Positions 1 through 60,065 of a DNA stretch of 60,065 nucleotides are shown one piece after another. A model generated the notes under the pieces. The model was not told the DNA's origin. It searched no databases and saw nothing but the letters and a program-made list of their open reading frames with translations. The first letter of the stretch is position 1. Every line of letters begins with the position of its first letter. The DNA is taken from IMG/VR virus record IMGVR_UViG_3300025120_000052, positions 1 through 60,065 of that record, one strand, 5' to 3'. The DNA comes from a virus. The position numbers and the translations under genes are program-made.

Positions 1-146
1 ATTTATTCGAAGCACCTAACCCAACAGAGGATGTTAGTGTTGAGGTTGAGGTCATGGAGCCTTCAAGTACGCGGACTCAACCGATTCAAGTTACTCCTGA
101 TAGCCCCACTCAGGGCGGCATCAATAAAGAGAACAGAGAACTACAA
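1..146. repeat. Terminal redundancy, left copy
   Basis: The first 146 bases recur as the last 146 bases of the window (59920-60065). The only difference I see is position 20 (C here, A at 59939). This is what is left when a circular or circularly permuted phage genome is written out linearly by an assembler. The repeat lies inside the giant gene and keeps its frame; the mismatch changes one codon (AAC here, AAA at the other end). Confidence 0.93.
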
Positions 147-3100
147 GAGGTAAACCAAGCGGAGATGGACAAGGCTCTTGTTGAGCAAGACCTTGTAAGG
201 AAACAAGAGAAATCTGCTCAGCTTGATACAGCACGAGCCATTGAACTTGGTAAAGAATCTACCAAGGCTATGCTTGCTCAAGTAAATGAAGAACTCATCT
301 CACTAGAAGAAGAAGAGGTAGTTCCTAAATTGAGAAGTCTATTTAAAGGACGAGGGTTTACGTTTGAAGAAACAGGTATCGGAGATAAAGTTCGTGTCCG
401 TACTACGGACGGGATGCACTCGTTAGATATTTCTTTAGACAACTTCCTCAACTCTAGCGATGTGGCAGAGTCTGCTGAACTGCAGACGTTTTTGCGTACC
501 CACATTAACCCTGAAATTGCAGCACCTAACGAAGACCAAATCAGCAAGGCTTTGCGTGCACAAGAGATGCGCGATTCAGAAAGATGGAATGATGACGGCA
601 CCGCATCTACGGTAAAGTTCATGTCCTATGAAGAGGATGGGGTATACAAAGTAGCACCCACTTTATTTCCTAGGAGTACCGTACAGAAGTCAAGTCCACG
701 TCAAGGTGATTGGCTAGAACTTGAGGGCGATGAAGCTATCAGAGAAGCTGAACGTCGAGGTGAGGTATTTAATTTTACTTCAGAAGAAGAGGCGGAGGCT
801 TTTGCTAAAGGCTCTTGGAAGACCACCAATGTCGTTGACATAGAGGCTCAGAAATTTTACAACGGCTACGGAAGGGATTACTTGTCAGACCGTAATGCCT
901 ACGACAACTACATGAACGCTCGTGACGCTCGTATTTTTCTTGAAGAGCAAATCGAAATCTCAGAAGACAATAGGTGGGGAGGAGTGGGTCAGTATCAGGA
1001 CTTGTCTCCTCAAGAGCAGGAGCAATACGCTGAGTATTTTAGAGAAGACGGAAGCCTTCGAGGAGATGCTGCAGAGATAGCCGAGAAATTAGATGATGAA
1101 GCGGCTGAACTATGGAAGATAGTTGACGGAAATGATTTCCGAGTGGCTCAAGAAGACTTGGATGTTTTCTTAGAGAAGCGGCATAAAGCATCTGCTCAGA
1201 CCGCAGCCAACATGAACTACGAGGCGAGAGCCATAGAGCAAGGGCTTTCAAACCAAGCACTAAATGAGTTTGGTATTACTCTAGACCAACTCACTACTTA
1301 TGAGCCTAAGTCTGCAGCCGAGCGTCTCAGACTAGATGAGATGATTAAGGTGGAGAATAGTGTTCGTGCTACTAAAACAGCAGCCGCTTTAAAATATGAG
1401 ACTGCCCTAACGTATTACGATACCAAGGCAAACAAAGACATAGGTGTAGAATTTACAGATAACCTAGAAGGGTGGGCTACAGCTACTGCTGATGGATACA
1501 AAAATGGTAAGGCCGCACAAGAGTTGCTTTACTTAGCTATGGGAATCTATGGGGAAGATGAGGTTGAGCAACGGTTAGCGGCTGAACGTATGACTGAGTG
1601 GATGAACTCAGTAGACGGAAGGCAATCGCGTGCCATGTCCCGTTTTGATTCTGCTGAAGATGGATTCAATAGAGAGGTAAGGAGCGCAATTGCTCGCGAC
1701 CCGTTTGAAGTAATGCTCACATGGGCGGCATCATCACTGTCTCAGATAGTTCCTTATGGTGCTAAGATTATTCCTTCCTTTGTTGGTGTAGGCGCAGGTA
1801 TTGGTGCAGCTTATGGAGCAGCAGGATTTAATCCCGTAACAGTTGCCGCAGGTGCAGGCACGGGGGCAACATGGGGATTGCGTACAGGATTTGCAGCTAC
1901 CAACCTTGTATTGGAATACACTAACGGTGTGCTTGACGCGGGCCGTGAGCAGGGATACAATATGAACGACCCTCAGGATGCCGCAAGAGCATTCTCTGAC
2001 TCAGAGGTTTGGGAGCGAGGTCGCGAAAGAGGTTTGAAGCGTGGCATACCCATTGCCGTAATGGATATTTTCATGGGCGGATTGGCGGGTAGAATTTTTA
2101 AACCTGTTGCTGTTGCGAGTAAAGCACGAAAAATAGGAGCATTTGCCGCAGAGCGTGCTATCGTTGACCCTACCGCAGAAGCTACAGGTGAGTTGCTTGC
2201 ACAATTAAATGTAGGCGACGAGATTTCAATCAAAGAAATCATGGCTGAGTTTGGTGGTGCAGTAGGAAACCAATCAAGCAATGCCGCTGTAAACATTTAC
2301 CGGTCTACTCGTGGAGGATACAATCAACGTATCGCTCAGAACATGATGGATGTAAGATTAATGGCGGCAGATGGAGCCACTGACTCTCAGATTCAAACGT
2401 GGACAAACAACATGAAAAAGCTAGGCAAGATTACGCCTGAGCAAGCGCAGAAAATTTTAGAAAATGTAGGGATACGTCGTGAAGCCAATGAACTTCTTGG
2501 GGTTACTGCTCCGTCTAGAATTGGAATTGGAAAAAAGAAACGAGCAAGGGTAATGGAACTGCTTGATGTACGAGCAGGTCTTCAATCATCTACTAATACT
2601 CGCGAGATTTTTTCTACAGAGATTAAAGCGATTAACGAAGAGTTGGCCGCTATTAGTAGAACCAACAATCTCGTGGAGAGTCCTGTCAATCTAGACAACA
2701 TCAACAGGAGAGATGGCCTTGGAAGACGTACCGTTCCAAGCTATAGAATTGGAAACACTTTGTACTCAAAGAATGATTTTCTTTCTTACATCGAAAACCT
2801 TAGTCCTCGAAGAGCGAACAAGATTTTAAAGGACAGTCAAGTAATTAATGACGAAGAAACTTCTCTCCTAGTCGAGGAGAAACTAAAACCATTTGTTTCG
2901 CAAGAGACAACAGAAACTACAGAAGATGCCATTCAAGAGCGAAGCACAGAGACGGTGGATGTACAAGAACAAACCACAGATGGCGAAGCAGTGGGAGAGC
3001 GAAACCCCGTCGGGGAATTTACCGAAGAGGTTGAAGTCGAAGACCAAGTTGGGGAGACGACGAGCGAGGAGACAAGCGAGGAAGTCTTAGACCAAGACAC

Positions 3101-6100
3101 TCAAGAAGCTGTTGATTTAGAAGCTGCCGACCTAGAGCAATCATTGGGTCTTGAGCCTGTGGCTGAACAGCCTGTGGCTGAACAGCCTGTGGCTGAACAA
3201 CCTGTGGCTGAACAACCTGTGGCTGAACAAGATAAGGACGCTCTTGTTCTCAGGTCTAACAAAGCGGAGCGGGAAGTAAAAGAAGTAAAGAATGACTTTA
3301 AAAAACAACGAGCAAAAATTAAAAGGCGTAAAGCATCGGATGCGAAAGACGCAGCATTAGCTGCTTTGGATACAGAAGAATCAACTGCTATTGAAGAAAT
3401 ACGTAAAGACTCTAGGATAGTAAAGGCAGCAATTTCCGTCGCAATGGGCAAAGGGTTGCCTAAGTTTGCACAGAAAGGAGGCAAGTTTGAGGCCACCGCA
3501 GAACAGCTACAACGAATAGCTTCTTTGGCGGGGGTTGAGGTAGAGACTATTACAGAAAGTGAGAGTTCAAACTCTCGTCCTGAATTTAGATTGAAGGGTG
3601 AGTCTCTTGAGTTACCTCAAAACGAAACCGACGCTGAGACTGTGGCTGTTCTTGAAGCCATGAATGAGGTGGGTGCTCAAATGGAAGCCGAACAGAATCA
3701 AGAGTTGTCCGACATTGATTCTCGTTTAAAGCTGAACAAAAATGATGCAGGTAAAACTCTTACCGTTGCTCAAAGAAAGACTCTTACTCAACGGGCCGAT
3801 GAGTTAAGACAGCGAGGTCGTGCACGAGACACTGAGTCTACCGCCACACCAATTGATATGGATGAGTTGAACTCTCGCCTTGACAATCCTCTCCCTACTA
3901 TCGAATGGAAAGTAGTAGAGGGCGTGCCTATGATTTTTAATATCTCCGACCAATTGCGTACGGGAGATGTAACGAATCCTGCCACAGGCAATACCATTGA
4001 TAACCTAAAGGGCGGCCTTGGGTTTACAGGAGTAGAGGGTCATCAAGATATGGCATGGGCTAGTGTTACTCGTGATAAAGCACAGGGTCAAATTGATAAC
4101 GCGACTAAAGTATACAACGACAACAAAGAGTTCTTTACTCGTTGGTGGAAAGCTAACCCTGAGTATAATGGGTTGGTTCCTATGGCTATTGTAAAGATGG
4201 GTCAGTCTTCTATCCTCAGTAATGAAGCGGTAGTTAGAGTTCTTGGTGACAACATTTCAGCGTTACCAATAGCCCGCAGAAAGAAAGCAGTAACGGCTTT
4301 TAAAAGAGCGGTCAAGGAGTCGATTAAGATTAAGCAAGACGCTATTAAGTCAGGAGTAAAAGAACTTACACAGAAGCAGTATGCTGCCTACATAAAGGAT
4401 GCTCAAGATGTTCTTGCTATGGTTGACGTGGTTAAGCCCACGACCATTGAGCAAATACTCACACCTGAAGCATTGTCTAATCTAAAAGGTATAACCTCTG
4501 TCAATGTTATTACTGATTTGGTAATGTCAGGTCAGCCTAATGAAGTTGGTGAGAAAAAGCGAAAGCCTTCTTACTCCTTTAAAACAGCTAAGGCTGTAAT
4601 AAAAGTTTTGCTTGGAGAGAATCCAACTGAAGAGCAGAAAAAACTTTTAAATGCAGGTGTGATTACTGACTTGATTACAGAGCCACAACTAGAGGGTGTA
4701 CCTCAGCGTTCGGTATTTATGGTTCAAGGAGTGGACGTTTTGAATCCTGAGGTTTTAGAAACTAATCACCCCAACTATCCCGTTGGGCCAAGAGGTAGAA
4801 CTATTGGTGTGTTGGAGCAACCTCAATCCGTGGTTGATTTGTTCCCTGCTGTAGCAAACAATGTTCAGCTTGGTATTGCTCAAGAACAACAAGGGAGACC
4901 TAGCCGTAGTGAACGTAGCCGATTGACTCAAGTGATTCCTGTTCAAGCAGGTATGCCTAACACAGAATTTGTAGGTGCAATCGCGGGCGTTGAAAATACA
5001 GTAAGCGTACTTGACTTTTTGAACCGCTCTTTCCCTAGTGTCACGTTGTCTACAGACACCGAGACATTCTCCAATGTCATGGCATCAGAGGGAGTAAGAG
5101 AGTATCTCAAAGGAGATGAGATTGTGTATGGTGTAACCAAGGACGGAGACATCTATCTAAACCCTGATGTACACAGTAGCGAGTCGGCTCTTTACAACAC
5201 CGCTGTGCACGAGTTCGGCCACGTTTGGACTGACTACCTGCAGACCACAAAGAAAGGCCGTGAGATTTACTCTAAAGGCGCGTCTTTGGTTACTCAGACA
5301 GCAGAGTATCAGAACCAATTAAAGAAATTTAAAAGTGAGGGACTCACTGAAGAAGAAGCAAAGAAGAGAGCCGTAAATGAAACGATGGCAATACTCATTG
5401 GAAACAAGGGGGAGACCATCATCAACGCTTCGCTCAAGCAGAAATTCCAAGCATGGCTTAACGCAACGTGGACATACATCAAGGAGACATTTAAAATGTC
5501 CAAGGATTTATCTCCTGAGGAGATTCAAAACCTTACCCTTGATGAATTCTTAGGCACAGCCCTTGCTGATATTATGAGCGGCAAGCCACTGAAGCTAACA
5601 GAGTCTCAATCTAAAAAGCTAAAGAATCCGGAGGCGGCTTTTAGTAGGTCAGACTCTATGGCTGACATCATAGCAAGAGGCAGGGCTGAAGGATTTTCAG
5701 AGGCATCTATCCGTCAGGTACTTAGGTCAAGAGGTCAGAAGGTAGCCGACATCAACGCGGCTATGTTGATGAGCATGGATTTGTTTAGCGATGCAGTGGT
5801 TCCATTTGAGTTTGGAAACATTGAAGGAGGAATGGATGCAGGTATCCAACTCTTCCAACAAGTTCAATCAGAACTTGCTGCCTTTGCGCAACCTACAGTT
5901 ACCCGAACTAGTCAACGGATGAGTGCGGCAGAACGTCGCGCAAGACTTGCTGAGTTAAGAGAGAACAACCCAACGCTGTTAGAGTTGTCTGATGCAGCAT
6001 TGCTCAGAAGGTTTCCGCGTCGTGGTGTAGCTGTAGAAACCACCACTACAGAAAAGACACCCGGTGAGATTCGACAAAAGGCTCTTGAGATTTTGCGTGC

Positions 6101-9100
6101 TAACCCTACGTATCAAGCGCAGACCGAAGCGCGGCAGATGGAGTTAGCTGTTGCGTTGGACAGAGCCATTGGTATTGGTGCAAATCGAAATGTATCTAAA
6201 GAGATACGTGCTATTCGAGGGACGCTGACTCAGCGTAAGCGAGCCGTACGTGAAGTCCAATCAGTCAAGCGTCAACTACGTCAGCTTATTCGTAAATCTT
6301 TACCTAAGTCAGATGGCTATAGCCAAGCCGACATCAATAAGATTGTACGTTCTGTCGAGCGTGTTAACGAAGATAACTTCAGAGTAGAAGTAGAGAAGGT
6401 TCTTCAGGTAGTAGAAAAGCAACGGGCCAAACTAAGGAAGAAGACTCTAAAGAAGTTGATGGCCGACGTAACTCGTGGAGCAAAGAAAACTACTACCGAC
6501 ACCAAGAAGAGCCGAGCAGGTTCACTGAGCGCACAGGGACAATCGTTTGCTGCACAGTTTAAGCGTGCTCTTAAACTTGCAATGGCATCTGATGCCAAGC
6601 AAGAGGATGCAATGGAGAAGTTCATGCAACTAGCCGAGGAACTGCAGACGGATGAAGCTATTGTGGCCTTGGCTAAGAGCGCATCCGGAGAAGTCTTGAC
6701 CTCAAAAGAAGAAAGCATTGTTAACCTAGCCGTTGCTCTAGACCTTGTAAAGAACCTACCGAACATGACGTTGGAAGAGGTTCAGGCATTGGCTAATGAC
6801 TACGCTGTTGCAGCCTCAAGGTCAAGACAGGAGTTATCTGAAAGCCGTAAAAAACGTGCGCTTGAGAACGATGCTCTAAGAACTAAAGTAACAGACGCAA
6901 TGCGTCGTTCGAATCCTGATTTGTTTGATTCAGATGGAAACATTATCGGACAGAACAGAAGGAGAGCCATGCTTGATGACGTTCGAAGGTATTGGAACGA
7001 GGGTAAAGGCCAAGGCTTGTCCGCCCGTATGAGGGGCCAAGCTAAAGCCGCCAAGCTGTACGTTGAAACATACAAATGGCGAAGTGCGTTTCAAGCCGTC
7101 AAGTCTTTGATGGATGGGCTAAAGCATCTTGGTACATTCATGAACTCCATGAACGATACGCTGTACGATGAGGTCTTTAATCGCCTCAACAAGATGGACA
7201 ACAATGCGTTGAAAGGGAGGTTTAATCAAACTAAAATCCTTAATGACTTAGGCTTTGAAGAAGTTCAACAGACTTTGTTCGACAACAAAACGCTGACCAT
7301 TGAAGGGGTTAGAGAATCTAAAACAGGGAAGACATACACTGATTCGTTTAGTAAAGACCAACTGCTTAGAATCTATGCGCTATCTCTGAACCCCGTTCAA
7401 AGAAAGAAACTAGAAGAGCAGGGTTTTACCACTGATAAAATGAATGAGATTAAATCATTCTTAGGCAAAGACGCTACAGACTTTGCAGACAAGGTGGTGA
7501 ACTATCTAAGCAATGAGTACTACGAAAGCGTGAATGATGTATACCGAGAAGTAAATGACATCAACCTTAACTACGTAGAGAACTATTTCCCAACGATTAC
7601 AACTCAAGCTGAGGTTAATCCAAAGCAATTATTTGAAGGTGACTTCAACGGAATCTTTAACGCAGAGAGTGCGCCTGCCCTGAGAAATCGTGAGGACATG
7701 AAGAGTGACATTGCTTTGAAGGCAGCAAACTTTACATCTGCACTTACCTCTCACATGGAAACGATGGAGAGATACAAGGCATACGCTGATGGAGCAAAGA
7801 AGCTAAACGTAATCTTCAGCACTGATGCAGTAGACACTGCGCTTACTATGCTTGGAACTAAGTCTATGGTTAAGCAGTCCGTTAACAATGCAGTTAACCC
7901 TGATTCAGCCAAGACAGCGTTAAATCAATCAGGTAAACTGTTTAACATTTTGCAGACTCAGTTTACTTCTTTTGCTCTTGCATTCCGTGTAGTTCAAATA
8001 GGCAAGCAGGCCACATCATTCATCAATGCATTTGAGAACTACTCGTTCCGAAAGAGTGGCAAACAAAATACATTGGTTGACCTGCTTCCATTCCTGTATG
8101 ACTACGCATCGGTTATCGCACGCTCTAGGTCTTACCACAACCTAGCAATGGAGATGTCTCCTACGTATCGCTACCGTGTAGAGCAGGGCATTGCTGCTGA
8201 CCTATCAGGTCTTGAGGCGGGTTCACCTACAAGGACAGGGTTTGAACAGCGTCAGACAACGGACGCTAAGCTGTTTAGAAAGTTCAAGACAGCGGCTGCA
8301 TCACCTACTATCTTGGGTGACTTGATGGGTGTGGCCGGATACATGGCTAACTATCGTCGCAACATTCGTAATGGCATGAGCGAAGAGAAAGCTGCTGAAG
8401 CATTCAATGAGTTCAACCAAACACAGCAAAGTAGAAGAGCGACAGAGAAGTCCATTATTCAACAGAACAGCAACTACATCGTGAGGGCTTTCACTATGTT
8501 TGGTTCGACTCCAATTCTGTACATCAACAATGTGATGCAGGCGTTGAACAACATCATCAGTCCCAAGAAAAAAACTACCACTCAAGATGTGAGAAAGCTA
8601 GTGTTAAACCTTGGCGCGGCTAACGCGGCATTCGTTGCTATGTCTAACCTTGGAATTCTTTTGCGAGGAGATGACGAGGAAAAGAAAGAAGTGTTGCGTC
8701 AAATACGAAACGCAACGCTTGGTCTTAATCTTCTCTACCAAGTTCCATTCATGGGTACGGTTGCCAAGTCAGCAGAGAATTGGATTACAGGCAAGCGAAG
8801 ACCAACAGACATTGGAGTCAATCCTTTTGTGTCTCTGTTCCGTAAAATGAAGAAGGCCGCAGAGGACGACAAGGCTGTGAGCGGTGCTCTTAAGACAGTG
8901 GTTGAGATTGGCGTAGGCGCACAGCTTGACCCGTTCATAACACTGCTCGAACAAGCACGTGACATGGATGAGGTAGAGATGCGTGAGGTCTACGACATCA
9001 TTGGCTACTCTGAATCATACCGACCTGAGGTAGATAAGGAAGGATACAGAGAACTAACTCCACGGGCAAAGAAAGAACAGGAGAAGAAGGAACGAATCAA

Positions 9101-9200
9101 AGAAAAGCAAGAGAGTAATCCCGCCTTCATGAGGAGAAAAGAAAAGGAAAAGGAGGCGCGTAAAAAGCGCAGAGACCTAGAGAAGTTTGGAAGAGATTAG
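1..9200 (+). CDS. Giant polyvalent virion/cargo protein with zincin domain (main part; gene starts at 59688 across the join)
   Basis: The frame is open from base 3 and continues the frame that starts at 59688, so the whole protein is about 3,143 residues; the ATG at 54 is probably internal. Residues below are counted from 54. Visible parts: an N-terminal helical, charged region; a Gly/Ala-rich hydrophobic stretch (about 560-640); a Glu-rich linker with five VAEQP repeats (about 1035-1060); a zinc-protease motif HEFGH at about 1719; long Lys/Arg/Glu helical stretches; and a very basic C-terminus. Such mosaics are known in phages as polyvalent proteins, injected with the DNA or carried in the virion. 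It directly follows the cargo-type genes at 56879 and 57646, which fits a virion role. I see no RNA polymerase DxDxD motif. The individual activities are inference. Confidence 0.85.
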   Translation, partial: LFEAPNPTEDVSVEVEVMEPSSTRTQPIQVTPDSPTQGGINKENRELQEVNQAEMDKALVEQDLVRKQEKSAQLDTARAIELGKESTKAMLAQVNEELISLEEEEVVPKLRSLFKGRGFTFEETGIGDKVRVRTTDGMHSLDISLDNFLNSSDVAESAELQTFLRTHINPEIAAPNEDQISKALRAQEMRDSERWNDDGTASTVKFMSYEEDGVYKVAPTLFPRSTVQKSSPRQGDWLELEGDEAIREAERRGEVFNFTSEEEAEAFAKGSWKTTNVVDIEAQKFYNGYGRDYLSDRNAYDNYMNARDARIFLEEQIEISEDNRWGGVGQYQDLSPQEQEQYAEYFREDGSLRGDAAEIAEKLDDEAAELWKIVDGNDFRVAQEDLDVFLEKRHKASAQTAANMNYEARAIEQGLSNQALNEFGITLDQLTTYEPKSAAERLRLDEMIKVENSVRATKTAAALKYETALTYYDTKANKDIGVEFTDNLEGWATATADGYKNGKAAQELLYLAMGIYGEDEVEQRLAAERMTEWMNSVDGRQSRAMSRFDSAEDGFNREVRSAIARDPFEVMLTWAASSLSQIVPYGAKIIPSFVGVGAGIGAAYGAAGFNPVTVAAGAGTGATWGLRTGFAATNLVLEYTNGVLDAGREQGYNMNDPQDAARAFSDSEVWERGRERGLKRGIPIAVMDIFMGGLAGRIFKPVAVASKARKIGAFAAERAIVDPTAEATGELLAQLNVGDEISIKEIMAEFGGAVGNQSSNAAVNIYRSTRGGYNQRIAQNMMDVRLMAADGATDSQIQTWTNNMKKLGKITPEQAQKILENVGIRREANELLGVTAPSRIGIGKKKRARVMELLDVRAGLQSSTNTREIFSTEIKAINEELAAISRTNNLVESPVNLDNINRRDGLGRRTVPSYRIGNTLYSKNDFLSYIENLSPRRANKILKDSQVINDEETSLLVEEKLKPFVSQETTETTEDAIQERSTETVDVQEQTTDGEAVGERNPVGEFTEEVEVEDQVGETTSEETSEEVLDQDTQEAVDLEAADLEQSLGLEPVAEQPVAEQPVAEQPVAEQPVAEQDKDALVLRSNKAEREVKEVKNDFKKQRAKIKRRKASDAKDAALAALDTEESTAIEEIRKDSRIVKAAISVAMGKGLPKFAQKGGKFEATAEQLQRIASLAGVEVETITESESSNSRPEFRLKGESLELPQNETDAETVAVLEAMNEVGAQMEAEQNQELSDIDSRLKLNKNDAGKTLTVAQRKTLTQRADELRQRGRARDTESTATPIDMDELNSRLDNPLPTIEWKVVEGVPMIFNISDQLRTGDVTNPATGNTIDNLKGGLGFTGVEGHQDMAWASVTRDKAQGQIDNATKVYNDNKEFFTRWWKANPEYNGLVPMAIVKMGQSSILSNEAVVRVLGDNISALPIARRKKAVTAFKRAVKESIKIKQDAIKSGVKELTQKQYAAYIKDAQDVLAMVDVVKPTTIEQILTPEALSNLKGITSVNVITDLVMSGQPNEVGEKKRKPSYSFKTAKAVIKVLLGENPTEEQKKLLNAGVITDLITEPQLEGVPQRSVFMVQGVDVLNPEVLETNHPNYPVGPRGRTIGVLEQPQSVVDLFPAVANNVQLGIAQEQQGRPSRSERSRLTQVIPVQAGMPNTEFVGAIAGVENTVSVLDFLNRSFPSVTLSTDTETFSNVMASEGVREYLKGDEIVYGVTKDGDIYLNPDVHSSESALYNTAVHEFGHVWTDYLQTTKKGREIYSKGASLVTQTAEYQNQLKKFKSEGLTEEEAKKRAVNETMAILIGNKGETIINASLKQKFQAWLNATWTYIKETFKMSKDLSPEEIQNLTLDEFLGTALADIMSGKPLKLTESQSKKLKNPEAAFSRSDSMADIIARGRAEGFSEASIRQVLRSRGQKVADINAAMLMSMDLFSDAVVPFEFGNIEGGMDAGIQLFQQVQSELAAFAQPTVTRTSQRMSAAERRARLAELRENNPTLLELSDAALLRRFPRRGVAVETTTTEKTPGEIRQKALEILRANPTYQAQTEARQMELAVALDRAIGIGANRNVSKEIRAIRGTLTQRKRAVREVQSVKRQLRQLIRKSLPKSDGYSQADINKIVRSVERVNEDNFRVEVEKVLQVVEKQRAKLRKKTLKKLMADVTRGAKKTTTDTKKSRAGSLSAQGQSFAAQFKRALKLAMASDAKQEDAMEKFMQLAEELQTDEAIVALAKSASGEVLTSKEESIVNLAVALDLVKNLPNMTLEEVQALANDYAVAASRSRQELSESRKKRALENDALRTKVTDAMRRSNPDLFDSDGNIIGQNRRRAMLDDVRRYWNEGKGQGLSARMRGQAKAAKLYVETYKWRSAFQAVKSLMDGLKHLGTFMNSMNDTLYDEVFNRLNKMDNNALKGRFNQTKILNDLGFEEVQQTLFDNKTLTIEGVRESKTGKTYTDSFSKDQLLRIYALSLNPVQRKKLEEQGFTTDKMNEIKSFLGKDATDFADKVVNYLSNEYYESVNDVYREVNDINLNYVENYFPTITTQAEVNPKQLFEGDFNGIFNAESAPALRNREDMKSDIALKAANFTSALTSHMETMERYKAYADGAKKLNVIFSTDAVDTALTMLGTKSMVKQSVNNAVNPDSAKTALNQSGKLFNILQTQFTSFALAFRVVQIGKQATSFINAFENYSFRKSGKQNTLVDLLPFLYDYASVIARSRSYHNLAMEMSPTYRYRVEQGIAADLSGLEAGSPTRTGFEQRQTTDAKLFRKFKTAAASPTILGDLMGVAGYMANYRRNIRNGMSEEKAAEAFNEFNQTQQSRRATEKSIIQQNSNYIVRAFTMFGSTPILYINNVMQALNNIISPKKKTTTQDVRKLVLNLGAANAAFVAMSNLGILLRGDDEEKKEVLRQIRNATLGLNLLYQVPFMGTVAKSAENWITGKRRPTDIGVNPFVSLFRKMKKAAEDDKAVSGALKTVVEIGVGAQLDPFITLLEQARDMDEVEMREVYDIIGYSESYRPEVDKEGYRELTPRAKKEQEKKERIKEKQESNPAFMRRKEKEKEARKKRRDLEKFGRD
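3156..3230 (+). repeat. Five tandem 15-bp repeats encoding VAEQP
   Basis: Five near-identical in-frame copies of cctgtggctgaacaR encode Pro-Val-Ala-Glu-Gln units inside a Glu-rich linker of the giant protein. The unit is a multiple of three, so copy-number change would lengthen or shorten the linker without breaking the frame. Confidence 0.95.
3561..3576 (+). repeat. Dispersed palindrome, copy 1 (GAGAGTTCAAACTCTC)
   Basis: Perfect copy inside the giant gene, read there as Glu-Ser-Ser-Asn-Ser. The centre reads TTCAAA in the coding sense. Confidence 0.9.
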
Positions 9201-9400
9201 TGAGAGTTTAAACTCTCATCCAAAGAGTCCGCCACATCCCTGAGAATAATTAAAAGTTCTTCAGCGGTGTGGCGGGCTTGGCTTAACTCTCCGTCCATGA
9301 GTGATTCGTAAAGGTCGTCAGTGTTTTCGTGGATGTGATTCATCAAGGAGTTAACGTATGACACACGTTGTAACTCCAACACTGACAGGGGCTTTCTCAT
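9197..9400 (-). CDS. Hypothetical small acidic protein
   Basis: 67 residues, helical and acidic, not recognised. It is the last gene of the minus-strand early block and overlaps the stop of the convergent giant gene. Its final residues (ESLNSH) are encoded by a dispersed palindrome. It starts 4 bases after the end of the DnaA-like gene at 9404, so it is probably cotranscribed with it. Confidence 0.6.
   Translation of the reverse strand: MRKPLSVLELQRVSYVNSLMNHIHENTDDLYESLMDGELSQARHTAEELLIILRDVADSLDESLNSH
9202..9217. repeat. Dispersed palindrome, copy 2 (GAGAGTTTAAACTCTC)
   Basis: Perfect 16-base palindrome, 18 bases with the flanking T/A. It sits exactly at the convergent junction of the giant gene (stop at 9200) and the minus-strand gene ending at 9197, whose last codons it forms. 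It could act as a hairpin for both transcripts. Confidence 0.92.
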
Positions 9401-9403
9401 AGG

Positions 9404-9925
9404 TTATCTAAGTCCATTAAAAAATGTCGTTAGACTGCGCTCAACTTTAGCCCTATTCCCTGAGTGTGTTCTTTCTCGTACTATCTTATAGAGTGGCGCA
9501 AGAGAATCATCAACTCTCTTTAGCCGGACGTTGTCTGATAACAGTCTATCCTTTTGCGAATTTAAGTCAGAAACTTTTAATCTCAAACTTAATACCTCTT
9601 GAATTAGGTCATACTTAGAATAAAAGTAAACATCAGGAACCTGTTCAGGAGGACTAACGTTAGCCATGACATACTCATACTTGGCTTTTAGGTTAGCGTC
9701 CTGCTTCATGATGAAGGGGAACTTAGATTTGTAATGCAAAATGGTGGCGTGGTCTTTACCTAGCAACCTTCCAACACTTGTTGATGTCATCCCACTGTTA
9801 GTGAGGATGTAAGCGCAAGTCATTCGAGCGTCTACATACTCCCTCTTCCTTGTCTTCACAACCATGTCAAGACCGAATGCATCGTTTATAATTTTAAATA
9901 CTTGTTCTGCGTATGTGGAAGTCAT
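9404..9925 (-). CDS. Stand-alone DnaA domain IV-like DNA-binding protein
   Basis: 173 residues. The first half resembles the C-terminal helix-turn-helix of DnaA: VDAR near residues 31-34, then a second helix ending in GKDHATILHY, the counterpart of the DnaA signature around the DH(S/A)T core that reads the DnaA box. There is no AAA+ ATPase domain. The second half is a predicted coiled coil (about 110-150) with a basic tail. It may mark an origin or recruit host DnaA/DnaB; that role is inference. A second protein of the same type is encoded at 17376. The start overlaps the stop of the gene at 9922. Confidence 0.75.
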   Translation of the reverse strand: MTSTYAEQVFKIINDAFGLDMVVKTRKREYVDARMTCAYILTNSGMTSTSVGRLLGKDHATILHYKSKFPFIMKQDANLKAKYEYVMANVSPPEQVPDVYFYSKYDLIQEVLSLRLKVSDLNSQKDRLLSDNVRLKRVDDSLAPLYKIVRERTHSGNRAKVERSLTTFFNGLR

Positions 9926-10248
9926 TTTTCGGTGTCAATTAAATAAGAGTCTGCTATGATGTAATCAAGGTAGGAATCACAATCAATAGTCGTAAGGTCA
10001 AGGAACAAAGGTGGCTCTCCATCTTGATGTAAGAACTCAACCATAAAAAACAAAGGCTCTTCCCCTTTTAAAACGCCACCTATTTCTTGCACCCACCCAT
10101 CCTTCTTTGGTAGATACGGAGCGTTGTCTTCAATCAATCTGAGAATGTCAACTAAGTCTTGTTTAGCATGCTGACGCAAGCTGACGATGAAACCTTCATC
10201 GTATTCGTATGGCCTTTCAACCTCGGTATACCTCTGTCTTGAGTCCAT
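9922..10248 (-). CDS. Hypothetical protein
   Basis: 108 residues, acidic, not recognised. It overlaps its neighbours on both sides (start inside the VRR-NUC gene, stop inside the DnaA-like gene), showing tight translational coupling in the replication operon. No catalytic motif is evident. Confidence 0.65.
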   Translation of the reverse strand: MDSRQRYTEVERPYEYDEGFIVSLRQHAKQDLVDILRLIEDNAPYLPKKDGWVQEIGGVLKGEEPLFFMVEFLHQDGEPPLFLDLTTIDCDSYLDYIIADSYLIDTEK

Positions 10249-10456
10249 GTGATTCTAATTCTTTAATTCTAAACTCTTGAAGTTTTGAGAGCCTTCCTTT
10301 GGGACGCTTAACCTCACTAAAAATAACTCCACAATCAGGGGGGATAGCTATCAGGTCGGGGATTCCATTCTTGTTAGTCTGCACCAACTTAATGACATAG
10401 TATCCCTGCGCTTCAAGTTCCTTAATCCTTTTGCTTTGTATCTGTTGCTCGGTCAT
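10217..10456 (-). CDS. VRR-NUC domain nuclease
   Basis: 79 residues, the usual size for a free-standing phage VRR-NUC domain of the PD-(D/E)xK fold. Visible catalytic pattern: GIPDLIA (Asp), then FSEVKRPKGRLSKLQ (Glu-Val-Lys), followed by a final helix. Members cut branched or other structured DNA. In this operon a role in recombination or resolution of replication intermediates is likely, though not shown. Overlaps the genes on both sides. Confidence 0.85.
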   Translation of the reverse strand: MTEQQIQSKRIKELEAQGYYVIKLVQTNKNGIPDLIAIPPDCGVIFSEVKRPKGRLSKLQEFRIKELESHGLKTEVYRG

Positions 10457-10643
10457 TTTGAATCTCTTTTAAATAATCCAAGAAGAAACCTACCGCAACC
10501 ACAAGGTTTAACCCAAGGGACACAACCAACTCTCGCACATCGCTATACACATTCGTACTTAGGTGTATGTGACCTACCATCCAAAAAGGAATGGCAAGTT
10601 GTTGACTCACCCACCGAATAGAGTAAACAATAAACTTCTTCAC
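10422..10643 (-). CDS. Small membrane protein
   Basis: 73 residues with one clear hydrophobic helix (about 40-60) and a weaker one near the N-terminus; the C-terminus is charged. It overlaps the VRR-NUC start. Not recognised. An early small membrane protein of this kind could alter the host envelope or tether replication proteins; no direct evidence for either. Confidence 0.6.
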   Translation of the reverse strand: MKKFIVYSIRWVSQQLAIPFWMVGHIHLSTNVYSDVRELVVSLGLNLVVAVGFFLDYLKEIQNDRATDTKQKD

Positions 10644-10655
10644 TTACAAATTTAC

Positions 10656-11093
10656 TCATTTGAACATTGCCATTTTAAAGGGTGAGTCTTTAGCACTACA
10701 GTAAACCATTACTTCCCAATCATTGGCCGTGTTGGGACGCTTGGGCCTGCCTCCCATGCGGGCAACACCATTCAATTCATCTAGGTCGCAAGCTATTAGT
10801 CCATCGGTGCAAGCCCATATCAAGAATGCTCTTGTTGCTTTGGGGTCTTGCTTCCGCCTGTCATCTAACTTGACTAGCTTCCGTGCCGCCACAGGTAATG
10901 GGAATGCTTCGGCTACAGGTTTATTCCTACCCTTTACTTCAACGAATCCAATCTGTTTGGTCTTATGAGACCTGACCTTAAAGTCAATGTCGTTATCACC
11001 TAGCTTGTAGTAATCGCAATGTCCGTTAGTCCAAAGTTCTATTGCCTTGGCTTCTCTATCTCTATCTGATTTTGTCTCCTGTCGTTGAGCCAT
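10656..11093 (-). CDS. PD-(D/E)xK-like nuclease or restriction-type protein
   Basis: About 145 residues from the Met at 11093 (MAQRQETKSD); an upstream in-frame Met at 11177 would lie deeper inside the helicase gene. A PD-(D/E)xK pattern is visible: DNDIDFKVR supplies the Asp, GFVEVKGRNK the Glu-x-Lys. This is the arrangement of small endonucleases and Vsr/Mrr-like domains. It directly follows the SF2 helicase and overlaps its 3' end, so the two may work together on DNA. Precise family uncertain. Confidence 0.65.
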   Translation of the reverse strand: MAQRQETKSDRDREAKAIELWTNGHCDYYKLGDNDIDFKVRSHKTKQIGFVEVKGRNKPVAEAFPLPVAARKLVKLDDRRKQDPKATRAFLIWACTDGLIACDLDELNGVARMGGRPKRPNTANDWEVMVYCSAKDSPFKMAMFK

Positions 11094-12543
11094 ATTCTTT
11101 TTTAAAATGAGTTGTGGTAAATGATTTCTTTTTGGTGACCGCCTTGTAAATCGAATCTTCAATTCCTCCCTTAGCAAACACCCAATACACGTCGCTCTTC
11201 AATCTTTCTTTTGTTGTCATCCTGTCTCTCGATTGCCAATAGCTTGTAGCTGAGAAGTCAATGTTGTAATAGACCAAAGCATTTGCTTCGCGCAGAGAGA
11301 TACCCTCTCTTCCTGCTACAATCTGAAGCGCGATACTTTTATCTGTGGTTTCGAACGCTTGAAGTTTTGTGGTCAGGTCAGTTCCATATGCCTCCTTGAG
11401 TGCAGCAAGTTCCTCTTTAAATTTGTAGAAGATTCCAATCTTTTTATTCTTGAACTTCTCTCGGATGAACATAGCCTTCGAGTAATCAAAGACCATTGAT
11501 GTTCCGTCTTCAAACTTTATTGTGCCTGAGTACATTTGATGTAGCTTCTGCATCAGCTTGACGGGTGTGTCTCCTAGTATCGTCTTCTCCTTGCCCGTAA
11601 TGACAAGGTCACGCTTGAGAGTATTGCACATGTCATATGTGCGTTGGTTCATATCCACATACAGGACATGTTCCTTAGTGTCCACCTTAAATCCCGCCTG
11701 CTCTTGAGAATAATTAATGGTGTATGGTTGCATCAAGTTGATTACTTCTTTCGATGCGGCATCATAGTTCTTATGGAACAGACCATTGATTCTTATCTCT
11801 TTGACGGCAACATGTTGTCGGGCAAATGCATAGAAGTTTTTGAACTCACGAAAGGGGTTGGTTGGAATTCCATACACCTGATGGTATATCATGCTGTACG
11901 ATTCAGGAGTCGGGGTTCCTGACAACAGGATAACCTTTGAGTTATTCCGCTTGATTAAATCCCTCACGTCCTTGGCCCTCTTGCTTGGCTTAGGAAAAGA
12001 ACCAAGGCTATGAGCCTCATCACATATGATTAAATCCCATTTCACATCAGGTATTTTATGCAGGCTTTCGTAGTTGATTGTAAAAAGAACATAGCTTGGA
12101 CACAGTAAGTCAGTGTCTTTAGTGATACTCGTTATAGCCTTCTTCTTTGTGATGAACAAAACATTTTCGAACCCCATGTCTTCTGCTATCCCCAAACTTG
12201 TAAGTGTCTTTCCCGTTCTTACCTCCATAGCGAGATACAAAAAGTCATGGGCCTGAAGTATCTCCTTGCCTTGCTCAATGATTTTCTTTTGATAGTCTCT
12301 AAACTCTAATTGATTTTGCATTCTTTCTTCGTAGTACGCTACGGTTTTATTGATGCGGTCTAACACATCGGGTTCTACTCTGTGCTTCGGCACATGTTTA
12401 GTTTCCACACTTCTTCCCCGCCCCACTTTTACCTCTTTGGTTTTGGTGAGAACGCCTTGAAGCATTTTGAAATGATGATAGTTCTGAGCATCGGAGTATG
12501 AACTTCGAGTCCATATTCCCTGAGAGTTTAAACTCTCACTCAT
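11062..12543 (-). CDS. SF2 DNA helicase (SNF2/DEAD-like)
   Basis: 493 residues. Motif I is MEVRTGKT (about 106-113), motif II DEAH (175-178), motif III SGT (208-210). The C-terminal RecA lobe ends with a motif V/VI region including AGREGISL and QSRDRMTT (the QxxxR arginine finger). This is the SNF2/type III-restriction-like organisation of phage SF2 helicases that move on double-stranded DNA. The start (MSESLNSQ) overlaps the primase stop, and its first codons are made by a dispersed palindrome at 12522-12537. Confidence 0.88.
   Translation of the reverse strand: MSESLNSQGIWTRSSYSDAQNYHHFKMLQGVLTKTKEVKVGRGRSVETKHVPKHRVEPDVLDRINKTVAYYEERMQNQLEFRDYQKKIIEQGKEILQAHDFLYLAMEVRTGKTLTSLGIAEDMGFENVLFITKKKAITSITKDTDLLCPSYVLFTINYESLHKIPDVKWDLIICDEAHSLGSFPKPSKRAKDVRDLIKRNNSKVILLSGTPTPESYSMIYHQVYGIPTNPFREFKNFYAFARQHVAVKEIRINGLFHKNYDAASKEVINLMQPYTINYSQEQAGFKVDTKEHVLYVDMNQRTYDMCNTLKRDLVITGKEKTILGDTPVKLMQKLHQMYSGTIKFEDGTSMVFDYSKAMFIREKFKNKKIGIFYKFKEELAALKEAYGTDLTTKLQAFETTDKSIALQIVAGREGISLREANALVYYNIDFSATSYWQSRDRMTTKERLKSDVYWVFAKGGIEDSIYKAVTKKKSFTTTHFKKEYGSTTGDKIR
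12522..12537. repeat. Dispersed palindrome, copy 3 (GAGAGTTTAAACTCTC)
   Basis: Perfect copy at the primase-helicase junction, just inside the helicase start codon (12541-12543). In the transcript its hairpin would occlude the first codons of the helicase. Confidence 0.92.
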
Positions 12544-14966
12544 ACGTTCATCTTTGTTTGCATCTCACCTTCGTGCTTGGTTCGAATGCGAATCCATCTT
12601 CCTGCCGCATCTCTACCCTCTTCAGGTTCAACGTGATGCTTGTACAAAGAGTAGGCAACAAGCCATTTGTAGAATCGAGTACGACTGATAGTCATCTTAG
12701 CCTTAGGCCCGTAGTCGGGGTACTCAGTAATGAAGTCTAAGTAAATCTCTTGCTTGTAGTTCTTTACCGTAGGCTCTAACCACCTTGATGTCTCAGTACC
12801 ATTAACAAGACCACACCATTCAATAAAGTCATGGCTTGTAGACGCAGACAACTGACGTATTCCAAGGTTGACAAACGTGCTCTCTACTAATCCTGTGTTC
12901 AGGTATCCCTGAAGACAGTACACCATGTAGTTGTCAAACTTGCACCAATCTGTGTCATCCCAATCAGCAAAGAAGTGCTTCTTGAATTCCATCAGGGGAG
13001 TGTTGAACTTGTTGTAGTACTGATGCAACTCTAACTCCCACTTACGACGAGCAAAGCTGTTACCTGCACCTTTGATGGCATAGTTTGTTGTGATGCCAAT
13101 CTTCGGTGACTTACTAAAAGGAATCTTGATAGCATCCTTGTTCTTCTTCTCAAGGGTCAAGCCTTCTGTTACAACACTGAAGAGTCTTTCGAAATCAAAG
13201 TTCTTCTTTACATCATCGAAGCAAAGTATCTGTGTGTCTGCCGATACCAACTGATAAGGGAAGCTACGCTCGAAAGCAAACGCCTTACCATCTATCACTA
13301 CCAACTTCTTCATGTGGCTCAGCGCGTTCATGAACAAGCCCTTGCCTGTACCACCTTCAGGGTTATCGCTTATCACCTCATCGTTTAAGATGACAGCGGG
13401 ACAGTAGCTTAGGTTCTTGTACCCATGCATCATGTACCCGATGGTAGACTCCATCGTAGACACACGACTTGGTTCATTGTTACAAATGTTACCGATGAAC
13501 GTAGTAAAGTCGCACCCCTCAATATCACAGATGTTGAAGTTCCTGTCAATGACATGGTCTTTCCACACGAACCCTCCAAGGTCTAGGTAGTCAATGATGG
13601 TTACACCTTCTTTACCAATCCTGATAGAGCAGTTTAGATAGTACAGATAGGAAGCATTCTTCGTGTCCTCTACAAAGTAGATGTCAATCGTTGAGAGGAG
13701 CGTAAGGAATTCTTCTCTAAAGTATCTGACTGAGTCAGCGAAGAAGTTATAGATGCTTGTGTCATCCAACTCCAATAGATAGTCAAGGATGAAATCCTTA
13801 ATCTCTTTCTCACTCGTGTGGTCGATAAGGTTGTTGGTCACCTTCACGAACACATAGTTCTTTCCTCCTTCAGGACAATACTTATAGAACCCATTGTCTT
13901 CAAGGAATCGTTTGAACTCTATGTGCTCAATCTTAATGACTCCCTTGTCTGACTTAGTCCAAAATATCTGAGTCTCATTTTCAGCCTCAACCCGATTGAT
14001 TACCGCCTCAATAACATCGCTCTCCAACTGAGACTCTTTGAGTTGCGAGCGGATTTCTTTTTTTGATGCACCACGTTTTAGTTGAGTACGGATAGAGTTT
14101 ACTCTGTCCTCATCTTCGTAGTACTTAGTTCCGAAGTTGTCTTCCCTGCTGTAGGCTGAGTCAATAGTTCTATCTATCTCATCCGCAGGAAAGTCACTGC
14201 TTGCATACTGACGTAAGATGTTTGTTGCAAGGTTCTTGTATATCCCATAGTCATTGAATGCCATAGCCAACACGTAAGCGTGATGGTTGCGCTGACCTTC
14301 AGTCATGGGATACTTCTTTGTCCACCACTTTACTAGTATCTCTACAATCTTATTCTCATCAGTGATAGGGATAGTCGGTGGGTCTTTGCTTGTTATCTCA
14401 GTATACTCAGGCTCTTCAATCTTAGTCCACAGAGAAGACTTCTCGTTGATGTATAGCAAAGGGTCGTATGATTCATAGCATACCCTTGAGATATTCTTGC
14501 ACGTCTTGTCGAAGTGTGGGTTGTCAAAGTATTTCTCAAGTGAATTAAAATAGTTGACGTGATTGGTGGGGTCGTTAGGTATTCTAATCAAAGCCTTTAG
14601 ACCTGCGCCCGAAGGGGAAATGAATACCGAGTAAACGTATCTGTCTTTAGACAATCGTTCTTTGTCTGCAACCAAGTCTTTGTGCTTGGCATACCCGTCA
14701 AAGTCTAGGCAAAGGAATCCACTGTGGGATTGAAGAGAACTATCTGTTCGTTTAGTAAAGGTTCCACTGAAGCATACAGCAGGTAGTTCTTTCTTGAGTT
14801 CATTCCGCTTGGCCTTGTCTTTCTCTGTCCTGATTCTCTTGACTAGATTCTTTGACGAGCCTTGACGGATGCGTTCCAATACGAAGTCTACACCTCTATG
14901 GAATGGAGTAGATGTCTCAAGTATGTTCTTAAATATGGTTATCTGCGGGGAAGGTGTCGTGTCCAT
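12540..14966 (-). CDS. Primase-helicase (BT4734/VirE-like N-terminus, SF3 helicase C-terminus)
   Basis: 808 residues. The first 190 resemble the BT4734/VirE N-terminal domain that precedes primase domains in Bacteroidota and their phages (LCLDFDGY, then SPSGAGLKALIRI). The middle carries a region typical of primase-helicase linkers. The C-terminal third is an SF3-type AAA+ helicase: Walker A NPEGGTGKG near residue 535, Walker B-like LCFDDV near 583, and SKSPKIGITTNY as the sensor. It should prime and unwind the genome. It lies in one operon with the SF2 helicase downstream. Confidence 0.85.
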   Translation of the reverse strand: MDTTPSPQITIFKNILETSTPFHRGVDFVLERIRQGSSKNLVKRIRTEKDKAKRNELKKELPAVCFSGTFTKRTDSSLQSHSGFLCLDFDGYAKHKDLVADKERLSKDRYVYSVFISPSGAGLKALIRIPNDPTNHVNYFNSLEKYFDNPHFDKTCKNISRVCYESYDPLLYINEKSSLWTKIEEPEYTEITSKDPPTIPITDENKIVEILVKWWTKKYPMTEGQRNHHAYVLAMAFNDYGIYKNLATNILRQYASSDFPADEIDRTIDSAYSREDNFGTKYYEDEDRVNSIRTQLKRGASKKEIRSQLKESQLESDVIEAVINRVEAENETQIFWTKSDKGVIKIEHIEFKRFLEDNGFYKYCPEGGKNYVFVKVTNNLIDHTSEKEIKDFILDYLLELDDTSIYNFFADSVRYFREEFLTLLSTIDIYFVEDTKNASYLYYLNCSIRIGKEGVTIIDYLDLGGFVWKDHVIDRNFNICDIEGCDFTTFIGNICNNEPSRVSTMESTIGYMMHGYKNLSYCPAVILNDEVISDNPEGGTGKGLFMNALSHMKKLVVIDGKAFAFERSFPYQLVSADTQILCFDDVKKNFDFERLFSVVTEGLTLEKKNKDAIKIPFSKSPKIGITTNYAIKGAGNSFARRKWELELHQYYNKFNTPLMEFKKHFFADWDDTDWCKFDNYMVYCLQGYLNTGLVESTFVNLGIRQLSASTSHDFIEWCGLVNGTETSRWLEPTVKNYKQEIYLDFITEYPDYGPKAKMTISRTRFYKWLVAYSLYKHHVEPEEGRDAAGRWIRIRTKHEGEMQTKMNV

Positions 14967-15142
14967 GACAATTCTGTGCTGTTTTAGATAGGTGTAACTG
15001 ATTGATTATCAAATGTTGTGTCGATAATGTCGATTATTTTCTTTCGTATACAAGAAAGAAAGAAAAGAGATAGGAAATTAAAAGAGAGTAATAGAAATCT
15101 CTTGTTGATGGCATTCGACATTTGATAGGGGAAAAAAAGAGG

Positions 15143-15158
15143 TGAGAGTTTGAACTCC
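15143..15158 (-). repeat. Dispersed palindrome, copy 4 (one mismatch)
   Basis: In the minus sense it reads GGGAGTTCAAACTCTC, inside a longer stem GGTGGGAG...CTCTCACC. The deviation from consensus becomes a G-U pair in the transcript. It lies 3' of the SSB-like gene in a 218-base gap (14967-15184) before the primase-helicase gene, where an attenuator or processing hairpin is plausible. Nothing else distinct is visible in that gap. Confidence 0.85.
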
Positions 15159-15184
15159 CACCTCCCTTATTTCGTCGGGCAAAG

Positions 15185-15499
15185 TTAGAATGGCAGAGCA
15201 GGGTCTGATTCCGTTTCGGCAACCTTTGCCTTTGGTTTAGCCTTCTCCTTGACAGGAGCAGGAGCGGATGCTTCCTCTTCCTTTGGCTTCGGCTCCCAAG
15301 TATCTACTTGGAAGTAATGCTTACCACTCTTGGCTTCTTTCAAATCCATATTCACCCATCCCTTTTTGACATTGTCTTTTAGGAAGGTGATGAACTCATC
15401 CACCTTGATTGATACGGCACCGAGTACAAAGTCAGGTGCATTGTCTTTTTGTTTGAAGAAGATACCCTCTCCGAACACCTTGTCGTTTTGTTCTGACAT
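15185..15499 (-). CDS. Single-stranded DNA-binding-like protein
   Basis: 104 residues. A compact beta-rich front half (1-70) is followed by a low-complexity Glu/Pro/Ala/Lys linker and an acidic end ESDPALPF. That tail mimics the acidic (D/E)-x-P-F tip by which SSB proteins recruit partners. Together with its place between recombination genes and the primase this suggests a small phage SSB. The OB fold itself cannot be confirmed by eye. Confidence 0.65.
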   Translation of the reverse strand: MSEQNDKVFGEGIFFKQKDNAPDFVLGAVSIKVDEFITFLKDNVKKGWVNMDLKEAKSGKHYFQVDTWEPKPKEEEASAPAPVKEKAKPKAKVAETESDPALPF

Positions 15500-15501
15500 G
15501 G

Positions 15502-15657
15502 TTACTTGTGTTTAATTGTTCGCTCCAAAAAATGTGCCGTCGCATCTATGATGTCTTGCTTCATTTGCGATGACTCGCAGACAGTTGGAACTTCTATCTG
15601 CATTACGTCTAGCTTCAGGACTTTCCTGAACCGTTTATTTATCTTATAGAATGTCAT
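15502..15657 (-). CDS. Small basic hypothetical protein
   Basis: A 51-residue frame (MTFYKINKRFRKVLKLDVMQ...) that exactly fills the gap between the exonuclease and the SSB-like gene. Its ATG overlaps the exonuclease end by 14 bases and its stop lies just before the SSB start. The gap-filling fit supports a real gene; function unknown. Confidence 0.6.
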   Translation of the reverse strand: MTFYKINKRFRKVLKLDVMQIEVPTVCESSQMKQDIIDATAHFLERTIKHK

Positions 15658-16375
15658 CTATGTAATAGTCCCGTACATCCTCAGGTGCGTAAGGCCCAAA
15701 GAACTTATTGTAAACTTCAACTGCCTTCACTACTTTCTCCTCGCCCCTTGCTACGAAATCATCTGATGGCTTGAACATACCAAGCATGTTACTGCCTTTG
15801 TCGATTGCGTAGAAGACCAATGGTTTGTTGAACAGCTTCTGATAGATAAAGCATTGGCTATCATAGTTGTACTTGCGAGCAGACCACTTGAAGTCAGCGA
15901 TGTTACTCGTAGTCTTCAGGTCAATGATGCATTCATCAGTGATGATGTCTGCCTTCCCTTTCCACTCTACTCCAAACAGAGTAGTGATGGCAGGTTCTTC
16001 ATAAAGGTTGCCCTCTTGTCTAATCTTCTCATAGAACTCAAACTTACCGAGCATGGTACGTACGTTCTCCTCGATAGCTTCCTTCTCCTTGGTGAGCATC
16101 GCAAACGGAACACCCTGCTCTTCTAAGAAATTCTTATAGAACTTTGTTGTCCGTGTAGATGCGTCAACATGGACGGTGTCCTTTGCTTTCTCAGGCTCAA
16201 GGATTAGCTGATGGAAGTATCGACCTTTTGCAAAGTTGATGTTGTCATCTTGAGGTATACCAAACTCTTTGGGGTTTCCAAGTAGCTTGCTGATGTCCGA
16301 GTTAGACAGGTAGTTTCTACCTACTCCTGAGTAATACTCAGCATCGTCTCTTAGTTTTTCGATTACTTCTTTCAT
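15644..16375 (-). CDS. RecE/YqaJ-like PD-(D/E)xK exonuclease
   Basis: 243 residues, resembling the C-terminal nuclease of exodeoxyribonuclease VIII (PDDEXK_12 type). Visible: GRYFHQLILEPE (motif with His), GKADII (catalytic Asp), CIIDLKTTSN (Asp-x-Lys), and Gln/Tyr in YNYDSQCFIYQ. It would resect DNA ends 5'-3' and load the annealing protein encoded just upstream; the two genes overlap by ATGA (16372-16375). This exonuclease-annealase pair is a classical phage recombination module. Confidence 0.87.
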   Translation of the reverse strand: MKEVIEKLRDDAEYYSGVGRNYLSNSDISKLLGNPKEFGIPQDDNINFAKGRYFHQLILEPEKAKDTVHVDASTRTTKFYKNFLEEQGVPFAMLTKEKEAIEENVRTMLGKFEFYEKIRQEGNLYEEPAITTLFGVEWKGKADIITDECIIDLKTTSNIADFKWSARKYNYDSQCFIYQKLFNKPLVFYAIDKGSNMLGMFKPSDDFVARGEEKVVKAVEVYNKFFGPYAPEDVRDYYIDDIL

Positions 16376-16977
16376 ACGTGCTTCTCTTCATTGGCCTCGT
16401 CATAGACTGCCTTTAGTTTCTTCTCTGTAGCCGTGGCTATATTGAATCGAGTGCTCACCTTCTGAATCAGGTCATCGAAATCTTCGTGACGCTGTGAAAC
16501 AAGCCAACCTTCTACACCCTTGTAACTCTTGTGCTTGGCAGTAAGAGTCTCTAGTTCTACAGGCTCAGGCGCAGGCTCAGGAATATCTTCTCCTGTATAC
16601 ACATCAATGCCGAGACCATGCATAGCAATGCACTTCACCGTACTACGTTGGATAGCTTTGTTGACATCCATTGATGTCACCTTGTCTACCGTGATAGATT
16701 TGTTACGGAAGTCCATGACAGGAAGCATGTCTACTATCTCATCCTCACCCACCTTTACGCCCACCTTTACGTAGGCTGTGTTGCCATCCGTGAAGTAGTT
16801 CATGCCTGTGTGTGCATGCTCGTATATGGTTCGACTTGCGTCAGGAAAGTGAGTCTTCAATAGCTTCCAAGCGTTAGCCCATGAGACATAGGAAAGACCA
16901 CCTCGTTTCTCGATGTAGTCGTATACGTTGATTGCAGATAACGTATCAAAAACTGATTTACTCTTGACTTGTGCCAT
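16372..16977 (-). CDS. DUF1071-type single-strand annealing protein
   Basis: 201 residues. The N-terminus has the DUF1071 pattern: SVFDTLSAINV, then KRGGLSYVSWANAWKLL, VTSMDVNKAIQRSTVKCIAMHGLGIDVYTGEDIP. Families of this type are phage single-strand annealing proteins that pair with a RecE-like nuclease, which is the next gene. The C-terminal 60 residues are helical and probably hold partner contacts. Leader: AATCAAATTAAATCAATCAATC before the ATG, no Shine-Dalgarno. Confidence 0.82.
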   Translation of the reverse strand: MAQVKSKSVFDTLSAINVYDYIEKRGGLSYVSWANAWKLLKTHFPDASRTIYEHAHTGMNYFTDGNTAYVKVGVKVGEDEIVDMLPVMDFRNKSITVDKVTSMDVNKAIQRSTVKCIAMHGLGIDVYTGEDIPEPAPEPVELETLTAKHKSYKGVEGWLVSQRHEDFDDLIQKVSTRFNIATATEKKLKAVYDEANEEKHV

Positions 16978-17395
16978 GATTGATTGATTTAATTTGATTC
17001 AACTTCTCTTCTATTTTTAAGTACCTCATATGAGCAGTGTCCAATTGCTTCAAGATACTCTCCTTGTATTTTTGTCTCTTCGGTTCTCTAACTTCTTCTC
17101 GCTTGATAGCTTCATTTAGCTTGTCAATTTTTGTGCGACAGTTAGACAAAGATAAGACATAAACTCCATACCTCCAACCTCCATGAGCAAAAAGATTATA
17201 GTCGGCTGAGGATATTTCTTCGTAGTGGTCGCCACCTCTCTGAGTGTTGTAGATGACTGCACTTTTGTTAATGCGACACGGCCTTGTAATTTTAATTCCG
17301 TATAGCATCTTGGCCTCGTAGTCAGGCGTGCTTACGACAGAAGCGAATCCGTCGTTCATAGCCTGCTCAAAGACCTCATCTCGGCTGAAGGGCAT
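16958..17395 (-). CDS. Hypothetical protein
   Basis: 145 residues. The first half is mixed alpha/beta with a GGDHYEEISSADYNLFAHGGW segment; the second half is a basic coiled coil (about 90-140). Not recognised. It overlaps the DnaA-like gene upstream and the annealing protein downstream, so it belongs to the same operon. Confidence 0.65.
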   Translation of the reverse strand: MPFSRDEVFEQAMNDGFASVVSTPDYEAKMLYGIKITRPCRINKSAVIYNTQRGGDHYEEISSADYNLFAHGGWRYGVYVLSLSNCRTKIDKLNEAIKREEVREPKRQKYKESILKQLDTAHMRYLKIEEKLNQIKSINHGTSQE

Positions 17396-17684
17396 CTAGC
17401 TTTAACGTTTCGATTAAAGACTTGTAGTCGCTGTCTGTCTCTACAAGGTCTGTGATTTGTTTGATTCCCCAAATGATAGAGGAGTGGGCAATGTCATACC
17501 CTTTCTCTTTCAGGTATTGTTGGATGTACCGTATCCGCATGGGACGTTGGTGACACATGTAGTATAGAATGTAACGAGCATCTACAACATCACGAGACTT
17601 GTTCTTCTTGAACAGGTCTTCTTCTGTGATGTTGAATCTGTCGCACACTACACTAGTGTAAGCCTCAAAGATTTCCTGCTTCAT
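17376..17684 (-). CDS. Second stand-alone DnaA domain IV-like protein
   Basis: 102 residues from MKQEIFEAYT. Like the protein at 9404 it has VDARYILYYM followed by a helix-turn-helix whose last helix reads AHSSIIWGIKQI, matching the DnaA signature helix. No ATPase domain. The start choice is open: an in-frame ATG at 17747 lies 5 bases after a dispersed palindrome and would add 21 residues; still longer starts (17813) run through the palindrome. I prefer 17684 because the extra residues look non-protein-like and overlap another frame. Confidence 0.7.
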   Translation of the reverse strand: MKQEIFEAYTSVVCDRFNITEEDLFKKNKSRDVVDARYILYYMCHQRPMRIRYIQQYLKEKGYDIAHSSIIWGIKQITDLVETDSDYKSLIETLKLDALQPR

Positions 17685-17847
17685 GCTTCGTACGTTTTTG
17701 AGTAGAACCAAACAGGGACTCAATGAATTGAGAGAACACCTGCTCATGTGGTGAGAGTTTGAACTCTCGTTGTTGATACTCATCGTCGATGAACTTGTCA
17801 TCGTCAGTATCAATCTGATTTTCTAAAAGCTGTTTTGTCTTAGACAT
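17665..17847 (-). CDS. Small acidic protein, first gene after a promoter
   Basis: 60 residues, acidic N-terminal half (DTDDDKFIDDEYQQ). It starts 21 bases after a good promoter -7 box (17868-17875) and overlaps the next gene's start, which supports translation. A dispersed palindrome (17753-17768) lies inside it and is read as REFKLS. Function unknown. Confidence 0.6.
   Translation of the reverse strand: MSKTKQLLENQIDTDDDKFIDDEYQQREFKLSPHEQVFSQFIESLFGSTQKRTKHEAGNL
17753..17768 (-). repeat. Dispersed palindrome, copy 5
   Basis: Perfect copy; minus sense GAGAGTTCAAACTCTC with the common flanks C and A. It lies within the small acidic gene, 5 bases before a possible start codon (17747) of the DnaA-like gene. 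Confidence 0.92.
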
Positions 17848-17867
17848 AGAATTGAATTTAAGTTAGA

Positions 17868-17898
17868 TAAAGATAAGGCATGTCCAACTATTGTGCAA
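17868..17898 (-). promoter_or_regulatory. Bacteroidota-type promoter
   Basis: Minus strand TTG (17898-17896), 20 bases, TATCTTTA (17875-17868), against a consensus of TTTG-N19/20-TAnnTTTG. It precedes the start at 17847 by 20 bases and overlaps the 3' end of the gene at 17888. It probably starts the recombination/replication operon. Confidence 0.7.
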
Positions 17899-18253
17899 CT
17901 TTAGTTGAACTTTTAATGTGCTCAAACAAACGTTCTTCTACCCACTTGATGTTGGGGTGTCTAAAGGTTAAGTCTTCGAACAGGTCTTGATAGAACCACG
18001 TGTCATCCTTGAGTAGTTGGATGTAATACATACGTGGGTATAGCATAATCTGCTGAGCATCTTCATCTAGTTTATAGATAGAGTAGTCGTACTCTTTCTT
18101 AAAAGAATTGATTGGGATTAGTTGACCGAACTGAGAGAAGTCGGATACGGTGAACCTTTTACGGTCAGCCATCTGCTGTAGCATTTGAATCCGTCTTTGG
18201 CTACCGCCTTCTTTCTTTTCCATGCGGGCGGCATTGAGGAAGTACTTGTTCAT
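17888..18253 (-). CDS. Hypothetical protein
   Basis: 121 residues from the ATG at 18253, which overlaps the stop of the DUF3846-like gene (ATGA). N-terminus basic (MNKYFLNAARMEKKEGG), then an alpha/beta body with several Tyr/Phe (YPRMYYIQLLKDDTWFYQDL). Not recognised. A start 7 codons upstream exists but would lie inside the previous gene. Confidence 0.65.
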   Translation of the reverse strand: MNKYFLNAARMEKKEGGSQRRIQMLQQMADRKRFTVSDFSQFGQLIPINSFKKEYDYSIYKLDEDAQQIMLYPRMYYIQLLKDDTWFYQDLFEDLTFRHPNIKWVEERLFEHIKSSTKVAQ

Positions 18254-18501
18254 GCTTCCCCTCCTTGCTCCCACTCTTCGCGGCTCAACACGAGCACGTC
18301 TCCAACAAGGATTTGGTTAGCCATTGCAGATGCTTCTTCGTTTACGGGTAGGCTTCTAAGAAGTCCTTCTTCGTTAACTAAGATGACCTTATCTGATAGG
18401 TATACGGGTTCGATGTATCCATCTACAGCCATTTGCATTCCTTTCAGGCTCAGGTTGTGCCACGCTTCTCGGTGACCGTTTGATTTAATTTGTATCGCCA
18501 T
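18250..18501 (-). CDS. DUF3846-like protein
   Basis: 83 residues. The order EPVYL, VNEEGLLRSLPVNEEASAMA, ILVGDVLVL matches the small DUF3846 family of phages and mobile elements, whose function is not known. Overlaps both neighbours by a few bases within one operon. Confidence 0.7.
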   Translation of the reverse strand: MAIQIKSNGHREAWHNLSLKGMQMAVDGYIEPVYLSDKVILVNEEGLLRSLPVNEEASAMANQILVGDVLVLSREEWEQGGEA

Positions 18502-18751
18502 GTTTTCTTGGTGTTAGGTCTGCGTACCTAGCGTACACATATCCTTGGTGTAAAATCTTATGAACTCCATCCCACTTTGGGAGGTAGCTATCAACAGTGG
18601 GAGGGGTGATGAATGTTTCATCTAAGGTTGCGTTCATCTCGTGGGCTTGCGCTTCAAGTGAACGATGGCACAACATGTACATCTCGTCATTGACAAACGT
18701 CGCGATAAGATTGCGTGCGCCATCAGGCATGAGGAAGTATATCTCAATCAT
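18485..18751 (-). CDS. Hypothetical protein
   Basis: 88 residues from MIEIYFLMPDGA. This start overlaps the upstream stop (ATGATTGA), as elsewhere in this operon; an ATG at 18778 would add 9 residues. The middle resembles a short helical domain; not recognised. Confidence 0.62.
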   Translation of the reverse strand: MIEIYFLMPDGARNLIATFVNDEMYMLCHRSLEAQAHEMNATLDETFITPPTVDSYLPKWDGVHKILHQGYVYARYADLTPRKHGDTN

Positions 18752-19163
18752 CGGGTTGGAAGTGAAAGTCAATGTCATTAACCAACGTGTCTACTGCTTC
18801 AGAGATTTCTCTCTTGGCTTGCAGGGCGTCATCACATTGAGCACGCCAACCCATGTTGGGTAGAACAATGCGCGTCATGATGTCGCTCACTATCCAACGT
18901 CGGATGGTTGAGAACGGGTGAGGAATCTCAAACGTGGGACGCTCTCGGAGAGAGAGCCTTGATACAGGAGCGTCACCTCCTTCCTCGTTAGTGGAATCGG
19001 AACCTTCCATCTTTGAAACAAGTCGCTGATACTTAGCGACCTTCTGCTCGTACTTCAAACCAATGAAGTCGCTGTATCCAAAGCGAACGTTCTTGTTGGC
19101 GAAGTTGCCTGCGTAAATCGCAGTGAACTCTTTTACCCTTTCGGGTGTCCATGTAAAATCCAT
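18744..19163 (-). CDS. Hypothetical protein
   Basis: 139 residues beginning MDFTWTPERVKEF, a helical protein with a conserved-looking DFIGLKYEQKVAKY segment near 30-45. Not recognised. A dispersed palindrome ends 14 bases before its start codon, so its translation may be governed by that hairpin. Confidence 0.65.
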   Translation of the reverse strand: MDFTWTPERVKEFTAIYAGNFANKNVRFGYSDFIGLKYEQKVAKYQRLVSKMEGSDSTNEEGGDAPVSRLSLRERPTFEIPHPFSTIRRWIVSDIMTRIVLPNMGWRAQCDDALQAKREISEAVDTLVNDIDFHFQPDD

Positions 19164-19177
19164 TTGATTAGAATTGT

Positions 19178-19193
19178 GAGAGTTTGAACTCTC
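19178..19193 (-). repeat. Dispersed palindrome, copy 6
   Basis: Perfect copy (minus sense GAGAGTTCAAACTCTC, flanks C...ACAAT) in the 32-base gap between the amidotransferase fusion gene and the gene starting at 19163, 14 bases from that start codon. Confidence 0.93.
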
Positions 19194-19195
19194 GA

Positions 19196-20266
19196 TTAAA
19201 AATTAAACCTAAGAACTTCCTCTTCAGTGAACTCACCTCCGCATCCCGTACAACTGTACGTTCCGCTTGGGTATTCTTCAGCAACGAGGTCGTTGTAGCA
19301 CTCAACACAAAAGGGTGAATTGTTTTCCTTCAGTTCGGGCCATTTCTCTTCTTCGAGGTCATCCCAAAGCAAGGACTGATTGCACTCAGGTACAGGCGCA
19401 ACGATTACTCGTTTCTTTGGGACAATGCCAAAGGACTTATGGAACTTTGCGCTAGGCAGGTGCTCGGTGTCGTTGAAGTAAATCCAACAGTTGATAAGCC
19501 TGCCGTCCTTCATCTTGATAGGCACTTGAGTTCTGCGATACCATTGAGGATGCCCTTCGAGTAGGTCAAGGTCTTTGAACGTAGCATCGGTAACCTTGAA
19601 CACATCCACCTCTACGTTGTGACCAATACCCTTCTTAGACAAGAGGTAAGGCAGGCCGTTGATGATTAGTGGATACTTGTCTTGGGTAACTCCCGCGCCT
19701 ACAAACTTCTCGCGTCTGAGATAGTTCATGTAGTTGCCATGACCACGCTTCAACGTGCCGTACACAGCAACGACGTTGTCCATGAGAACGTTGGCTTTGG
19801 AATACCAAATGCCATCACGCTTGATGTACAGGTCACGATTGTAAATCTGAAAGGACTTGTCTCTCGTGTTGATGCTGACGAACCGTGAGTCATGCTGTTC
19901 CAACTCGGCCTTCCATTGACTGCGAGGCATAGAGCCTAGCTTCTCAGCCAACACCTTGCTGTCGCACTTCTCCTTTGTACCGATGCCCTTGATTGTTCCG
20001 TTCTGCATGAGTAACTCATGGCTCTGCTCACCACATATGAATGGGTGAGTGTTAGCCCTGCCTACCGCACCTACGGTGGCATACCTGAAGTGAGCGATGA
20101 ACGGACGTTCGGTTAGTAGTTGCTCGTAATCCTCTGACTCATGGTATGTTGTCTCGAATGTGTCGAGGAATGTAATACCCAACCCGTGAGGGTTGATGCG
20201 AGCGGAGTTTTCCAACACCTCACGAGATATGGTGTTGGCCTTTTGTTTAATGATAATCACACACAT
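19196..20266 (-). CDS. Class II glutamine amidotransferase-GGCT (AIG2-like)-zinc ribbon fusion
   Basis: 356 residues in three parts. Residues 1-150: class II glutamine amidotransferase (Ntn hydrolase) starting MCVIIIK, with Cys2 as the expected N-terminal nucleophile after Met removal, and the family motif HFRYATVGAVGRANTHPF (59-76). Residues 165-290: gamma-glutamylcyclotransferase fold with YGTLKRGHGNY (169-179) and the catalytic Glu in DLLEGHP (Glu237). Residues 320-345: zinc ribbon, Cys320/323 and Cys339/342. The first part would release ammonia from glutamine; the GGCT part would handle gamma-glutamyl amides. These families are known to travel with amidoligases, and one lies at 22741. The substrate is unknown. 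The leader holds a promoter and a palindrome 19 bases before the ATG. Confidence 0.87.
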   Translation of the reverse strand: MCVIIIKQKANTISREVLENSARINPHGLGITFLDTFETTYHESEDYEQLLTERPFIAHFRYATVGAVGRANTHPFICGEQSHELLMQNGTIKGIGTKEKCDSKVLAEKLGSMPRSQWKAELEQHDSRFVSINTRDKSFQIYNRDLYIKRDGIWYSKANVLMDNVVAVYGTLKRGHGNYMNYLRREKFVGAGVTQDKYPLIINGLPYLLSKKGIGHNVEVDVFKVTDATFKDLDLLEGHPQWYRRTQVPIKMKDGRLINCWIYFNDTEHLPSAKFHKSFGIVPKKRVIVAPVPECNQSLLWDDLEEEKWPELKENNSPFCVECYNDLVAEEYPSGTYSCTGCGGEFTEEEVLRFNF

Positions 20267-20285
20267 GATGATTGGATTTGATTGT

Positions 20286-20301
20286 GAGAGTTTGAACTCT
20301 C
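20286..20301 (-). repeat. Dispersed palindrome, copy 7
   Basis: Perfect copy (minus sense GAGAGTTCAAACTCTC). It is in the 5' leader of the amidotransferase fusion, about 10 bases after the expected transcription start and 19 bases before the ATG at 20266, followed by ACAATCAAATCCAATCATC. Confidence 0.93.
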
Positions 20302-20316
20302 GGATTAATTACAGTA

Positions 20317-20348
20317 CAAATATAGTACATCTTTTGTCTCTATCCAAA
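20317..20348 (-). promoter_or_regulatory. Bacteroidota-type promoter of the amidotransferase fusion
   Basis: Minus strand TTTG (20348-20345), exactly 20 bases, TATATTTG (20324-20317): a full match to the Bacteroidota sigma-ABfr consensus. The start of transcription should be near 20311, putting the palindrome at the beginning of the mRNA. Confidence 0.82.
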
Positions 20349-20355
20349 TTTATTT

Positions 20356-21522
20356 TCAAGAGATTTTTTGCTTGACCTCAGTGAGCCTTGCTCGTGTGAT
20401 GCGTTCAGCCTTGATTGCATCATCAACTTGAAGTGCAAGTTCTCGCACCTTGTCCTTGGCTTCGGCCAACCTCTTACTCACACCCTGAAGAGAGTTGTGT
20501 TGTGTTTTGTGGTCGTGATGAGCATTAGCAAACTCCTGTGCTAAATGGTATGGTAACGGACGTGGGCTGATGACCTGTTGAGTTTGAACTATCTCAAGCC
20601 CATGTTGGCCAAGCATATTGTGGTCATGGTTCTCGATTCGTAACGCTGTGTATTGCGGTGATTCATACACGTCATACAAATGTGGTTCGATTGGGTTTGT
20701 CATAGCGTTAATCGCATAGAAGTGAACGACCGATGCGGGGATGTTGTAACACTGATGAGATTGCTTCCAACGCTCTTCGTACTCTCCACCTTGACGTTGC
20801 TCTAGGGTCAGCTTCTCTCGACAGGTGGTGAGCCTTGCTTGCAGTTCTTCTTTCATCTCAAACCTCGCATCCACTAAAGTGTCGAAGATTGCCATGAAAC
20901 ATCCATGCCCCTTGCGAGTGGCATCAGGTGCGTATAAACCCCAACCTCCTGTGTCGTTCTTCTCTATCCGAAGTCCGCGTAAGAAATTGGTTGGAACTGC
21001 GTGGCTCTCTGCGATTGAGACCTTCAGTTCGCGCATCAATTCAGAGTCAGGCATAATCAATAAACTCTTGTCTTCTGCTTTGCCAAAGAACTGTGAACGC
21101 TTGAATGATTTTCGGGTAGCATCTATCTGCCGAGAAACTAAGCTAAGGCTTCGGTTTACGCACTGCCTTAGTCTGTTTTCATAAGTCTTCAAAGCCTCTA
21201 ACTTCTCTTGCTGTTCAGGGTCGTCGCTGTACGTATAAAAGATTGCACGCTCATCGTCTTCCTTGCCCATCTCTTCCTGCAGTTTCACTCGCATCTCGTG
21301 AAAGGGTAAGGTTGCTACGCTTGCCACTTTGCTTGCAAGCAGGGCCGCTGTCTCTTCGTTGCTGATGAGACCAAACTCACCACCCCATTGTTTGAGTGGT
21401 CTGTGTGTGTTTCCATACTTTGCGATGAGGTATTGCTCAAGCTGTTCGCTTGGGCTTCCAAGTTCATATCCTCCTCTATGACTGAGGCTTGGAAAGTGAT
21501 TCTTAACTAGTTCGATGTTCAT
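20356..21522 (-). CDS. Hypothetical protein of the accessory block
   Basis: 388 residues, not recognised. Mixed structure: N-terminal 70 residues with HRGGYELGSPSEQ; two helical Lys/Glu/Arg-rich parts (about 95-150 and 225-260); a middle beta part (GGWGLYAPDATRKG); and a C-terminal coiled coil (about 330-385). No catalytic motif I can name. It lies between a 50-residue gene and the promoter of the amidotransferase fusion. Confidence 0.7.
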   Translation of the reverse strand: MNIELVKNHFPSLSHRGGYELGSPSEQLEQYLIAKYGNTHRPLKQWGGEFGLISNEETAALLASKVASVATLPFHEMRVKLQEEMGKEDDERAIFYTYSDDPEQQEKLEALKTYENRLRQCVNRSLSLVSRQIDATRKSFKRSQFFGKAEDKSLLIMPDSELMRELKVSIAESHAVPTNFLRGLRIEKNDTGGWGLYAPDATRKGHGCFMAIFDTLVDARFEMKEELQARLTTCREKLTLEQRQGGEYEERWKQSHQCYNIPASVVHFYAINAMTNPIEPHLYDVYESPQYTALRIENHDHNMLGQHGLEIVQTQQVISPRPLPYHLAQEFANAHHDHKTQHNSLQGVSKRLAEAKDKVRELALQVDDAIKAERITRARLTEVKQKIS

Positions 21523-21671
21523 GATTCTATGATTTTTGAATTGAGATTATCGTGTATGATTCCGTGCTCTGCTGATACAACCCACAGCTTAGCTGTTTCA
21601 ATACACTTCGTGTGTAACGTTTCGTTGGGTTGTTCTCCCCCGTGGTATAGGTGAACCGTGTATCTGCTCAT
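21519..21671 (-). CDS. Small hypothetical protein
   Basis: A 50-residue frame (MSRYTVHLYHGGEQPNETLH...) that joins its neighbours by ATGA overlaps at both ends: its ATG (21671) overlaps the upstream stop and its TGA overlaps the next ATG (21522). Such double coupling is good support for a real gene. Function unknown. Confidence 0.72.
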   Translation of the reverse strand: MSRYTVHLYHGGEQPNETLHTKCIETAKLWVVSAEHGIIHDNLNSKIIES

Positions 21672-21952
21672 GATTGTGAGACTAAGTCGGTGCTGAAGTC
21701 CTTTGAGCCGATAGTGTATCCGCCCATCGCATCGTGCAGTAGCACTGCTTTAGGTTCGATGCCGACCTGCTTGAGGTGAGCGAGTGCTTGACGAAGGATG
21801 TCACCAATCTCGTAGTCATACGAGAGGAAGACTCGCTTGTTGTTTCGCATATCCTTGACGCGAACACGCGCACCTCTGTGGTTTGTGGGGCCGAAGAACT
21901 CTACGTGAAAGGCACGCAGTCTGTCGTACTCCATTGATTCCATGATAGTCAT
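21668..21952 (-). CDS. Hypothetical protein
   Basis: 94 residues from MTIMESMEYD; the ATG at 22000 would overlap the small membrane gene upstream. Alpha/beta with a basic middle (HRGARVRVKDMRNNKRVFLSY would fit a nucleic-acid or small-ligand surface). Not recognised. Confidence 0.62.
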   Translation of the reverse strand: MTIMESMEYDRLRAFHVEFFGPTNHRGARVRVKDMRNNKRVFLSYDYEIGDILRQALAHLKQVGIEPKAVLLHDAMGGYTIGSKDFSTDLVSQS

Positions 21953-21959
21953 GATGAAT

Positions 21960-22076
21960 TTATTTTGATTCGAGTAAAGCGAGTTGATAGTCCATCTCAC
22001 CTACCACTGCCCAAAGGGCAATGAATAGGATGAATCCGATGGTGATTTTGATGGCCTGCTTGGTATCTGTGCTCAT
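21960..22076 (-). CDS. Tiny single-span membrane protein
   Basis: 38 residues from the ATG at 22076: MSTDTKQAIK, a transmembrane helix (ITIGFILFIALWAVVG), and a short acidic tail. The start is chosen because a dispersed palindrome (22092-22107) ends 15 bases before it, the spacing seen at other genes, and because the longer frame upstream is antisense-like. Function unknown. Confidence 0.6.
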   Translation of the reverse strand: MSTDTKQAIKITIGFILFIALWAVVGEMDYQLALLESK

Positions 22077-22080
22077 GGCC

Positions 22081-22263
22081 TTACGAGTTGTGAGAGTTTG
22101 AACTCTCGTTTTCACTTGCCCTCCGCTTGAAGTAGGCAAGCGATTCACTACAGCGTTCTTCGCTGTAGCGTGCGCTATCTCCGAGGATAAGAGCGCGGCC
22201 AAGTTGTTCAGTCCAAAAGGTAATCTTGCCTGCGTAGTTGTCGTTGATTCTGTTACGTCGCAT
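22081..22263 (-). CDS. Small basic hypothetical protein
   Basis: 60 residues from MRRNRINDNYAGK. The start is set by the promoter at 22310-22341: the in-frame ATG at 22353 lies upstream of it and cannot be used from that transcript. The last residues (NESSNSHNS) are encoded by a dispersed palindrome. Not recognised. Confidence 0.58.
   Translation of the reverse strand: MRRNRINDNYAGKITFWTEQLGRALILGDSARYSEERCSESLAYFKRRASENESSNSHNS
22092..22107 (-). repeat. Dispersed palindrome, copy 8
   Basis: Perfect copy (minus sense GAGAGTTCAAACTCTC) forming the end of the gene at 22081-22263 and lying 15 bases before the start of the tiny membrane gene at 22076. Confidence 0.92.
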
Positions 22264-22309
22264 GAGAGAGAGTGTTGTGGTCAGAGCGACATTGCCCCTT
22301 CCGTTTGTG

Positions 22310-22341
22310 TAAAGATAGTACAATACTTGTCTAATTCCAAA
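22310..22341 (-). promoter_or_regulatory. Bacteroidota-type promoter
   Basis: Minus strand TTTG (22341-22338), 20 bases, TATCTTTA (22317-22310). It lies between the 48-residue gene (ends 22375) and the gene starting at 22263, with a leader of about 40 bases. Confidence 0.72.
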
Positions 22342-22374
22342 TGTAATGTACAAAAAGTTATTAACAATCGTTTG

Positions 22375-22521
22375 TTAATCGTTGATGAATAGTTCATCCA
22401 AGTTGTAACCCTTCGTCCGCTTGATGTAAGCGATGAAGTTGTCGATGTGCCTGCGGTCTTTGAACTCGCGAGTAACATACCAAGAGCGTCCGCCTGTGTA
22501 GAATGAGATTGTAGCTTTCAT
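22375..22521 (-). CDS. Small hypothetical protein
   Basis: 48 residues (MKATISFYTGGRSWYVTREF, ending LDELFIND). Clean alpha/beta pattern with a leader CCTAAATCAATCAAC before the ATG, as in other genes here. It follows the tiny membrane gene at 22532 by 10 bases. Not recognised. Confidence 0.65.
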   Translation of the reverse strand: MKATISFYTGGRSWYVTREFKDRRHIDNFIAYIKRTKGYNLDELFIND

Positions 22522-22531
22522 GTTGATTGAT

Positions 22532-22636
22532 TTAGGATACGAGATAGGTTAAGACGAGCAATGTGGTAGTGGCGATACGGAAAACCCACTTGACTTGTGA
22601 TTCGATATTGTTCATGACGTTTCGATGGTAGGCCAT
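22532..22636 (-). CDS. Tiny membrane protein behind a hammerhead leader
   Basis: 34 residues from the ATG at 22636 (MAYHRNVMNNIESQVK, then the hydrophobic helix VFRIATTTLLVLTYLV). Its start codon lies 17 bases after the 3' end of a hammerhead ribozyme, which argues against the longer frame starting at 22747. Single-span membrane peptide of unknown role. Confidence 0.5.
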   Translation of the reverse strand: MAYHRNVMNNIESQVKWVFRIATTTLLVLTYLVS

Positions 22637-22653
22637 CACCCGTTTGTTGGTTT

Positions 22654-22707
22654 GCTGTTTCGACTCTTTTGAGTCATCATCAGGAGCGATACACATCGCC
22701 CGACAGC
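22654..22707 (-). ncRNA. Hammerhead ribozyme, type III (copy downstream of the amidoligase)
   Basis: Read on the minus strand from 22707: stem III 5' strand GCUGU; cleavage-site C (after 22702); stem I GGGCGAU, loop GUGU, AUCGCUC; core CUGAUGA; one extra U; stem II GACUC, loop AAAA, GAGUC; core GAA with A15.1; stem III 3' strand ACAGC ending at 22654. All invariant core residues (CUGANGA, GAAA, GUC at the cleavage site) are present. The extra U between A9 and stem II is unusual, though natural hammerheads with an insertion there are known. Predicted cut: between 22702 and 22701. A dispersed palindrome lies 5 bases 5' of it, a start codon 17 bases 3'. Confidence 0.87.
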
Positions 22708-22712
22708 GGGAC

Positions 22713-22728
22713 GAGAGTTTGAACTCTC
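22713..22728 (-). repeat. Dispersed palindrome, copy 9 (in front of hammerhead)
   Basis: Perfect copy with an extra C-G pair (minus sense CGAGAGTTCAAACTCTCG), 12 bases after the amidoligase stop and 5 bases before the hammerhead. Confidence 0.93.
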
Positions 22729-22740
22729 GCCCCATCCCAC

Positions 22741-23757
22741 TCACCAACGAGGAAGGGAGACTCGCCCGTAGTGCTGTGGGTCTCGGCTCGCGGCCTCAGT
22801 CACCTCAGCCATCCTCCGTCGAGCACATCGTGTGTGCGCGTCAGGGAAGAGGTTGCCGTGGCGGTCAATCCAAGGCATCACCTCAGCGTTGACCTTGCCC
22901 GTTGCGATGAACTTGTCGAAGGACTTGCTCAACTCAATCACCATCGATGCCTTGTTCGTATCAGGCTCGTACATGGCGTTGATGATTGGAGTGAAGCGTC
23001 TGCGAACTTGAGCAGGAGTCTGACCTTTGACTGCTCCGTCAACCAAAACGTACATCAGGTCGTAGCGTAATCGCATCTGACGAACTGAAGTGATGCGAGA
23101 TGGGATGCGGAACTCAACTGCGTTGTCCATCACCTTCGCTACGCTGTACTTGCCTCCCCAACCTGAGCGTCCTGCTCGGCCAAACATCTCACCACGTTGC
23201 TCGTAAGGAAGCATCGTGATGTTGTTGCCTACGTAGTGATTGCTGATGCGGCCTCGGAACAAGGCTAGGATGATTCCGCAGTGGTTGCGCATCGCGGCCA
23301 TCAATTCCTGTCCGCTCATGCCTTCAACCGAGATTGTCATGTGGCCTCCACAGCTTGAGTTGCTTGGGCTGTAGCTGTCATCAATCACGCGCTCGGCTTG
23401 GTGCATCATGTCGTACACCTTGGTGCGCCATGCACACGCAGGTAGCAAAGGCAAGATGTTGGTAACGGCCTCGTAGCCACATGACGAGTCTCGCTCGAAT
23501 CCGCAGAACAACGGATACTCACGAACTGCGCCACGAGCGATTCGAGTCTTCTCAACTTCGAACCCGATGCCGTACTTAGCACCGACTGATGTTGCTGTTT
23601 GCATTTCGAGCGCATTTCGGTCAAGCGGATTGAGACCGATTGCGTCTGTGAGAGATGCTCCCTTGCGGAAATCACGGAAAGCAGGCTTGCTGTGGTATCC
23701 GCTCATTTCGCCCCTTCGAGGAACGTTGTCGTTGGTGTACTGAACTCCTTGTATCAT
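22741..23757 (-). CDS. Amidoligase-like enzyme (ATP-dependent COOH-NH2 ligase, glutamine synthetase-like fold)
   Basis: 338 residues. Motifs of the putative amidoligase family in order: GIGFEVE (63-69), FERDSSCGYE (87-96), SSCGGHMTI (134-142; the Cys-Gly-Gly-His core), and AVEFRIPSR (213-221). Known members are predicted to join a carboxylate to an amine with ATP through the glutamine synthetase-like metal site formed by the Glu/His residues. The C-terminal third is helical. With the amidotransferase-GGCT fusion at 19196 it forms a predicted amide or gamma-glutamyl modification set; the target is unknown. The gene is G+C-richer than the structural genes. Its mRNA has a hammerhead ribozyme just before the start and another just after the stop. 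Confidence 0.78.
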   Translation of the reverse strand: MIQGVQYTNDNVPRRGEMSGYHSKPAFRDFRKGASLTDAIGLNPLDRNALEMQTATSVGAKYGIGFEVEKTRIARGAVREYPLFCGFERDSSCGYEAVTNILPLLPACAWRTKVYDMMHQAERVIDDSYSPSNSSCGGHMTISVEGMSGQELMAAMRNHCGIILALFRGRISNHYVGNNITMLPYEQRGEMFGRAGRSGWGGKYSVAKVMDNAVEFRIPSRITSVRQMRLRYDLMYVLVDGAVKGQTPAQVRRRFTPIINAMYEPDTNKASMVIELSKSFDKFIATGKVNAEVMPWIDRHGNLFPDAHTRCARRRMAEVTEAASRDPQHYGRVSLPRW

Positions 23758-23780
23758 GACCTTGTGTTTTAGTCAGGTTT

Positions 23781-23831
23781 GCTGTTTCGTCCTTTTGGAC
23801 TCGTCAGGCAGAGCACTCACTCTGCGACAGC
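23781..23831 (-). ncRNA. Hammerhead ribozyme, type III (amidoligase 5' leader)
   Basis: Read on the minus strand from 23831: stem III GCUGU; cleavage-site C; stem I GCAGAG, loop UGAGUG, CUCUGC; core CUGACGA; stem II GUCC, loop AAAA, GGAC; core GAA plus A15.1; stem III ACAGC ending at 23781. Every invariant core position fits and all three stems are perfect, in 51 bases. Stem III is the open end, so this is a type III hammerhead. Predicted cut: between 23826 and 23825, leaving a 5'-hydroxyl mRNA that starts with GCAGAG about 70 bases before the amidoligase ATG. A dispersed palindrome lies 6 bases 5'. Confidence 0.93.
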
Positions 23832-23837
23832 GGAAGT

Positions 23838-23853
23838 GAGAGTTTGAACTCTC
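23838..23853 (-). repeat. Dispersed palindrome, copy 10 (in front of hammerhead)
   Basis: Perfect copy in a longer stem (minus sense GTGAGAGTTCAAACTCTCAC), between the stop of the gene at 23868 and the hammerhead in the amidoligase leader. Confidence 0.94.
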
Positions 23854-23867
23854 ACTCCCTTTGTGCC

Positions 23868-24542
23868 TCAGGAGACAAATGCCGCAACTCTCAACTCAAT
23901 GCCTGCGAACGCAGCAAACGCAATGATTGATTCGGCTAGTTCCTCACGGCTGTTGGTCGTATCAACAACTCCGTTCACATCGCAGTTGGCTACGATGTTT
24001 CCGCTCACGGGATGCTTAAAGCGGAACTGACCAAGGTTCGCTGATGCCGTTGGTGTAGCTTCAACCTCAGCCTCTTCGATGGCCTCTTCTATCTCCGCTC
24101 CTGTCTCCTCAACTTCGTCAAGCAAAGCGCGCGACCATTTGTCGAAATGCTGAATGGAACGTGGTGCTTTCTCACCTGCTCCTGCCAACCTAGTCTGCTC
24201 TCGCTTGTACTTGGTGAGCAGTGTTGGATGCTCGTCGATGCGAGTCTGAACTCGGACTAGCAGGTCAGGAGTTGTTCGTGCTCCGTAGCGCAATGCCTTC
24301 TGAACGAACTCGGTCTTGTTCCATGCACTTCCCAAGGCTTCCTCCATCTCAGCCTTGGCGGAGTCTGATGCGAACCAAGCGTATGCGGCTTGAAGATGCT
24401 TGGCCTGTTTGAGGCTTGCTTCGAATGCGGCCTTGCGGCTGTCGGTCTCAGCATCCTGTGCGCTGTGGAGTTGAGAGATGCTTCCTGATTCGAAGCGGAT
24501 TGAAGCGATAAACGCTGTCTCGATTTGCAGTAAATTTTGCAT
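23868..24542 (-). CDS. Hypothetical protein, first gene of the minus-strand block
   Basis: 224 residues, helical and acidic in the middle (EEVEETGAEIEEAIEEAEVE), with a beta-rich end (FRFKHPVSGNIVANCDVNGVVD). Not recognised. It is the most upstream gene of the leftward block and is separated from the amidoligase by the palindrome-hammerhead unit, so the two are probably on one transcript that is cut between them. Codon use is G+C-rich like the amidoligase. Confidence 0.68.
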   Translation of the reverse strand: MQNLLQIETAFIASIRFESGSISQLHSAQDAETDSRKAAFEASLKQAKHLQAAYAWFASDSAKAEMEEALGSAWNKTEFVQKALRYGARTTPDLLVRVQTRIDEHPTLLTKYKREQTRLAGAGEKAPRSIQHFDKWSRALLDEVEETGAEIEEAIEEAEVEATPTASANLGQFRFKHPVSGNIVANCDVNGVVDTTNSREELAESIIAFAAFAGIELRVAAFVS

Positions 24543-24602
24543 AACTTGTTGATTTTGAGCACTTTAGCTCGGTAATTGGCCTTCATTAGTTCGGGCCGTG
24601 GT

Positions 24603-24632
24603 GCAATATACGTCTAAATTCTGTCTATTCAA
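24603..24632 (-). promoter_or_regulatory. Possible leftward promoter
   Basis: Minus strand TTG (24632-24630), 19 bases, TATATTGC (24610-24603). The -7 box is imperfect. The position, about 60 bases before the first minus-strand gene, is right for a promoter. Confidence 0.4.
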
Positions 24633-24778
24633 TGGTCAGAGCACAACTTTCTTTTGCATCCGTCTTCGCTACCTGCGCTCAGCACAGCACGACAGCGATG
24701 GACAGCGAACTGCTCACTGCGGATTGTTAGTCATGCAGGCAGGCAGGCAGATGCTAAGGGAAGGCTCTGCTTCCCTGT

Positions 24779-24794
24779 GAGAGTTCAAACTCTC
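24779..24794 (+). repeat. Dispersed palindrome, copy 11 (GAGAGTTCAAACTCTC)
   Basis: Perfect copy in the noncoding divide, placed between two other hairpins. The plus strand reads TTCAAA in the centre; by the rule seen elsewhere this predicts a rightward transcript here. Confidence 0.92.
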
Positions 24795-25090
24795 TCCGCT
24801 AGGCTAGGCGGAGCAAGGGATGCAGGGAGAGCGCAACCTGAGAGCGCAACCGAACGTCCGACAGACGGACAGCCTACAGCCCTACGTGGACAGGCGATGC
24901 AGGCGGACAGGCCGTCAGGAAAATCGCCAAAAAATCTGCGATGCGGATTTGGGAATGGCAATCGGCTCGAAAAAAAAAATCGGTTTGGTGAGGGGGGTGG
25001 CATGCGCGCGACGGGGGGGAGCCTAAATACTACACACATCTAAAGAAAAATATATGCCTTACCTTAGCGGTGTACTAAAACAGAAACGTT

Positions 25091-25264
25091 ATGGATGGAC
25101 TTACAATTAAAGATGGTCGCTTAATAAACAACCGACCTGATGGGGAAACAGGGATTGCAATGGCCGCCCGTTTGCGCAGGAATGTTAAGCGTATGGAAAA
25201 GATTTCAATGATTGCCGATGGCATTGAAGCAGCAGAAATGCGAAAAGGAATTAGGTTGATGTAG
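25091..25264 (+). CDS. Small basic hypothetical protein
   Basis: 57 residues (MDGLTIKDGRLINNRPDGET...), helical and basic in its second half. It is the first rightward gene after the divide and is followed by a terminator. Not recognised. Confidence 0.6.
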   Translation: MDGLTIKDGRLINNRPDGETGIAMAARLRRNVKRMEKISMIADGIEAAEMRKGIRLM

Positions 25265-25294
25265 TGTCCATGCATTGATTGATTGAGAGAGGAA

Positions 25295-25327
25295 GGGGTA
25301 GCTAACAACCATAGTCTACCCCTTTCT
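25295..25327 (+). terminator. Terminator-like hairpin
   Basis: GGGGTAG (25295-25301), 14-base loop, CTACCCC (25316-25322), then TTTCTT. It lies 30 bases after the small gene and before the metalloprotease gene. Confidence 0.65.
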
Positions 25328-25431
25328 TATGCTCTCTTGTGTCGTCCTGATGTCGGTTTTGTGTCGTTCTAAAATTTGTAACTAATTGATTCTCAGTCTT
25401 CATGTCGATAATGCTTATTTTTAAATCACGT

Positions 25432-26508
25432 ATGTATTCTTTTTTAAAAAGAATACTCTCTCTCTCTCTCTCTATATGCAGCTTTAGTTTTTGTCATTCG
25501 ACAAATGCACAGGAGATATGCGCTACCGCGTACGATTCCATTGTGTACGAGTTCCCATCTTCGTTTGTTTCTCCTGAGTGGCTCGACATTCCTGTCGTAG
25601 TTCATGTATGTTACTCTGACAGTTTGGGCGGATGGTTTAGCGAGGAGTATGTTGAGGAGGCTATTGCTTCTTTGAACGCTGACATGGAGGAGGCTATGAT
25701 TTCCGTTACTCTAGTTCACGTAGGATACCAAGACTTGGAAGTGTATGGTTGGTACGATGCTTACGCATCAGGTGGTTCGTTTTGTTTTCCTTCTTATGGA
25801 ACTCAGAACAGTATTTTAGCTGTTGACCAATGGATGCCTAATTACGACCCTGACCATTTCTGCAACATCTATGTGATACCCAAGATGTGTGGCGGCATAT
25901 TAGGTTGGTCGTATGTAACGGTATCAGAAACCAATAGTCGAGACGGCATATGGTTACGTTCAGACATATTCGGATTTGACAGTACTCATCCTCGCAACAA
26001 CGAGAACAAAGTATTGACTCATGAGATGGGTCACTACTGCGGGTTGCATCATGTGTTTCAATCGGTAAGCAACTGTGGTAATGGCAACGGGATACCATGC
26101 CATGCCTATGGTGACTTTGTGTGTGACACCCCTCCTACTAAATTGCAATGGGAGTGCGACCCACCGATGTGTCCTGAGGCTTTGTATAACTATACGGCTG
26201 ACAACCACATGGACTACTATCCTGATTCATGTCGTCAACACTTTACTCCGGGACAGATAGAGCGCATGCACAATATGCTTGCTTACAACCGAGGAGGTTT
26301 ATTTGGTGGGTTGCCTATTTGTTTCTGCGATGTAAACGGTGACTATGTGGTTGGGCTTGTAGACTTATTGTCAGTTCTAAGTTGTTGGGGTCAGACGGAT
26401 TGTCCGGATGGAGACTTCAACTATAGCGGCACAGTGGACATATATGACTTAACGTACTTCTTATCTAGGTATGGCACAATTTGTGAAGGTCATTCCTTGT
26501 GGCAATAA
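25432..26508 (+). CDS. Secreted M43-type (pappalysin-like) metalloprotease with dockerin-like repeats
   Basis: 358 residues from MYSFLKRIL; an upstream in-frame ATG at 25402 is less likely because the signal peptide begins here. Signal peptide: basic start, hydrophobic core ILSLSLSICSFSFC, then STNAQ. The catalytic domain has the metzincin motif HEMGHYCGLHH (from residue 197) and the Met-turn NHMDYYPD. The C-terminus has two dockerin/EF-hand-like units: DVNGDYVVGLVDLL and DFNYSGTVDIYDL. Bacteroidota cytophagalysins have this build. In a phage it would be exported by the host and act outside the cell, on host surface proteins or matrix. The signal-peptide codons contain a (CT)9 tract. Confidence 0.85.
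   Translation: MYSFLKRILSLSLSICSFSFCHSTNAQEICATAYDSIVYEFPSSFVSPEWLDIPVVVHVCYSDSLGGWFSEEYVEEAIASLNADMEEAMISVTLVHVGYQDLEVYGWYDAYASGGSFCFPSYGTQNSILAVDQWMPNYDPDHFCNIYVIPKMCGGILGWSYVTVSETNSRDGIWLRSDIFGFDSTHPRNNENKVLTHEMGHYCGLHHVFQSVSNCGNGNGIPCHAYGDFVCDTPPTKLQWECDPPMCPEALYNYTADNHMDYYPDSCRQHFTPGQIERMHNMLAYNRGGLFGGLPICFCDVNGDYVVGLVDLLSVLSCWGQTDCPDGDFNYSGTVDIYDLTYFLSRYGTICEGHSLWQ
25456..25473 (+). repeat. (CT)9 dinucleotide tract in a signal peptide
   Basis: Nine CT units encode alternating Leu-Ser in the protease signal peptide, about 10 codons after the start. A gain or loss of one unit would shift the frame, so this is a candidate on/off slippage tract. Confidence 0.9.
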
Positions 26509-26512
26509 GTCG

Positions 26513-26520
26513 TACCTTTG
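26513..26520 (+). promoter_or_regulatory. -7 box (TACCTTTG) before groEL
   Basis: It matches TAnnTTTG, overlaps the space after the protease stop, and lies 21 bases before the GroEL start. The leader is AACCAATCAAATCTAATTCA. No clear -33 TTTG at the usual distance. Confidence 0.55.
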
Positions 26521-26541
26521 TAACCAATCAAATCTAATTCA

Positions 26542-28185
26542 ATGTTTAAAGACAACACAGGCTATATGCCTAAAGACCTACAGTTTGACGATGCAGGTCG
26601 TTCCAAATTAATCGACGGCATTACTCAGATGGCTAATGCTGTCAAGAGTACTCTCGGCCCAAGCGGACAAACGGTTCTAATTGAATCGCCTCACCACCTT
26701 CATGGCATCACGGTAACCAAGGACGGTGTTACTGTAGCTAAAGCGGTTGACCTTATTGACCCTGTCGAGAACCTTGCGGTTCGTATGATGAAAGAGGCAT
26801 CAGACCGTACAGCTTCTGAGGCAGGTGATGGAACGACTACTGCGATTGTACTTACCGAGGCTTTGGTTCGTGCGGGTTATGAAGCACTTGAGTACAAGCA
26901 TCGGGGGATTAATAAGACCAACATGCTTCGCAATGTCGTTTCGTTAACGAATGAGGTCGTTGACTACTTGCAAAAGATTAGCATGCCGTTGACTGAGAAG
27001 CGTATGCTTGATGTAGCTACCATCTCTAGTAATAACGACCCTGTCATTGGTGACATCATTTCCAAGGTCTATAAAGAAGTAGGTAAGGACGGTGTTGTAA
27101 CTGTAGAGAACAGTCAAACTAGTGACACTACGTTTGAGACTACGAAGGGTCTTAAGATTGAGAGAGGGTATACGGCTCCCTTATTTATCAATGACCAAAC
27201 TCGTGATGAGTGTATCCTTGATGACTGCCATGTATTGGTTAGTGATGCAGGCATTGACAACGTCTTGCAGATTGAGAAGATTCTGAATTACATCATCCCT
27301 TCTAATAAGAAGCTATTGATTATCGCTCCTGTATCACAACAGGTTACGAATACCTTGGCTGCGAACGTTATGAAGAACGGTCTGAAGCTATGTGTTATTG
27401 CTCCACCTAACTTTGGATATAAGCAACATGAGTTGATGCAAGACATTGCGGCTGCTGTGAATGCTACCTACTACAGTGAGAAGACGGGTGATGACCTTAG
27501 TCTTATGGAACCTACCGACCTAGGTAAGGTATCCAAGGCTGTTATCTCTCGTGGGTCTACCATCCTCCTGACGAACGAAGAAGAGTCGAGTGATAAGATT
27601 AAGGAGCGTGTAACTCAGTTGCGTGCGGCAGTAAAGAAAGAGAAGGTTAAGTTGGCTAAAGACTTTTTGCGTTCTCGTATCGCAACTCTTACAGGTGGCA
27701 TTGGTGTTATCTATGTAGGAGGACAGACAGACCTAGAACAGAAAGAACTGTATGACCGTGTAGACGATGCGGTATGCGCTGTACGGTCAGCCCTTGAGGA
27801 AGGTATCCTACCGGGAGGGGGAATGGCACTGCACAATGCATGTTTGAATGTAATTGAGAAGCACCTAGAGACTCCTGATGTCGATATGCTTGCCGCTTCT
27901 AGTATGCTGACAGTTGCTCTTAATGCTCCTCTCAATCAGATACTTGTCAATGCAGGTAAAAATTCTGATGAGGTATATCACTATGATTGGCAAAAGGGAG
28001 ATACTCCTTCCGCCACAGAAGGTTACGATGTAAAGAAGAACAAGTATGGCGACCTTATCGAGATGGGGGTTATCGACCCTATGAAGGTTACCAAGGTTGC
28101 ATTGCAGAATGCAGTTTCAGTAGCGTCTACTATTCTATCAACTAATGCCATTATTACTATGGCTCGTGAAATCGGGAAAGAATGA
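26542..28185 (+). CDS. groEL: Phage-encoded chaperonin GroEL
   Basis: 547 residues, the normal length. Nucleotide-site motifs: TLGPSG (37-42), TKDGVTVAK (59-67), AGDGTTTA (94-101), the DRVDDA stretch carrying the ATPase Asp, and the GILPGGGMAL loop. The apical domain contains hydrophobic patches (YTAPLFIND). The C-terminus lacks the GGM tail of host GroEL. It should form the folding chamber for phage proteins, perhaps the capsid or the giant cargo protein. It is followed, with stop/start overlaps, by a zinc-ribbon miniprotein and GroES. Some phages carry GroEL alone; both subunits in one phage operon is rarer. Confidence 0.95.
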   Translation: MFKDNTGYMPKDLQFDDAGRSKLIDGITQMANAVKSTLGPSGQTVLIESPHHLHGITVTKDGVTVAKAVDLIDPVENLAVRMMKEASDRTASEAGDGTTTAIVLTEALVRAGYEALEYKHRGINKTNMLRNVVSLTNEVVDYLQKISMPLTEKRMLDVATISSNNDPVIGDIISKVYKEVGKDGVVTVENSQTSDTTFETTKGLKIERGYTAPLFINDQTRDECILDDCHVLVSDAGIDNVLQIEKILNYIIPSNKKLLIIAPVSQQVTNTLAANVMKNGLKLCVIAPPNFGYKQHELMQDIAAAVNATYYSEKTGDDLSLMEPTDLGKVSKAVISRGSTILLTNEEESSDKIKERVTQLRAAVKKEKVKLAKDFLRSRIATLTGGIGVIYVGGQTDLEQKELYDRVDDAVCAVRSALEEGILPGGGMALHNACLNVIEKHLETPDVDMLAASSMLTVALNAPLNQILVNAGKNSDEVYHYDWQKGDTPSATEGYDVKKNKYGDLIEMGVIDPMKVTKVALQNAVSVASTILSTNAIITMAREIGKE

Positions 28186-28340
28186 AGTGTCCTAATTGCA
28201 GTTGTCAAATGATATGGGGTAATGACCACACCTATGAAGACTACGGTGTAGAAGGAGAAGGCATTGTAACCAACTATTCGTGTCCTACACCATCTACTGA
28301 ATGTAAAGTAGATACTGCTCTAATCTACACAGACTTATGA
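28182..28340 (+). CDS. Cysteine-rich zinc ribbon-like miniprotein between groEL and groES
   Basis: 52 residues. Starts MKCPNCSCQMIWG, with further Cys at about 34 and 41: a plausible four-Cys zinc site. Its ATG overlaps the GroEL stop and its TGA overlaps the GroES ATG, so it is translationally coupled to both. Function unknown; the position suggests a partner or regulator of the chaperonin. Confidence 0.75.
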   Translation: MKCPNCSCQMIWGNDHTYEDYGVEGEGIVTNYSCPTPSTECKVDTALIYTDL

Positions 28341-28594
28341 AGCCTATAGGAAAATACATTGCTATTGACCCGATTAAAGAAAAGGTAAAAACTTCAGGGG
28401 GGTTGATACTATCATCTGATGACGTACAAGACTTTCGATACAGAAAGGGGGTAGTCATTAAAGTCGGTACAGAGGTAAACAGCATCAAAGATGGTGATAC
28501 CATCTTCTATGACAAAGGTGCGGGTCATACTATGATGCTTGACGAAACAGTTGTTACTCTGATTCGGGAGCCTGACGTTGTTGTTGTCGTGTAG
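28337..28594 (+). CDS. groES: Phage-encoded co-chaperonin GroES
   Basis: 85 residues, slightly shorter than host GroES (about 95). MKPIGKYIAIDPIKEK is the first strand; KVKTSGGLILSS is the mobile loop that binds GroEL; KGVVIKVG and IKDGDTIFYDKGAG are the barrel strands. It would cap the GroEL chamber encoded in the same operon. The 3' end overlaps a convergent gene by 41 bases. Confidence 0.9.
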   Translation: MKPIGKYIAIDPIKEKVKTSGGLILSSDDVQDFRYRKGVVIKVGTEVNSIKDGDTIFYDKGAGHTMMLDETVVTLIREPDVVVVV

Positions 28595-29000
28595 CCGCGT
28601 TCATGTCTTCTATCATCCTACGATACACCTTATCGGAATAGGAGACATTCTTTGCAAATAGAGGATTAGAATTTTGAGTGGTGGGGATTTCCTCGCCACT
28701 CAATTTTTTGTAGATAGAATTTACACATCGTCTTCCTTTGTACGATAATTCGTACAATGCTTTTCGGTTTCCACTGCGTTTACGGAAGACGGTTATCCAA
28801 TCATCTTTTAGTAAACGATTGAACCTATTGACATCCCAACTAAGGAGTTTATCAAACTCTTTGAATTTGTCTTTACTAAAGTATCCTTCGCTGTAAAGAA
28901 AGAGCAAGACATCAAGGTCGGCTTGGCTTAATCCGTACTTAGCTTTGACAAAGTATCTTATTACTCGCCAAAACTTTAGGTAGTCGTTAGGTCGATTCAA
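28554..29000 (-). CDS. Winged-helix (MarR-like) DNA-binding protein
   Basis: 148 residues. LSQADLDVLLFLYSEGYFSKDKF and the following helices with RFNRLLKDDWITVFRK form a winged helix-turn-helix; GNRKALYELSYKGRRCV is the wing. The C-terminus is Gln/Arg-rich and probably disordered. It is the only minus-strand gene in the rightward half and faces the basic-protein operon across a palindromic promoter region (29018-29033). A regulator of late genes, and of itself, is a fair guess. Confidence 0.72.
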   Translation of the reverse strand: MNRPNDYLKFWRVIRYFVKAKYGLSQADLDVLLFLYSEGYFSKDKFKEFDKLLSWDVNRFNRLLKDDWITVFRKRSGNRKALYELSYKGRRCVNSIYKKLSGEEIPTTQNSNPLFAKNVSYSDKVYRRMIEDMNAATRQQQRQAPESE

Positions 29001-29017
29001 GTGGATTTTTTTTGCTG

Positions 29018-29033
29018 TAACTTTACAAAGTTA
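29018..29033. promoter_or_regulatory. Divergent palindromic promoter/operator
   Basis: TAACTTT-AC-AAAGTTA is a 7-base inverted repeat. Each arm is also a -7 box (TAACTTTA rightward, TAACTTTG leftward), placed between the winged-helix gene (start 29000) and the basic-protein gene (start 29045). A protein dimer bound here would block both promoters. Confidence 0.6.
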
Positions 29034-29044
29034 AACGTATTACT

Positions 29045-29260
29045 ATGGCTGAAGAGAAAGAAGAGAAAAAGTCCTTGGAGCAACAGTTCACTGACATTAG
29101 TGATGCAGCAGCTAAGAGACGTGCAGAGCGTCGTGCAGCTAGGACTAAGATGAGGAGTGAGAAAGCAAAGAAGCGTCGTGCCAAGCGCAAGACAGCTTCA
29201 GCGGGAAACAGCATATCAGGGCTGCGTGGGATGCGAGGATTTTATGGCTCTAAACAATAA
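29045..29260 (+). CDS. Very basic small protein
   Basis: 71 residues, mostly Lys/Arg/Ala/Glu helix (AKRRAERRAARTKMRSEKAK), with a Gly-rich end. Probably binds DNA or RNA. First of seven consecutive small basic proteins. Confidence 0.68.
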   Translation: MAEEKEEKKSLEQQFTDISDAAAKRRAERRAARTKMRSEKAKKRRAKRKTASAGNSISGLRGMRGFYGSKQ

Positions 29261-29265
29261 TAGTC

Positions 29266-29421
29266 ATGGCTAGTAAAGGACGCACAAAAGGAAATAAAAT
29301 TTGTCCCGCAGGAATAGCATGGGCAAAACGAACGTTTGACCGCTACCCATCTGCTTATGCTAACATGGCAGCAAGCAAGTATTGCAAAGACCCTAACTAC
29401 GCAAAAAAATCAAAGAAGTAA
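29266..29421 (+). CDS. Small basic protein, KxxCPAG...YPSAYANMAASKYC type
   Basis: 51 residues: MASKGRTKGNKICPAGIAWA, then FDRYPSAYANMAASKYCKDP. This motif recurs in tiny proteins of many aquatic phages and of large eukaryotic viruses (DUF5872-like); two Cys and Lys-rich ends suggest a nucleic acid-binding role in the virion. Its stop overlaps the next ATG. Confidence 0.75.
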   Translation: MASKGRTKGNKICPAGIAWAKRTFDRYPSAYANMAASKYCKDPNYAKKSKK

Positions 29422-29540
29422 TGGACAAGGCAAAACTCCGAACCATATCAGCAGAACTTAAAAAAGCGTCTGCTATGCATAAAGGTCAAGCTGCAAAGAT
29501 TGACAAGATGTTGAAATCAATGAATCCCAAAAAAAAATAA
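29421..29540 (+). CDS. Very small basic protein
   Basis: 39 residues (MDKAKLRTISAELKKASAMH...), an amphipathic Lys-rich helix. Its start overlaps the previous stop (TAATG), and it lies in the string of tiny basic genes. Confidence 0.58.
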   Translation: MDKAKLRTISAELKKASAMHKGQAAKIDKMLKSMNPKKK

Positions 29541-29542
29541 TC

Positions 29543-29695
29543 ATGCCTACAGTAACTAGTAAAGCAGGAAAGCGTGTGTTCCCATACAACGCAGTTGGAA
29601 AGGCTCAAGCAGACTCTTTCGCTAAAATGAACAAGGGTAAAGTCAAAAACAATCCCGGCTATGGGATGGAAAAGAAGATGAAGTCCTCTTACTGA
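29543..29695 (+). CDS. Small basic protein
   Basis: 50 residues (MPTVTSKAGKRVFPYNAVGK...), ending KKMKSSY. Its stop TGA overlaps the next ATG (TGATG at 29693-29697). Short peptides of this look are common beside the previous family in phage genomes. Confidence 0.65.
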   Translation: MPTVTSKAGKRVFPYNAVGKAQADSFAKMNKGKVKNNPGYGMEKKMKSSY

Positions 29696-29934
29696 TGGGA
29701 GAGTTAAAGAAGTGGCGAGATGAAAAGTGGGTGCGAATTGGCACTGACGGTTCTATTAAAGGTGCTTGCGGAACTAGCAAGAACAAGAAGAATCCTGACC
29801 GCTGTCTTCCTTTAGCTAAAGCAAAGAGCATGAGTAAAGCTGAGCGTGCAGCTACGGCTCGACGTAAAAAGAAGAAGGGGGGGACTAAAAAGCAATTTGT
29901 TTCGAACACTGCTGCAGGCAGAGTAAGTAGATAG
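29695..29934 (+). CDS. Small basic protein, DUF6321-like
   Basis: 79 residues. WVRIGTDGSIKGACG, then RCLPLAKAKSMSKAERAATARRKKK: a pattern I recognise from tiny proteins of phages and large algal viruses. The C-terminal half is almost entirely basic, so it probably binds DNA. Confidence 0.72.
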   Translation: MGELKKWRDEKWVRIGTDGSIKGACGTSKNKKNPDRCLPLAKAKSMSKAERAATARRKKKKGGTKKQFVSNTAAGRVSR

Positions 29935-29936
29935 AC

Positions 29937-30227
29937 ATGGCCGACAAGAGCAAGATGAAATGCAACGTGGTCACTCGAAGTGACAGAGCGGGCAAAAAGA
30001 AAATGGTTAAGGCTTGCTCTAACGGCAAAGAGAAGTTGATTCACTTTGGTGCGAAGGGCTATGGTCACAACTATTCTGCTGCTGCACGCAAGTCATTTCG
30101 TGCACGACACAAGTGCGGAACTGCAACGAATAAAATGAGTGCTCGCTATTGGGCATGCAAAAAATTATGGGGCGGCCCCGGAAAGTCCACGGCCTCTTCG
30201 CCAAAAAAGCGACAAGGAAAATATTAG
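29937..30227 (+). CDS. Small basic Cys-containing protein (DUF5754-like)
   Basis: 96 residues. KLIHFGAKGYGHNYSAAARK followed by SFRARHKCGTATNKMSARYW and CKKLW. The same family is found in large eukaryotic viruses and aquatic phages. Basic throughout; probably packaged with or bound to the genome. Confidence 0.75.
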   Translation: MADKSKMKCNVVTRSDRAGKKKMVKACSNGKEKLIHFGAKGYGHNYSAAARKSFRARHKCGTATNKMSARYWACKKLWGGPGKSTASSPKKRQGKY

Positions 30228-30235
30228 TATCTTTG
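30228..30235 (+). promoter_or_regulatory. -7 box (TATCTTTG)
   Basis: Perfect -7 box 19 bases before the start at 30255, in the gap after the gene ending at 30227. No clear -33 element. Confidence 0.5.
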
Positions 30236-30254
30236 AAGCATTAATACTCTTATC

Positions 30255-30458
30255 ATGAAAAAGCAAGGATACAATTCTCGCCTAGACGAATCTCTTGGAG
30301 CGCGTAACGGAAAGAAGTCACAGTCTATGAAATCCCGTCGGGACGAATCTAAGGCTATGGCTAAGAAGATGGACGGCCATGCGTATGGTGCAGACCACTC
30401 TATGAAGTATTACCCTAAGAGCGTGAAAGGACATTTGGGTGGCCTCATCCGAAAGTAA
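30255..30458 (+). CDS. Small basic protein
   Basis: 67 residues (MKKQGYNSRLDESLGARNGK, then MKSRRDESKAMAKKMDGHAYG, ending GHLGGLIRK). Two SRxDES motifs, at residues 8-13 and 33-37. Unknown function, same string of tiny proteins. Confidence 0.68.
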   Translation: MKKQGYNSRLDESLGARNGKKSQSMKSRRDESKAMAKKMDGHAYGADHSMKYYPKSVKGHLGGLIRK

Positions 30459-30462
30459 TAAC

Positions 30463-30615
30463 ATGAAGTCAAAAGGATTAGGCGATACCATTGAAAAGGT
30501 AACTAGGGTTACGGGCATTAAGCGCGTAGTAGATACCGTTTCTAAGGCTACAGGAAAAGACTGTGGTTGTGGAGAGCGTCGTGATTCTTTAAATCGCAAA
30601 TTCCCGTATAGCTAA
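30463..30615 (+). CDS. Small protein with a CGCGERR motif
   Basis: 50 residues: MKSKGLGDTIEKVTRVTGIK, VVDTVSKATGKDCGCGERRD, ending FPYS. This short family is widespread in phages of Bacteroidota; the CGCGERR core could bind a metal. Its stop overlaps the next ATG (30615). Confidence 0.75.
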   Translation: MKSKGLGDTIEKVTRVTGIKRVVDTVSKATGKDCGCGERRDSLNRKFPYS

Positions 30616-31178
30616 TGGCTACTATTCCAAACGACCAAAAGTTCCACACTATCGCTTCTGATGTGGACACGACTAATCGAGGCTCTGCAACTGCAAACGC
30701 TGACCGTCGTACATATACAATGCAAGACATTGCCGATACTGTAAGTGGTGGTAGTGGAGGTGCTGTTGATTCTATTGTAGCGGGTAACAATACTAGCATT
30801 TCCCCTGTTGGAGGAACGGGTAACGTTACCATAAATGCAGATATTGGTGGCAGTGGAACTCTTAACCAATTCGCTCTTTTCACTGCTAGTGGCACTATAG
30901 GAAACTCCCTTTTGTCTGCAAGCACATCGGGAGGTCTTAATTTTATTACTGCAGGAAGCGGTTCCGCTCCTGTTAGTCTTTTGTTTCCAACAGCGTCTAA
31001 TATTATATTTCAAACTCAGGGTTCTGCTCCTACTAGTGGGTCTACCGCAGGAAGCGCAGGTCAGATGGTTTTATATCACGGAGACGAGACTGACGCTGAT
31101 AACGGTATTTATGTGTGCGTAGTTGCGGGTGTGGCAGGTTCGGCTAAGTGGACTAAGTCGGCATTAACAAACGTCTAA
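30615..31178 (+). CDS. Virion appendage or fibre-like protein
   Basis: 187 residues, Gly/Ser/Thr-rich beta pattern with a NTSISPVGGTGNVTINADIG segment typical of phage fibre repeats, ending NGIYVCVVAGVAGSAKWTKS, the usual form of a short fibre C-terminus. First gene of the fibre cluster. Confidence 0.65.
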   Translation: MATIPNDQKFHTIASDVDTTNRGSATANADRRTYTMQDIADTVSGGSGGAVDSIVAGNNTSISPVGGTGNVTINADIGGSGTLNQFALFTASGTIGNSLLSASTSGGLNFITAGSGSAPVSLLFPTASNIIFQTQGSAPTSGSTAGSAGQMVLYHGDETDADNGIYVCVVAGVAGSAKWTKSALTNV

Positions 31179-31184
31179 GAAACT

Positions 31185-31892
31185 ATGGCATATCAAAAAT
31201 TACAACCCACTCAGGCCGTAGCTGTTAGCCTCTCTGATACAATCAATGTTATTAGTCCTAGTCAGCCTGCTATCGCTAGTGGAGTATCTGACAAGACTAT
31301 CACGAATAACGCTCGTGACCTTTCGGTAGCTACGCTTTCCTTTACAGGCAATCCTACTACCATTACGGCTAGTAAATTGACTGACGATACTGCTGATTTT
31401 TCTAGCGTTGTAGTGGGTAACACCGTTATTAATCAGTCAGGAGACACTACTCATGTTACTGCAGTTGATAGTTCCACTACGTTGAGTTTGGCAGATAACA
31501 TCTTCAGTGATGTGGCTGACGTATATGAAATCTATACGGGCGGCTTCCTCGGTGTGGTAAGCGTTGATGACGTAGTATGGAATTACACTGACAACACTTT
31601 TACTGCGGTAGCTGCCGTTTATTCAGCGGAGTTGGAGTTGGACTCTAACATTGTTGCGGTAGGAGAAGACTTTAGGATTTACGGAACGGTAGGCCAAGCC
31701 AACTCTAATACAGAGCCTTTTGTTTTATATGTAGGCGACGGGGCTGCTGCGGCTAACAACGTTAAAGTTCTTACTGCTGCGGGCAATGAGGTTGTGTTTA
31801 AGAATGTCCCTAAGGGAGACTACATTCCTGTTCAATGCTTGCGTGTTTTCGCTACGGGAACTAACGCTACCGACCTTGTCGCACTATGGTAA
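31185..31892 (+). CDS. Structural protein, beta-rich
   Basis: 235 residues, almost free of charged clusters, many Thr/Ala/Val; the C-terminal 70 (PFVLYVGDGAAAANNVKVLT...) looks like a compact beta-sandwich. Probably a head decoration or fibre protein; not recognised further. Confidence 0.6.
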   Translation: MAYQKLQPTQAVAVSLSDTINVISPSQPAIASGVSDKTITNNARDLSVATLSFTGNPTTITASKLTDDTADFSSVVVGNTVINQSGDTTHVTAVDSSTTLSLADNIFSDVADVYEIYTGGFLGVVSVDDVVWNYTDNTFTAVAAVYSAELELDSNIVAVGEDFRIYGTVGQANSNTEPFVLYVGDGAAAANNVKVLTAAGNEVVFKNVPKGDYIPVQCLRVFATGTNATDLVALW

Positions 31893-31976
31893 TTTCTATT
31901 TCCATTTTAGTATGAGCAAGTCTTCCCGATGGACGAGCACGTGTACGGTAAATGCAAATATTACCTACACAGTAAC

Positions 31977-31992
31977 GAGAGTTTAAACTCTC
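31977..31992. repeat. Dispersed palindrome, copy 12 (GAGAGTTTAAACTCTC)
   Basis: Perfect copy with an extra C-G pair, in the gap 31893-32035, upstream of the -7 box at 32024. That gap also has a 24-codon frame (31912-31986) ending in the palindrome, which I do not count as a gene. Confidence 0.92.
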
Positions 31993-32023
31993 GTTTCTCA
32001 AAAAACGGCTATAGATTATCTCT

Positions 32024-32031
32024 TATCTTTG
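32024..32031 (+). promoter_or_regulatory. -7 box (TATCTTTG) almost touching a start codon
   Basis: Perfect -7 box ending 4 bases before the ATG at 32036. If it is used, transcription would start at or very near the ATG, giving a leaderless mRNA. No good -33 box is visible. Confidence 0.45.
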
Positions 32032-32035
32032 GGGT

Positions 32036-32755
32036 ATGGCAAGAATCAGTACATATCCTTTAGACACTGTCATAGTAGGCACCGATAAATGGATTGGCAG
32101 TGATTCACAGAATTTTTTTGCGACTAAAAATTTTACCGCTGACGCGGTAGCTGAGTTTATTAACGGCTCTAATAAAGTAGAGTCGCATTCTTTGCGTTAT
32201 AAGTACGAGGATTTTACTAATCCTCCGGGACGCGAACAGGGAACGATTAGCTTTCAGGTTACCAAAGGAGCAGACGTTCCTTTTAGTACGGTAAGTGCTT
32301 TTGTTATTAGTGAGTTCCAACAGAACAGACCGCTAGATTCCCTTTCTAATTTCTACACTACTCCCTTATCAGGGTCTTTAGTAATGATTTCTGAATGCGA
32401 TGCAATTTCGAATTGGGGAATTTTTACGTGGACAAGTAGTAGCCTCAATAGCCTAGGCTTTTATGACATACTCCTTAGCTACGTAAGCGGGCCGGGGAAA
32501 TTCATTGATGAAAAGGACTACTTTATTAGCATACTTCAGTATGATGTAAATTTGTCGAATGACAAAAACTTTGTCTACACTCAAGCAGTAGCATCAAACA
32601 TATGGCAAGTCACTCATAATCTCAATAAGTATTGTGCTGTAACGGTTACCGACACAAATGAATTTGAGATATTTCCAAACATAGAATACACGAGTCTCAA
32701 TACAGTAACCATTACATTTAGCACCGCGGTAGCGGGCTTCGCATACTTTAACTAA
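32036..32755 (+). CDS. Fibre/appendage protein with MARISTYP N-terminus
   Basis: 239 residues. It starts MARISTYPLDTVIVGTDKWI, then IGSDSQNFFATKNF: the same N-terminal motif as the protein at 37198, so both probably attach to the same virion site. The C-terminus (WQVTHNLNKYCAVTVTDTNE...) is the beta fold seen at the tips of many phage fibres. Confidence 0.7.
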   Translation: MARISTYPLDTVIVGTDKWIGSDSQNFFATKNFTADAVAEFINGSNKVESHSLRYKYEDFTNPPGREQGTISFQVTKGADVPFSTVSAFVISEFQQNRPLDSLSNFYTTPLSGSLVMISECDAISNWGIFTWTSSSLNSLGFYDILLSYVSGPGKFIDEKDYFISILQYDVNLSNDKNFVYTQAVASNIWQVTHNLNKYCAVTVTDTNEFEIFPNIEYTSLNTVTITFSTAVAGFAYFN

Positions 32756-32761
32756 CGCATC

Positions 32762-34480
32762 ATGGCAATTAAGTTTTTTGACGACATATCTCTTGACAAG
32801 CAAGAGATTCAATCGGTAGCCCTAGAGAATCTAGCGAGCAACCCCGCTAGTCCCAATTCGGGACAGATTTATTTTAATACAGGCACTGACGCTATTCGCT
32901 ACTACGATGGCGCGGCTTGGATTGAACTAGATGGCTCAGGTAACGTAGACAGCGTTACAGGTAGTAATGGTTTGATTAATGCAGGCAATGTTACTGTTGT
33001 AGACATTGAGCCTGACTACACCTCAGCTACTAACATCGTTCTTGCAGCAGCAGGCACAGATACGCTCGTGGCTGCTTCTAATGTTCTTGTTAGTGTAGGC
33101 AACACTGTTGGGCCTTATAGCCTTACTGACCTTGGGGCTATTATTAACCCATTGGGCTTTGAAAGTTGGATTGCAGCCGGAGATGCGGGTAATTCCCTAA
33201 CAGTAAATTCTACTGACTCTACTGTCTATTTTGGAGGCGGTCTTAAGATGAGTACTCTTTCCATCCCGGCTGCAGGAGGCTCAACGCCTGAAATTCAGAT
33301 TATCCATGAGAATCAGACTCGTACTGATACCACGAGCGCAGCGGCACCCGGAACAGGCGCAACCTTTACCGCTATTGACAGCGTGTCGAGTGACTCTACA
33401 GGTCACGTAACAGGTGTCAACCTAAAGACAGTTACGCTTCCTACCGCATCTAATATTACGTATACCTTACCTGTCGCGGCAGGTGCAGCCAATACGGCTG
33501 AGATAGTATTGACTCCATCGTCAGGGTCAACAGGTGGTACTGTAACTATTGCAGGAACTACCGCTGAGATTGCTATTACTGAGACCGTAGGTAGTGGTAC
33601 TATCACCATTGGCCTTCCTGATGATGTAACTATTGCAAACGACCTTACTGTTACTGCCGACATGAGTGCGGTGCAGGCTACTCTTACGGGTAACTTGACA
33701 GGTACTACAGCGACCTTTTCAGGTCAGGTAACTATTCCGCAGGTTCCAACAGCTGCTGCGCATGCAGCTTCTAAGAATTATGTAGATACAACACTTGCAG
33801 GTTCAGGAGCATTAATCTTCCAAGGAGGCTATAACGCATCTGCGGCACCTCCCACAGGCGCAGCTGTCCTTAAAGGATTTACCTATGTAGTAACTACAGC
33901 AGGTGATGGTAGTGGGTTCTTTACTACTACGCTAGAGATTGGTGATTTGATTATCTCCAATCAAGACAACCCAACTAGCGAGGCAGATTGGACAGAGGTT
34001 CAGAACAATATCGACAAGGCTACCAATAGCATTGAAGGTATTTCAAAGTTCTTAGTTGCTAACGGCTTTGCAACAATGACGACAGCAGGCCAACCTGCTA
34101 TCCCTGCTCAGACTGCATTTACAACAGAAGGTTCTGCTTCAAGTGTTCCTGTCATTACAACTAATGCCTTTGGTGCTGTAACTTTAATTACGGATACTAC
34201 CATTGATATTACTGCATCGCAGGTATCAAACTTTAATGCTACGGTAGAAGGGCTTATTGATGGGTACCGATTTACTTCAGCAGCCTTTGGAGGCAGCACT
34301 ACGGCTACCATCAACCACTCTTTAGGTTCAGTAAATGTATTGGTGCAGGTGTTCTTAGTGGCAGATGGAACGACTGTCTTTGCTAAGACTGCTCGAACCG
34401 ATGCTAACAATGTAACTCTTACGTTTAGTACTGCTCCTGCCGCAGCTTCAATGAAGTGTGTTATTGTTAAATGCGACTAA
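32762..34480 (+). CDS. Tail fibre-like protein
   Basis: 572 residues. Starts MAIKFFDDISLDKQEIQSVA; a motif NPASPNSGQIYFNTGTDAIRYYDG near the start is typical of fibre attachment domains. The middle is Gly/Thr/Ala-rich beta repeats with ANDLTVTADMSAVQATLTGN. The end INHSLGSVNVLVQVFLVADG...TLTFSTAPAA is a tip domain shared with the 32036 protein in form. Likely a receptor-binding fibre or its carrier. Confidence 0.78.
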   Translation: MAIKFFDDISLDKQEIQSVALENLASNPASPNSGQIYFNTGTDAIRYYDGAAWIELDGSGNVDSVTGSNGLINAGNVTVVDIEPDYTSATNIVLAAAGTDTLVAASNVLVSVGNTVGPYSLTDLGAIINPLGFESWIAAGDAGNSLTVNSTDSTVYFGGGLKMSTLSIPAAGGSTPEIQIIHENQTRTDTTSAAAPGTGATFTAIDSVSSDSTGHVTGVNLKTVTLPTASNITYTLPVAAGAANTAEIVLTPSSGSTGGTVTIAGTTAEIAITETVGSGTITIGLPDDVTIANDLTVTADMSAVQATLTGNLTGTTATFSGQVTIPQVPTAAAHAASKNYVDTTLAGSGALIFQGGYNASAAPPTGAAVLKGFTYVVTTAGDGSGFFTTTLEIGDLIISNQDNPTSEADWTEVQNNIDKATNSIEGISKFLVANGFATMTTAGQPAIPAQTAFTTEGSASSVPVITTNAFGAVTLITDTTIDITASQVSNFNATVEGLIDGYRFTSAAFGGSTTATINHSLGSVNVLVQVFLVADGTTVFAKTARTDANNVTLTFSTAPAAASMKCVIVKCD

Positions 34481-34486
34481 TCCGCT

Positions 34487-35908
34487 ATGTCAAACATCAA
34501 ATTCTTAGATGATGTAGGTATAGAGAGCGATAGCACTCTCACAATGGCATCGTCTTTAGGGAGTGAATATCTTACCATTGACAACAATAACTCGACAGGT
34601 TCTACAAGTTCTTTTTTGCGGTTGGGCAATGCGAGTGTAGATACCTCATTAACCATAGAAAGAAATAATGGCGAGGCGTATGTGTTTTTATCGGTAGGTC
34701 AATTAACATTTTATGTTGATGGCGAGGTGCCATCAATGCTTCAATTTTTTTCGACCACGCCACAAACTCTAATTTTTGGTCGTCTTACTGTAGCTGTTGC
34801 TGCGGGGCAAACTTCGGGTAGTTCTATAGAATTTAGGGAGGCAGCAACTAGCGGGACAAATTTCGTAAGGCTCAAGGCTGCTGATTCAATAACAGCAAGC
34901 CAAGATTATACCTTGCCAACTAATTATCCTAGTAGCAACGGTCAGGTTCTAAGTTCTACTACAGCGGGAGTAATGTCTTGGAGTACGGGGGGAACGGGTG
35001 ACACTAACATCGCCAACACAAACTTAACCCTTGACGCAAATAGAACAACTTCTCTTGGTACCTTTAGTTTAGACATCAACTCCGGTTCAGGAAACGTATT
35101 GGATTTGACTTCTTCTAATGTTCAAATCTATAACGCGCTTTATCTAAGAACAGACAGTACTACGACTGCGCCTGAAATGCGATTTTCAGAGGGAACGGGT
35201 AATGACTATATCGGTCTTAAAGCACCTGACACTCTTTCCGCAGGCACTGTTTTTACTTTACCTGCTACTGATGGAACGGCAGGTCAAGTATTACAGACTG
35301 ATGGAAGCGGAGGTCTTTCCTTTGCAACAGGGGGTACCGGGGGCAATTCTTCGTTTAGTTTGATTTCTGCAGGAGGTAGGGTTACGATTAACACGACCTC
35401 TGATGCTAATGCGAGAATCATTGTGCTTGGCGGAGGTTTAGGTGTTAACTACTTCAATTGGACTACATTCATGGCAAATGGTAGCCCTAGCTTTATTTCT
35501 CTTGGAACTCCGGGGACAAGCACTACGTTGGGGGTGCCTTATAACACTAACAATGCGGCATTTGTAAGTCCTAAATCGGGAAAAATAACAATGACCGGAA
35601 CTGTAGAGTTTCCCTCCCAATCAGAAACTCAAAATAATCAATGTTTCTTTTACATTTTTAGGTATCCCTCATCTCTTGTTACCGCAATGGCAAATGGTAC
35701 TTACGTCGCTTCAACGCAGATGACGCTTGTGGGGTCAGCGTCAGTTACCGTTCCTAGTGCTAGTCAAAACATTATTCCAATGTCCTTTACAGTAGGGGGC
35801 AATATCACCGCTAATTCAGGTGAGTATTTTTTTGCAGCATTTGCATACCGAGGAACAGTTTCAGGTAGTCGGTACTTCACGATTAACTATAACCTATTCA
35901 CTGAATAA
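34487..35908 (+). CDS. Tail fibre-like protein
   Basis: 473 residues. Starts MSNIKFLDDVGIESDSTLTM, the same short N-terminal motif (IKFxDD) as the preceding gene. Repeats of the form APEMRFSEGTGNDYIGLKAPD and TLPATDGTAGQVLQTDGSGG are standard in phage fibres. The C-terminal 170 residues form a separate, charge-poor beta domain (tip). The stop overlaps the next ATG. Confidence 0.78.
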   Translation: MSNIKFLDDVGIESDSTLTMASSLGSEYLTIDNNNSTGSTSSFLRLGNASVDTSLTIERNNGEAYVFLSVGQLTFYVDGEVPSMLQFFSTTPQTLIFGRLTVAVAAGQTSGSSIEFREAATSGTNFVRLKAADSITASQDYTLPTNYPSSNGQVLSSTTAGVMSWSTGGTGDTNIANTNLTLDANRTTSLGTFSLDINSGSGNVLDLTSSNVQIYNALYLRTDSTTTAPEMRFSEGTGNDYIGLKAPDTLSAGTVFTLPATDGTAGQVLQTDGSGGLSFATGGTGGNSSFSLISAGGRVTINTTSDANARIIVLGGGLGVNYFNWTTFMANGSPSFISLGTPGTSTTLGVPYNTNNAAFVSPKSGKITMTGTVEFPSQSETQNNQCFFYIFRYPSSLVTAMANGTYVASTQMTLVGSASVTVPSASQNIIPMSFTVGGNITANSGEYFFAAFAYRGTVSGSRYFTINYNLFTE

Positions 35909-36105
35909 TGAGCATTGACCCAAACACCATTTTACCTGATGAAGTTGAGCAATCGTATGATGGCCTTCAACAGATAAAAGATTACATCCCTACCACTAAC
36001 GACACGTCTGCTCAGGTTCGTGATAAGGTTAGAAAACTTGCGGCTTATCTTTACAAGTATCTAGAACACAATAACCCGGAGATTCCGTCTCCACCACCGA
36101 AATAG
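35908..36105 (+). CDS. Small hypothetical protein
   Basis: 65 residues, helical, ending in PEIPSPPPK. It lies between the fibre genes and the lysis genes. Not recognised. Confidence 0.6.
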   Translation: MSIDPNTILPDEVEQSYDGLQQIKDYIPTTNDTSAQVRDKVRKLAAYLYKYLEHNNPEIPSPPPK

Positions 36106-36110
36106 AAATA

Positions 36111-36317
36111 ATGGAGTATGAATTAGTGGCGATTGCAGTAGGACTATTGTCGGGATTAATTGGGACTTGGATTAAGATGACTAATGAGGTCACGAAAATC
36201 AAGTCTAGGTTGTTTTCTCTAGAGAAACAAGAGACTAAAGTTCAGCAGACATTAGATGTACTAGTAGAAGGAATCAATGAGATTAAACTTCTTCTTGCGA
36301 AGAAAGGCATTCAATGA
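36111..36317 (+). CDS. Small membrane-anchored coiled coil (holin/spanin-like)
   Basis: 68 residues: one N-terminal transmembrane helix (LVAIAVGLLSGLIGTWI) then a coiled coil. Overlaps the amidase start (36314). Position and form fit a lysis accessory protein or holin. Confidence 0.6.
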   Translation: MEYELVAIAVGLLSGLIGTWIKMTNEVTKIKSRLFSLEKQETKVQQTLDVLVEGINEIKLLLAKKGIQ

Positions 36318-36742
36318 GAGATTTAGAAAGAATCATACTTCATTGCGCTGCTACTCCCGAAGGAAGAGAGGTAAGTGTAGACACTATTCGCAAGTGGCAT
36401 ACTGACCCTCCTCCTCAGGGTAATGGATGGTCAGATATTGGATACCACTATGTAATCCATCTTGACGGTCTAATAGAGATTGGTCGCCCTGTTTCTATTC
36501 AAGGTGCTCACACATCGGGAGAAAATGAAGACTCTATTGGGGTTTGTTATGTTGGAGGAGTGGACAAGGATTTAGTCCCTAAAGACACTATGACTGTCCA
36601 ACAAGAGATAGCCTTTGTAGATTTGGTTAAAAGTTTACGACTTACTTTTGGTTACTTAAGTCTTCACGGACACAATGAATATTCATCCAAAGCCTGTCCT
36701 TCTTTCTCTGTAGAGGAGAAGTTCGGCTTTCTAAACAAATAA
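36314..36742 (+). CDS. Endolysin: N-acetylmuramoyl-L-alanine amidase (T7 lysozyme-like)
   Basis: 142 residues. Zinc ligands His10 (ILHCAAT), His120 (HGHNEYSS) and Cys128 (KACPSF), with Lys126 two before the Cys and Tyr44/46 (GYHYVI), as in T7 lysozyme. It cuts the amide bond between muramic acid and L-Ala of peptidoglycan. No signal peptide, so it needs a holin; candidates are encoded on either side. Confidence 0.92.
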   Translation: MRDLERIILHCAATPEGREVSVDTIRKWHTDPPPQGNGWSDIGYHYVIHLDGLIEIGRPVSIQGAHTSGENEDSIGVCYVGGVDKDLVPKDTMTVQQEIAFVDLVKSLRLTFGYLSLHGHNEYSSKACPSFSVEEKFGFLNK

Positions 36743-36745
36743 GCT

Positions 36746-36907
36746 ATGGAATTTCTAGTACAAAATTGGGCAAGTCTCGCCCTCGCCTTGATTACTGCAG
36801 CAGGAACTGTGACTGCTTTGACTGAAACAGAGAAAGACGACAAAGTCGTTAATGTTCTGAAGCGAATCCTACAGGCCGTAGTTCTCGGTAAAAACCGTAG
36901 GAAGTAA
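36746..36907 (+). CDS. Small holin-like membrane protein
   Basis: 53 residues: MEFLVQNWASLALALITAAG, a hydrophobic helix, then a charged tail ending KNRRK. It begins 3 bases after the amidase stop. The form (one helix, basic C-terminus) fits a small holin. Confidence 0.6.
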   Translation: MEFLVQNWASLALALITAAGTVTALTETEKDDKVVNVLKRILQAVVLGKNRRK

Positions 36908-36912
36908 AGTTG

Positions 36913-36920
36913 TATCTTTG
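36913..36920 (+). promoter_or_regulatory. -7 box (TATCTTTG)
   Basis: Perfect box 27 bases before the start at 36948, directly after the holin-like gene. Leader TCTTAAATCCAATCTAATTT before the ATG. It probably starts transcription of the terminase operon. Confidence 0.6.
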
Positions 36921-36947
36921 TCTTAAATCCAATCTAATTTTATTCAA

Positions 36948-37211
36948 ATGGCTAAGAAAAAAACCCTAGTTCCCAAGGAACTTACCACTGAAGAACTTAC
37001 TAATCTTCAGTCAACTTTGTCTGCGTTTAACCAAGCCAAGATGCAAGTAGCTGACGCTACTCTTGCTCAACAAAACGCAGTAAATTCTATGGTAAGCATG
37101 AAAGAAGGCTTTGTAGGAATGGAGCAACAGTTGGTTGAGAAGTATGGTAAGGACGTTAGTGTAAATGTTCAAACGGGAGCACTAACGTATAAAGAAGATG
37201 GCAAGGATTAG
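36948..37211 (+). CDS. Small coiled-coil protein
   Basis: 87 residues, helical with heptad-like spacing (LQSTLSAFNQAKMQVADATL), ending in a short beta part. Follows a promoter and overlaps the next gene. Not recognised. Confidence 0.62.
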   Translation: MAKKKTLVPKELTTEELTNLQSTLSAFNQAKMQVADATLAQQNAVNSMVSMKEGFVGMEQQLVEKYGKDVSVNVQTGALTYKEDGKD

Positions 37212-37755
37212 TACCTATCCAATTGACAGTAGCGTCAATGTAAATGATTTTGTTATTGGAACCGATAGCGAGGATTCCAACATTACAAAAAACTACACGA
37301 TTGCAAGCATTATTTCTCTTGCACCGGGTACTGTCTACATTAATGCGGCTGACGTCACAGGTACTTTCCAAACTGTCTTTGCAAACATTACAGATTTCGT
37401 TTCTTTAAATAGTGTTCTTGCTTCTCAATTAGCAAGTGGTTGGTCGGTTGGAAGTAGCCCCAATCAAAACAGAGTTGTGTATACCAACGCAACTACTAGG
37501 GTCTGTAATCTTACTTTTACTGTAAACATTACAGGTACAAACGGAGACGATATTGTTTTTTCCTTGTTTAAGAACGGGGCAAAAATAGCAGGCACTGAGC
37601 AGACGGTAGAAATTCCTGCGTTGACAGCAGCTTTGACTATGCAAGCATTGGTTAGTATGGCTACTAATGATTACATAGAAGTCAAGGTGAAGAACATTAC
37701 GGCTACCAATAACGTTACCACAACTCATTTGAATGTTGTGGCTCAGAGTCTATGA
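37198..37755 (+). CDS. Appendage protein with MARISTYP N-terminus
   Basis: 185 residues. N-terminus MARISTYPIDSSVNVNDFVI, then GTDSEDSNITKNYT, the same motif as at 32036. The rest is a beta-sandwich of about 120 residues (NRVVYTNATTRVCNLTFTVN...). Possibly a short fibre or head decoration. Confidence 0.65.
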   Translation: MARISTYPIDSSVNVNDFVIGTDSEDSNITKNYTIASIISLAPGTVYINAADVTGTFQTVFANITDFVSLNSVLASQLASGWSVGSSPNQNRVVYTNATTRVCNLTFTVNITGTNGDDIVFSLFKNGAKIAGTEQTVEIPALTAALTMQALVSMATNDYIEVKVKNITATNNVTTTHLNVVAQSL

Positions 37756-37985
37756 ATCGAGACATTAGGAAAATATCTATTGGCCCTGATTACAAAGGAG
37801 GGGCTATGCACTACATCGTAGGGCAAGATGTTCTTAATGGTTCCTACAAGATTCATCACATTCGTCATGAAGTAGACTCTAACTCTATCCTGATTTGGAT
37901 TGAGAAAGATGATTCTATTGTTCTTTGGAAAGAGTTTAAGCAGACTATGCCTATCTCTGTCGAGTACAACATCAACCTTAAATAG
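37752..37985 (+). CDS. Small hypothetical protein
   Basis: 77 residues, beta-rich (GAMHYIVGQDVLNGSYKIHH). Overlaps both neighbours by 1-4 bases, so translationally coupled. Not recognised. Confidence 0.6.
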   Translation: MNRDIRKISIGPDYKGGAMHYIVGQDVLNGSYKIHHIRHEVDSNSILIWIEKDDSIVLWKEFKQTMPISVEYNINLK

Positions 37986-38554
37986 TGCGCTCACCATTTA
38001 ATTTTATAGTCCAACCTCATCGAGGTGGGCGATACCGTAATACCAAAAAGGTAGGAGGCATTGACCTCATTGTTAGCAGTTCTGAAGAAGACGCTTCAGC
38101 GTCGAACAGAGAGGCTACGGTATTAGAGTTGCCATTAGATTACAAAGGGCCGATTCAAAAGGGAGATGTGCTGCTTGTTCATCATAACGTGTTCAAGTTT
38201 TACAATGACATCAAGGGTCGTAGAAAAAGTGGCAAGAGTTTTTTCCGAGATGATTGGTTCTTTGTTGATGCCGACCAATTCTTTTTGTATCAAAGAGACG
38301 GTAAATGGAATGCATATGACCGATACTGTTTTGTAGAACCTATCGAGGCAGAAAAATCTTTGCTTGATAAAGGAGAAAAGAATGAGCCTTTAATGGGAAT
38401 CATGCGCTATCCTAATGAGTATCTAAAATCTCAAGGAGTCGAGACGGGAACAAAGGTTTCGTTTACTCCTTACTCAGAGTACGAGTTTGATGTTGATGGA
38501 GATACGCTGTACAGAATTTATGACCATCAAATAACACTAGCTGATGGAATCTAA
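37985..38554 (+). CDS. Hypothetical beta-barrel protein, GTG start
   Basis: 189 residues starting with GTG at 37985, which overlaps the previous stop (TAGTG). The segment LPLDYKGPIQKGDVLLVHHN resembles the GroES-type barrel strands, and the protein may be a distant GroES-like fold; I give that low weight. The C-terminal 60 residues form a second beta part. It lies just before the terminase genes. Confidence 0.6.
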   Translation: MRSPFNFIVQPHRGGRYRNTKKVGGIDLIVSSSEEDASASNREATVLELPLDYKGPIQKGDVLLVHHNVFKFYNDIKGRRKSGKSFFRDDWFFVDADQFFLYQRDGKWNAYDRYCFVEPIEAEKSLLDKGEKNEPLMGIMRYPNEYLKSQGVETGTKVSFTPYSEYEFDVDGDTLYRIYDHQITLADGI

Positions 38555-38828
38555 AGAACTAAAAACAAAGATTATTGCAGCGGGAAAGCGGGCTGTAGAG
38601 CAATTAATTAAGGTTGCTCAAGAAGACATCATTAAGCCTGACCCTGAAGATGAGTTGGCTGCTGATAGGCTAAAGAATGCTGCTGCAACCAAGAAGCTAT
38701 GCATCTTTGATGCGTTTGACATTTTGTCTAAAATTGAGGTAGAACAAGAAAACCTTAACTTAGCAGAGACTAACACTAGTCGAACAGAGAGCAAGCAAGG
38801 CTTTGCAGAACAAAGAGCAAAAAAATAA
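38544..38828 (+). CDS. Possible small terminase subunit
   Basis: 94 residues, all-helical and charged (AAGKRAVEQLIKVAQEDIIK, then LKNAAATKKLCIFDAFDILS). Position directly before TerL, with a 26-base overlap, makes it a candidate small terminase, but I see no clear DNA-binding motif. Confidence 0.5.
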   Translation: MESKELKTKIIAAGKRAVEQLIKVAQEDIIKPDPEDELAADRLKNAAATKKLCIFDAFDILSKIEVEQENLNLAETNTSRTESKQGFAEQRAKK

Positions 38829-41049
38829 TCTCTACACTACAGTAGAAAAACTAGTTCCCTCAAACGTTCTATCTAATAAAAATAGAGCAAAGGCATGGGG
38901 ATATGGGTACCATGCTAAATATGATTTAGTAGTCATATCGCGCACAGGTCAAGTGGGTGAGATTATTAATATCTCAGGATTAAACATTGGCCTTCCTCCT
39001 TCTGATGTGAGAGTTCAAACTCCCACTGATAAATCAAAGCAGTATTGGGTTAGAGAAGAACTCCCCAAACCTTTGTCTAGGGTTCACTCTATTTTTGCAT
39101 GGAACGACATGCCCTCTTCGTTTAAAAATGAATGGGTCGATTACATCGAAGAGGAATTCAACCGAAGGGAGGAGGGTTTTTGGTTCATGAACAAAGGTGT
39201 GCCTACGTATCTTACGGGAGCACACTACATGTACCTACAGTGGTCTACTATTGACGTTGGCTATCCCGACTTCAGAGAGGCTAATCGAATCTTCTTTATT
39301 TTTTGGGAAGCATGCAAGGCGGATGATAGGTGTTTTGGGATGACCTATCTTAAGATTAGGCGTTCAGGCTTTTCGTTCATGGGGTCATCGGAATGTGTAA
39401 ATACAGGAACACTAGCAAAAGATTCACGGGTAGGAATTTTATCTAAGACAGGTTCTGATGCTAAGAAGATGTTTACCGATAAGGTTGTTCCTATTGCAAA
39501 CCGACTACCCTTTTTCTTTAAGCCCATACAAGATGGTATGGACAAGCCAAAAACGGAATTAGCCTTCCGTGTTCCTGCTTCTAAGATTACAAAAAAGAAC
39601 ATGCATACTTCTGTGGCGGAAGAAATGCATGGTCTTGACACTACGATTGATTGGAAGAACACTGACGACAACTCTTACGATGGTGAGAAACTATTGTTGC
39701 TTGTTCATGACGAAAGCGGTAAGTGGATTAAGCCCAACAACATTCTCAACAATTGGCGAGTAACTAAAACCTGCCTCAGGTTGGGAAGCCGCATTATTGG
39801 TAAGTGCCTTATGGGTTCTACATCTAATGCCTTAAGCAAAGGAGGTGGCAACTTTAAAAAGCTGTACGAAGATTCAGATATTTCTGAGCGCAATGGTAAT
39901 GGTCAAACACGGAGTGGCATGTACTCTTTGTTTATTCCAATGGAGTACAACATGGAGGGGTTTATTGACCGCTTCGGACACCCTGTTGTAAACAAGCCTT
40001 CTAAGGCTGTATTAGGTATCGACAATCGTCCCATTAATTCAGGTGCTCTTACGTATTGGGAGGCCGAAGTAGAGTCGCTTAAAAACGACCCTGACGCTCT
40101 CAATGAATTTTACCGTCAGTTTCCTAGAACTGAGTCTCACGCCTTTAGAGACGAAAGCAAGTCTACCTTGTTTAACCTTACTAAGATTTATCAGCAGTTA
40201 GATTATGCAGAGTCTTTAATTAAGGAGCAGTATGTTACAAGAGGTTCCTTTGGTTGGCAGGATGGAAAGAAAGATACCAAGGTAGTTTTCTATCCCGATA
40301 GCCGAGGAAGGTTTAGAGTTTCGTGGACTCCCCCTGCAGGATTGCAAAACTCTATTATAGAAAGAGGCGGTAACAAACGCCCCGGAAATGAACACATTGG
40401 TGCATTTGGGTGCGACTCTTATGACATATCAGGAGTCGTAGGCGGTGGAGGCTCTAACGGTGCGCTTCACGGCATGACCAAGTATCACATGGATGAGGCT
40501 CCTACTAATGAGTTTTTTCTTGAGTATGTGGCTAGACCTCAAACAGCAGAGATATTTTTTGAAGAGGTATTAATGGCCTGCGTTTTTTACGGTATGCCTA
40601 TTCTCATTGAGAACAACAAGCCTAGGTTGCTTTACCATTTTAAAAACCGAGGGTATAGAGGGTTTTGTTTAAACCGTCCTGACAAACCCTACAATAAACT
40701 GTCTAAGACTGAGCGAGAGTTGGGAGGTATTCCAAACTCATCTGAGGATGTTAAACAAGCGCACGCATCTGCTATTGAATCTTACATTGAGAAATACGTA
40801 GGGCTTGATTTAGAGGGTCAATTTAGAGACTCCGACGAAATGGGGACTATGCCTTTCGTTAGAACGCTAGAAGATTGGGCGAAGTTTGACATCAGCAATA
40901 GAACTGCTTACGATGCTACCATTAGTTCGGGCCTTGCTATAATGGCAAACCAAAAGCACTTGTACACCCCTGAACAAAAGCAGAAAAAAATAAGCCTTAC
41001 CTTCGCTCAGTATAGAAATAGTGGAACGATAAGCGAAATAATTAGATGA
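38803..41049 (+). CDS. terL: Terminase large subunit
   Basis: 748 residues. ATPase: variant Walker A around RRSGFSFMGSSE (about 187-198), with a Walker B LLLLVHDESG near residue 297 and a coupling motif MGSTSN near 345. Nuclease: GCDSYDISG near 537 (first acidic residue) and later conserved Asp/Glu around SSEDVKQAHASAI. It cuts and pumps DNA into the head. The form is that of crAss-like phages. A one-mismatch dispersed palindrome lies in its early codons (39009). Confidence 0.9.
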   Translation: MQNKEQKNNLYTTVEKLVPSNVLSNKNRAKAWGYGYHAKYDLVVISRTGQVGEIINISGLNIGLPPSDVRVQTPTDKSKQYWVREELPKPLSRVHSIFAWNDMPSSFKNEWVDYIEEEFNRREEGFWFMNKGVPTYLTGAHYMYLQWSTIDVGYPDFREANRIFFIFWEACKADDRCFGMTYLKIRRSGFSFMGSSECVNTGTLAKDSRVGILSKTGSDAKKMFTDKVVPIANRLPFFFKPIQDGMDKPKTELAFRVPASKITKKNMHTSVAEEMHGLDTTIDWKNTDDNSYDGEKLLLLVHDESGKWIKPNNILNNWRVTKTCLRLGSRIIGKCLMGSTSNALSKGGGNFKKLYEDSDISERNGNGQTRSGMYSLFIPMEYNMEGFIDRFGHPVVNKPSKAVLGIDNRPINSGALTYWEAEVESLKNDPDALNEFYRQFPRTESHAFRDESKSTLFNLTKIYQQLDYAESLIKEQYVTRGSFGWQDGKKDTKVVFYPDSRGRFRVSWTPPAGLQNSIIERGGNKRPGNEHIGAFGCDSYDISGVVGGGGSNGALHGMTKYHMDEAPTNEFFLEYVARPQTAEIFFEEVLMACVFYGMPILIENNKPRLLYHFKNRGYRGFCLNRPDKPYNKLSKTERELGGIPNSSEDVKQAHASAIESYIEKYVGLDLEGQFRDSDEMGTMPFVRTLEDWAKFDISNRTAYDATISSGLAIMANQKHLYTPEQKQKKISLTFAQYRNSGTISEIIR
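39009..39024 (+). repeat. Dispersed palindrome, copy 13 (one mismatch, inside terL)
   Basis: GAGAGTTCAAACTCCC within a longer stem GTGAGAG...CTCCCAC, read as VRVQTP. The centre is TTCAAA in the coding sense. The mismatch gives an A-C pair in RNA, so this copy is the weakest. Confidence 0.75.
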
Positions 41050-43481
41050 AAAATGTGAAAGTCAACATATCATCTGCAGGCTTTCCAAGCCAATTTGTAT
41101 CTGATGCTGAGAAAGCAACAGACGAATTTGGATTACAAATTGGTCAGGCCATTCAATATGAGTGGTTTAAAAAAGACAGTAATCAATGTAGGTTTTATAG
41201 CCAAGCCCGCGAGTTTAATCGTCTACGTCTATACGCTCGTGGTGAACAGTCTATTGCCAAATACAAAAACGAATTAGCCATTGACGGTGATTTGTCTTAT
41301 CTAAATCTTGATTGGACTCCCGTACCTATCCTTCCAAAATTTGTAGACATTGTCGTTAACGGCATGTCAGAACGTTTGTTTAAAGTAAATGCTTACGCTC
41401 AAGATGCTCTTTCGCAATCTAAAAGAAGTAAGTATCAAAACATTATCGAAGGTCAAATGGCTGCAAAGCCTGTGCTTGAAATCATTCAAGAGAAGACAGG
41501 TGTAGACCCATTTATTATGCCTCCTGATGAGTTGCCTAACTCTGACGAAGAACTGCAGCTTTACATGCAGCTTAACTATAAGCCTGCTATTGAGATTGCA
41601 GAAGAAGAGGCTATCAATACTTTGTTTGACGAGAACCACTACAATGACATTCGTCGTCGTTTAGACTATGACTTGATGGTTCTCGGTATTTCTGTAGCTA
41701 AGCACGAGTTTCTTCCGGGAACAGGGGTTGCTATTAACTATGTAGACCCTGCTAATGTGGTTTACAGTTACACAGAAGACCCCCATTTTAAGGATTGTTT
41801 CTATTGGGGTGAGATTAAAACAGTTCCTATTACTGAACTGCTAAAGATTGACCCTACTCTTACGAAGGAAGATTTAGAAGAAATCTCTAAGTATGGTCAA
41901 AGTTGGTACGACTACTACAACGTGGCTCAGTACTACGACAATGATATTTTTTATCGGGACACCACCACCCTGATGTACTTCAATTACAAGACAACTAAAA
42001 AGATTGTCTACAAAAAGAAGAAGCTAGATAACGGTGGGTCTCGGATGATTGAGAAAGACGACCAATTCAATCCTCCTGTAGAAATGCAGGAAGAGGGGAA
42101 CTTTGAGAAGGTAGAGAAGACCATTGATGTATGGTATGACGGTGTGATGGTTATGGGAACTAACATCATTCTTAAGTGGGAGGCAGCCGAAAATATGGTT
42201 CGGCCTAAGTCTGCCTCTCAGTATGCTATTCCAAATTACGTAGCCACAGCCCCTCGTATGTACAAGGGAAACATTGAGTCTTTGGTAAGGCGAATGATTC
42301 CATTTGCTGACTTGATTCAAATGACACACTTGAAATTGCAACAGGTAATTTCTCGTACTGTTCCTGATGGAGTGTACATTGATGCAGATGGATTGAATGA
42401 AGTAGACCTTGGCACCGGAAACTCTTACAATCCTGAAGATGCTTTGCGTCTTTACTTCCAAACAGGTTCTGTCGTAGGAAGAAGCTATACTCAAGACGGG
42501 GAATACAATCAAGGTAAAGTTCCTATCTCTCAGCTTACTGCAAGTTCGGGCGCGGGTAAAGCGCAAATGCTTATCCAAAACATGAATCATTACATGCAAA
42601 TGATTCGTGATGTAACGGGATTAAACGAAGCACGCGATGGCTCAAAACCTGACCCCTACTCTTTGGTTGGTGTTCAGAAGTTGGCGGCTTTAAACTCTAA
42701 CACCGCTACTCGTCATATTCTTGACGCAAGCCTATACATGTATAGAAGCCTTGCGGAAGGATTGACATACAGGGTGTCTGACATTATTGAGTATGCCGAC
42801 TTCCGTGAAGAGTTTATTAATCAGATTGGCAAGTACAACGTCAGCATTCTAAATGACATTAATGACTTGTACATCTATGACTTTGGAATCTTTATTGAGA
42901 TAGCACCTGACGAAGAGCAGAAGGCTATGCTTGAGCAGAACATACAGATGGCACTGTCCAAAGGAGACATTAATCTTGAGGATGCCATTGACATCAGAGA
43001 GATTAGAAATCTAAAGTTGGCGAATCAACTTCTTAAAATGAAGAGGGTTAGTAAGCAAGAGCGAGAAGAGCAGCAGCAAATGCAGCAGCAAGCGATGCAA
43101 TCTCAGCAGGCTTTAAAGGCTCAAGAGATGAAATCTCAAATGGAAATGCAAAAGCAGCAAAGCGACTTGCAAGGAAAGATGCAGCTAAAGCAAGCCGAAA
43201 TTGCTTTTGAGATTGAGAAGATGAACAATGAGGCAAGGCTCAAGGCTCAATTAATGGAGACTGAGTTTAACTATCAGATGCAGTTGCGTGATATGTCTGA
43301 GCAGCAGCTACAAGACAGAGAGACTCAACGTGAAGGTGCGAAGTCCGAAAGGATTAGTCAGCAGAATACACAGCAGTCTAAACTCATCAATCAACGAAAG
43401 AACAATCTTCCCCCTCAGACTTTTGAGTCTAACGAAGACAGTCTAGATGGTTTTGACCTTGCTGAGTTTGACCCTAGGTAG
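41046..43481 (+). CDS. Portal protein
   Basis: 811 residues; the ATG overlaps the TerL stop (ATGA). The central region has the mixed alpha/beta portal core, with LDWTPVPILPKFVDIVVNGM near the start and long stretches shared with crAss-like portals. The C-terminal 150 residues are a Gln/Met/Glu-rich coiled coil, a barrel-like extension into the head. Next to terL and before the scaffold, as expected. Confidence 0.87.
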   Translation: MKNVKVNISSAGFPSQFVSDAEKATDEFGLQIGQAIQYEWFKKDSNQCRFYSQAREFNRLRLYARGEQSIAKYKNELAIDGDLSYLNLDWTPVPILPKFVDIVVNGMSERLFKVNAYAQDALSQSKRSKYQNIIEGQMAAKPVLEIIQEKTGVDPFIMPPDELPNSDEELQLYMQLNYKPAIEIAEEEAINTLFDENHYNDIRRRLDYDLMVLGISVAKHEFLPGTGVAINYVDPANVVYSYTEDPHFKDCFYWGEIKTVPITELLKIDPTLTKEDLEEISKYGQSWYDYYNVAQYYDNDIFYRDTTTLMYFNYKTTKKIVYKKKKLDNGGSRMIEKDDQFNPPVEMQEEGNFEKVEKTIDVWYDGVMVMGTNIILKWEAAENMVRPKSASQYAIPNYVATAPRMYKGNIESLVRRMIPFADLIQMTHLKLQQVISRTVPDGVYIDADGLNEVDLGTGNSYNPEDALRLYFQTGSVVGRSYTQDGEYNQGKVPISQLTASSGAGKAQMLIQNMNHYMQMIRDVTGLNEARDGSKPDPYSLVGVQKLAALNSNTATRHILDASLYMYRSLAEGLTYRVSDIIEYADFREEFINQIGKYNVSILNDINDLYIYDFGIFIEIAPDEEQKAMLEQNIQMALSKGDINLEDAIDIREIRNLKLANQLLKMKRVSKQEREEQQQMQQQAMQSQQALKAQEMKSQMEMQKQQSDLQGKMQLKQAEIAFEIEKMNNEARLKAQLMETEFNYQMQLRDMSEQQLQDRETQREGAKSERISQQNTQQSKLINQRKNNLPPQTFESNEDSLDGFDLAEFDPR

Positions 43482-43506
43482 GTCTAACTCTATAATATTT
43501 TTAGTG

Positions 43507-43514
43507 TAACTTTG
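43507..43514 (+). promoter_or_regulatory. -7 box (TAACTTTG) before the scaffold-capsid genes
   Basis: It matches TAnnTTTG, 16 bases before the start at 43531; leader AATCAAATCTTATTAA. It would give extra transcription of scaffold and capsid. Confidence 0.6.
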
Positions 43515-43530
43515 AATCAAATCTTATTAA

Positions 43531-44631
43531 ATGGAAATGAAAGTACGTCTTGTCGAATCTGAGGGTACCAAATCGGTAGCTGAAGTCGAAGAAACTCTGC
43601 TTGCAAAGCATGAGGAACAAATGAATGAATCCACTGTAGATGAGTCATCTGCGGTAGAAGAAAATGTTGTTGAAGACTCACCCGTGGTAGAAGAGAAATC
43701 TCCTATTGAAGAGGGTGAACTTTTGTCTATGATTAGTGAACGGTTAGGCAGAGAGATTAATTCTCTTGATGACCTTCAACAGGCCCGTGAATCATCCGGT
43801 GATATGGATGCTGAAATGTCTGCGTTCTTTAAGTACAAAAAAGAAACAGGTCGTGGTGTAGAAGACTTTGTTCGTTTAAACAGAGACTTTGAGGCTATGG
43901 ATGCTGACAATCTCATTAAGGAATACCTTACGGCAACGGAGGAAGGACTTGATGCAGAAGATATAAATGATATGATGCAAGACTTTGCATTTGATGAAGA
44001 CATCGACGACGAGTCTGACATCCGCAAAGTGAAACTAGCAAAGAAAAAAACTGTTGCTAAAGCGAAGCGATACTTCGATGAAGCTAAAGAAAAATACCGA
44101 ACTCCTCTTGAGTCAAGTGGGAGCGGTTCTTTAGAACAAGACGAAGGTTATGCTGAGTACAAGCAGTATGTTGCTGATGCGAAGACCGCTCAAGAAGAGC
44201 AAATGCGTAGGAAGACTTGGTTTGACGAAAAAACAAACGAAGTATTTGGCGATGAATTCAAAGGTTTTGAGTTCAACATTAACGACAAGCCCTACGTGTA
44301 TACTCCGGGAGAGAGGACAGAATTGAAGAAGCTACAGGAAACACCTATGAATTGGGTAAAACAATTTGTAGATGATGAGGGCTTAGTCAAGGATGCTGTG
44401 GGGTATCACAGGTCACTAGCAATAGCAATGAACCCTGAGAAGTTTGCCAAGTTCTTTTATGAGCAAGGGCAATCCGAAGCCGTGGATGATGTAATGCGTA
44501 AGACTAAGAACATTAATATGTCTGAGCGCACTGCACCGGAAGTTGGTACTAAGGGTGGCGTTCAAGTTCGTTCTGTAAATCCTGATTCAGGACGTGGCTT
44601 AAAAATTAGAAGTGCACGACGTACTTCTTGA
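43531..44631 (+). CDS. Capsid scaffold-like protein
   Basis: 366 residues, strongly acidic N-terminus (EEHQ-, VVEDSPVVEEKSPIEEGE-like), helical throughout, ending in a basic patch (GRGLKIRSARRTS) that would touch the capsid protein. Position between portal and capsid fits a scaffold. Confidence 0.78.
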   Translation: MEMKVRLVESEGTKSVAEVEETLLAKHEEQMNESTVDESSAVEENVVEDSPVVEEKSPIEEGELLSMISERLGREINSLDDLQQARESSGDMDAEMSAFFKYKKETGRGVEDFVRLNRDFEAMDADNLIKEYLTATEEGLDAEDINDMMQDFAFDEDIDDESDIRKVKLAKKKTVAKAKRYFDEAKEKYRTPLESSGSGSLEQDEGYAEYKQYVADAKTAQEEQMRRKTWFDEKTNEVFGDEFKGFEFNINDKPYVYTPGERTELKKLQETPMNWVKQFVDDEGLVKDAVGYHRSLAIAMNPEKFAKFFYEQGQSEAVDDVMRKTKNINMSERTAPEVGTKGGVQVRSVNPDSGRGLKIRSARRTS

Positions 44632-44655
44632 CTCATTTTTTAAAAAAAAACAATT

Positions 44656-46119
44656 ATGCCGGTAAAAGGAACCCCGACATTTGCGTTGCAACCGAGTGCA
44701 CAACAAGTGCCTCTTGCAAGCAATTACATTACTGACTTCAACTTTTTGAATCAGTACCTCCCCGATACTTACGAGAAGGAATTTGAGCGTTACGGAAATC
44801 GTACTCTCTCCTCTTTCATTCGAATGGTTGGCGCGGAGATGCCTTCTAACTCAGACCGCATCGAGTGGGCTGAACAAGGTCGTTTGCACATTAAGTACAA
44901 TGACTGTACTACTGCTGCGGCTGTAGGAGGTGCGGCTGTAGATAAGGCTACGTTTACAATCAATGACACCTTTAACCCTGCTCTTGCGGGTGGTGCTCAA
45001 TTGGCTATTCGTAAAGGACAGACTGTCTTCATCCAATCTAACGACGCTACGTCTACTCCTGATTCTATCAAGGGTATCGTAACAAAGTCAGGTACAGCAG
45101 ATGCATTGACTGCTAGTCAAATTGAAGTTGCTTTCTATACAGCAGCAGGTTTGGTTAACGCAGCAGCAGGTACGAAGTACACCATCTTTATCTATGGTTC
45201 TGAGTTCCGTAAAGGAACAGTTGGAATGGAAGGTTCATTGGAGTCTGACGACATCTTCTTCAATAACTCACCTATCATCATCAAAGACAAGTACGCAGTA
45301 TCAGGTTCTGATATGGCGCAAATTGGATGGGTAGAGGTGACTACTGAGAATGGTGCGAACGGATACCTGTGGTACTTGAAGTCTGAGCACGAAACACGTC
45401 TTCGTTTCGACGATTACTTGGAGACTGCAATGATTGAAGCCGTTCCTGCGGAAGCAGGTTCAGGTGCAGCTACAGCAGCCGACAACCCTACTATGGGTAA
45501 CAAAGGTTCTGAAGGTGTATTCTACGTTGTAAACAATCGAGGTAACGTTTGGACAGGAGGTAACCCTGTTGATTTGGCAGGATGGGATGCTATCATCAAG
45601 CGACTTGACAAGCAAGGTGCTATTGAAGAGAACGTCGTATTCGTAAATCGTAACTTCGGTTTTGCTATTGACGATATGTTGGCCGCTCAAAACTCTTACG
45701 GAGCGGGTGGTACTTCATATGGTTTGTTTGACAACGACGAAGAGATGGCGTTGAACCTCGGATTCACAGGATTCCGTCGTGGATACGACTTCTACAAGTC
45801 TGATTGGAAGTACTTGAACGACCCCACTATGCGTGGCGGATTGAACGAAGCTGCAGGCAGCGGAGCCATTGATGGTCTCTTGGTACCTGCAGGTTCTACT
45901 TCAGTGTATGACCAAATTCTCGGAAAGAACGCAAAGCGTCCATTCTTGCACGTACGCTACCGTGCCTCTGAAACTGAAGACCGTCGCTACAAGACGTGGA
46001 TTACAGGTTCTGCAGGTGGTGCAGCTACTAGCAGCCTTGATGCAATGGAAGTTCACTTCCTCTCTGAGCGTGCAGTTTGCACATTGGGAGCGAACAACTT
46101 CTTCTTGTTCGAGCAATAA
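44656..46119 (+). CDS. Major capsid protein
   Basis: 487 residues. The N-terminus carries ITDFNFLNQYLPDTYEKEFE, YGNRTLSSFIRMVGAEMPSN, and RIEWAEQGRLHIKYND, which I recognise as the crAss-like capsid pattern. The remainder is the HK97-type alpha/beta fold with an insertion rich in Ala/Thr. Codons are the host-preferred ones, as expected of a highly made protein. Followed by a strong terminator-like palindrome hairpin. Confidence 0.92.
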   Translation: MPVKGTPTFALQPSAQQVPLASNYITDFNFLNQYLPDTYEKEFERYGNRTLSSFIRMVGAEMPSNSDRIEWAEQGRLHIKYNDCTTAAAVGGAAVDKATFTINDTFNPALAGGAQLAIRKGQTVFIQSNDATSTPDSIKGIVTKSGTADALTASQIEVAFYTAAGLVNAAAGTKYTIFIYGSEFRKGTVGMEGSLESDDIFFNNSPIIIKDKYAVSGSDMAQIGWVEVTTENGANGYLWYLKSEHETRLRFDDYLETAMIEAVPAEAGSGAATAADNPTMGNKGSEGVFYVVNNRGNVWTGGNPVDLAGWDAIIKRLDKQGAIEENVVFVNRNFGFAIDDMLAAQNSYGAGGTSYGLFDNDEEMALNLGFTGFRRGYDFYKSDWKYLNDPTMRGGLNEAAGSGAIDGLLVPAGSTSVYDQILGKNAKRPFLHVRYRASETEDRRYKTWITGSAGGAATSSLDAMEVHFLSERAVCTLGANNFFLFEQ

Positions 46120-46134
46120 TCTGATGTTGGTAAT

Positions 46135-46170
46135 GGGGTGGGAGTTTAAACTCTCACCCCTTTACTTTTT
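46135..46170 (+). terminator. Terminator formed on a dispersed palindrome (copy 14)
   Basis: GGGGTGGGAGTTTAAACTCTCACCCC (46135-46160) followed by TTTACTTTTT. The core (46140-46155) is a one-mismatch copy of the dispersed palindrome, and the mismatch forms a G-U pair in the transcript. G+C-rich stem plus T-run makes an intrinsic terminator after the capsid gene. Confidence 0.8.
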
Positions 46171-46190
46171 TAAACTTTAATCCAATCCTT

Positions 46191-46943
46191 ATGAGTAAGA
46201 ACAAACCTGTTCTCAAAGACCGCAACTACAAACTAATGCGTGATGCGGCACCCCTCTCTACCTATGTTAGTTCAGGAGGAAATGCTAGAAAGCCAATGCT
46301 TCATTTTGATGAAGACAAAGGAGTAAATCGAGAACTTCGATACGCAGCAAACCAACGTTCTATTTGGGTAGATGAACAAGATGGTCAAGTAGTAGTAGAG
46401 CCAATCATTTTTCTTGATGGCATGCTCTCTGTTCCAAAAAATAACCCCACACTTCAGGAGTTTTTAAGCCTGCATCCATTGAACGGTAAAAAGTTTGAGG
46501 AGATTAATGTAGAGCGTGATGCTAAACAAGAGATGGAAAACCTCAACTACGAGGTTGACGCATTGATTGAATGTCGTGGGTTGGCTATTGAACAAGCCGA
46601 AAACGTTGCTCGTGTAATGTATGGCATCGACCCTACGTCAATTACTACATCGGAGTTGCGTAGAGACCTCTTAATTGCTGCTCGTCAAGACCCTCAGAGA
46701 TTTCTAGAGATAGTCAACGACCCTCAGCTTAAGCTGCAGTCTAACATTCAAAGATTTTTTGATAAAGGAGTGCTTTCGTTTCGACGAAATAAAACAGAGG
46801 TGTGGTACAATACCACCACCAACAAAAAGAAATTGCTCACAGTTCCATTTGGGGACGACCCATTGTCAACGTGTGAGTCATTCTTTATTACTGACGAGGG
46901 TGTTGAAGCCCTTACATACCTAGAATCTTTTTTAACCAATTAA
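46191..46943 (+). CDS. Hypothetical head protein
   Basis: 250 residues, alpha/beta with a helical middle (MENLNYEVDALIECRGLAIE). Follows the capsid gene, as a conserved head gene does in crAss-like phages. Leader TTAATCCAATCCTT. Not identified further. Confidence 0.65.
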   Translation: MSKNKPVLKDRNYKLMRDAAPLSTYVSSGGNARKPMLHFDEDKGVNRELRYAANQRSIWVDEQDGQVVVEPIIFLDGMLSVPKNNPTLQEFLSLHPLNGKKFEEINVERDAKQEMENLNYEVDALIECRGLAIEQAENVARVMYGIDPTSITTSELRRDLLIAARQDPQRFLEIVNDPQLKLQSNIQRFFDKGVLSFRRNKTEVWYNTTTNKKKLLTVPFGDDPLSTCESFFITDEGVEALTYLESFLTN

Positions 46944-46950
46944 ACCATAG

Positions 46951-47430
46951 ATGATGAGACTGTCTTTAATTTTGATTTGTGGGTTTTTGTTTTCGTCTTG
47001 CGGAGACTCTGACCTTAACGTAGGCTCTGACCCTGTTACTGTAACCTTGAAGGTTACCAATTCTACAGGTGCGGACATGAGGTGCCATAAAACCTTTGGT
47101 GTAGACAAACCTAATGTGTGGGTGGATATTGCTGCAGGTCAATCAGCAGATTTGACTTCTAATACTCACTCTTCGTCAGGAACTATTTTTACTTGCTATC
47201 CTGACCCTTCGGCTGTTATTGCAAAGCCTGACCCTGCTACGGGTAATTTCCAAATGTCGTATGGCTATTGGAACAATGCGATGCATGTAACTTGTGATAA
47301 CGACTGCAACAAGGGAAACCCTACTGCTAAGGTTCATTACACAGGAACTAATTGGCAGTACATTCTAAAGTGGGCTAACCCACAGGATGTAGTAAATAAC
47401 TCAGTTGATTTTACTGTTGCTCCACTGTAA
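46951..47430 (+). CDS. Phage-encoded lipoprotein
   Basis: 159 residues. Signal: MMRLSLILICGFLFSSCGDS with lipobox LFSSC (Cys17), then a flexible DSDLNVGSD linker. The mature part is a beta-sandwich with several Cys (CHKTF, CYPDP, CDNDC) that can form disulfides outside the cytoplasm. It would be anchored in the host outer envelope. Phage lipoproteins often block superinfection or change the receptor; that role is inference. It lies among virion genes. Confidence 0.82.
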   Translation: MMRLSLILICGFLFSSCGDSDLNVGSDPVTVTLKVTNSTGADMRCHKTFGVDKPNVWVDIAAGQSADLTSNTHSSSGTIFTCYPDPSAVIAKPDPATGNFQMSYGYWNNAMHVTCDNDCNKGNPTAKVHYTGTNWQYILKWANPQDVVNNSVDFTVAPL

Positions 47431-47453
47431 TAGAGATTCTTACTGATAAAGAA

Positions 47454-47479
47454 AGGTCGCATTTTGCGGCTTTTTTTTT
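47454..47479 (+). terminator. Intrinsic terminator
   Basis: AGGTCGC, loop ATTTT, GCGGC, followed by nine T (47471-47479), 24 bases after the lipoprotein gene. Confidence 0.82.
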
Positions 47480-47492
47480 GACCTTATCTTTG
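47463..47492 (+). promoter_or_regulatory. Bacteroidota-type promoter overlapping the terminator
   Basis: TTTG (47463-47466), 18 bases, TATCTTTG (47485-47492), 26 bases before the start at 47519. Leader ATCATCTAATTTTTAAACG. Terminator and promoter share bases. Confidence 0.7.
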
Positions 47493-47518
47493 CTTTTGAA
47501 TCATCTAATTTTTAAACG

Positions 47519-47806
47519 ATGGATAAATATCTAAAAATCCCTACAGACGCAGGGAACCACAACATCCCCGTGGGAAACGGTTTGTTTGTTGAACGAACGT
47601 CTGACACTGCTATGCGTGTTTACAACACGGCTGCACTTACACATCACTATGCTCTTACTACGGTAGGGTCTACAGCAGCTATGACACTAGCCATTGAACA
47701 GGCTATTGAAGAGGCTGCTGTTACTCCGTGGCATAACGCTGAGGTATTGGTTAAACTCCCTGTTGGAGAGACTGTAACTAGTATCGTAATGACAGTATTC
47801 TCATGA
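47519..47806 (+). CDS. Small beta-rich protein, first of a tandem pair
   Basis: 95 residues (MDKYLKIPTDAGNHNIPVGN...). The same length and pattern as the next gene (about one third identical by eye, including HHYALTT/HHYSLTT and GETVTSIV/GQTVTAIV), so a tandem duplication. Likely a small virion or decoration protein. Confidence 0.72.
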   Translation: MDKYLKIPTDAGNHNIPVGNGLFVERTSDTAMRVYNTAALTHHYALTTVGSTAAMTLAIEQAIEEAAVTPWHNAEVLVKLPVGETVTSIVMTVFS

Positions 47807-48090
47807 ACAAGTATTTAAGATTCACAGTCGGTAGTGCAACTCAAATCGTTCCTATCGGCTCCGGTGCTTACGCAGAACTTACGTCAGCTACTGAAGTTAA
47901 GATTTTTAATTGCGACTCTGTTGGTCATCACTATTCCTTGACCACTACAGGTGCTGATTTTAAAATGATTACTGCCATTCAAAACGCATCCATTCAAGGT
48001 GCTCAAACGAGTTGGAGAGATGCGGTCATTGATGTAAATATTCCTTTGGGACAAACGGTAACAGCCATTGTTGTTACGGCATTTACATAA
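47803..48090 (+). CDS. Small beta-rich protein, second of a tandem pair
   Basis: 95 residues (MNKYLRFTVGSATQIVPIGS...), paralogous to the gene before it, with which it overlaps by ATGA. A terminator and a promoter follow. Confidence 0.72.
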   Translation: MNKYLRFTVGSATQIVPIGSGAYAELTSATEVKIFNCDSVGHHYSLTTTGADFKMITAIQNASIQGAQTSWRDAVIDVNIPLGQTVTAIVVTAFT

Positions 48091-48113
48091 GATTATTTAT
48101 TCTATTGAAGGGA

Positions 48114-48142
48114 AAGGGGCCGCTATCAGTGGCCTCTTTTTT
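48114..48142 (+). terminator. Intrinsic terminator
   Basis: GGGGCCGC, loop TATCA, GTGGCCTC, followed by a run of T. A strong G+C-rich stem after the tandem pair. Confidence 0.85.
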
Positions 48143-48148
48143 TTTGGC

Positions 48149-48156
48149 TATCTTTG
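48149..48156 (+). promoter_or_regulatory. -7 box (TATCTTTG)
   Basis: Perfect box 15 bases before the ATG at 48172. It decides that start: a TTG at 48154 lies inside the box and cannot be the start of this transcript's gene. Confidence 0.65.
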
Positions 48157-48171
48157 GAAAAAGGTTTCCTC

Positions 48172-48921
48172 ATGATAAATTCTGTCCGAAATACAGTGCT
48201 ATCCGTACTTAACAAGAACAATTATGGGTACATTTCTCCTGCTGACTTCAACCTTTTTGCTAAACAAGCGCAACTAGAAATTTTCGAAGAGTACTTTGCT
48301 GAGTACAACAACGCTCTCAATAAAGAAAATGCTCGTCAATCAGGCACGGGGTATGCGGATGCTTCTAAAAGCATTTCGGAATCAATTGATGTGTTTTCGG
48401 TTACGGCTAATTTGGCAATTCCTGTGGCAGGAGTAAACCAATTTACTTTACCCTCTTTAACGACTACTCAAAACGATTGGTATTTGCTAAACAAAATTCT
48501 TTGTTATGATGCGTCAACTACTCCGAGGACTTTCTTGGGAGAAGCTGAAGCCGTAAGCCATAGTAAGATTACAATGCTTAATAACGACATGTTATTGGCA
48601 CCAAGTAACGCTTACCCTGCTTATACCATTGAGGCAAACCTAATGACGGTTTTCCCCGCTACAATTAATGCTGCTACAGAGGTTGAGGCTCAATACATTC
48701 GTTACCCATTTGACCCTAATTGGACATACACAACTGTTACAGGAGGTGAGCCAATTTATAACCCAAGCCAAGCGGACTTTCAAAACTTTGAGCTTCCGAT
48801 TGATGACGAACCTAGGTTAGTTCTTTTGATTTTGCAGATGTGTGGCATCTCAATTAGAGAGGGTGAAGTTTATCAGTTTGCTCAACAAGAAGAGTTGCAA
48901 AACCTACAACAACAATCGTAA
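48172..48921 (+). CDS. Virion protein, tail-ring-like
   Basis: 249 residues from MINSVRNTVL. Helical N-terminus with YISPADFNLFAKQAQLEIFE, a segment found in ring/tail-adaptor proteins of crAss-like phages, then a beta part (FPATINAATEVEAQYIRYPF). Ends one base before the stabilization-like gene starts. Confidence 0.72.
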   Translation: MINSVRNTVLSVLNKNNYGYISPADFNLFAKQAQLEIFEEYFAEYNNALNKENARQSGTGYADASKSISESIDVFSVTANLAIPVAGVNQFTLPSLTTTQNDWYLLNKILCYDASTTPRTFLGEAEAVSHSKITMLNNDMLLAPSNAYPAYTIEANLMTVFPATINAATEVEAQYIRYPFDPNWTYTTVTGGEPIYNPSQADFQNFELPIDDEPRLVLLILQMCGISIREGEVYQFAQQEELQNLQQQS

Positions 48922-49844
48922 TGCCGTATATCACAGACTATCAATACTATGAGAATGCGGGCGGAAATCCTGAGAATGCTAATTGGGGGTCGTATCAGTT
49001 TGTATCTCTTACAGACATAGTAAATAGATTCTTGCTTATTTACGATGGGAACCACTCTCTCGTTAATAACGAAGAAAGGTTTAAAGTTTTGTTCCATGCT
49101 AAAAGAGCAATTATGGAACTCAACTATGATGCGTTCAAAGAAGCTAAGATTCTTGAGTTAAACGTAGGAGAAAGCCTTAGGTACATTTTGCCTCAAGACT
49201 ATGTGAATTGGGTCAGACTATCTCTGTATGAAAACGGGACGTTGTATCCTCTTACGGAAAACATTCAAACCAATTGGGCTACAGGTTATTTACAAGACAA
49301 CAGTAGCCGCATCCTTTTTGATATTAACGGGAATGTCTTGAAGCCTGAATTCTCTACTATGTCATATGACAGGATTACAGGGCAAAAGAAGAGCATCTAT
49401 CTAAACCCTGACAATCCTTACAATGGTCAGGAAGGTTACTATTGGGAAGGCAATTGGTTTTTTGACTACCAAATCGGAGCGAGGTATGGACTTGAGACAG
49501 AAGTAGCAAACTCCAATCCAACATTTTCTATTGACAAGAAGGGCGGTGTAATCAACTTTAGTTCTACAATGAACAACAAGTTGGCTATCCTTGAGTATGT
49601 GTCTGATGGTATGGAAAACGGTAATGACGCGAGCGTCACGGTAAACAAACTGTTTGAAGAGTATGTGTACGCTTACATCCGTTATGCGATTCTCAATTCT
49701 AAACTAGGCGTTCAGGAGTATGTAGTTAATAGGGCTAAAAAAGATAAGTCTGCTCTTTTGAGAAATGCAAAAATCCGCTTGAGCAACATTCATCCGGGAC
49801 GATTGCTAATGAATCTTCGTGGACAGGATAAGTGGATAAAGTAA
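48921..49844 (+). CDS. Stabilization protein-like (crAss-type)
   Basis: 307 residues. The N-terminus YITDYQYYENAGGNPENANW, then GSYQFVSLTDIVNRFLLIYD and RFKVLFHAKRAIMELNYDAF, is the crAss-like stabilization protein pattern. It would join the portal ring to the tail barrel. Starts at the previous stop (TAATG). Confidence 0.8.
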   Translation: MPYITDYQYYENAGGNPENANWGSYQFVSLTDIVNRFLLIYDGNHSLVNNEERFKVLFHAKRAIMELNYDAFKEAKILELNVGESLRYILPQDYVNWVRLSLYENGTLYPLTENIQTNWATGYLQDNSSRILFDINGNVLKPEFSTMSYDRITGQKKSIYLNPDNPYNGQEGYYWEGNWFFDYQIGARYGLETEVANSNPTFSIDKKGGVINFSSTMNNKLAILEYVSDGMENGNDASVTVNKLFEEYVYAYIRYAILNSKLGVQEYVVNRAKKDKSALLRNAKIRLSNIHPGRLLMNLRGQDKWIK

Positions 49845-49845
49845 C

Positions 49846-52800
49846 ATGGCGAATACTGTAAGAAACTTCATTGCGGGGCGTATGAACAAAACCTTGGACG
49901 AGAGACTCGTTCCCAATGGTGAGTACATCGACGCTTTAAATATCAGATTAGGTTCTACTGAGGCTTCAGAGGTAGGGAGCGTAGAGAACTCTTTAGGCAA
50001 CAGCCAACTCACAACTGTTGAGTACATAGATGGAAGTGCTTTAAGCAGTAGTGCTACCTGCATTGGAGCATATGCTGATGGAGAGCAAGAAACCATGTAT
50101 TGGTTTATCCATGACAACAACTTTACGAGCGCAGGAACGACAGGTAAACTTGACCTTATTGTTTCTTACAACACATCTACCGACACACTTACTTACCATG
50201 TCATTAGCATTGATGATGGTGGCGGTGTAAAGACGACGCTAAACTTCTCCAATACGCATTTGATTACGGGAGTCAACTTGATTGAGAACCTGCTTTTCTT
50301 TACTGACGACCTAAACCAACCTCGCAGGATTAATGTCCAAAAAAACTATGGCAACCCCGTTGCTAACGTTGACGCTTTTCTTGCGGCTGACATTTTAGTT
50401 GTAAAGGCACCGCCTATTACTTCTCCTGTTGTTGTTCCATTTGAGATTGACGGAGAAGAAAACTTTTTAGAGGACAGGTTTATTTGCTTTGCCTATCGGT
50501 ATAAATATGAAGACAATGAGTACTCGGCTACATCTCAATTTTCGGAACCTTCTTTTATCCCAAGTCAATATGAATTAAGTAGCGAATCATTCCTTAATGA
50601 GGGAATGGTAAACTTAAAAAATGCAACTAGAGTAACCTTCAACTCAGGAGGCTCATTGGTTGTTGGGGTTGACTTGTTGTTTAAGGACATGGTCAGCGAT
50701 ACCATTAAGGTAATCGAGAAAATAAATAAGTCCGAGGAGGGATATGCTGACAACACTGATTACACCATCACGTTTGCCAATAGCAAAATCTACACGGTCT
50801 TACCGTCTTCAGAAATACTAAGACTTTACGACAATGTGCCGCTTGTGGCTAAGGCTCAAGCTGTAATGGGCAACCGTTTGAACTACGGAAACTATGCTGA
50901 TGGGTTTGATTTAATTACTCCTTCAGGCTTTAACACTCAATTTACTTATGAGGCTAGTCGTATTTCTCAAGCCGTAGGATTTGAGAGACTTACTGCATCG
51001 CGGTCTTCAGGGACTTACACCGTTAACGGAACTCAGAACATTGCTAATTCTGTTTTAGAGGTTGACTTTAGCGCGGCTGCAAGCACTTTAGTCTCAGGCT
51101 CTACGATTGATTTATCTCTGTCTTTTACTCATTCTACGTTTTCAGGCTCAGTGAGTTCGTATCCTATAGAGCAATCTGTAGACAGGCAACTTAATTTTGT
51201 TTATACGCTGACCCAAGACTATGCAACTATAGACGAGTTGTACAACAGCGCGGACTTTCAGGCAAAAGTTGGGACATCTGCAAACATTCTTCCTGTTTAT
51301 GCTGCAAGTGGAGAGACATCTTGTGATGGTCTGACTCTTACAGATTTGTTTAACTGTGCGATTACTGACAGCTTGCAGGGCGGAAACCCAAGTCCTGTTT
51401 TTAAATATGCGAGTGGCATTAGCGTTTTAGGAAACTCAGTAGCCACCACTCATACCGCAGGAACAAACATTATTGGCTTTCAGTTTCCTGCAATGCAGTA
51501 TGTAGATTCATTGACATCTCCTACTGCATCCGTGTTCGAGTACTACACCGTAAGTGCTACCAATTTAACGTTCTCCGCTTTAGGCAGCCCAACTAGCCTT
51601 CATAGCAATAGGGGTTATGAGATTGGCATAGTGTACATGGATGAATTTAACAGGGCAACTACAGCCTTGGTAAGCCCTGACAATACAGTTTTTGTACCAT
51701 GTAGCGCATCTGCGGATAAAAACTCTATCCGTGTAACTATACCAACTACTCAGGTCGCCCCTGCATTTGCGTCTCGATACAAGTTTGTAATTAAACCTGA
51801 CGAGTCTACTTACGAAACTGTTTACTCAAGCACGTTCTTTTATGACACTGTGACAGCGTCTGACTACTTCTTGTTGCAGGGAGAAAATGCAGCTAAAATA
51901 GAAGAAGGCGACAGGTTAATTGTAAAGAGAGATGTAGATGGCCCCTTAGGTTCCTGCACTTATGCAACAGTCCTAGAAAAGAAAGCGCAATCGGAGAACT
52001 TTATTACCGTTACAGACGCGGGAGGTACAGCAATTAATGTTCCTTCGGGGGTGTACATGCAGATTCGAAGTTCTTCTTTTAATTCTACTTTGACAGAGGA
52101 TGCTTTCTTTAATGTAGAGGCTCCATCGGTAAGTGTGGGTGCAACTCAGTTTGCTAAGACAGTAATAAATTTTTCTCAGGATACATCTACACCTGTAAGC
52201 GGTGTTTATCCTGTGCTTACCATTCCTTCAGGGAGTACAATTAGGTTGAAGTTTGACTTTAACCGAAGGGGTTCGGGAGATGGAAACAACAACTGTGAAA
52301 GAAGGCAATACAAGTTTGATGAAAGCTATACAGCAAGTCAAACCTATAACAGCATCATTGATTGGTTTAATGGTGATAACATTGCTGAGACTTTAAACAA
52401 CGGGGTCTCAACAGTTGGCGGTAACGGATGTGAAATACAAAACATTTACGAGCCTGTTACAGCTACGACAAACAGCCCTAACCCACCAATCCCTAATTAC
52501 TTCTATGGTATCAATCCTAATGAGTGCGTTAACTATTACAGGTGGTACCAAAGCCCTACTAGTAACGAAATTAGGTTTGCTATAAGCGGAACTTTAGGAT
52601 GTGGTAATAGCGAAAAAAAGCGTTCTCGTCTTCGCGCTAGGATAGAACTTTTGAGAGCAGAAAATACTATCGTATTTGAAACTGAACCTCAAGATGCTTT
52701 AGCTGACGTTTGGTACGAATCATCAGATTCTTACAGTATTGATGCTTTAGGCAATCACAGTGGGAATGTGACCAACCAAGACATATCTGCGGGAATTTCA

Positions 52801-54516
52801 GGTGTAGTTGACACCGCTTTCTTTAACTGCTTTAGCTTTGGAAACGGAGTCGAAAGCTACAAGATAAGAGACTCCATTGCGGGTCGCGCATTAGCACTAG
52901 GCAATAGGGTTACAACAGTGGCGGCTCAAGATTACAAGCGTGCTGACCGATTCTCTGACATCACGTATAGTGGAGTCTTTAATAGCGAGTCTAATGTCAA
53001 CAAGCTAAACGAGTTTAACCTAGGGCTTTTAAATTTTAAAGTGTTAGAGGAGTCATTTGGCCCTATCGAAAAGATGTCGGCTCAAGACACCAACATTCTT
53101 GTTCTGCAAGAAGACAAAATTTCTTACGTTCTTGCTACTAAGAATCTAATTTCAGATTCTACAGGTGGAGGAGTTGTATCGTCTGTTCCCGAAATTTTAG
53201 GAACTCAGATTGCCCGGCCTGAAGAATTTGGTATTAGTAACAACCCTGAAAGCTATGCCGAATGGGGTCGATTCAAATACTTTACAGATGCAAAACGTGG
53301 AGCGGTAATTCAACTCTCAGGAAGTGGGCCTAATGAACAGCTAACTGTAATTTCCGAAATAGGAATGCGCGGTTGGTTTAGGGATTTGTTTATCACCAAC
53401 TTTTCTTCTCAAAAACTTGGCGGGTATGACCCTTACATGAATGAATTCGTGTTGGGTAACAACACCACAACACTTCCGGAATTTGTAACCTGTATTGAAT
53501 GCGGGGTTACTCGCAATTACAGCATCCCTGCAGGTGGCCTAAGTGTGTGTTATGATTTGGGTAATACTGTGGGTCTAGTTCCGTTTTCATGGACAGTAGG
53601 CCCGCTAACCGACAACTTTAGTTTTGCGGTGACTTACAACAATAACACCACTAACTACGGGCCGTTTACCGCATCCGGAAGTGTAAACATACCCAAGACA
53701 TCAGTATCGGCTCAACAGCTAGATGTGGTCATGTCAGTAGGAAGTGGCCCCGCCAACATAAGCCTTACTGTTGGATGCCCTAATTCTGACAACATTACAA
53801 TTGTTCTTGTCACCCTTACCAATAATTCTGATTCGGGTAAAACCATTCACAATCAGTATCGGTGGACAGACGGAAATTTTGTTTCTCCTACACATTCGAA
53901 TCAGGTTACGTTCAGTAATTCAACTGACCCTCAAGTTGTATCACAGTATACATCCATAAGCGGCCTGCAAGGGGGAGGAATTATTCCTGCAGATGCTGCT
54001 GCAGTTACTATGATTTCAAACAAATTAGATGTAGACACATTTGATTTAGACCCCACCACGGATAAGTTTTTATTCCTGAGGTCTAACGTTCTTTACAGTA
54101 ACACTCCGGCCTCTATTCAATCCCTTGTAGCTGCTTCTACAAGCATTAACCCAACGGGTAGCGCACCTCAGTACACAGGCAGTTTTTCCATGCCTGCAGG
54201 TTCTGATAACGATTACCTCTATTTGATTTGGGATTATGCAGCAGCCGTAGTAGCTACTTTATGCTACAGCGCAAGCACTCCTGATGACGCATGCTGTCAA
54301 TGCACTTGCACTGCAGGCGTTTGCACGGAGTGGCAAATCACTAATGGCAGCACTCAAAACGTAGTGTTGGCATACGAAACTTGCGGAGGGACTAAATCAA
54401 ACTTAACGTTACCCGCAAACAGCAGTACCACCCTTTGTGTTGACGGGAATGTTTCAATCGTACACGGGCCAACTGAAGGGGTCAGCTTTGACATTGTTAG
54501 TTGCGACTGCACTTAA
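49846..54516 (+). CDS. Large tail protein, muzzle-like
   Basis: 1,556 residues. N-terminus TVRNFIAGRMNKTLDERLVP, NGEYIDALNIRLGSTEASEV, the start of crAss-like muzzle proteins. Then a propeller-like repeat region (ITGVNLIENLLFFTDDLNQP) and long beta parts. The last 120 residues are unusual: a Cys-rich CCQCTC run and further Cys pairs, ending SCDCT. It should form the bulk of the tail tube end. Confidence 0.82.
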   Translation: MANTVRNFIAGRMNKTLDERLVPNGEYIDALNIRLGSTEASEVGSVENSLGNSQLTTVEYIDGSALSSSATCIGAYADGEQETMYWFIHDNNFTSAGTTGKLDLIVSYNTSTDTLTYHVISIDDGGGVKTTLNFSNTHLITGVNLIENLLFFTDDLNQPRRINVQKNYGNPVANVDAFLAADILVVKAPPITSPVVVPFEIDGEENFLEDRFICFAYRYKYEDNEYSATSQFSEPSFIPSQYELSSESFLNEGMVNLKNATRVTFNSGGSLVVGVDLLFKDMVSDTIKVIEKINKSEEGYADNTDYTITFANSKIYTVLPSSEILRLYDNVPLVAKAQAVMGNRLNYGNYADGFDLITPSGFNTQFTYEASRISQAVGFERLTASRSSGTYTVNGTQNIANSVLEVDFSAAASTLVSGSTIDLSLSFTHSTFSGSVSSYPIEQSVDRQLNFVYTLTQDYATIDELYNSADFQAKVGTSANILPVYAASGETSCDGLTLTDLFNCAITDSLQGGNPSPVFKYASGISVLGNSVATTHTAGTNIIGFQFPAMQYVDSLTSPTASVFEYYTVSATNLTFSALGSPTSLHSNRGYEIGIVYMDEFNRATTALVSPDNTVFVPCSASADKNSIRVTIPTTQVAPAFASRYKFVIKPDESTYETVYSSTFFYDTVTASDYFLLQGENAAKIEEGDRLIVKRDVDGPLGSCTYATVLEKKAQSENFITVTDAGGTAINVPSGVYMQIRSSSFNSTLTEDAFFNVEAPSVSVGATQFAKTVINFSQDTSTPVSGVYPVLTIPSGSTIRLKFDFNRRGSGDGNNNCERRQYKFDESYTASQTYNSIIDWFNGDNIAETLNNGVSTVGGNGCEIQNIYEPVTATTNSPNPPIPNYFYGINPNECVNYYRWYQSPTSNEIRFAISGTLGCGNSEKKRSRLRARIELLRAENTIVFETEPQDALADVWYESSDSYSIDALGNHSGNVTNQDISAGISGVVDTAFFNCFSFGNGVESYKIRDSIAGRALALGNRVTTVAAQDYKRADRFSDITYSGVFNSESNVNKLNEFNLGLLNFKVLEESFGPIEKMSAQDTNILVLQEDKISYVLATKNLISDSTGGGVVSSVPEILGTQIARPEEFGISNNPESYAEWGRFKYFTDAKRGAVIQLSGSGPNEQLTVISEIGMRGWFRDLFITNFSSQKLGGYDPYMNEFVLGNNTTTLPEFVTCIECGVTRNYSIPAGGLSVCYDLGNTVGLVPFSWTVGPLTDNFSFAVTYNNNTTNYGPFTASGSVNIPKTSVSAQQLDVVMSVGSGPANISLTVGCPNSDNITIVLVTLTNNSDSGKTIHNQYRWTDGNFVSPTHSNQVTFSNSTDPQVVSQYTSISGLQGGGIIPADAAAVTMISNKLDVDTFDLDPTTDKFLFLRSNVLYSNTPASIQSLVAASTSINPTGSAPQYTGSFSMPAGSDNDYLYLIWDYAAAVVATLCYSASTPDDACCQCTCTAGVCTEWQITNGSTQNVVLAYETCGGTKSNLTLPANSSTTLCVDGNVSIVHGPTEGVSFDIVSCDCT

Positions 54517-54526
54517 TTCATATCTA

Positions 54527-55456
54527 ATGGGAACTCTTGGACAATATTACTTAAACGGCCCTAACCTAGCCACATCCACTGCGGTGTTTACTGACGCGAA
54601 TTTAACCACTTGCGCTCCTGATGGGTTTTACAGTCAATCAGGTTCAGTTCGTCAGTTGCAAAACTGTACACTATTACCTCGTCAACAGTGTTCTAATTGT
54701 GCTAATAATTGCAGGGTTAGCAGCACAGGGCCTTCTACTACGGGGCTGTATTTAATTCTTGCAGACCTTGGGGTAGGCACCGGGGCTGTAAGGGTAAAGT
54801 TTACCCCCGGTGCTACTCCTGATGGAATTCGTGCTATTTACAATGACACTGTTTATAACTCATTTAGTTCTGATGCTGACGGATTGCATGAAATCTCGTT
54901 GCCTACGGGATTAATATTTTTGGGTAACAGTGCTAATGACTGTGGTTTAACAGGCACTACGTACATTCTTGCAGAGTCGGAACTATACAACAATGTATAC
55001 ACCCCTAATGGAAACATTACAAACGTTGCTGTAACTGCAAATAATCTAAGCCTTAGTCCCAACCGAAGTGCGGGCGATTGTTACATGTACTTCCCTAAGA
55101 CCCTTACTTATCCCGCTACCTGCTTAGTTGAAATTGCTCAGTGTTGCGTAGGTCAAACTGCTCCTTCGTGGTCAGTAGAAATTAGCTGCCCTGACCCTCT
55201 TCCCTCAATGAATAGCACTAGGGTGGCTCCTTCAGGTGGATGTACAACATCAGAACCTTACGTTGATACTGTTTACTTAGGTAAAGTCTCAGGTGCTACA
55301 GGAACTCCTATCCTTCACGATTGGTTATTTAATGATTCTTTTGCTTCATCAGTAAGAGCAGATGGAGAATATAAAGTTCAGAACACTGCAGCTACAAACT
55401 CTTATTTAATTACCGTAACAAGCGGAGTAATAACTGCCATTACCGCATGTCCATAA
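54527..55456 (+). CDS. Cys-rich tail-associated beta protein
   Basis: 309 residues from MGTLGQYYLNGPN; an upstream ATG at 54437 lies inside the muzzle-like gene. CSNCANNC near residue 60 and other Cys pairs recall the Cys-rich end of the gene before. The rest is Gly/Thr beta-sandwich (AVRVKFTPGATPDGIRAIYN). Perhaps a tail tip or adhesin. A palindrome follows at once. Confidence 0.65.
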   Translation: MGTLGQYYLNGPNLATSTAVFTDANLTTCAPDGFYSQSGSVRQLQNCTLLPRQQCSNCANNCRVSSTGPSTTGLYLILADLGVGTGAVRVKFTPGATPDGIRAIYNDTVYNSFSSDADGLHEISLPTGLIFLGNSANDCGLTGTTYILAESELYNNVYTPNGNITNVAVTANNLSLSPNRSAGDCYMYFPKTLTYPATCLVEIAQCCVGQTAPSWSVEISCPDPLPSMNSTRVAPSGGCTTSEPYVDTVYLGKVSGATGTPILHDWLFNDSFASSVRADGEYKVQNTAATNSYLITVTSGVITAITACP

Positions 55457-55457
55457 C

Positions 55458-55473
55458 GAGAGTTTAAACTCTC
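55458..55473. repeat. Dispersed palindrome, copy 15 (GAGAGTTTAAACTCTC)
   Basis: Perfect copy between the Cys-rich gene (stop 55456) and the next start (55489), 15 bases before that ATG, with the same flanks (C...A) as the leader copies on the minus strand. Confidence 0.93.
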
Positions 55474-55488
55474 ATTAATCGCTTAAAA

Positions 55489-56331
55489 ATGCCTGTAAGT
55501 AAAACGAACTACACTTTAACGTATAGCCCTCCTGCAAAAGGTTGGCCTTCGTTTTATTCCTATGTACCTGAATGGATGCAAGGAATGAATCAGTACTTCT
55601 ATACTTTCTCAGGTGGTAATTTGTGGAGGCATAACACCAACCAAACACGCAACAGTTTTTATGGGGTTTCTTATCCCACCACCATCACTAGTGTGTTTAA
55701 CCAAGAGCCTATTACCAACAAGCTATTTAAAACATTGGCATTGGAAGGAGACCACGCTTGGGGGGCGACCTTAGTTAGTGAACTTCAAACCACAGGATTT
55801 ATTGAAGCCACTTACTTTGAAGAAAAAGAATCTGATTGGTTTGCTTTTGTGAGAAATCAAGGTGTCGTAAATATTGACACTGCGGCAGAAGCAGCTCAAG
55901 AGTTTCCGTTACGGTCTGCTACAGGAATAGGGAATTGCATAGGTACAGGTGTTGCAGGAACTTTAGTCTCATTTGGGTTTCCTACTGACCTAGACATTAG
56001 TGGAATTGCCAACATTGGAGATAGCGTATACTACAATTTCCCTGTGGCCTCAGGAGTGGTGTTTACTCCTATTTACTTGGGGCAAATAGTATCGTTTACC
56101 ATAGACCTTCCTAACAACTTTAACATTTTCAGTGTAGAACAAGATGTAGCGGGCGGTGGTGTTCTTCCCAACAGTGGCATAGTTGTTTACTATGTCATGA
56201 CTACAAAGAACCTCGTTGCTGAGTCACACGGTATCCTTGGTCACTATGGATTGTTCACTCTAACGAACACCGATACCGAGGCTGTGGAACTGTTTGCCGT
56301 GCGTTCTGAAGTCATGAAATCCTATCCTTGA
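55489..56331 (+). CDS. Hypothetical tail-associated protein
   Basis: 280 residues. MPVSKTNYTLTYSPPAKGWP, SFYSYVPEWMQGMNQYFYTF; the middle is beta with NQTRNSFYGVSYPTTITSVF. I think this start pattern is shared with a conserved crAss-like tail gene, but cannot name it. Its leader holds a dispersed palindrome. Confidence 0.66.
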   Translation: MPVSKTNYTLTYSPPAKGWPSFYSYVPEWMQGMNQYFYTFSGGNLWRHNTNQTRNSFYGVSYPTTITSVFNQEPITNKLFKTLALEGDHAWGATLVSELQTTGFIEATYFEEKESDWFAFVRNQGVVNIDTAAEAAQEFPLRSATGIGNCIGTGVAGTLVSFGFPTDLDISGIANIGDSVYYNFPVASGVVFTPIYLGQIVSFTIDLPNNFNIFSVEQDVAGGGVLPNSGIVVYYVMTTKNLVAESHGILGHYGLFTLTNTDTEAVELFAVRSEVMKSYP

Positions 56332-56338
56332 AACAACG

Positions 56339-56346
56339 TATCTTTG
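56339..56346 (+). promoter_or_regulatory. -7 box (TATCTTTG) next to a start codon
   Basis: Perfect box ending 5 bases before the ATG at 56352, as at 32024. Either a leaderless start or coincidence. Confidence 0.4.
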
Positions 56347-56351
56347 AATGT

Positions 56352-56891
56352 ATGAATGCCCCTTCCCCACAACGTACTGATTTTAAACAGATACTCAGGT
56401 CTTCTCCTGAGGATTTGCTTACTCATGTACACAAAAACCGTGGGGTAATTTGGGAGGAGATTAAGCTATTCTCAGAACAGCTATCTGAAATTACCGGGGC
56501 AGTCGTTCACCACACCCCGGAAATGGAGGAGACTTTTCCGTTGCAGCATCATTTAAAAGACGGCTTGTACACACGAGAAGTCTTTATGCCCAAAGGGGCA
56601 TTGGTTGTGAGTTTCATTCACAAGCAGAATCACCCTTCATTCTTTATGTCAGGAGAGATGTCTATTCTTCTTGACACAGGAGAAGTAAAACGAATTAAAG
56701 CCCCGATGAAAGTCATGACTGAGGTAGGAACTCAACGAGTTGCTTACATGCATGAAGATTGTACGTGGGTGTGTGTATACAAAACTGACGCTCCCACCAT
56801 AGAGGAAGCGGAAAAGGAGGTGTATACCACGGACTATCGGGAGTTGCCCGAACATATCATTCTAAACCAATTACTACTATGTCAGGACTAG
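56352..56891 (+). CDS. Cupin-like virion-associated protein
   Basis: 179 residues from MNAPSPQRTDF; the TTG at 56328 is an alternative start 8 codons upstream. The centre is a cupin-type beta barrel: YTREVFMPKGALVVSFIHKQ, HPSFFMSGEMSILLDTGEVK, then APMKVMTEVGTQRVAYMHED. Small cupin-like proteins of this kind are common in aquatic phages near tail genes; no enzyme activity is implied. Overlaps the next start by 13 bases. Confidence 0.72.
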   Translation: MNAPSPQRTDFKQILRSSPEDLLTHVHKNRGVIWEEIKLFSEQLSEITGAVVHHTPEMEETFPLQHHLKDGLYTREVFMPKGALVVSFIHKQNHPSFFMSGEMSILLDTGEVKRIKAPMKVMTEVGTQRVAYMHEDCTWVCVYKTDAPTIEEAEKEVYTTDYRELPEHIILNQLLLCQD

Positions 56892-57634
56892 TAACAGGTA
56901 TTGTAAGCCTTGGTCTTACGGCCACTACCACGGGTATTTCTATGGCGCAAAAAAACAAAGCGCAAAAAAAACAATCTCAGGCTGAATTCGCTGCTAATAA
57001 AGCTATGCAAGAAGCGCGTAAACGTCTTGATGTAAACTTTGCTGAGGCTCGCTCGATTAGCAAAGACCCATATACTATGGCTATTGAAGCATCATTAGCA
57101 CAAGGTGCTGATGCGGTGCAGGCTTCACGAGAAACTCAACGAGGGGCAGCGCAAGTGGGTAGGATTCAAGCCGCTCAAAATCAAATGGCGGAAGGTCAAC
57201 GGGTGGCATACGGTCAAGAGTTGCAAGCACGAGAAAACGCTATCCTTGATGAGGAGAGCAGGCTTCGTGACATCAACACTCAATTGGATTTAGGAGAGGT
57301 AGCAGGTGCGCAAGAAGCAGCCGCTAGATTTGAAGACGAAGCTAGGCAGGCGGGCCAAGATGTGGTGGCAGGTGTTACGAGTATGGCTCAACAAGGAATG
57401 GCTATGGCTCCTTTGTATTCTAAAACAGGCAACGTAAGGCAGAACGCTAAATTGCAAAAAAGTTTTATGGCCGCTAACGAAAATTCAACTTCGGCTGATT
57501 ATCGCTCTGCTCTTGAAGCAGCGAACCCTATTGATTTTGCAGGGGTAGGGGGCATGAATCAAATGGAATTCAACGCTCTTATCGGTGGAATGGACAGTGG
57601 CTTTATGAGAACGCAAAGTGGGTTGTTTGATTAA
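56879..57634 (+). CDS. Internal virion (cargo) protein
   Basis: 251 residues. Starts with a hydrophobic segment (GLVTGIVSLGLTATTTGISM), then long Ala/Gln/Arg-rich helices (about 30-170), like T7 gp14-type ejection proteins. Placed before two larger cargo-type genes, it is probably ejected with the DNA to build the envelope channel. Confidence 0.75.
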   Translation: MSGLVTGIVSLGLTATTTGISMAQKNKAQKKQSQAEFAANKAMQEARKRLDVNFAEARSISKDPYTMAIEASLAQGADAVQASRETQRGAAQVGRIQAAQNQMAEGQRVAYGQELQARENAILDEESRLRDINTQLDLGEVAGAQEAAARFEDEARQAGQDVVAGVTSMAQQGMAMAPLYSKTGNVRQNAKLQKSFMAANENSTSADYRSALEAANPIDFAGVGGMNQMEFNALIGGMDSGFMRTQSGLFD

Positions 57635-57645
57635 TAAGACAGAGC

Positions 57646-59688
57646 ATGGCAACTTACTATAAATACGCAGAGAGGAACGCAGAAAGCCGAATCAATTGGG
57701 CTGAAGTAGGCAAGGATATGACCGAGATGGTTCGTGAGGAAACACGAATCAGACAAGAGAAAAAAAATGCTATTGACAAGCAGGCTCGTGAAGAGTTTGA
57801 CCGACTGTCTAACCCTCCTATGGGTGAGCATCAAGGGTTTAATGAGTTTACCACAAAGTTTGCGGGCGACACGCAAGAGTATTCTTTAATGGTAGAGAAC
57901 CTTGTTAAGTCAGGGCAAATGAACCTTAGAGACTACACCAACATACGCGCTAATCTTTCCCAAGGCACAGGTGAAGCATTTTCTGTATCTGAGGAATACA
58001 ACGCTCAGTATGAAGAGTTTTTAAAAAGGCAAGAAATTGACCCTGCTACAGGGTTGCCCTCGGCTCAAGCGTATGAAGAGTTTGTTATGGGAACCGCTCA
58101 GGGATTTGGAAACTATTCCAATCATGAACTTTTTATTAGCCCTACCGACGGAAGGGTTAATCTTGGAACGATTGACCCTAAGACAAAAAAGGTAAACAAA
58201 GAAATTGGAAGTTACATTCCTGTCAATCAACTGCGCAATCGAATCAAAAGCAAGTATGACGTATACAATTTAGATGTTTCTAGTAAAGGAATGGTAGACC
58301 AACTTGGTCAAATCATTGATGTAGAAATGCGGGGCGGTGTAAAGACTCGTGAGGATGCACGAAACGGAGACAACTTTCAAGATGCGCTAGATAATTTTGT
58401 GGCATCTCAGCTAGAGATTCCAACTAATGTAACTTCTATACTTACTAATACTTTAGGTACTAACCCTGACACAGGAAATCCTTACCGATTTACTGATAAT
58501 CCCGCAGAGGCTGCTGCAAATCCTGACCTTATTCTTTCCATTGTAAACCCTATGCAACCTGATAGTGGTGTTCCGATGCCTGCATTTGGAGTAGATATGG
58601 ATGAGGTTTTAAAAGACGCAAAGTTAACTTCTGCACAAATTCAAGAAGTTAAAAAGAACAATGAGGGGCAGTTGAAAGCGGCTACTGAGGCCATGAAGAC
58701 AAGCGTTCTTTCTAAGGTTGACGTGATTGAAACCCCACAAGCTGAGTTCAACAATGAAAAAGACCGAGCAGAAAGAGGCCGTGGTGTAAGACAAACTGAA
58801 CAGGCAGTAACAAACATTGCTGATATTTACTACGGAGACCAAAGCGAACTTGACGCAGCCCTTGGATTTGTTCAAGGACTTGACCCATCAGTTAGCAGGG
58901 TATACATTGACCCCGAAAATCCTGACAACGTTCTCATAGAGCGAAAGGATAAGAAAGGAAACATCGTTGTGTTGGAGCCGTTTGTGAAGGGTGATAACGT
59001 AGAAGACTTTGTTAAGAGTGTTGTTACTACTCTCGTCCCTGATGCGGTAGACATTGAGAAAGCATTAGCGAACTCAGGTATTCGTAATGAGGACAGGACA
59101 AAGACAAATTTTGTTGGAGCAGCAGGAGAGTCACGCACACCCGTTGCGCCTACGATTCCAACGTTTGACGAAAAACTTGACGACGATGACGAGTTTTCTG
59201 ATACACCTTCTGATGTACACAAAACTGCATTTGAAGGCGCAACCAATCATACTAAGCAGGCAAACGCAGAGACAGAGTTCTTCTCTAAAGTTGGCATTAC
59301 CAATGCGGAAGTAAGGGCTATTGATGAGAACGAGATAGATGATTTCATCGTTGGGGGTAACATCAATGACAACAGCGTAACTGAGATATTTATTCCCGGT
59401 GTTATGAGTATGCCTATCCTTATCCCGGATGGCAATACCTCGGCTGAATTTGAAGCAATCAATCGCTTCATCTTAAACCACATTAGGAATGGCGGTGCAC
59501 CTCTTACCCCTAATGACTTTAAGGAACTAGACATTGATGAGTTTAGTCAGTACAACAACGAGAAGATGTCCGATGGTTTCTTAGGGCTTGAATGGAATGA
59601 TGGATTGGGGCCGCAACCTATAAGTAATGAGAACGTACAAGTGGCGAGAACTCAAGCTGCCTCCACAATAAACACTAGTGGATACTAA
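57646..59688 (+). CDS. Cargo/ejection-type virion protein
   Basis: 680 residues, helical N-terminus (ESRINWAEVGKDMTEMVREE), acidic middle, ending in a disordered linker and a small C-terminal domain. Its stop overlaps the ATG of the giant gene (TAATG), so the three ejection-type genes form one unit. Confidence 0.72.
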   Translation: MATYYKYAERNAESRINWAEVGKDMTEMVREETRIRQEKKNAIDKQAREEFDRLSNPPMGEHQGFNEFTTKFAGDTQEYSLMVENLVKSGQMNLRDYTNIRANLSQGTGEAFSVSEEYNAQYEEFLKRQEIDPATGLPSAQAYEEFVMGTAQGFGNYSNHELFISPTDGRVNLGTIDPKTKKVNKEIGSYIPVNQLRNRIKSKYDVYNLDVSSKGMVDQLGQIIDVEMRGGVKTREDARNGDNFQDALDNFVASQLEIPTNVTSILTNTLGTNPDTGNPYRFTDNPAEAAANPDLILSIVNPMQPDSGVPMPAFGVDMDEVLKDAKLTSAQIQEVKKNNEGQLKAATEAMKTSVLSKVDVIETPQAEFNNEKDRAERGRGVRQTEQAVTNIADIYYGDQSELDAALGFVQGLDPSVSRVYIDPENPDNVLIERKDKKGNIVVLEPFVKGDNVEDFVKSVVTTLVPDAVDIEKALANSGIRNEDRTKTNFVGAAGESRTPVAPTIPTFDEKLDDDDEFSDTPSDVHKTAFEGATNHTKQANAETEFFSKVGITNAEVRAIDENEIDDFIVGGNINDNSVTEIFIPGVMSMPILIPDGNTSAEFEAINRFILNHIRNGGAPLTPNDFKELDIDEFSQYNNEKMSDGFLGLEWNDGLGPQPISNENVQVARTQAASTINTSGY

Positions 59689-60065
59689 TGAACGAGCAAG
59701 CAATTAAAGACTCTTATGAGTTGTTTAAGACAGGTGGATACACCAAGTCTTATGAGGAGTTTGTAAGCCTTATCAACTCTAACCCTCAGGCTCTTGAGGA
59801 TTCGTACGAACTGTTTAAATCAGGAGGGTACTCAAAGAGTATGCAGGACTATGAGGCTTTGATGGGAGTAAAAAAAAAAGACGAGCCTACGGAATCCACT
59901 TCGGAAAGTGGTTCTTTGGATTTATTCGAAGCACCTAAACCAACAGAGGATGTTAGTGTTGAGGTTGAGGTCATGGAGCCTTCAAGTACGCGGACTCAAC
60001 CGATTCAAGTTACTCCTGATAGCCCCACTCAGGGCGGCATCAATAAAGAGAACAGAGAACTACAA
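59688..60065 (+). CDS. Start of the giant polyvalent virion protein (continues at base 1)
   Basis: ATG at 59688 overlapping the previous stop. The first 95 residues hold two tandem units, DSYELFKTGGYTKSYEEFVS and DSYELFKSGGYSKSMQDYEA, then a Lys run and acidic linker. The frame is identical to the one at base 3, so this is the N-terminus of the gene ending at 9200. Confidence 0.92.
   Translation, partial: MNEQAIKDSYELFKTGGYTKSYEEFVSLINSNPQALEDSYELFKSGGYSKSMQDYEALMGVKKKDEPTESTSESGSLDLFEAPKPTEDVSVEVEVMEPSSTRTQPIQVTPDSPTQGGINKENRELQ
59920..60065. repeat. Terminal redundancy, right copy
   Basis: Repeats bases 1-146 with one mismatch (59939 A, 20 C). Genome length without it is 59,919 bases. Confidence 0.93.

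Follow-up and report, generated by a model that had tools for sequence, protein, structure and literature searches.

Two self-cleaving RNA motifs of the hammerhead class bracket a single gene on the minus strand of the viral DNA considered here (the window, that is, the whole stretch of 60,065 bases that was analysed), and the question raised by this locus is which RNAs such a pair would make, and in the service of which gene. The last ~126 bases of the window repeat near its start (direct repeat with positions 21-146), which is consistent with a complete genome that is either circular or terminally redundant. The terminase encoded by the window shares 73.6% identity with its counterpart in the uncultured podovirus MW202828.1 and ~45% with the terminases of elemo phages of Flavobacterium. 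A GroEL-type chaperonin is also encoded (26542-28185).

The hammerhead units and the gene between them

Along the minus strand, a gene for 224 amino acids is followed by hairpin 1, hammerhead HHR1, 23 nucleotides, a gene with a predicted amidoligase fold and hairpin 2, downstream of which lie HHR2, a leader and a tiny membrane gene. HHR1 (23781-23831) has its predicted cut after C23826, between GCUGUC and GCAG, and HHR2 (22654-22707), which has one extra U before stem II, after C22702. Both contain the core CUGANGA ... GAAA with an NUH cut triplet (GUC), and in both folds stems I and II are closed and stem III is open, as defines type III; stem III is alike in the two (GCUG/CAGC). Against a covariance model (R1) built from 44 phage hammerheads, the window excluded, HHR1 scores 75.2 bits (E 2.9e-19) and HHR2 50.3 bits (E 4.8e-12), at a chance expectation of zero, and the same scan of the window finds nothing else of note (third-best E 0.7). 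The strict pattern GCTGTC-N-CTGANGA-N-GAAACAGC matches the window twice and 100 dinucleotide shuffles not at all. The sequence-only reading had placed two ribozyme units in this order around one gene; both lie on the minus strand in that order, and these comparisons confirm them as real hammerhead-containing units at the level of sequence and predicted fold.

In the type III alignment of 44 relatives, which were chosen for good pairing, 98.6% of the cells at 16 base pairs are paired. U13 of loop I and A39 of loop II, which may take part in a tertiary contact between the loops, are invariant in these relatives. Covariation is strong, with counts inflated in the R1 and R2 alignments because their sequences were picked for good pairing; slid controls remain far lower. 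The Rfam family RF00008 gives HHR1 42.7 bits, under its gathering score of 48.5, the Rfam search of the window does not list HHR2, and the related type III units at 13 loci all stay below the gathering threshold as well. That score is a database cut-off and not a structural feature. The variant seen in HHR2, in which an additional U separates CUGANGA from stem II, recurs in other phages, namely L009, L032, L034, L036, L054, L065, L103 and L121.

Each ribozyme is abutted on its 5′ side by a hairpin, with 0 nt to stem III. Hairpin 1 (GGGAGUGAGAGUUCAAACUCUCACUUCC, 23832-23859, minus strand) has 12 bp in both the minimum free energy and the centroid fold and holds a palindrome at 23838-23853; hairpin 2 (GGGGCGAGAGUUCAAACUCUCGUCCC, 22708-22733, minus strand) has 11 bp and holds a palindrome at 22713-22728. 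Their fold z-scores are -5.5 and -5.0, respectively. The 5-6 bases that had been read as free between palindrome and ribozyme are thus paired within these hairpins. Neither hairpin has the U run of an intrinsic terminator behind it, as the ribozyme follows at once.

On the 3′ side, the distance of 17-23 bases to a start codon proposed from the letters stands for the amidoligase-fold gene, whose A/C-rich leader measures 23 nt (23758-23780, minus strand), and probably not for the second unit. There the first ATG lies 17 nt after HHR2 and opens a frame that stops after MAYH in the relatives L036 and L044, so that the tiny membrane gene (22532-22615, minus strand; 27 amino acids, MNNIESQVKWVFRIATTTLLVLTYLVS) more plausibly starts at the ATG 38 nt after HHR2, at 22615. 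The leader of this unit contains a conserved 17-nt element (GGTGATGGCCTACCATC, 22624-22640, minus strand), which recurs after HHR2 orthologues, and also ahead of other phage genes, and matches no Rfam family. As GGTGATGRCYTACCATC, the element was examined in 41 contexts, in 21 of which a start codon follows it at 9-29 nt (random expectation 22%); it is also present in L526, L528, L537, L538, L545, L561 and others.

The bracketed gene (22741-23757, minus strand) encodes 338 amino acids. A Foldseek search with its AF2 model (pLDDT 70) returned GmaS as best match (E 6.5e-5), followed by PafA, GS and YbdK, at TM-scores of only 0.2-0.4, which gives moderate support to a predicted GS/PafA-type (amidoligase) fold. 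The initial naming of the gene as an amidoligase thus keeps its predicted GS-type ligase fold and loses a Pfam match, as none to Amidoligase_2 (PF12224) was obtained at E <= 10 among seven records. A neighbour of the kind expected for an amidoligase is present: the ORF at 19196-20266 contains a GGACT (gamma-glutamyl cyclotransferase) domain (E 6e-22) and a weak match to glutamine amidotransferase (GATase).

Recurrence in other phages

Wherever the gene lies next to hammerheads in the sample, one precedes it and another follows its stop codon (9/9 loci). The loci were found through their hammerheads or through the protein of the gene, and they form a small sample of related phages that are not independent of one another. 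The type of the ribozyme changes between them: the bracket is III/III in the window, L036, L044 and L252, I/III in L123, L124 and L125, type I with a U4C core change followed by type III in L122, and III/I in L126, which amounts to a type I unit upstream in four relatives and downstream in one. Every unit is backed by a covariance score, the weakest being the type I unit of L126 (26 bits, E 1.7e-4). A lack of conservation, suggested by the type III finder on its own, was rejected once reading of the flanks and a type I finder had revealed the missing units. Relatives with one isolated part of the module, the outcome that the sequence-only reading had named as a refutation, did not turn up: both sides are occupied in all nine sampled loci with hammerheads beside the gene. 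In MW202828 the gene has palindromes near both ends and no hammerhead. The U4C unit of L122 lies at 4867-4916, where close relatives have a normal core, and in L122 and L123 a 23-codon ORF separates the upstream unit from the gene.

The arrangement extends well beyond this gene. IMG/VR and bacterial genomes were scanned with patterns that started from a few stem sequences, and the stems of the matches were then checked; this yielded 179 non-redundant type III units among the matches listed, with simple ORF calls; the same finder gave no hits in 575 kb of shuffled sequence. The order that recurs in phage contigs is stop codon, hairpin, type III hammerhead, ~23 nt and ATG. Among the matches listed, a hairpin ends at most 10 nt upstream of the ribozyme in 133/179 (74%; gap 0 in 76). 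The corresponding rates are 11% for shuffled flanks, 13% for random positions and 18% on the downstream side of the ribozyme. An ATG follows within 60 nt in 162/179 listed (91%; median 23, interquartile range 19-28; random 34%), and a stop codon precedes within 150 nt in 172/179 listed (96%; median 35; random 59%), all three features being combined in 67% of the listed units. Those with a stem III other than GCTG behave alike (hairpin in 92/127 and ATG in 117/127 of the matches listed). A Shine-Dalgarno-like motif is present in some leaders and missing in others. The genes downstream of the first set of hammerheads, 93 in number, fall into 74 families, of which the amidoligase-fold family is the largest, with five members.

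The presence of the hairpin depends on an upstream gene. Among the listed type III units, a strict hairpin is found in 123/146 for which an ORF ends at most 80 nt upstream and in 10/33 for which none does (Fisher p 2.7e-9), and many of the 23/146 listed units with an upstream gene and no strict hairpin have longer-looped ones. At the gene junctions of 21 phage records, a hairpin is present at 21/21 hammerhead junctions versus 148/336 others (p 7.5e-8). Type I units, 155 of them non-redundant among the matches listed, differ in this respect: a separate upstream hairpin accompanies only 23/155 (15%, the background level) versus 133/179 type III units (p 3e-29, matches listed). Their ATG is similarly placed (no more than 60 nt past the cut in 83% of the 155 listed; median 24.5 nt), and the stop codon, where found, typically lies 1.5 nt and often 0-7 nt ahead of the ribozyme. 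An upstream ORF within 80 nt is present for only 49% of the listed type I units (random 20%).

One array (positions 8077-14667 of L469/G028, a 22-kb contig) has 14 hammerheads, 12 of type I and two of type III, on one strand within ~6.6 kb, and several begin 1-5 nt past a stop codon. A hammerhead-like unit of isolated phages lies 15 nt ahead of the gp59 start in NC_055853.1 (L270, 17867-17919, minus strand; 41 bits against R1). The same DNA is found at >=99% identity in 68 records of elemo phages, whose host is Flavobacterium sp. BAL314. A blastn search of one complete unit against named phages gave no match.

The 16-base palindrome had been taken for a dedicated part of the ribozyme module. 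This is not supported: GAGAGTTCAAACTCTC or a close form occupies 15 sites in the window (~0.7 expected), most of them devoid of a hammerhead, and a purely ribozyme-linked role was rejected for this reason. On the minus strand, copies lacking a hammerhead lie at 22092-22107, 20286-20301, 17753-17768, 19178-19193 (right behind the stop codon at 19196) and 15144-15159 (a variant), and one with a TTTAAA centre lies at 12522-12537, right behind the stop codon at 12540. On the plus strand, they are found at 24779-24794 (no hammerhead), at 9202-9217 and 55458-55473 (TTTAAA forms right behind the stop codons at 9200 and 55456), at 31977-31992 (TTTAAA form) and 46140-46155 (a variant), both intergenic, and also within genes, namely the long ORF 54-9200 (3561-3576) and the terminase gene (39009-39024, a variant).

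Related phages have 8-15 copies each of a palindrome version of their own. The sequence differs among related genomes (the window, G001-G007 and G011-G027), each with many copies of one version. The arms read GGGGG in G001-G004 and GAGGG in G006 and G007; GTGTCTTCAAAGACAC is the version in most of a second phage group. In MW202828, GTGTCGTTAACGACAC occurs in 14 exact copies, several of them a few bases past a stop codon. In sampled phage records, the palindrome of the respective genome stands ahead of 39/45 type III units; the other six also have a hairpin there, one of which is the palindrome clipped by the limit of 45 nt on the search. Stem III of six type I units (L126, L165, L340, two in L377, and L485) itself contains a palindrome of this kind.

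Palindromes with an asymmetric loop are oriented with transcription in 91/109 cases with agreeing neighbours. With the strand taken from this loop orientation, the outer pairs of hammerhead-linked palindromes are G-U in 28 and A-C in 8 cases, as compared with 60 and 100 for palindromes without a hammerhead, an excess that we count as evidence for selection that would act at the RNA level. Because the outward G-U pairing is limited to the hammerhead-linked copies, the palindrome appears to be an independent layer, which grows into a longer stem at the RNA level only beside ribozymes.

A cut-and-cap model and its alternatives

What the genomes show directly are the ribozyme folds, parts in a stereotyped order at stereotyped distances, a conserved bracket, a swap of types and a hairpin whose presence depends on a gene upstream. 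On this basis, each unit is probably an intercistronic cut-and-cap element. Several phage genes would be transcribed as one RNA, and a hammerhead between two cistrons would cleave itself, splitting the message while RNA polymerase runs on. The upstream mRNA would then end in a 3′ hairpin, six nucleotides and a 2′,3′-cyclic phosphate, and such an end should withstand 3′ exonucleases; the downstream mRNA would start with a 5′-OH and its own ribosome-binding leader. The two units around the amidoligase-fold gene would free a 1.1-kb monocistronic mRNA; from hammerhead chemistry, cutting at both predicted sites should give 1124 nt (22702-23825, minus strand) with 5′-OH and 2′,3′-cyclic phosphate ends. 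We infer that the ribozymes would cleave in infected cells, that the hairpin would stabilise the RNA which it ends, and that there may be a regulatory benefit.

The contrast between the types is central to this model. A type III hammerhead has no structure 5′ of its cut, which would explain the separate hairpin directly before it, and a type I hammerhead needs no extra hairpin since its own stem III ends at the cut. Together with the dependence on an upstream gene, this points to an upstream RNA ending in a hairpin as the common product. Because the bracket is kept while the type of ribozyme changes, cutting at that place would be the selected function. The proposal that the module is a modular RNA-processing device isolating one gene is thus supported by the bracket itself and by the hairpin-hammerhead-start order of many phages.

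Two other readings assign the parts differently, and we regard both as unlikely. The hairpin could be a folding insulator, which keeps upstream coding sequence and ribosomes off the 5′ strand of stem III, stacks on that stem and helps cleavage. It most often abuts stem III without a gap (76 of the 133 listed) and folds independently beside it, and the need for insulation would be greatest near a translated upstream gene; as an upstream gene also means upstream ribosomes, the dependence on such a gene would fit as well. However, type I units often lie 0-7 nt past a stop codon and yet have no extra hairpin, and the same palindrome stands behind stop codons where there is no hammerhead at all. 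Alternatively, the cut could serve the downstream gene by trimming variable upstream sequence and fixing a short leader, like synthetic ribozyme insulators. The tight ATG distance of both types (medians 23 and 24.5 nt among the matches listed) fits this, as does a hammerhead 13 nt before the helicase start of an archaeal virus, where a transcript 5′ end maps at the cut (PMC3088659). Against it, types I and III replace each other at the same junction although the 5′ ends they would leave are very different, and the hairpin is on the upstream side (74% versus 18% downstream).

Far less probable is the circularisation of the freed RNA by a ligase, which the sequence-only reading had proposed for an RtcB-type enzyme of the host, or by the hammerheads acting in reverse. 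The two ribozymes of the window share stem III GCUG/CAGC, and the 3′ end could thereby re-pair with HHR1. Yet a search of 13 of these phage records for RtcB found none, several brackets combine type I with type III, most contigs with several hammerheads have stem III sequences that differ from one hammerhead to another, and Perreault et al. (2011; PMC3088659) looked for circular or spliced products of prophage hammerheads and reported none, so that the proposal is not supported. A selfish or passive spread of hammerheads between genes, with no function for the phage, is similarly improbable. Hammerheads are common elsewhere in repeats and selfish elements, as the same paper reports (PMC3088659), and HHR2 with its leader stands ahead of different genes in different phages; passive spread nonetheless accounts poorly for a bracket retained in every sampled locus through a change of type, for strong covariation and for stereotyped spacing.

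A broader version of the cut-and-cap model, which we put forward tentatively and consider somewhat doubtful, is a system of ribozyme punctuation: hammerheads of either type would cut many cistron borders, each after a hairpin, and the genome-specific palindrome would be a 3′-end tag read by a phage or host factor. If true, such a system would replace protein ribonucleases or terminators in the mRNA production of some phage groups. The bracket with its changing ribozyme type predicts exact RNA ends. As isolated elemo phages carry a related hammerhead, the model could be tested without new isolation, and the modules could serve as natural parts for separating mRNAs.

Relation to known systems

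Intercistronic cuts leaving hairpin-ended mRNAs, as proposed for the units of the window, are known from the RNase III sites of phage T7; there a host protein cuts, whereas the RNA of the window would cut itself. In RiboJ-type insulators, a leader hammerhead frees the downstream gene from upstream sequence; RiboJ is engineered and has its hairpin 3′ of the ribozyme, in contrast to the 5′ position of the hairpin in the window.

According to one review, it is an open question what hammerheads do in bacteria and phages (PMC6155905), and the reason for their association with phages was still called unknown in 2023 (PMC10085705). Theta ribozymes of gut phages are likewise self-cleaving and linked to phage RNA processing, but they form an HDV-like class tied to tRNAs, unlike the hammerheads considered here (PMC10879173). 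HHphage of the haloviruses HF1 and HF2 lies 13 nt before a start codon, with a transcript 5′ end at most three nucleotides from the cut; it stands alone, ahead of an operon's first gene, and has a variant core, and no hairpin is reported for it in the accessible text (PMC3088659).

The closest precedent is the work of Perreault et al. (2011; PMC3088659), which describes clusters in which several hammerheads flank single prophage genes or short blocks, reports that they cleave in vitro and that one cluster also does so in E. coli, and proposes that long phage RNAs are processed into gene-length mRNAs. Hammerheads flanking prophage genes are thus already known, and the ribozyme class is not new. 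The hairpin abutting the ribozyme on the side of the cut, the link between this hairpin and a gene upstream, the exchange of types I and III at the same junction and the genome-wide palindromes are not described for the prophage clusters in the accessible text (PMC3088659). A literature search, with most subscription journals outside its reach, found no paper on hammerheads with an amidoligase or on such intergenic hairpins. Nearly all of these units fall below the Rfam thresholds, so public annotation understates their number. Within the literature searched, the composite module, the hairpin contrasts, the swap of types at conserved positions, the arrays and the poor Rfam coverage appear to be new.
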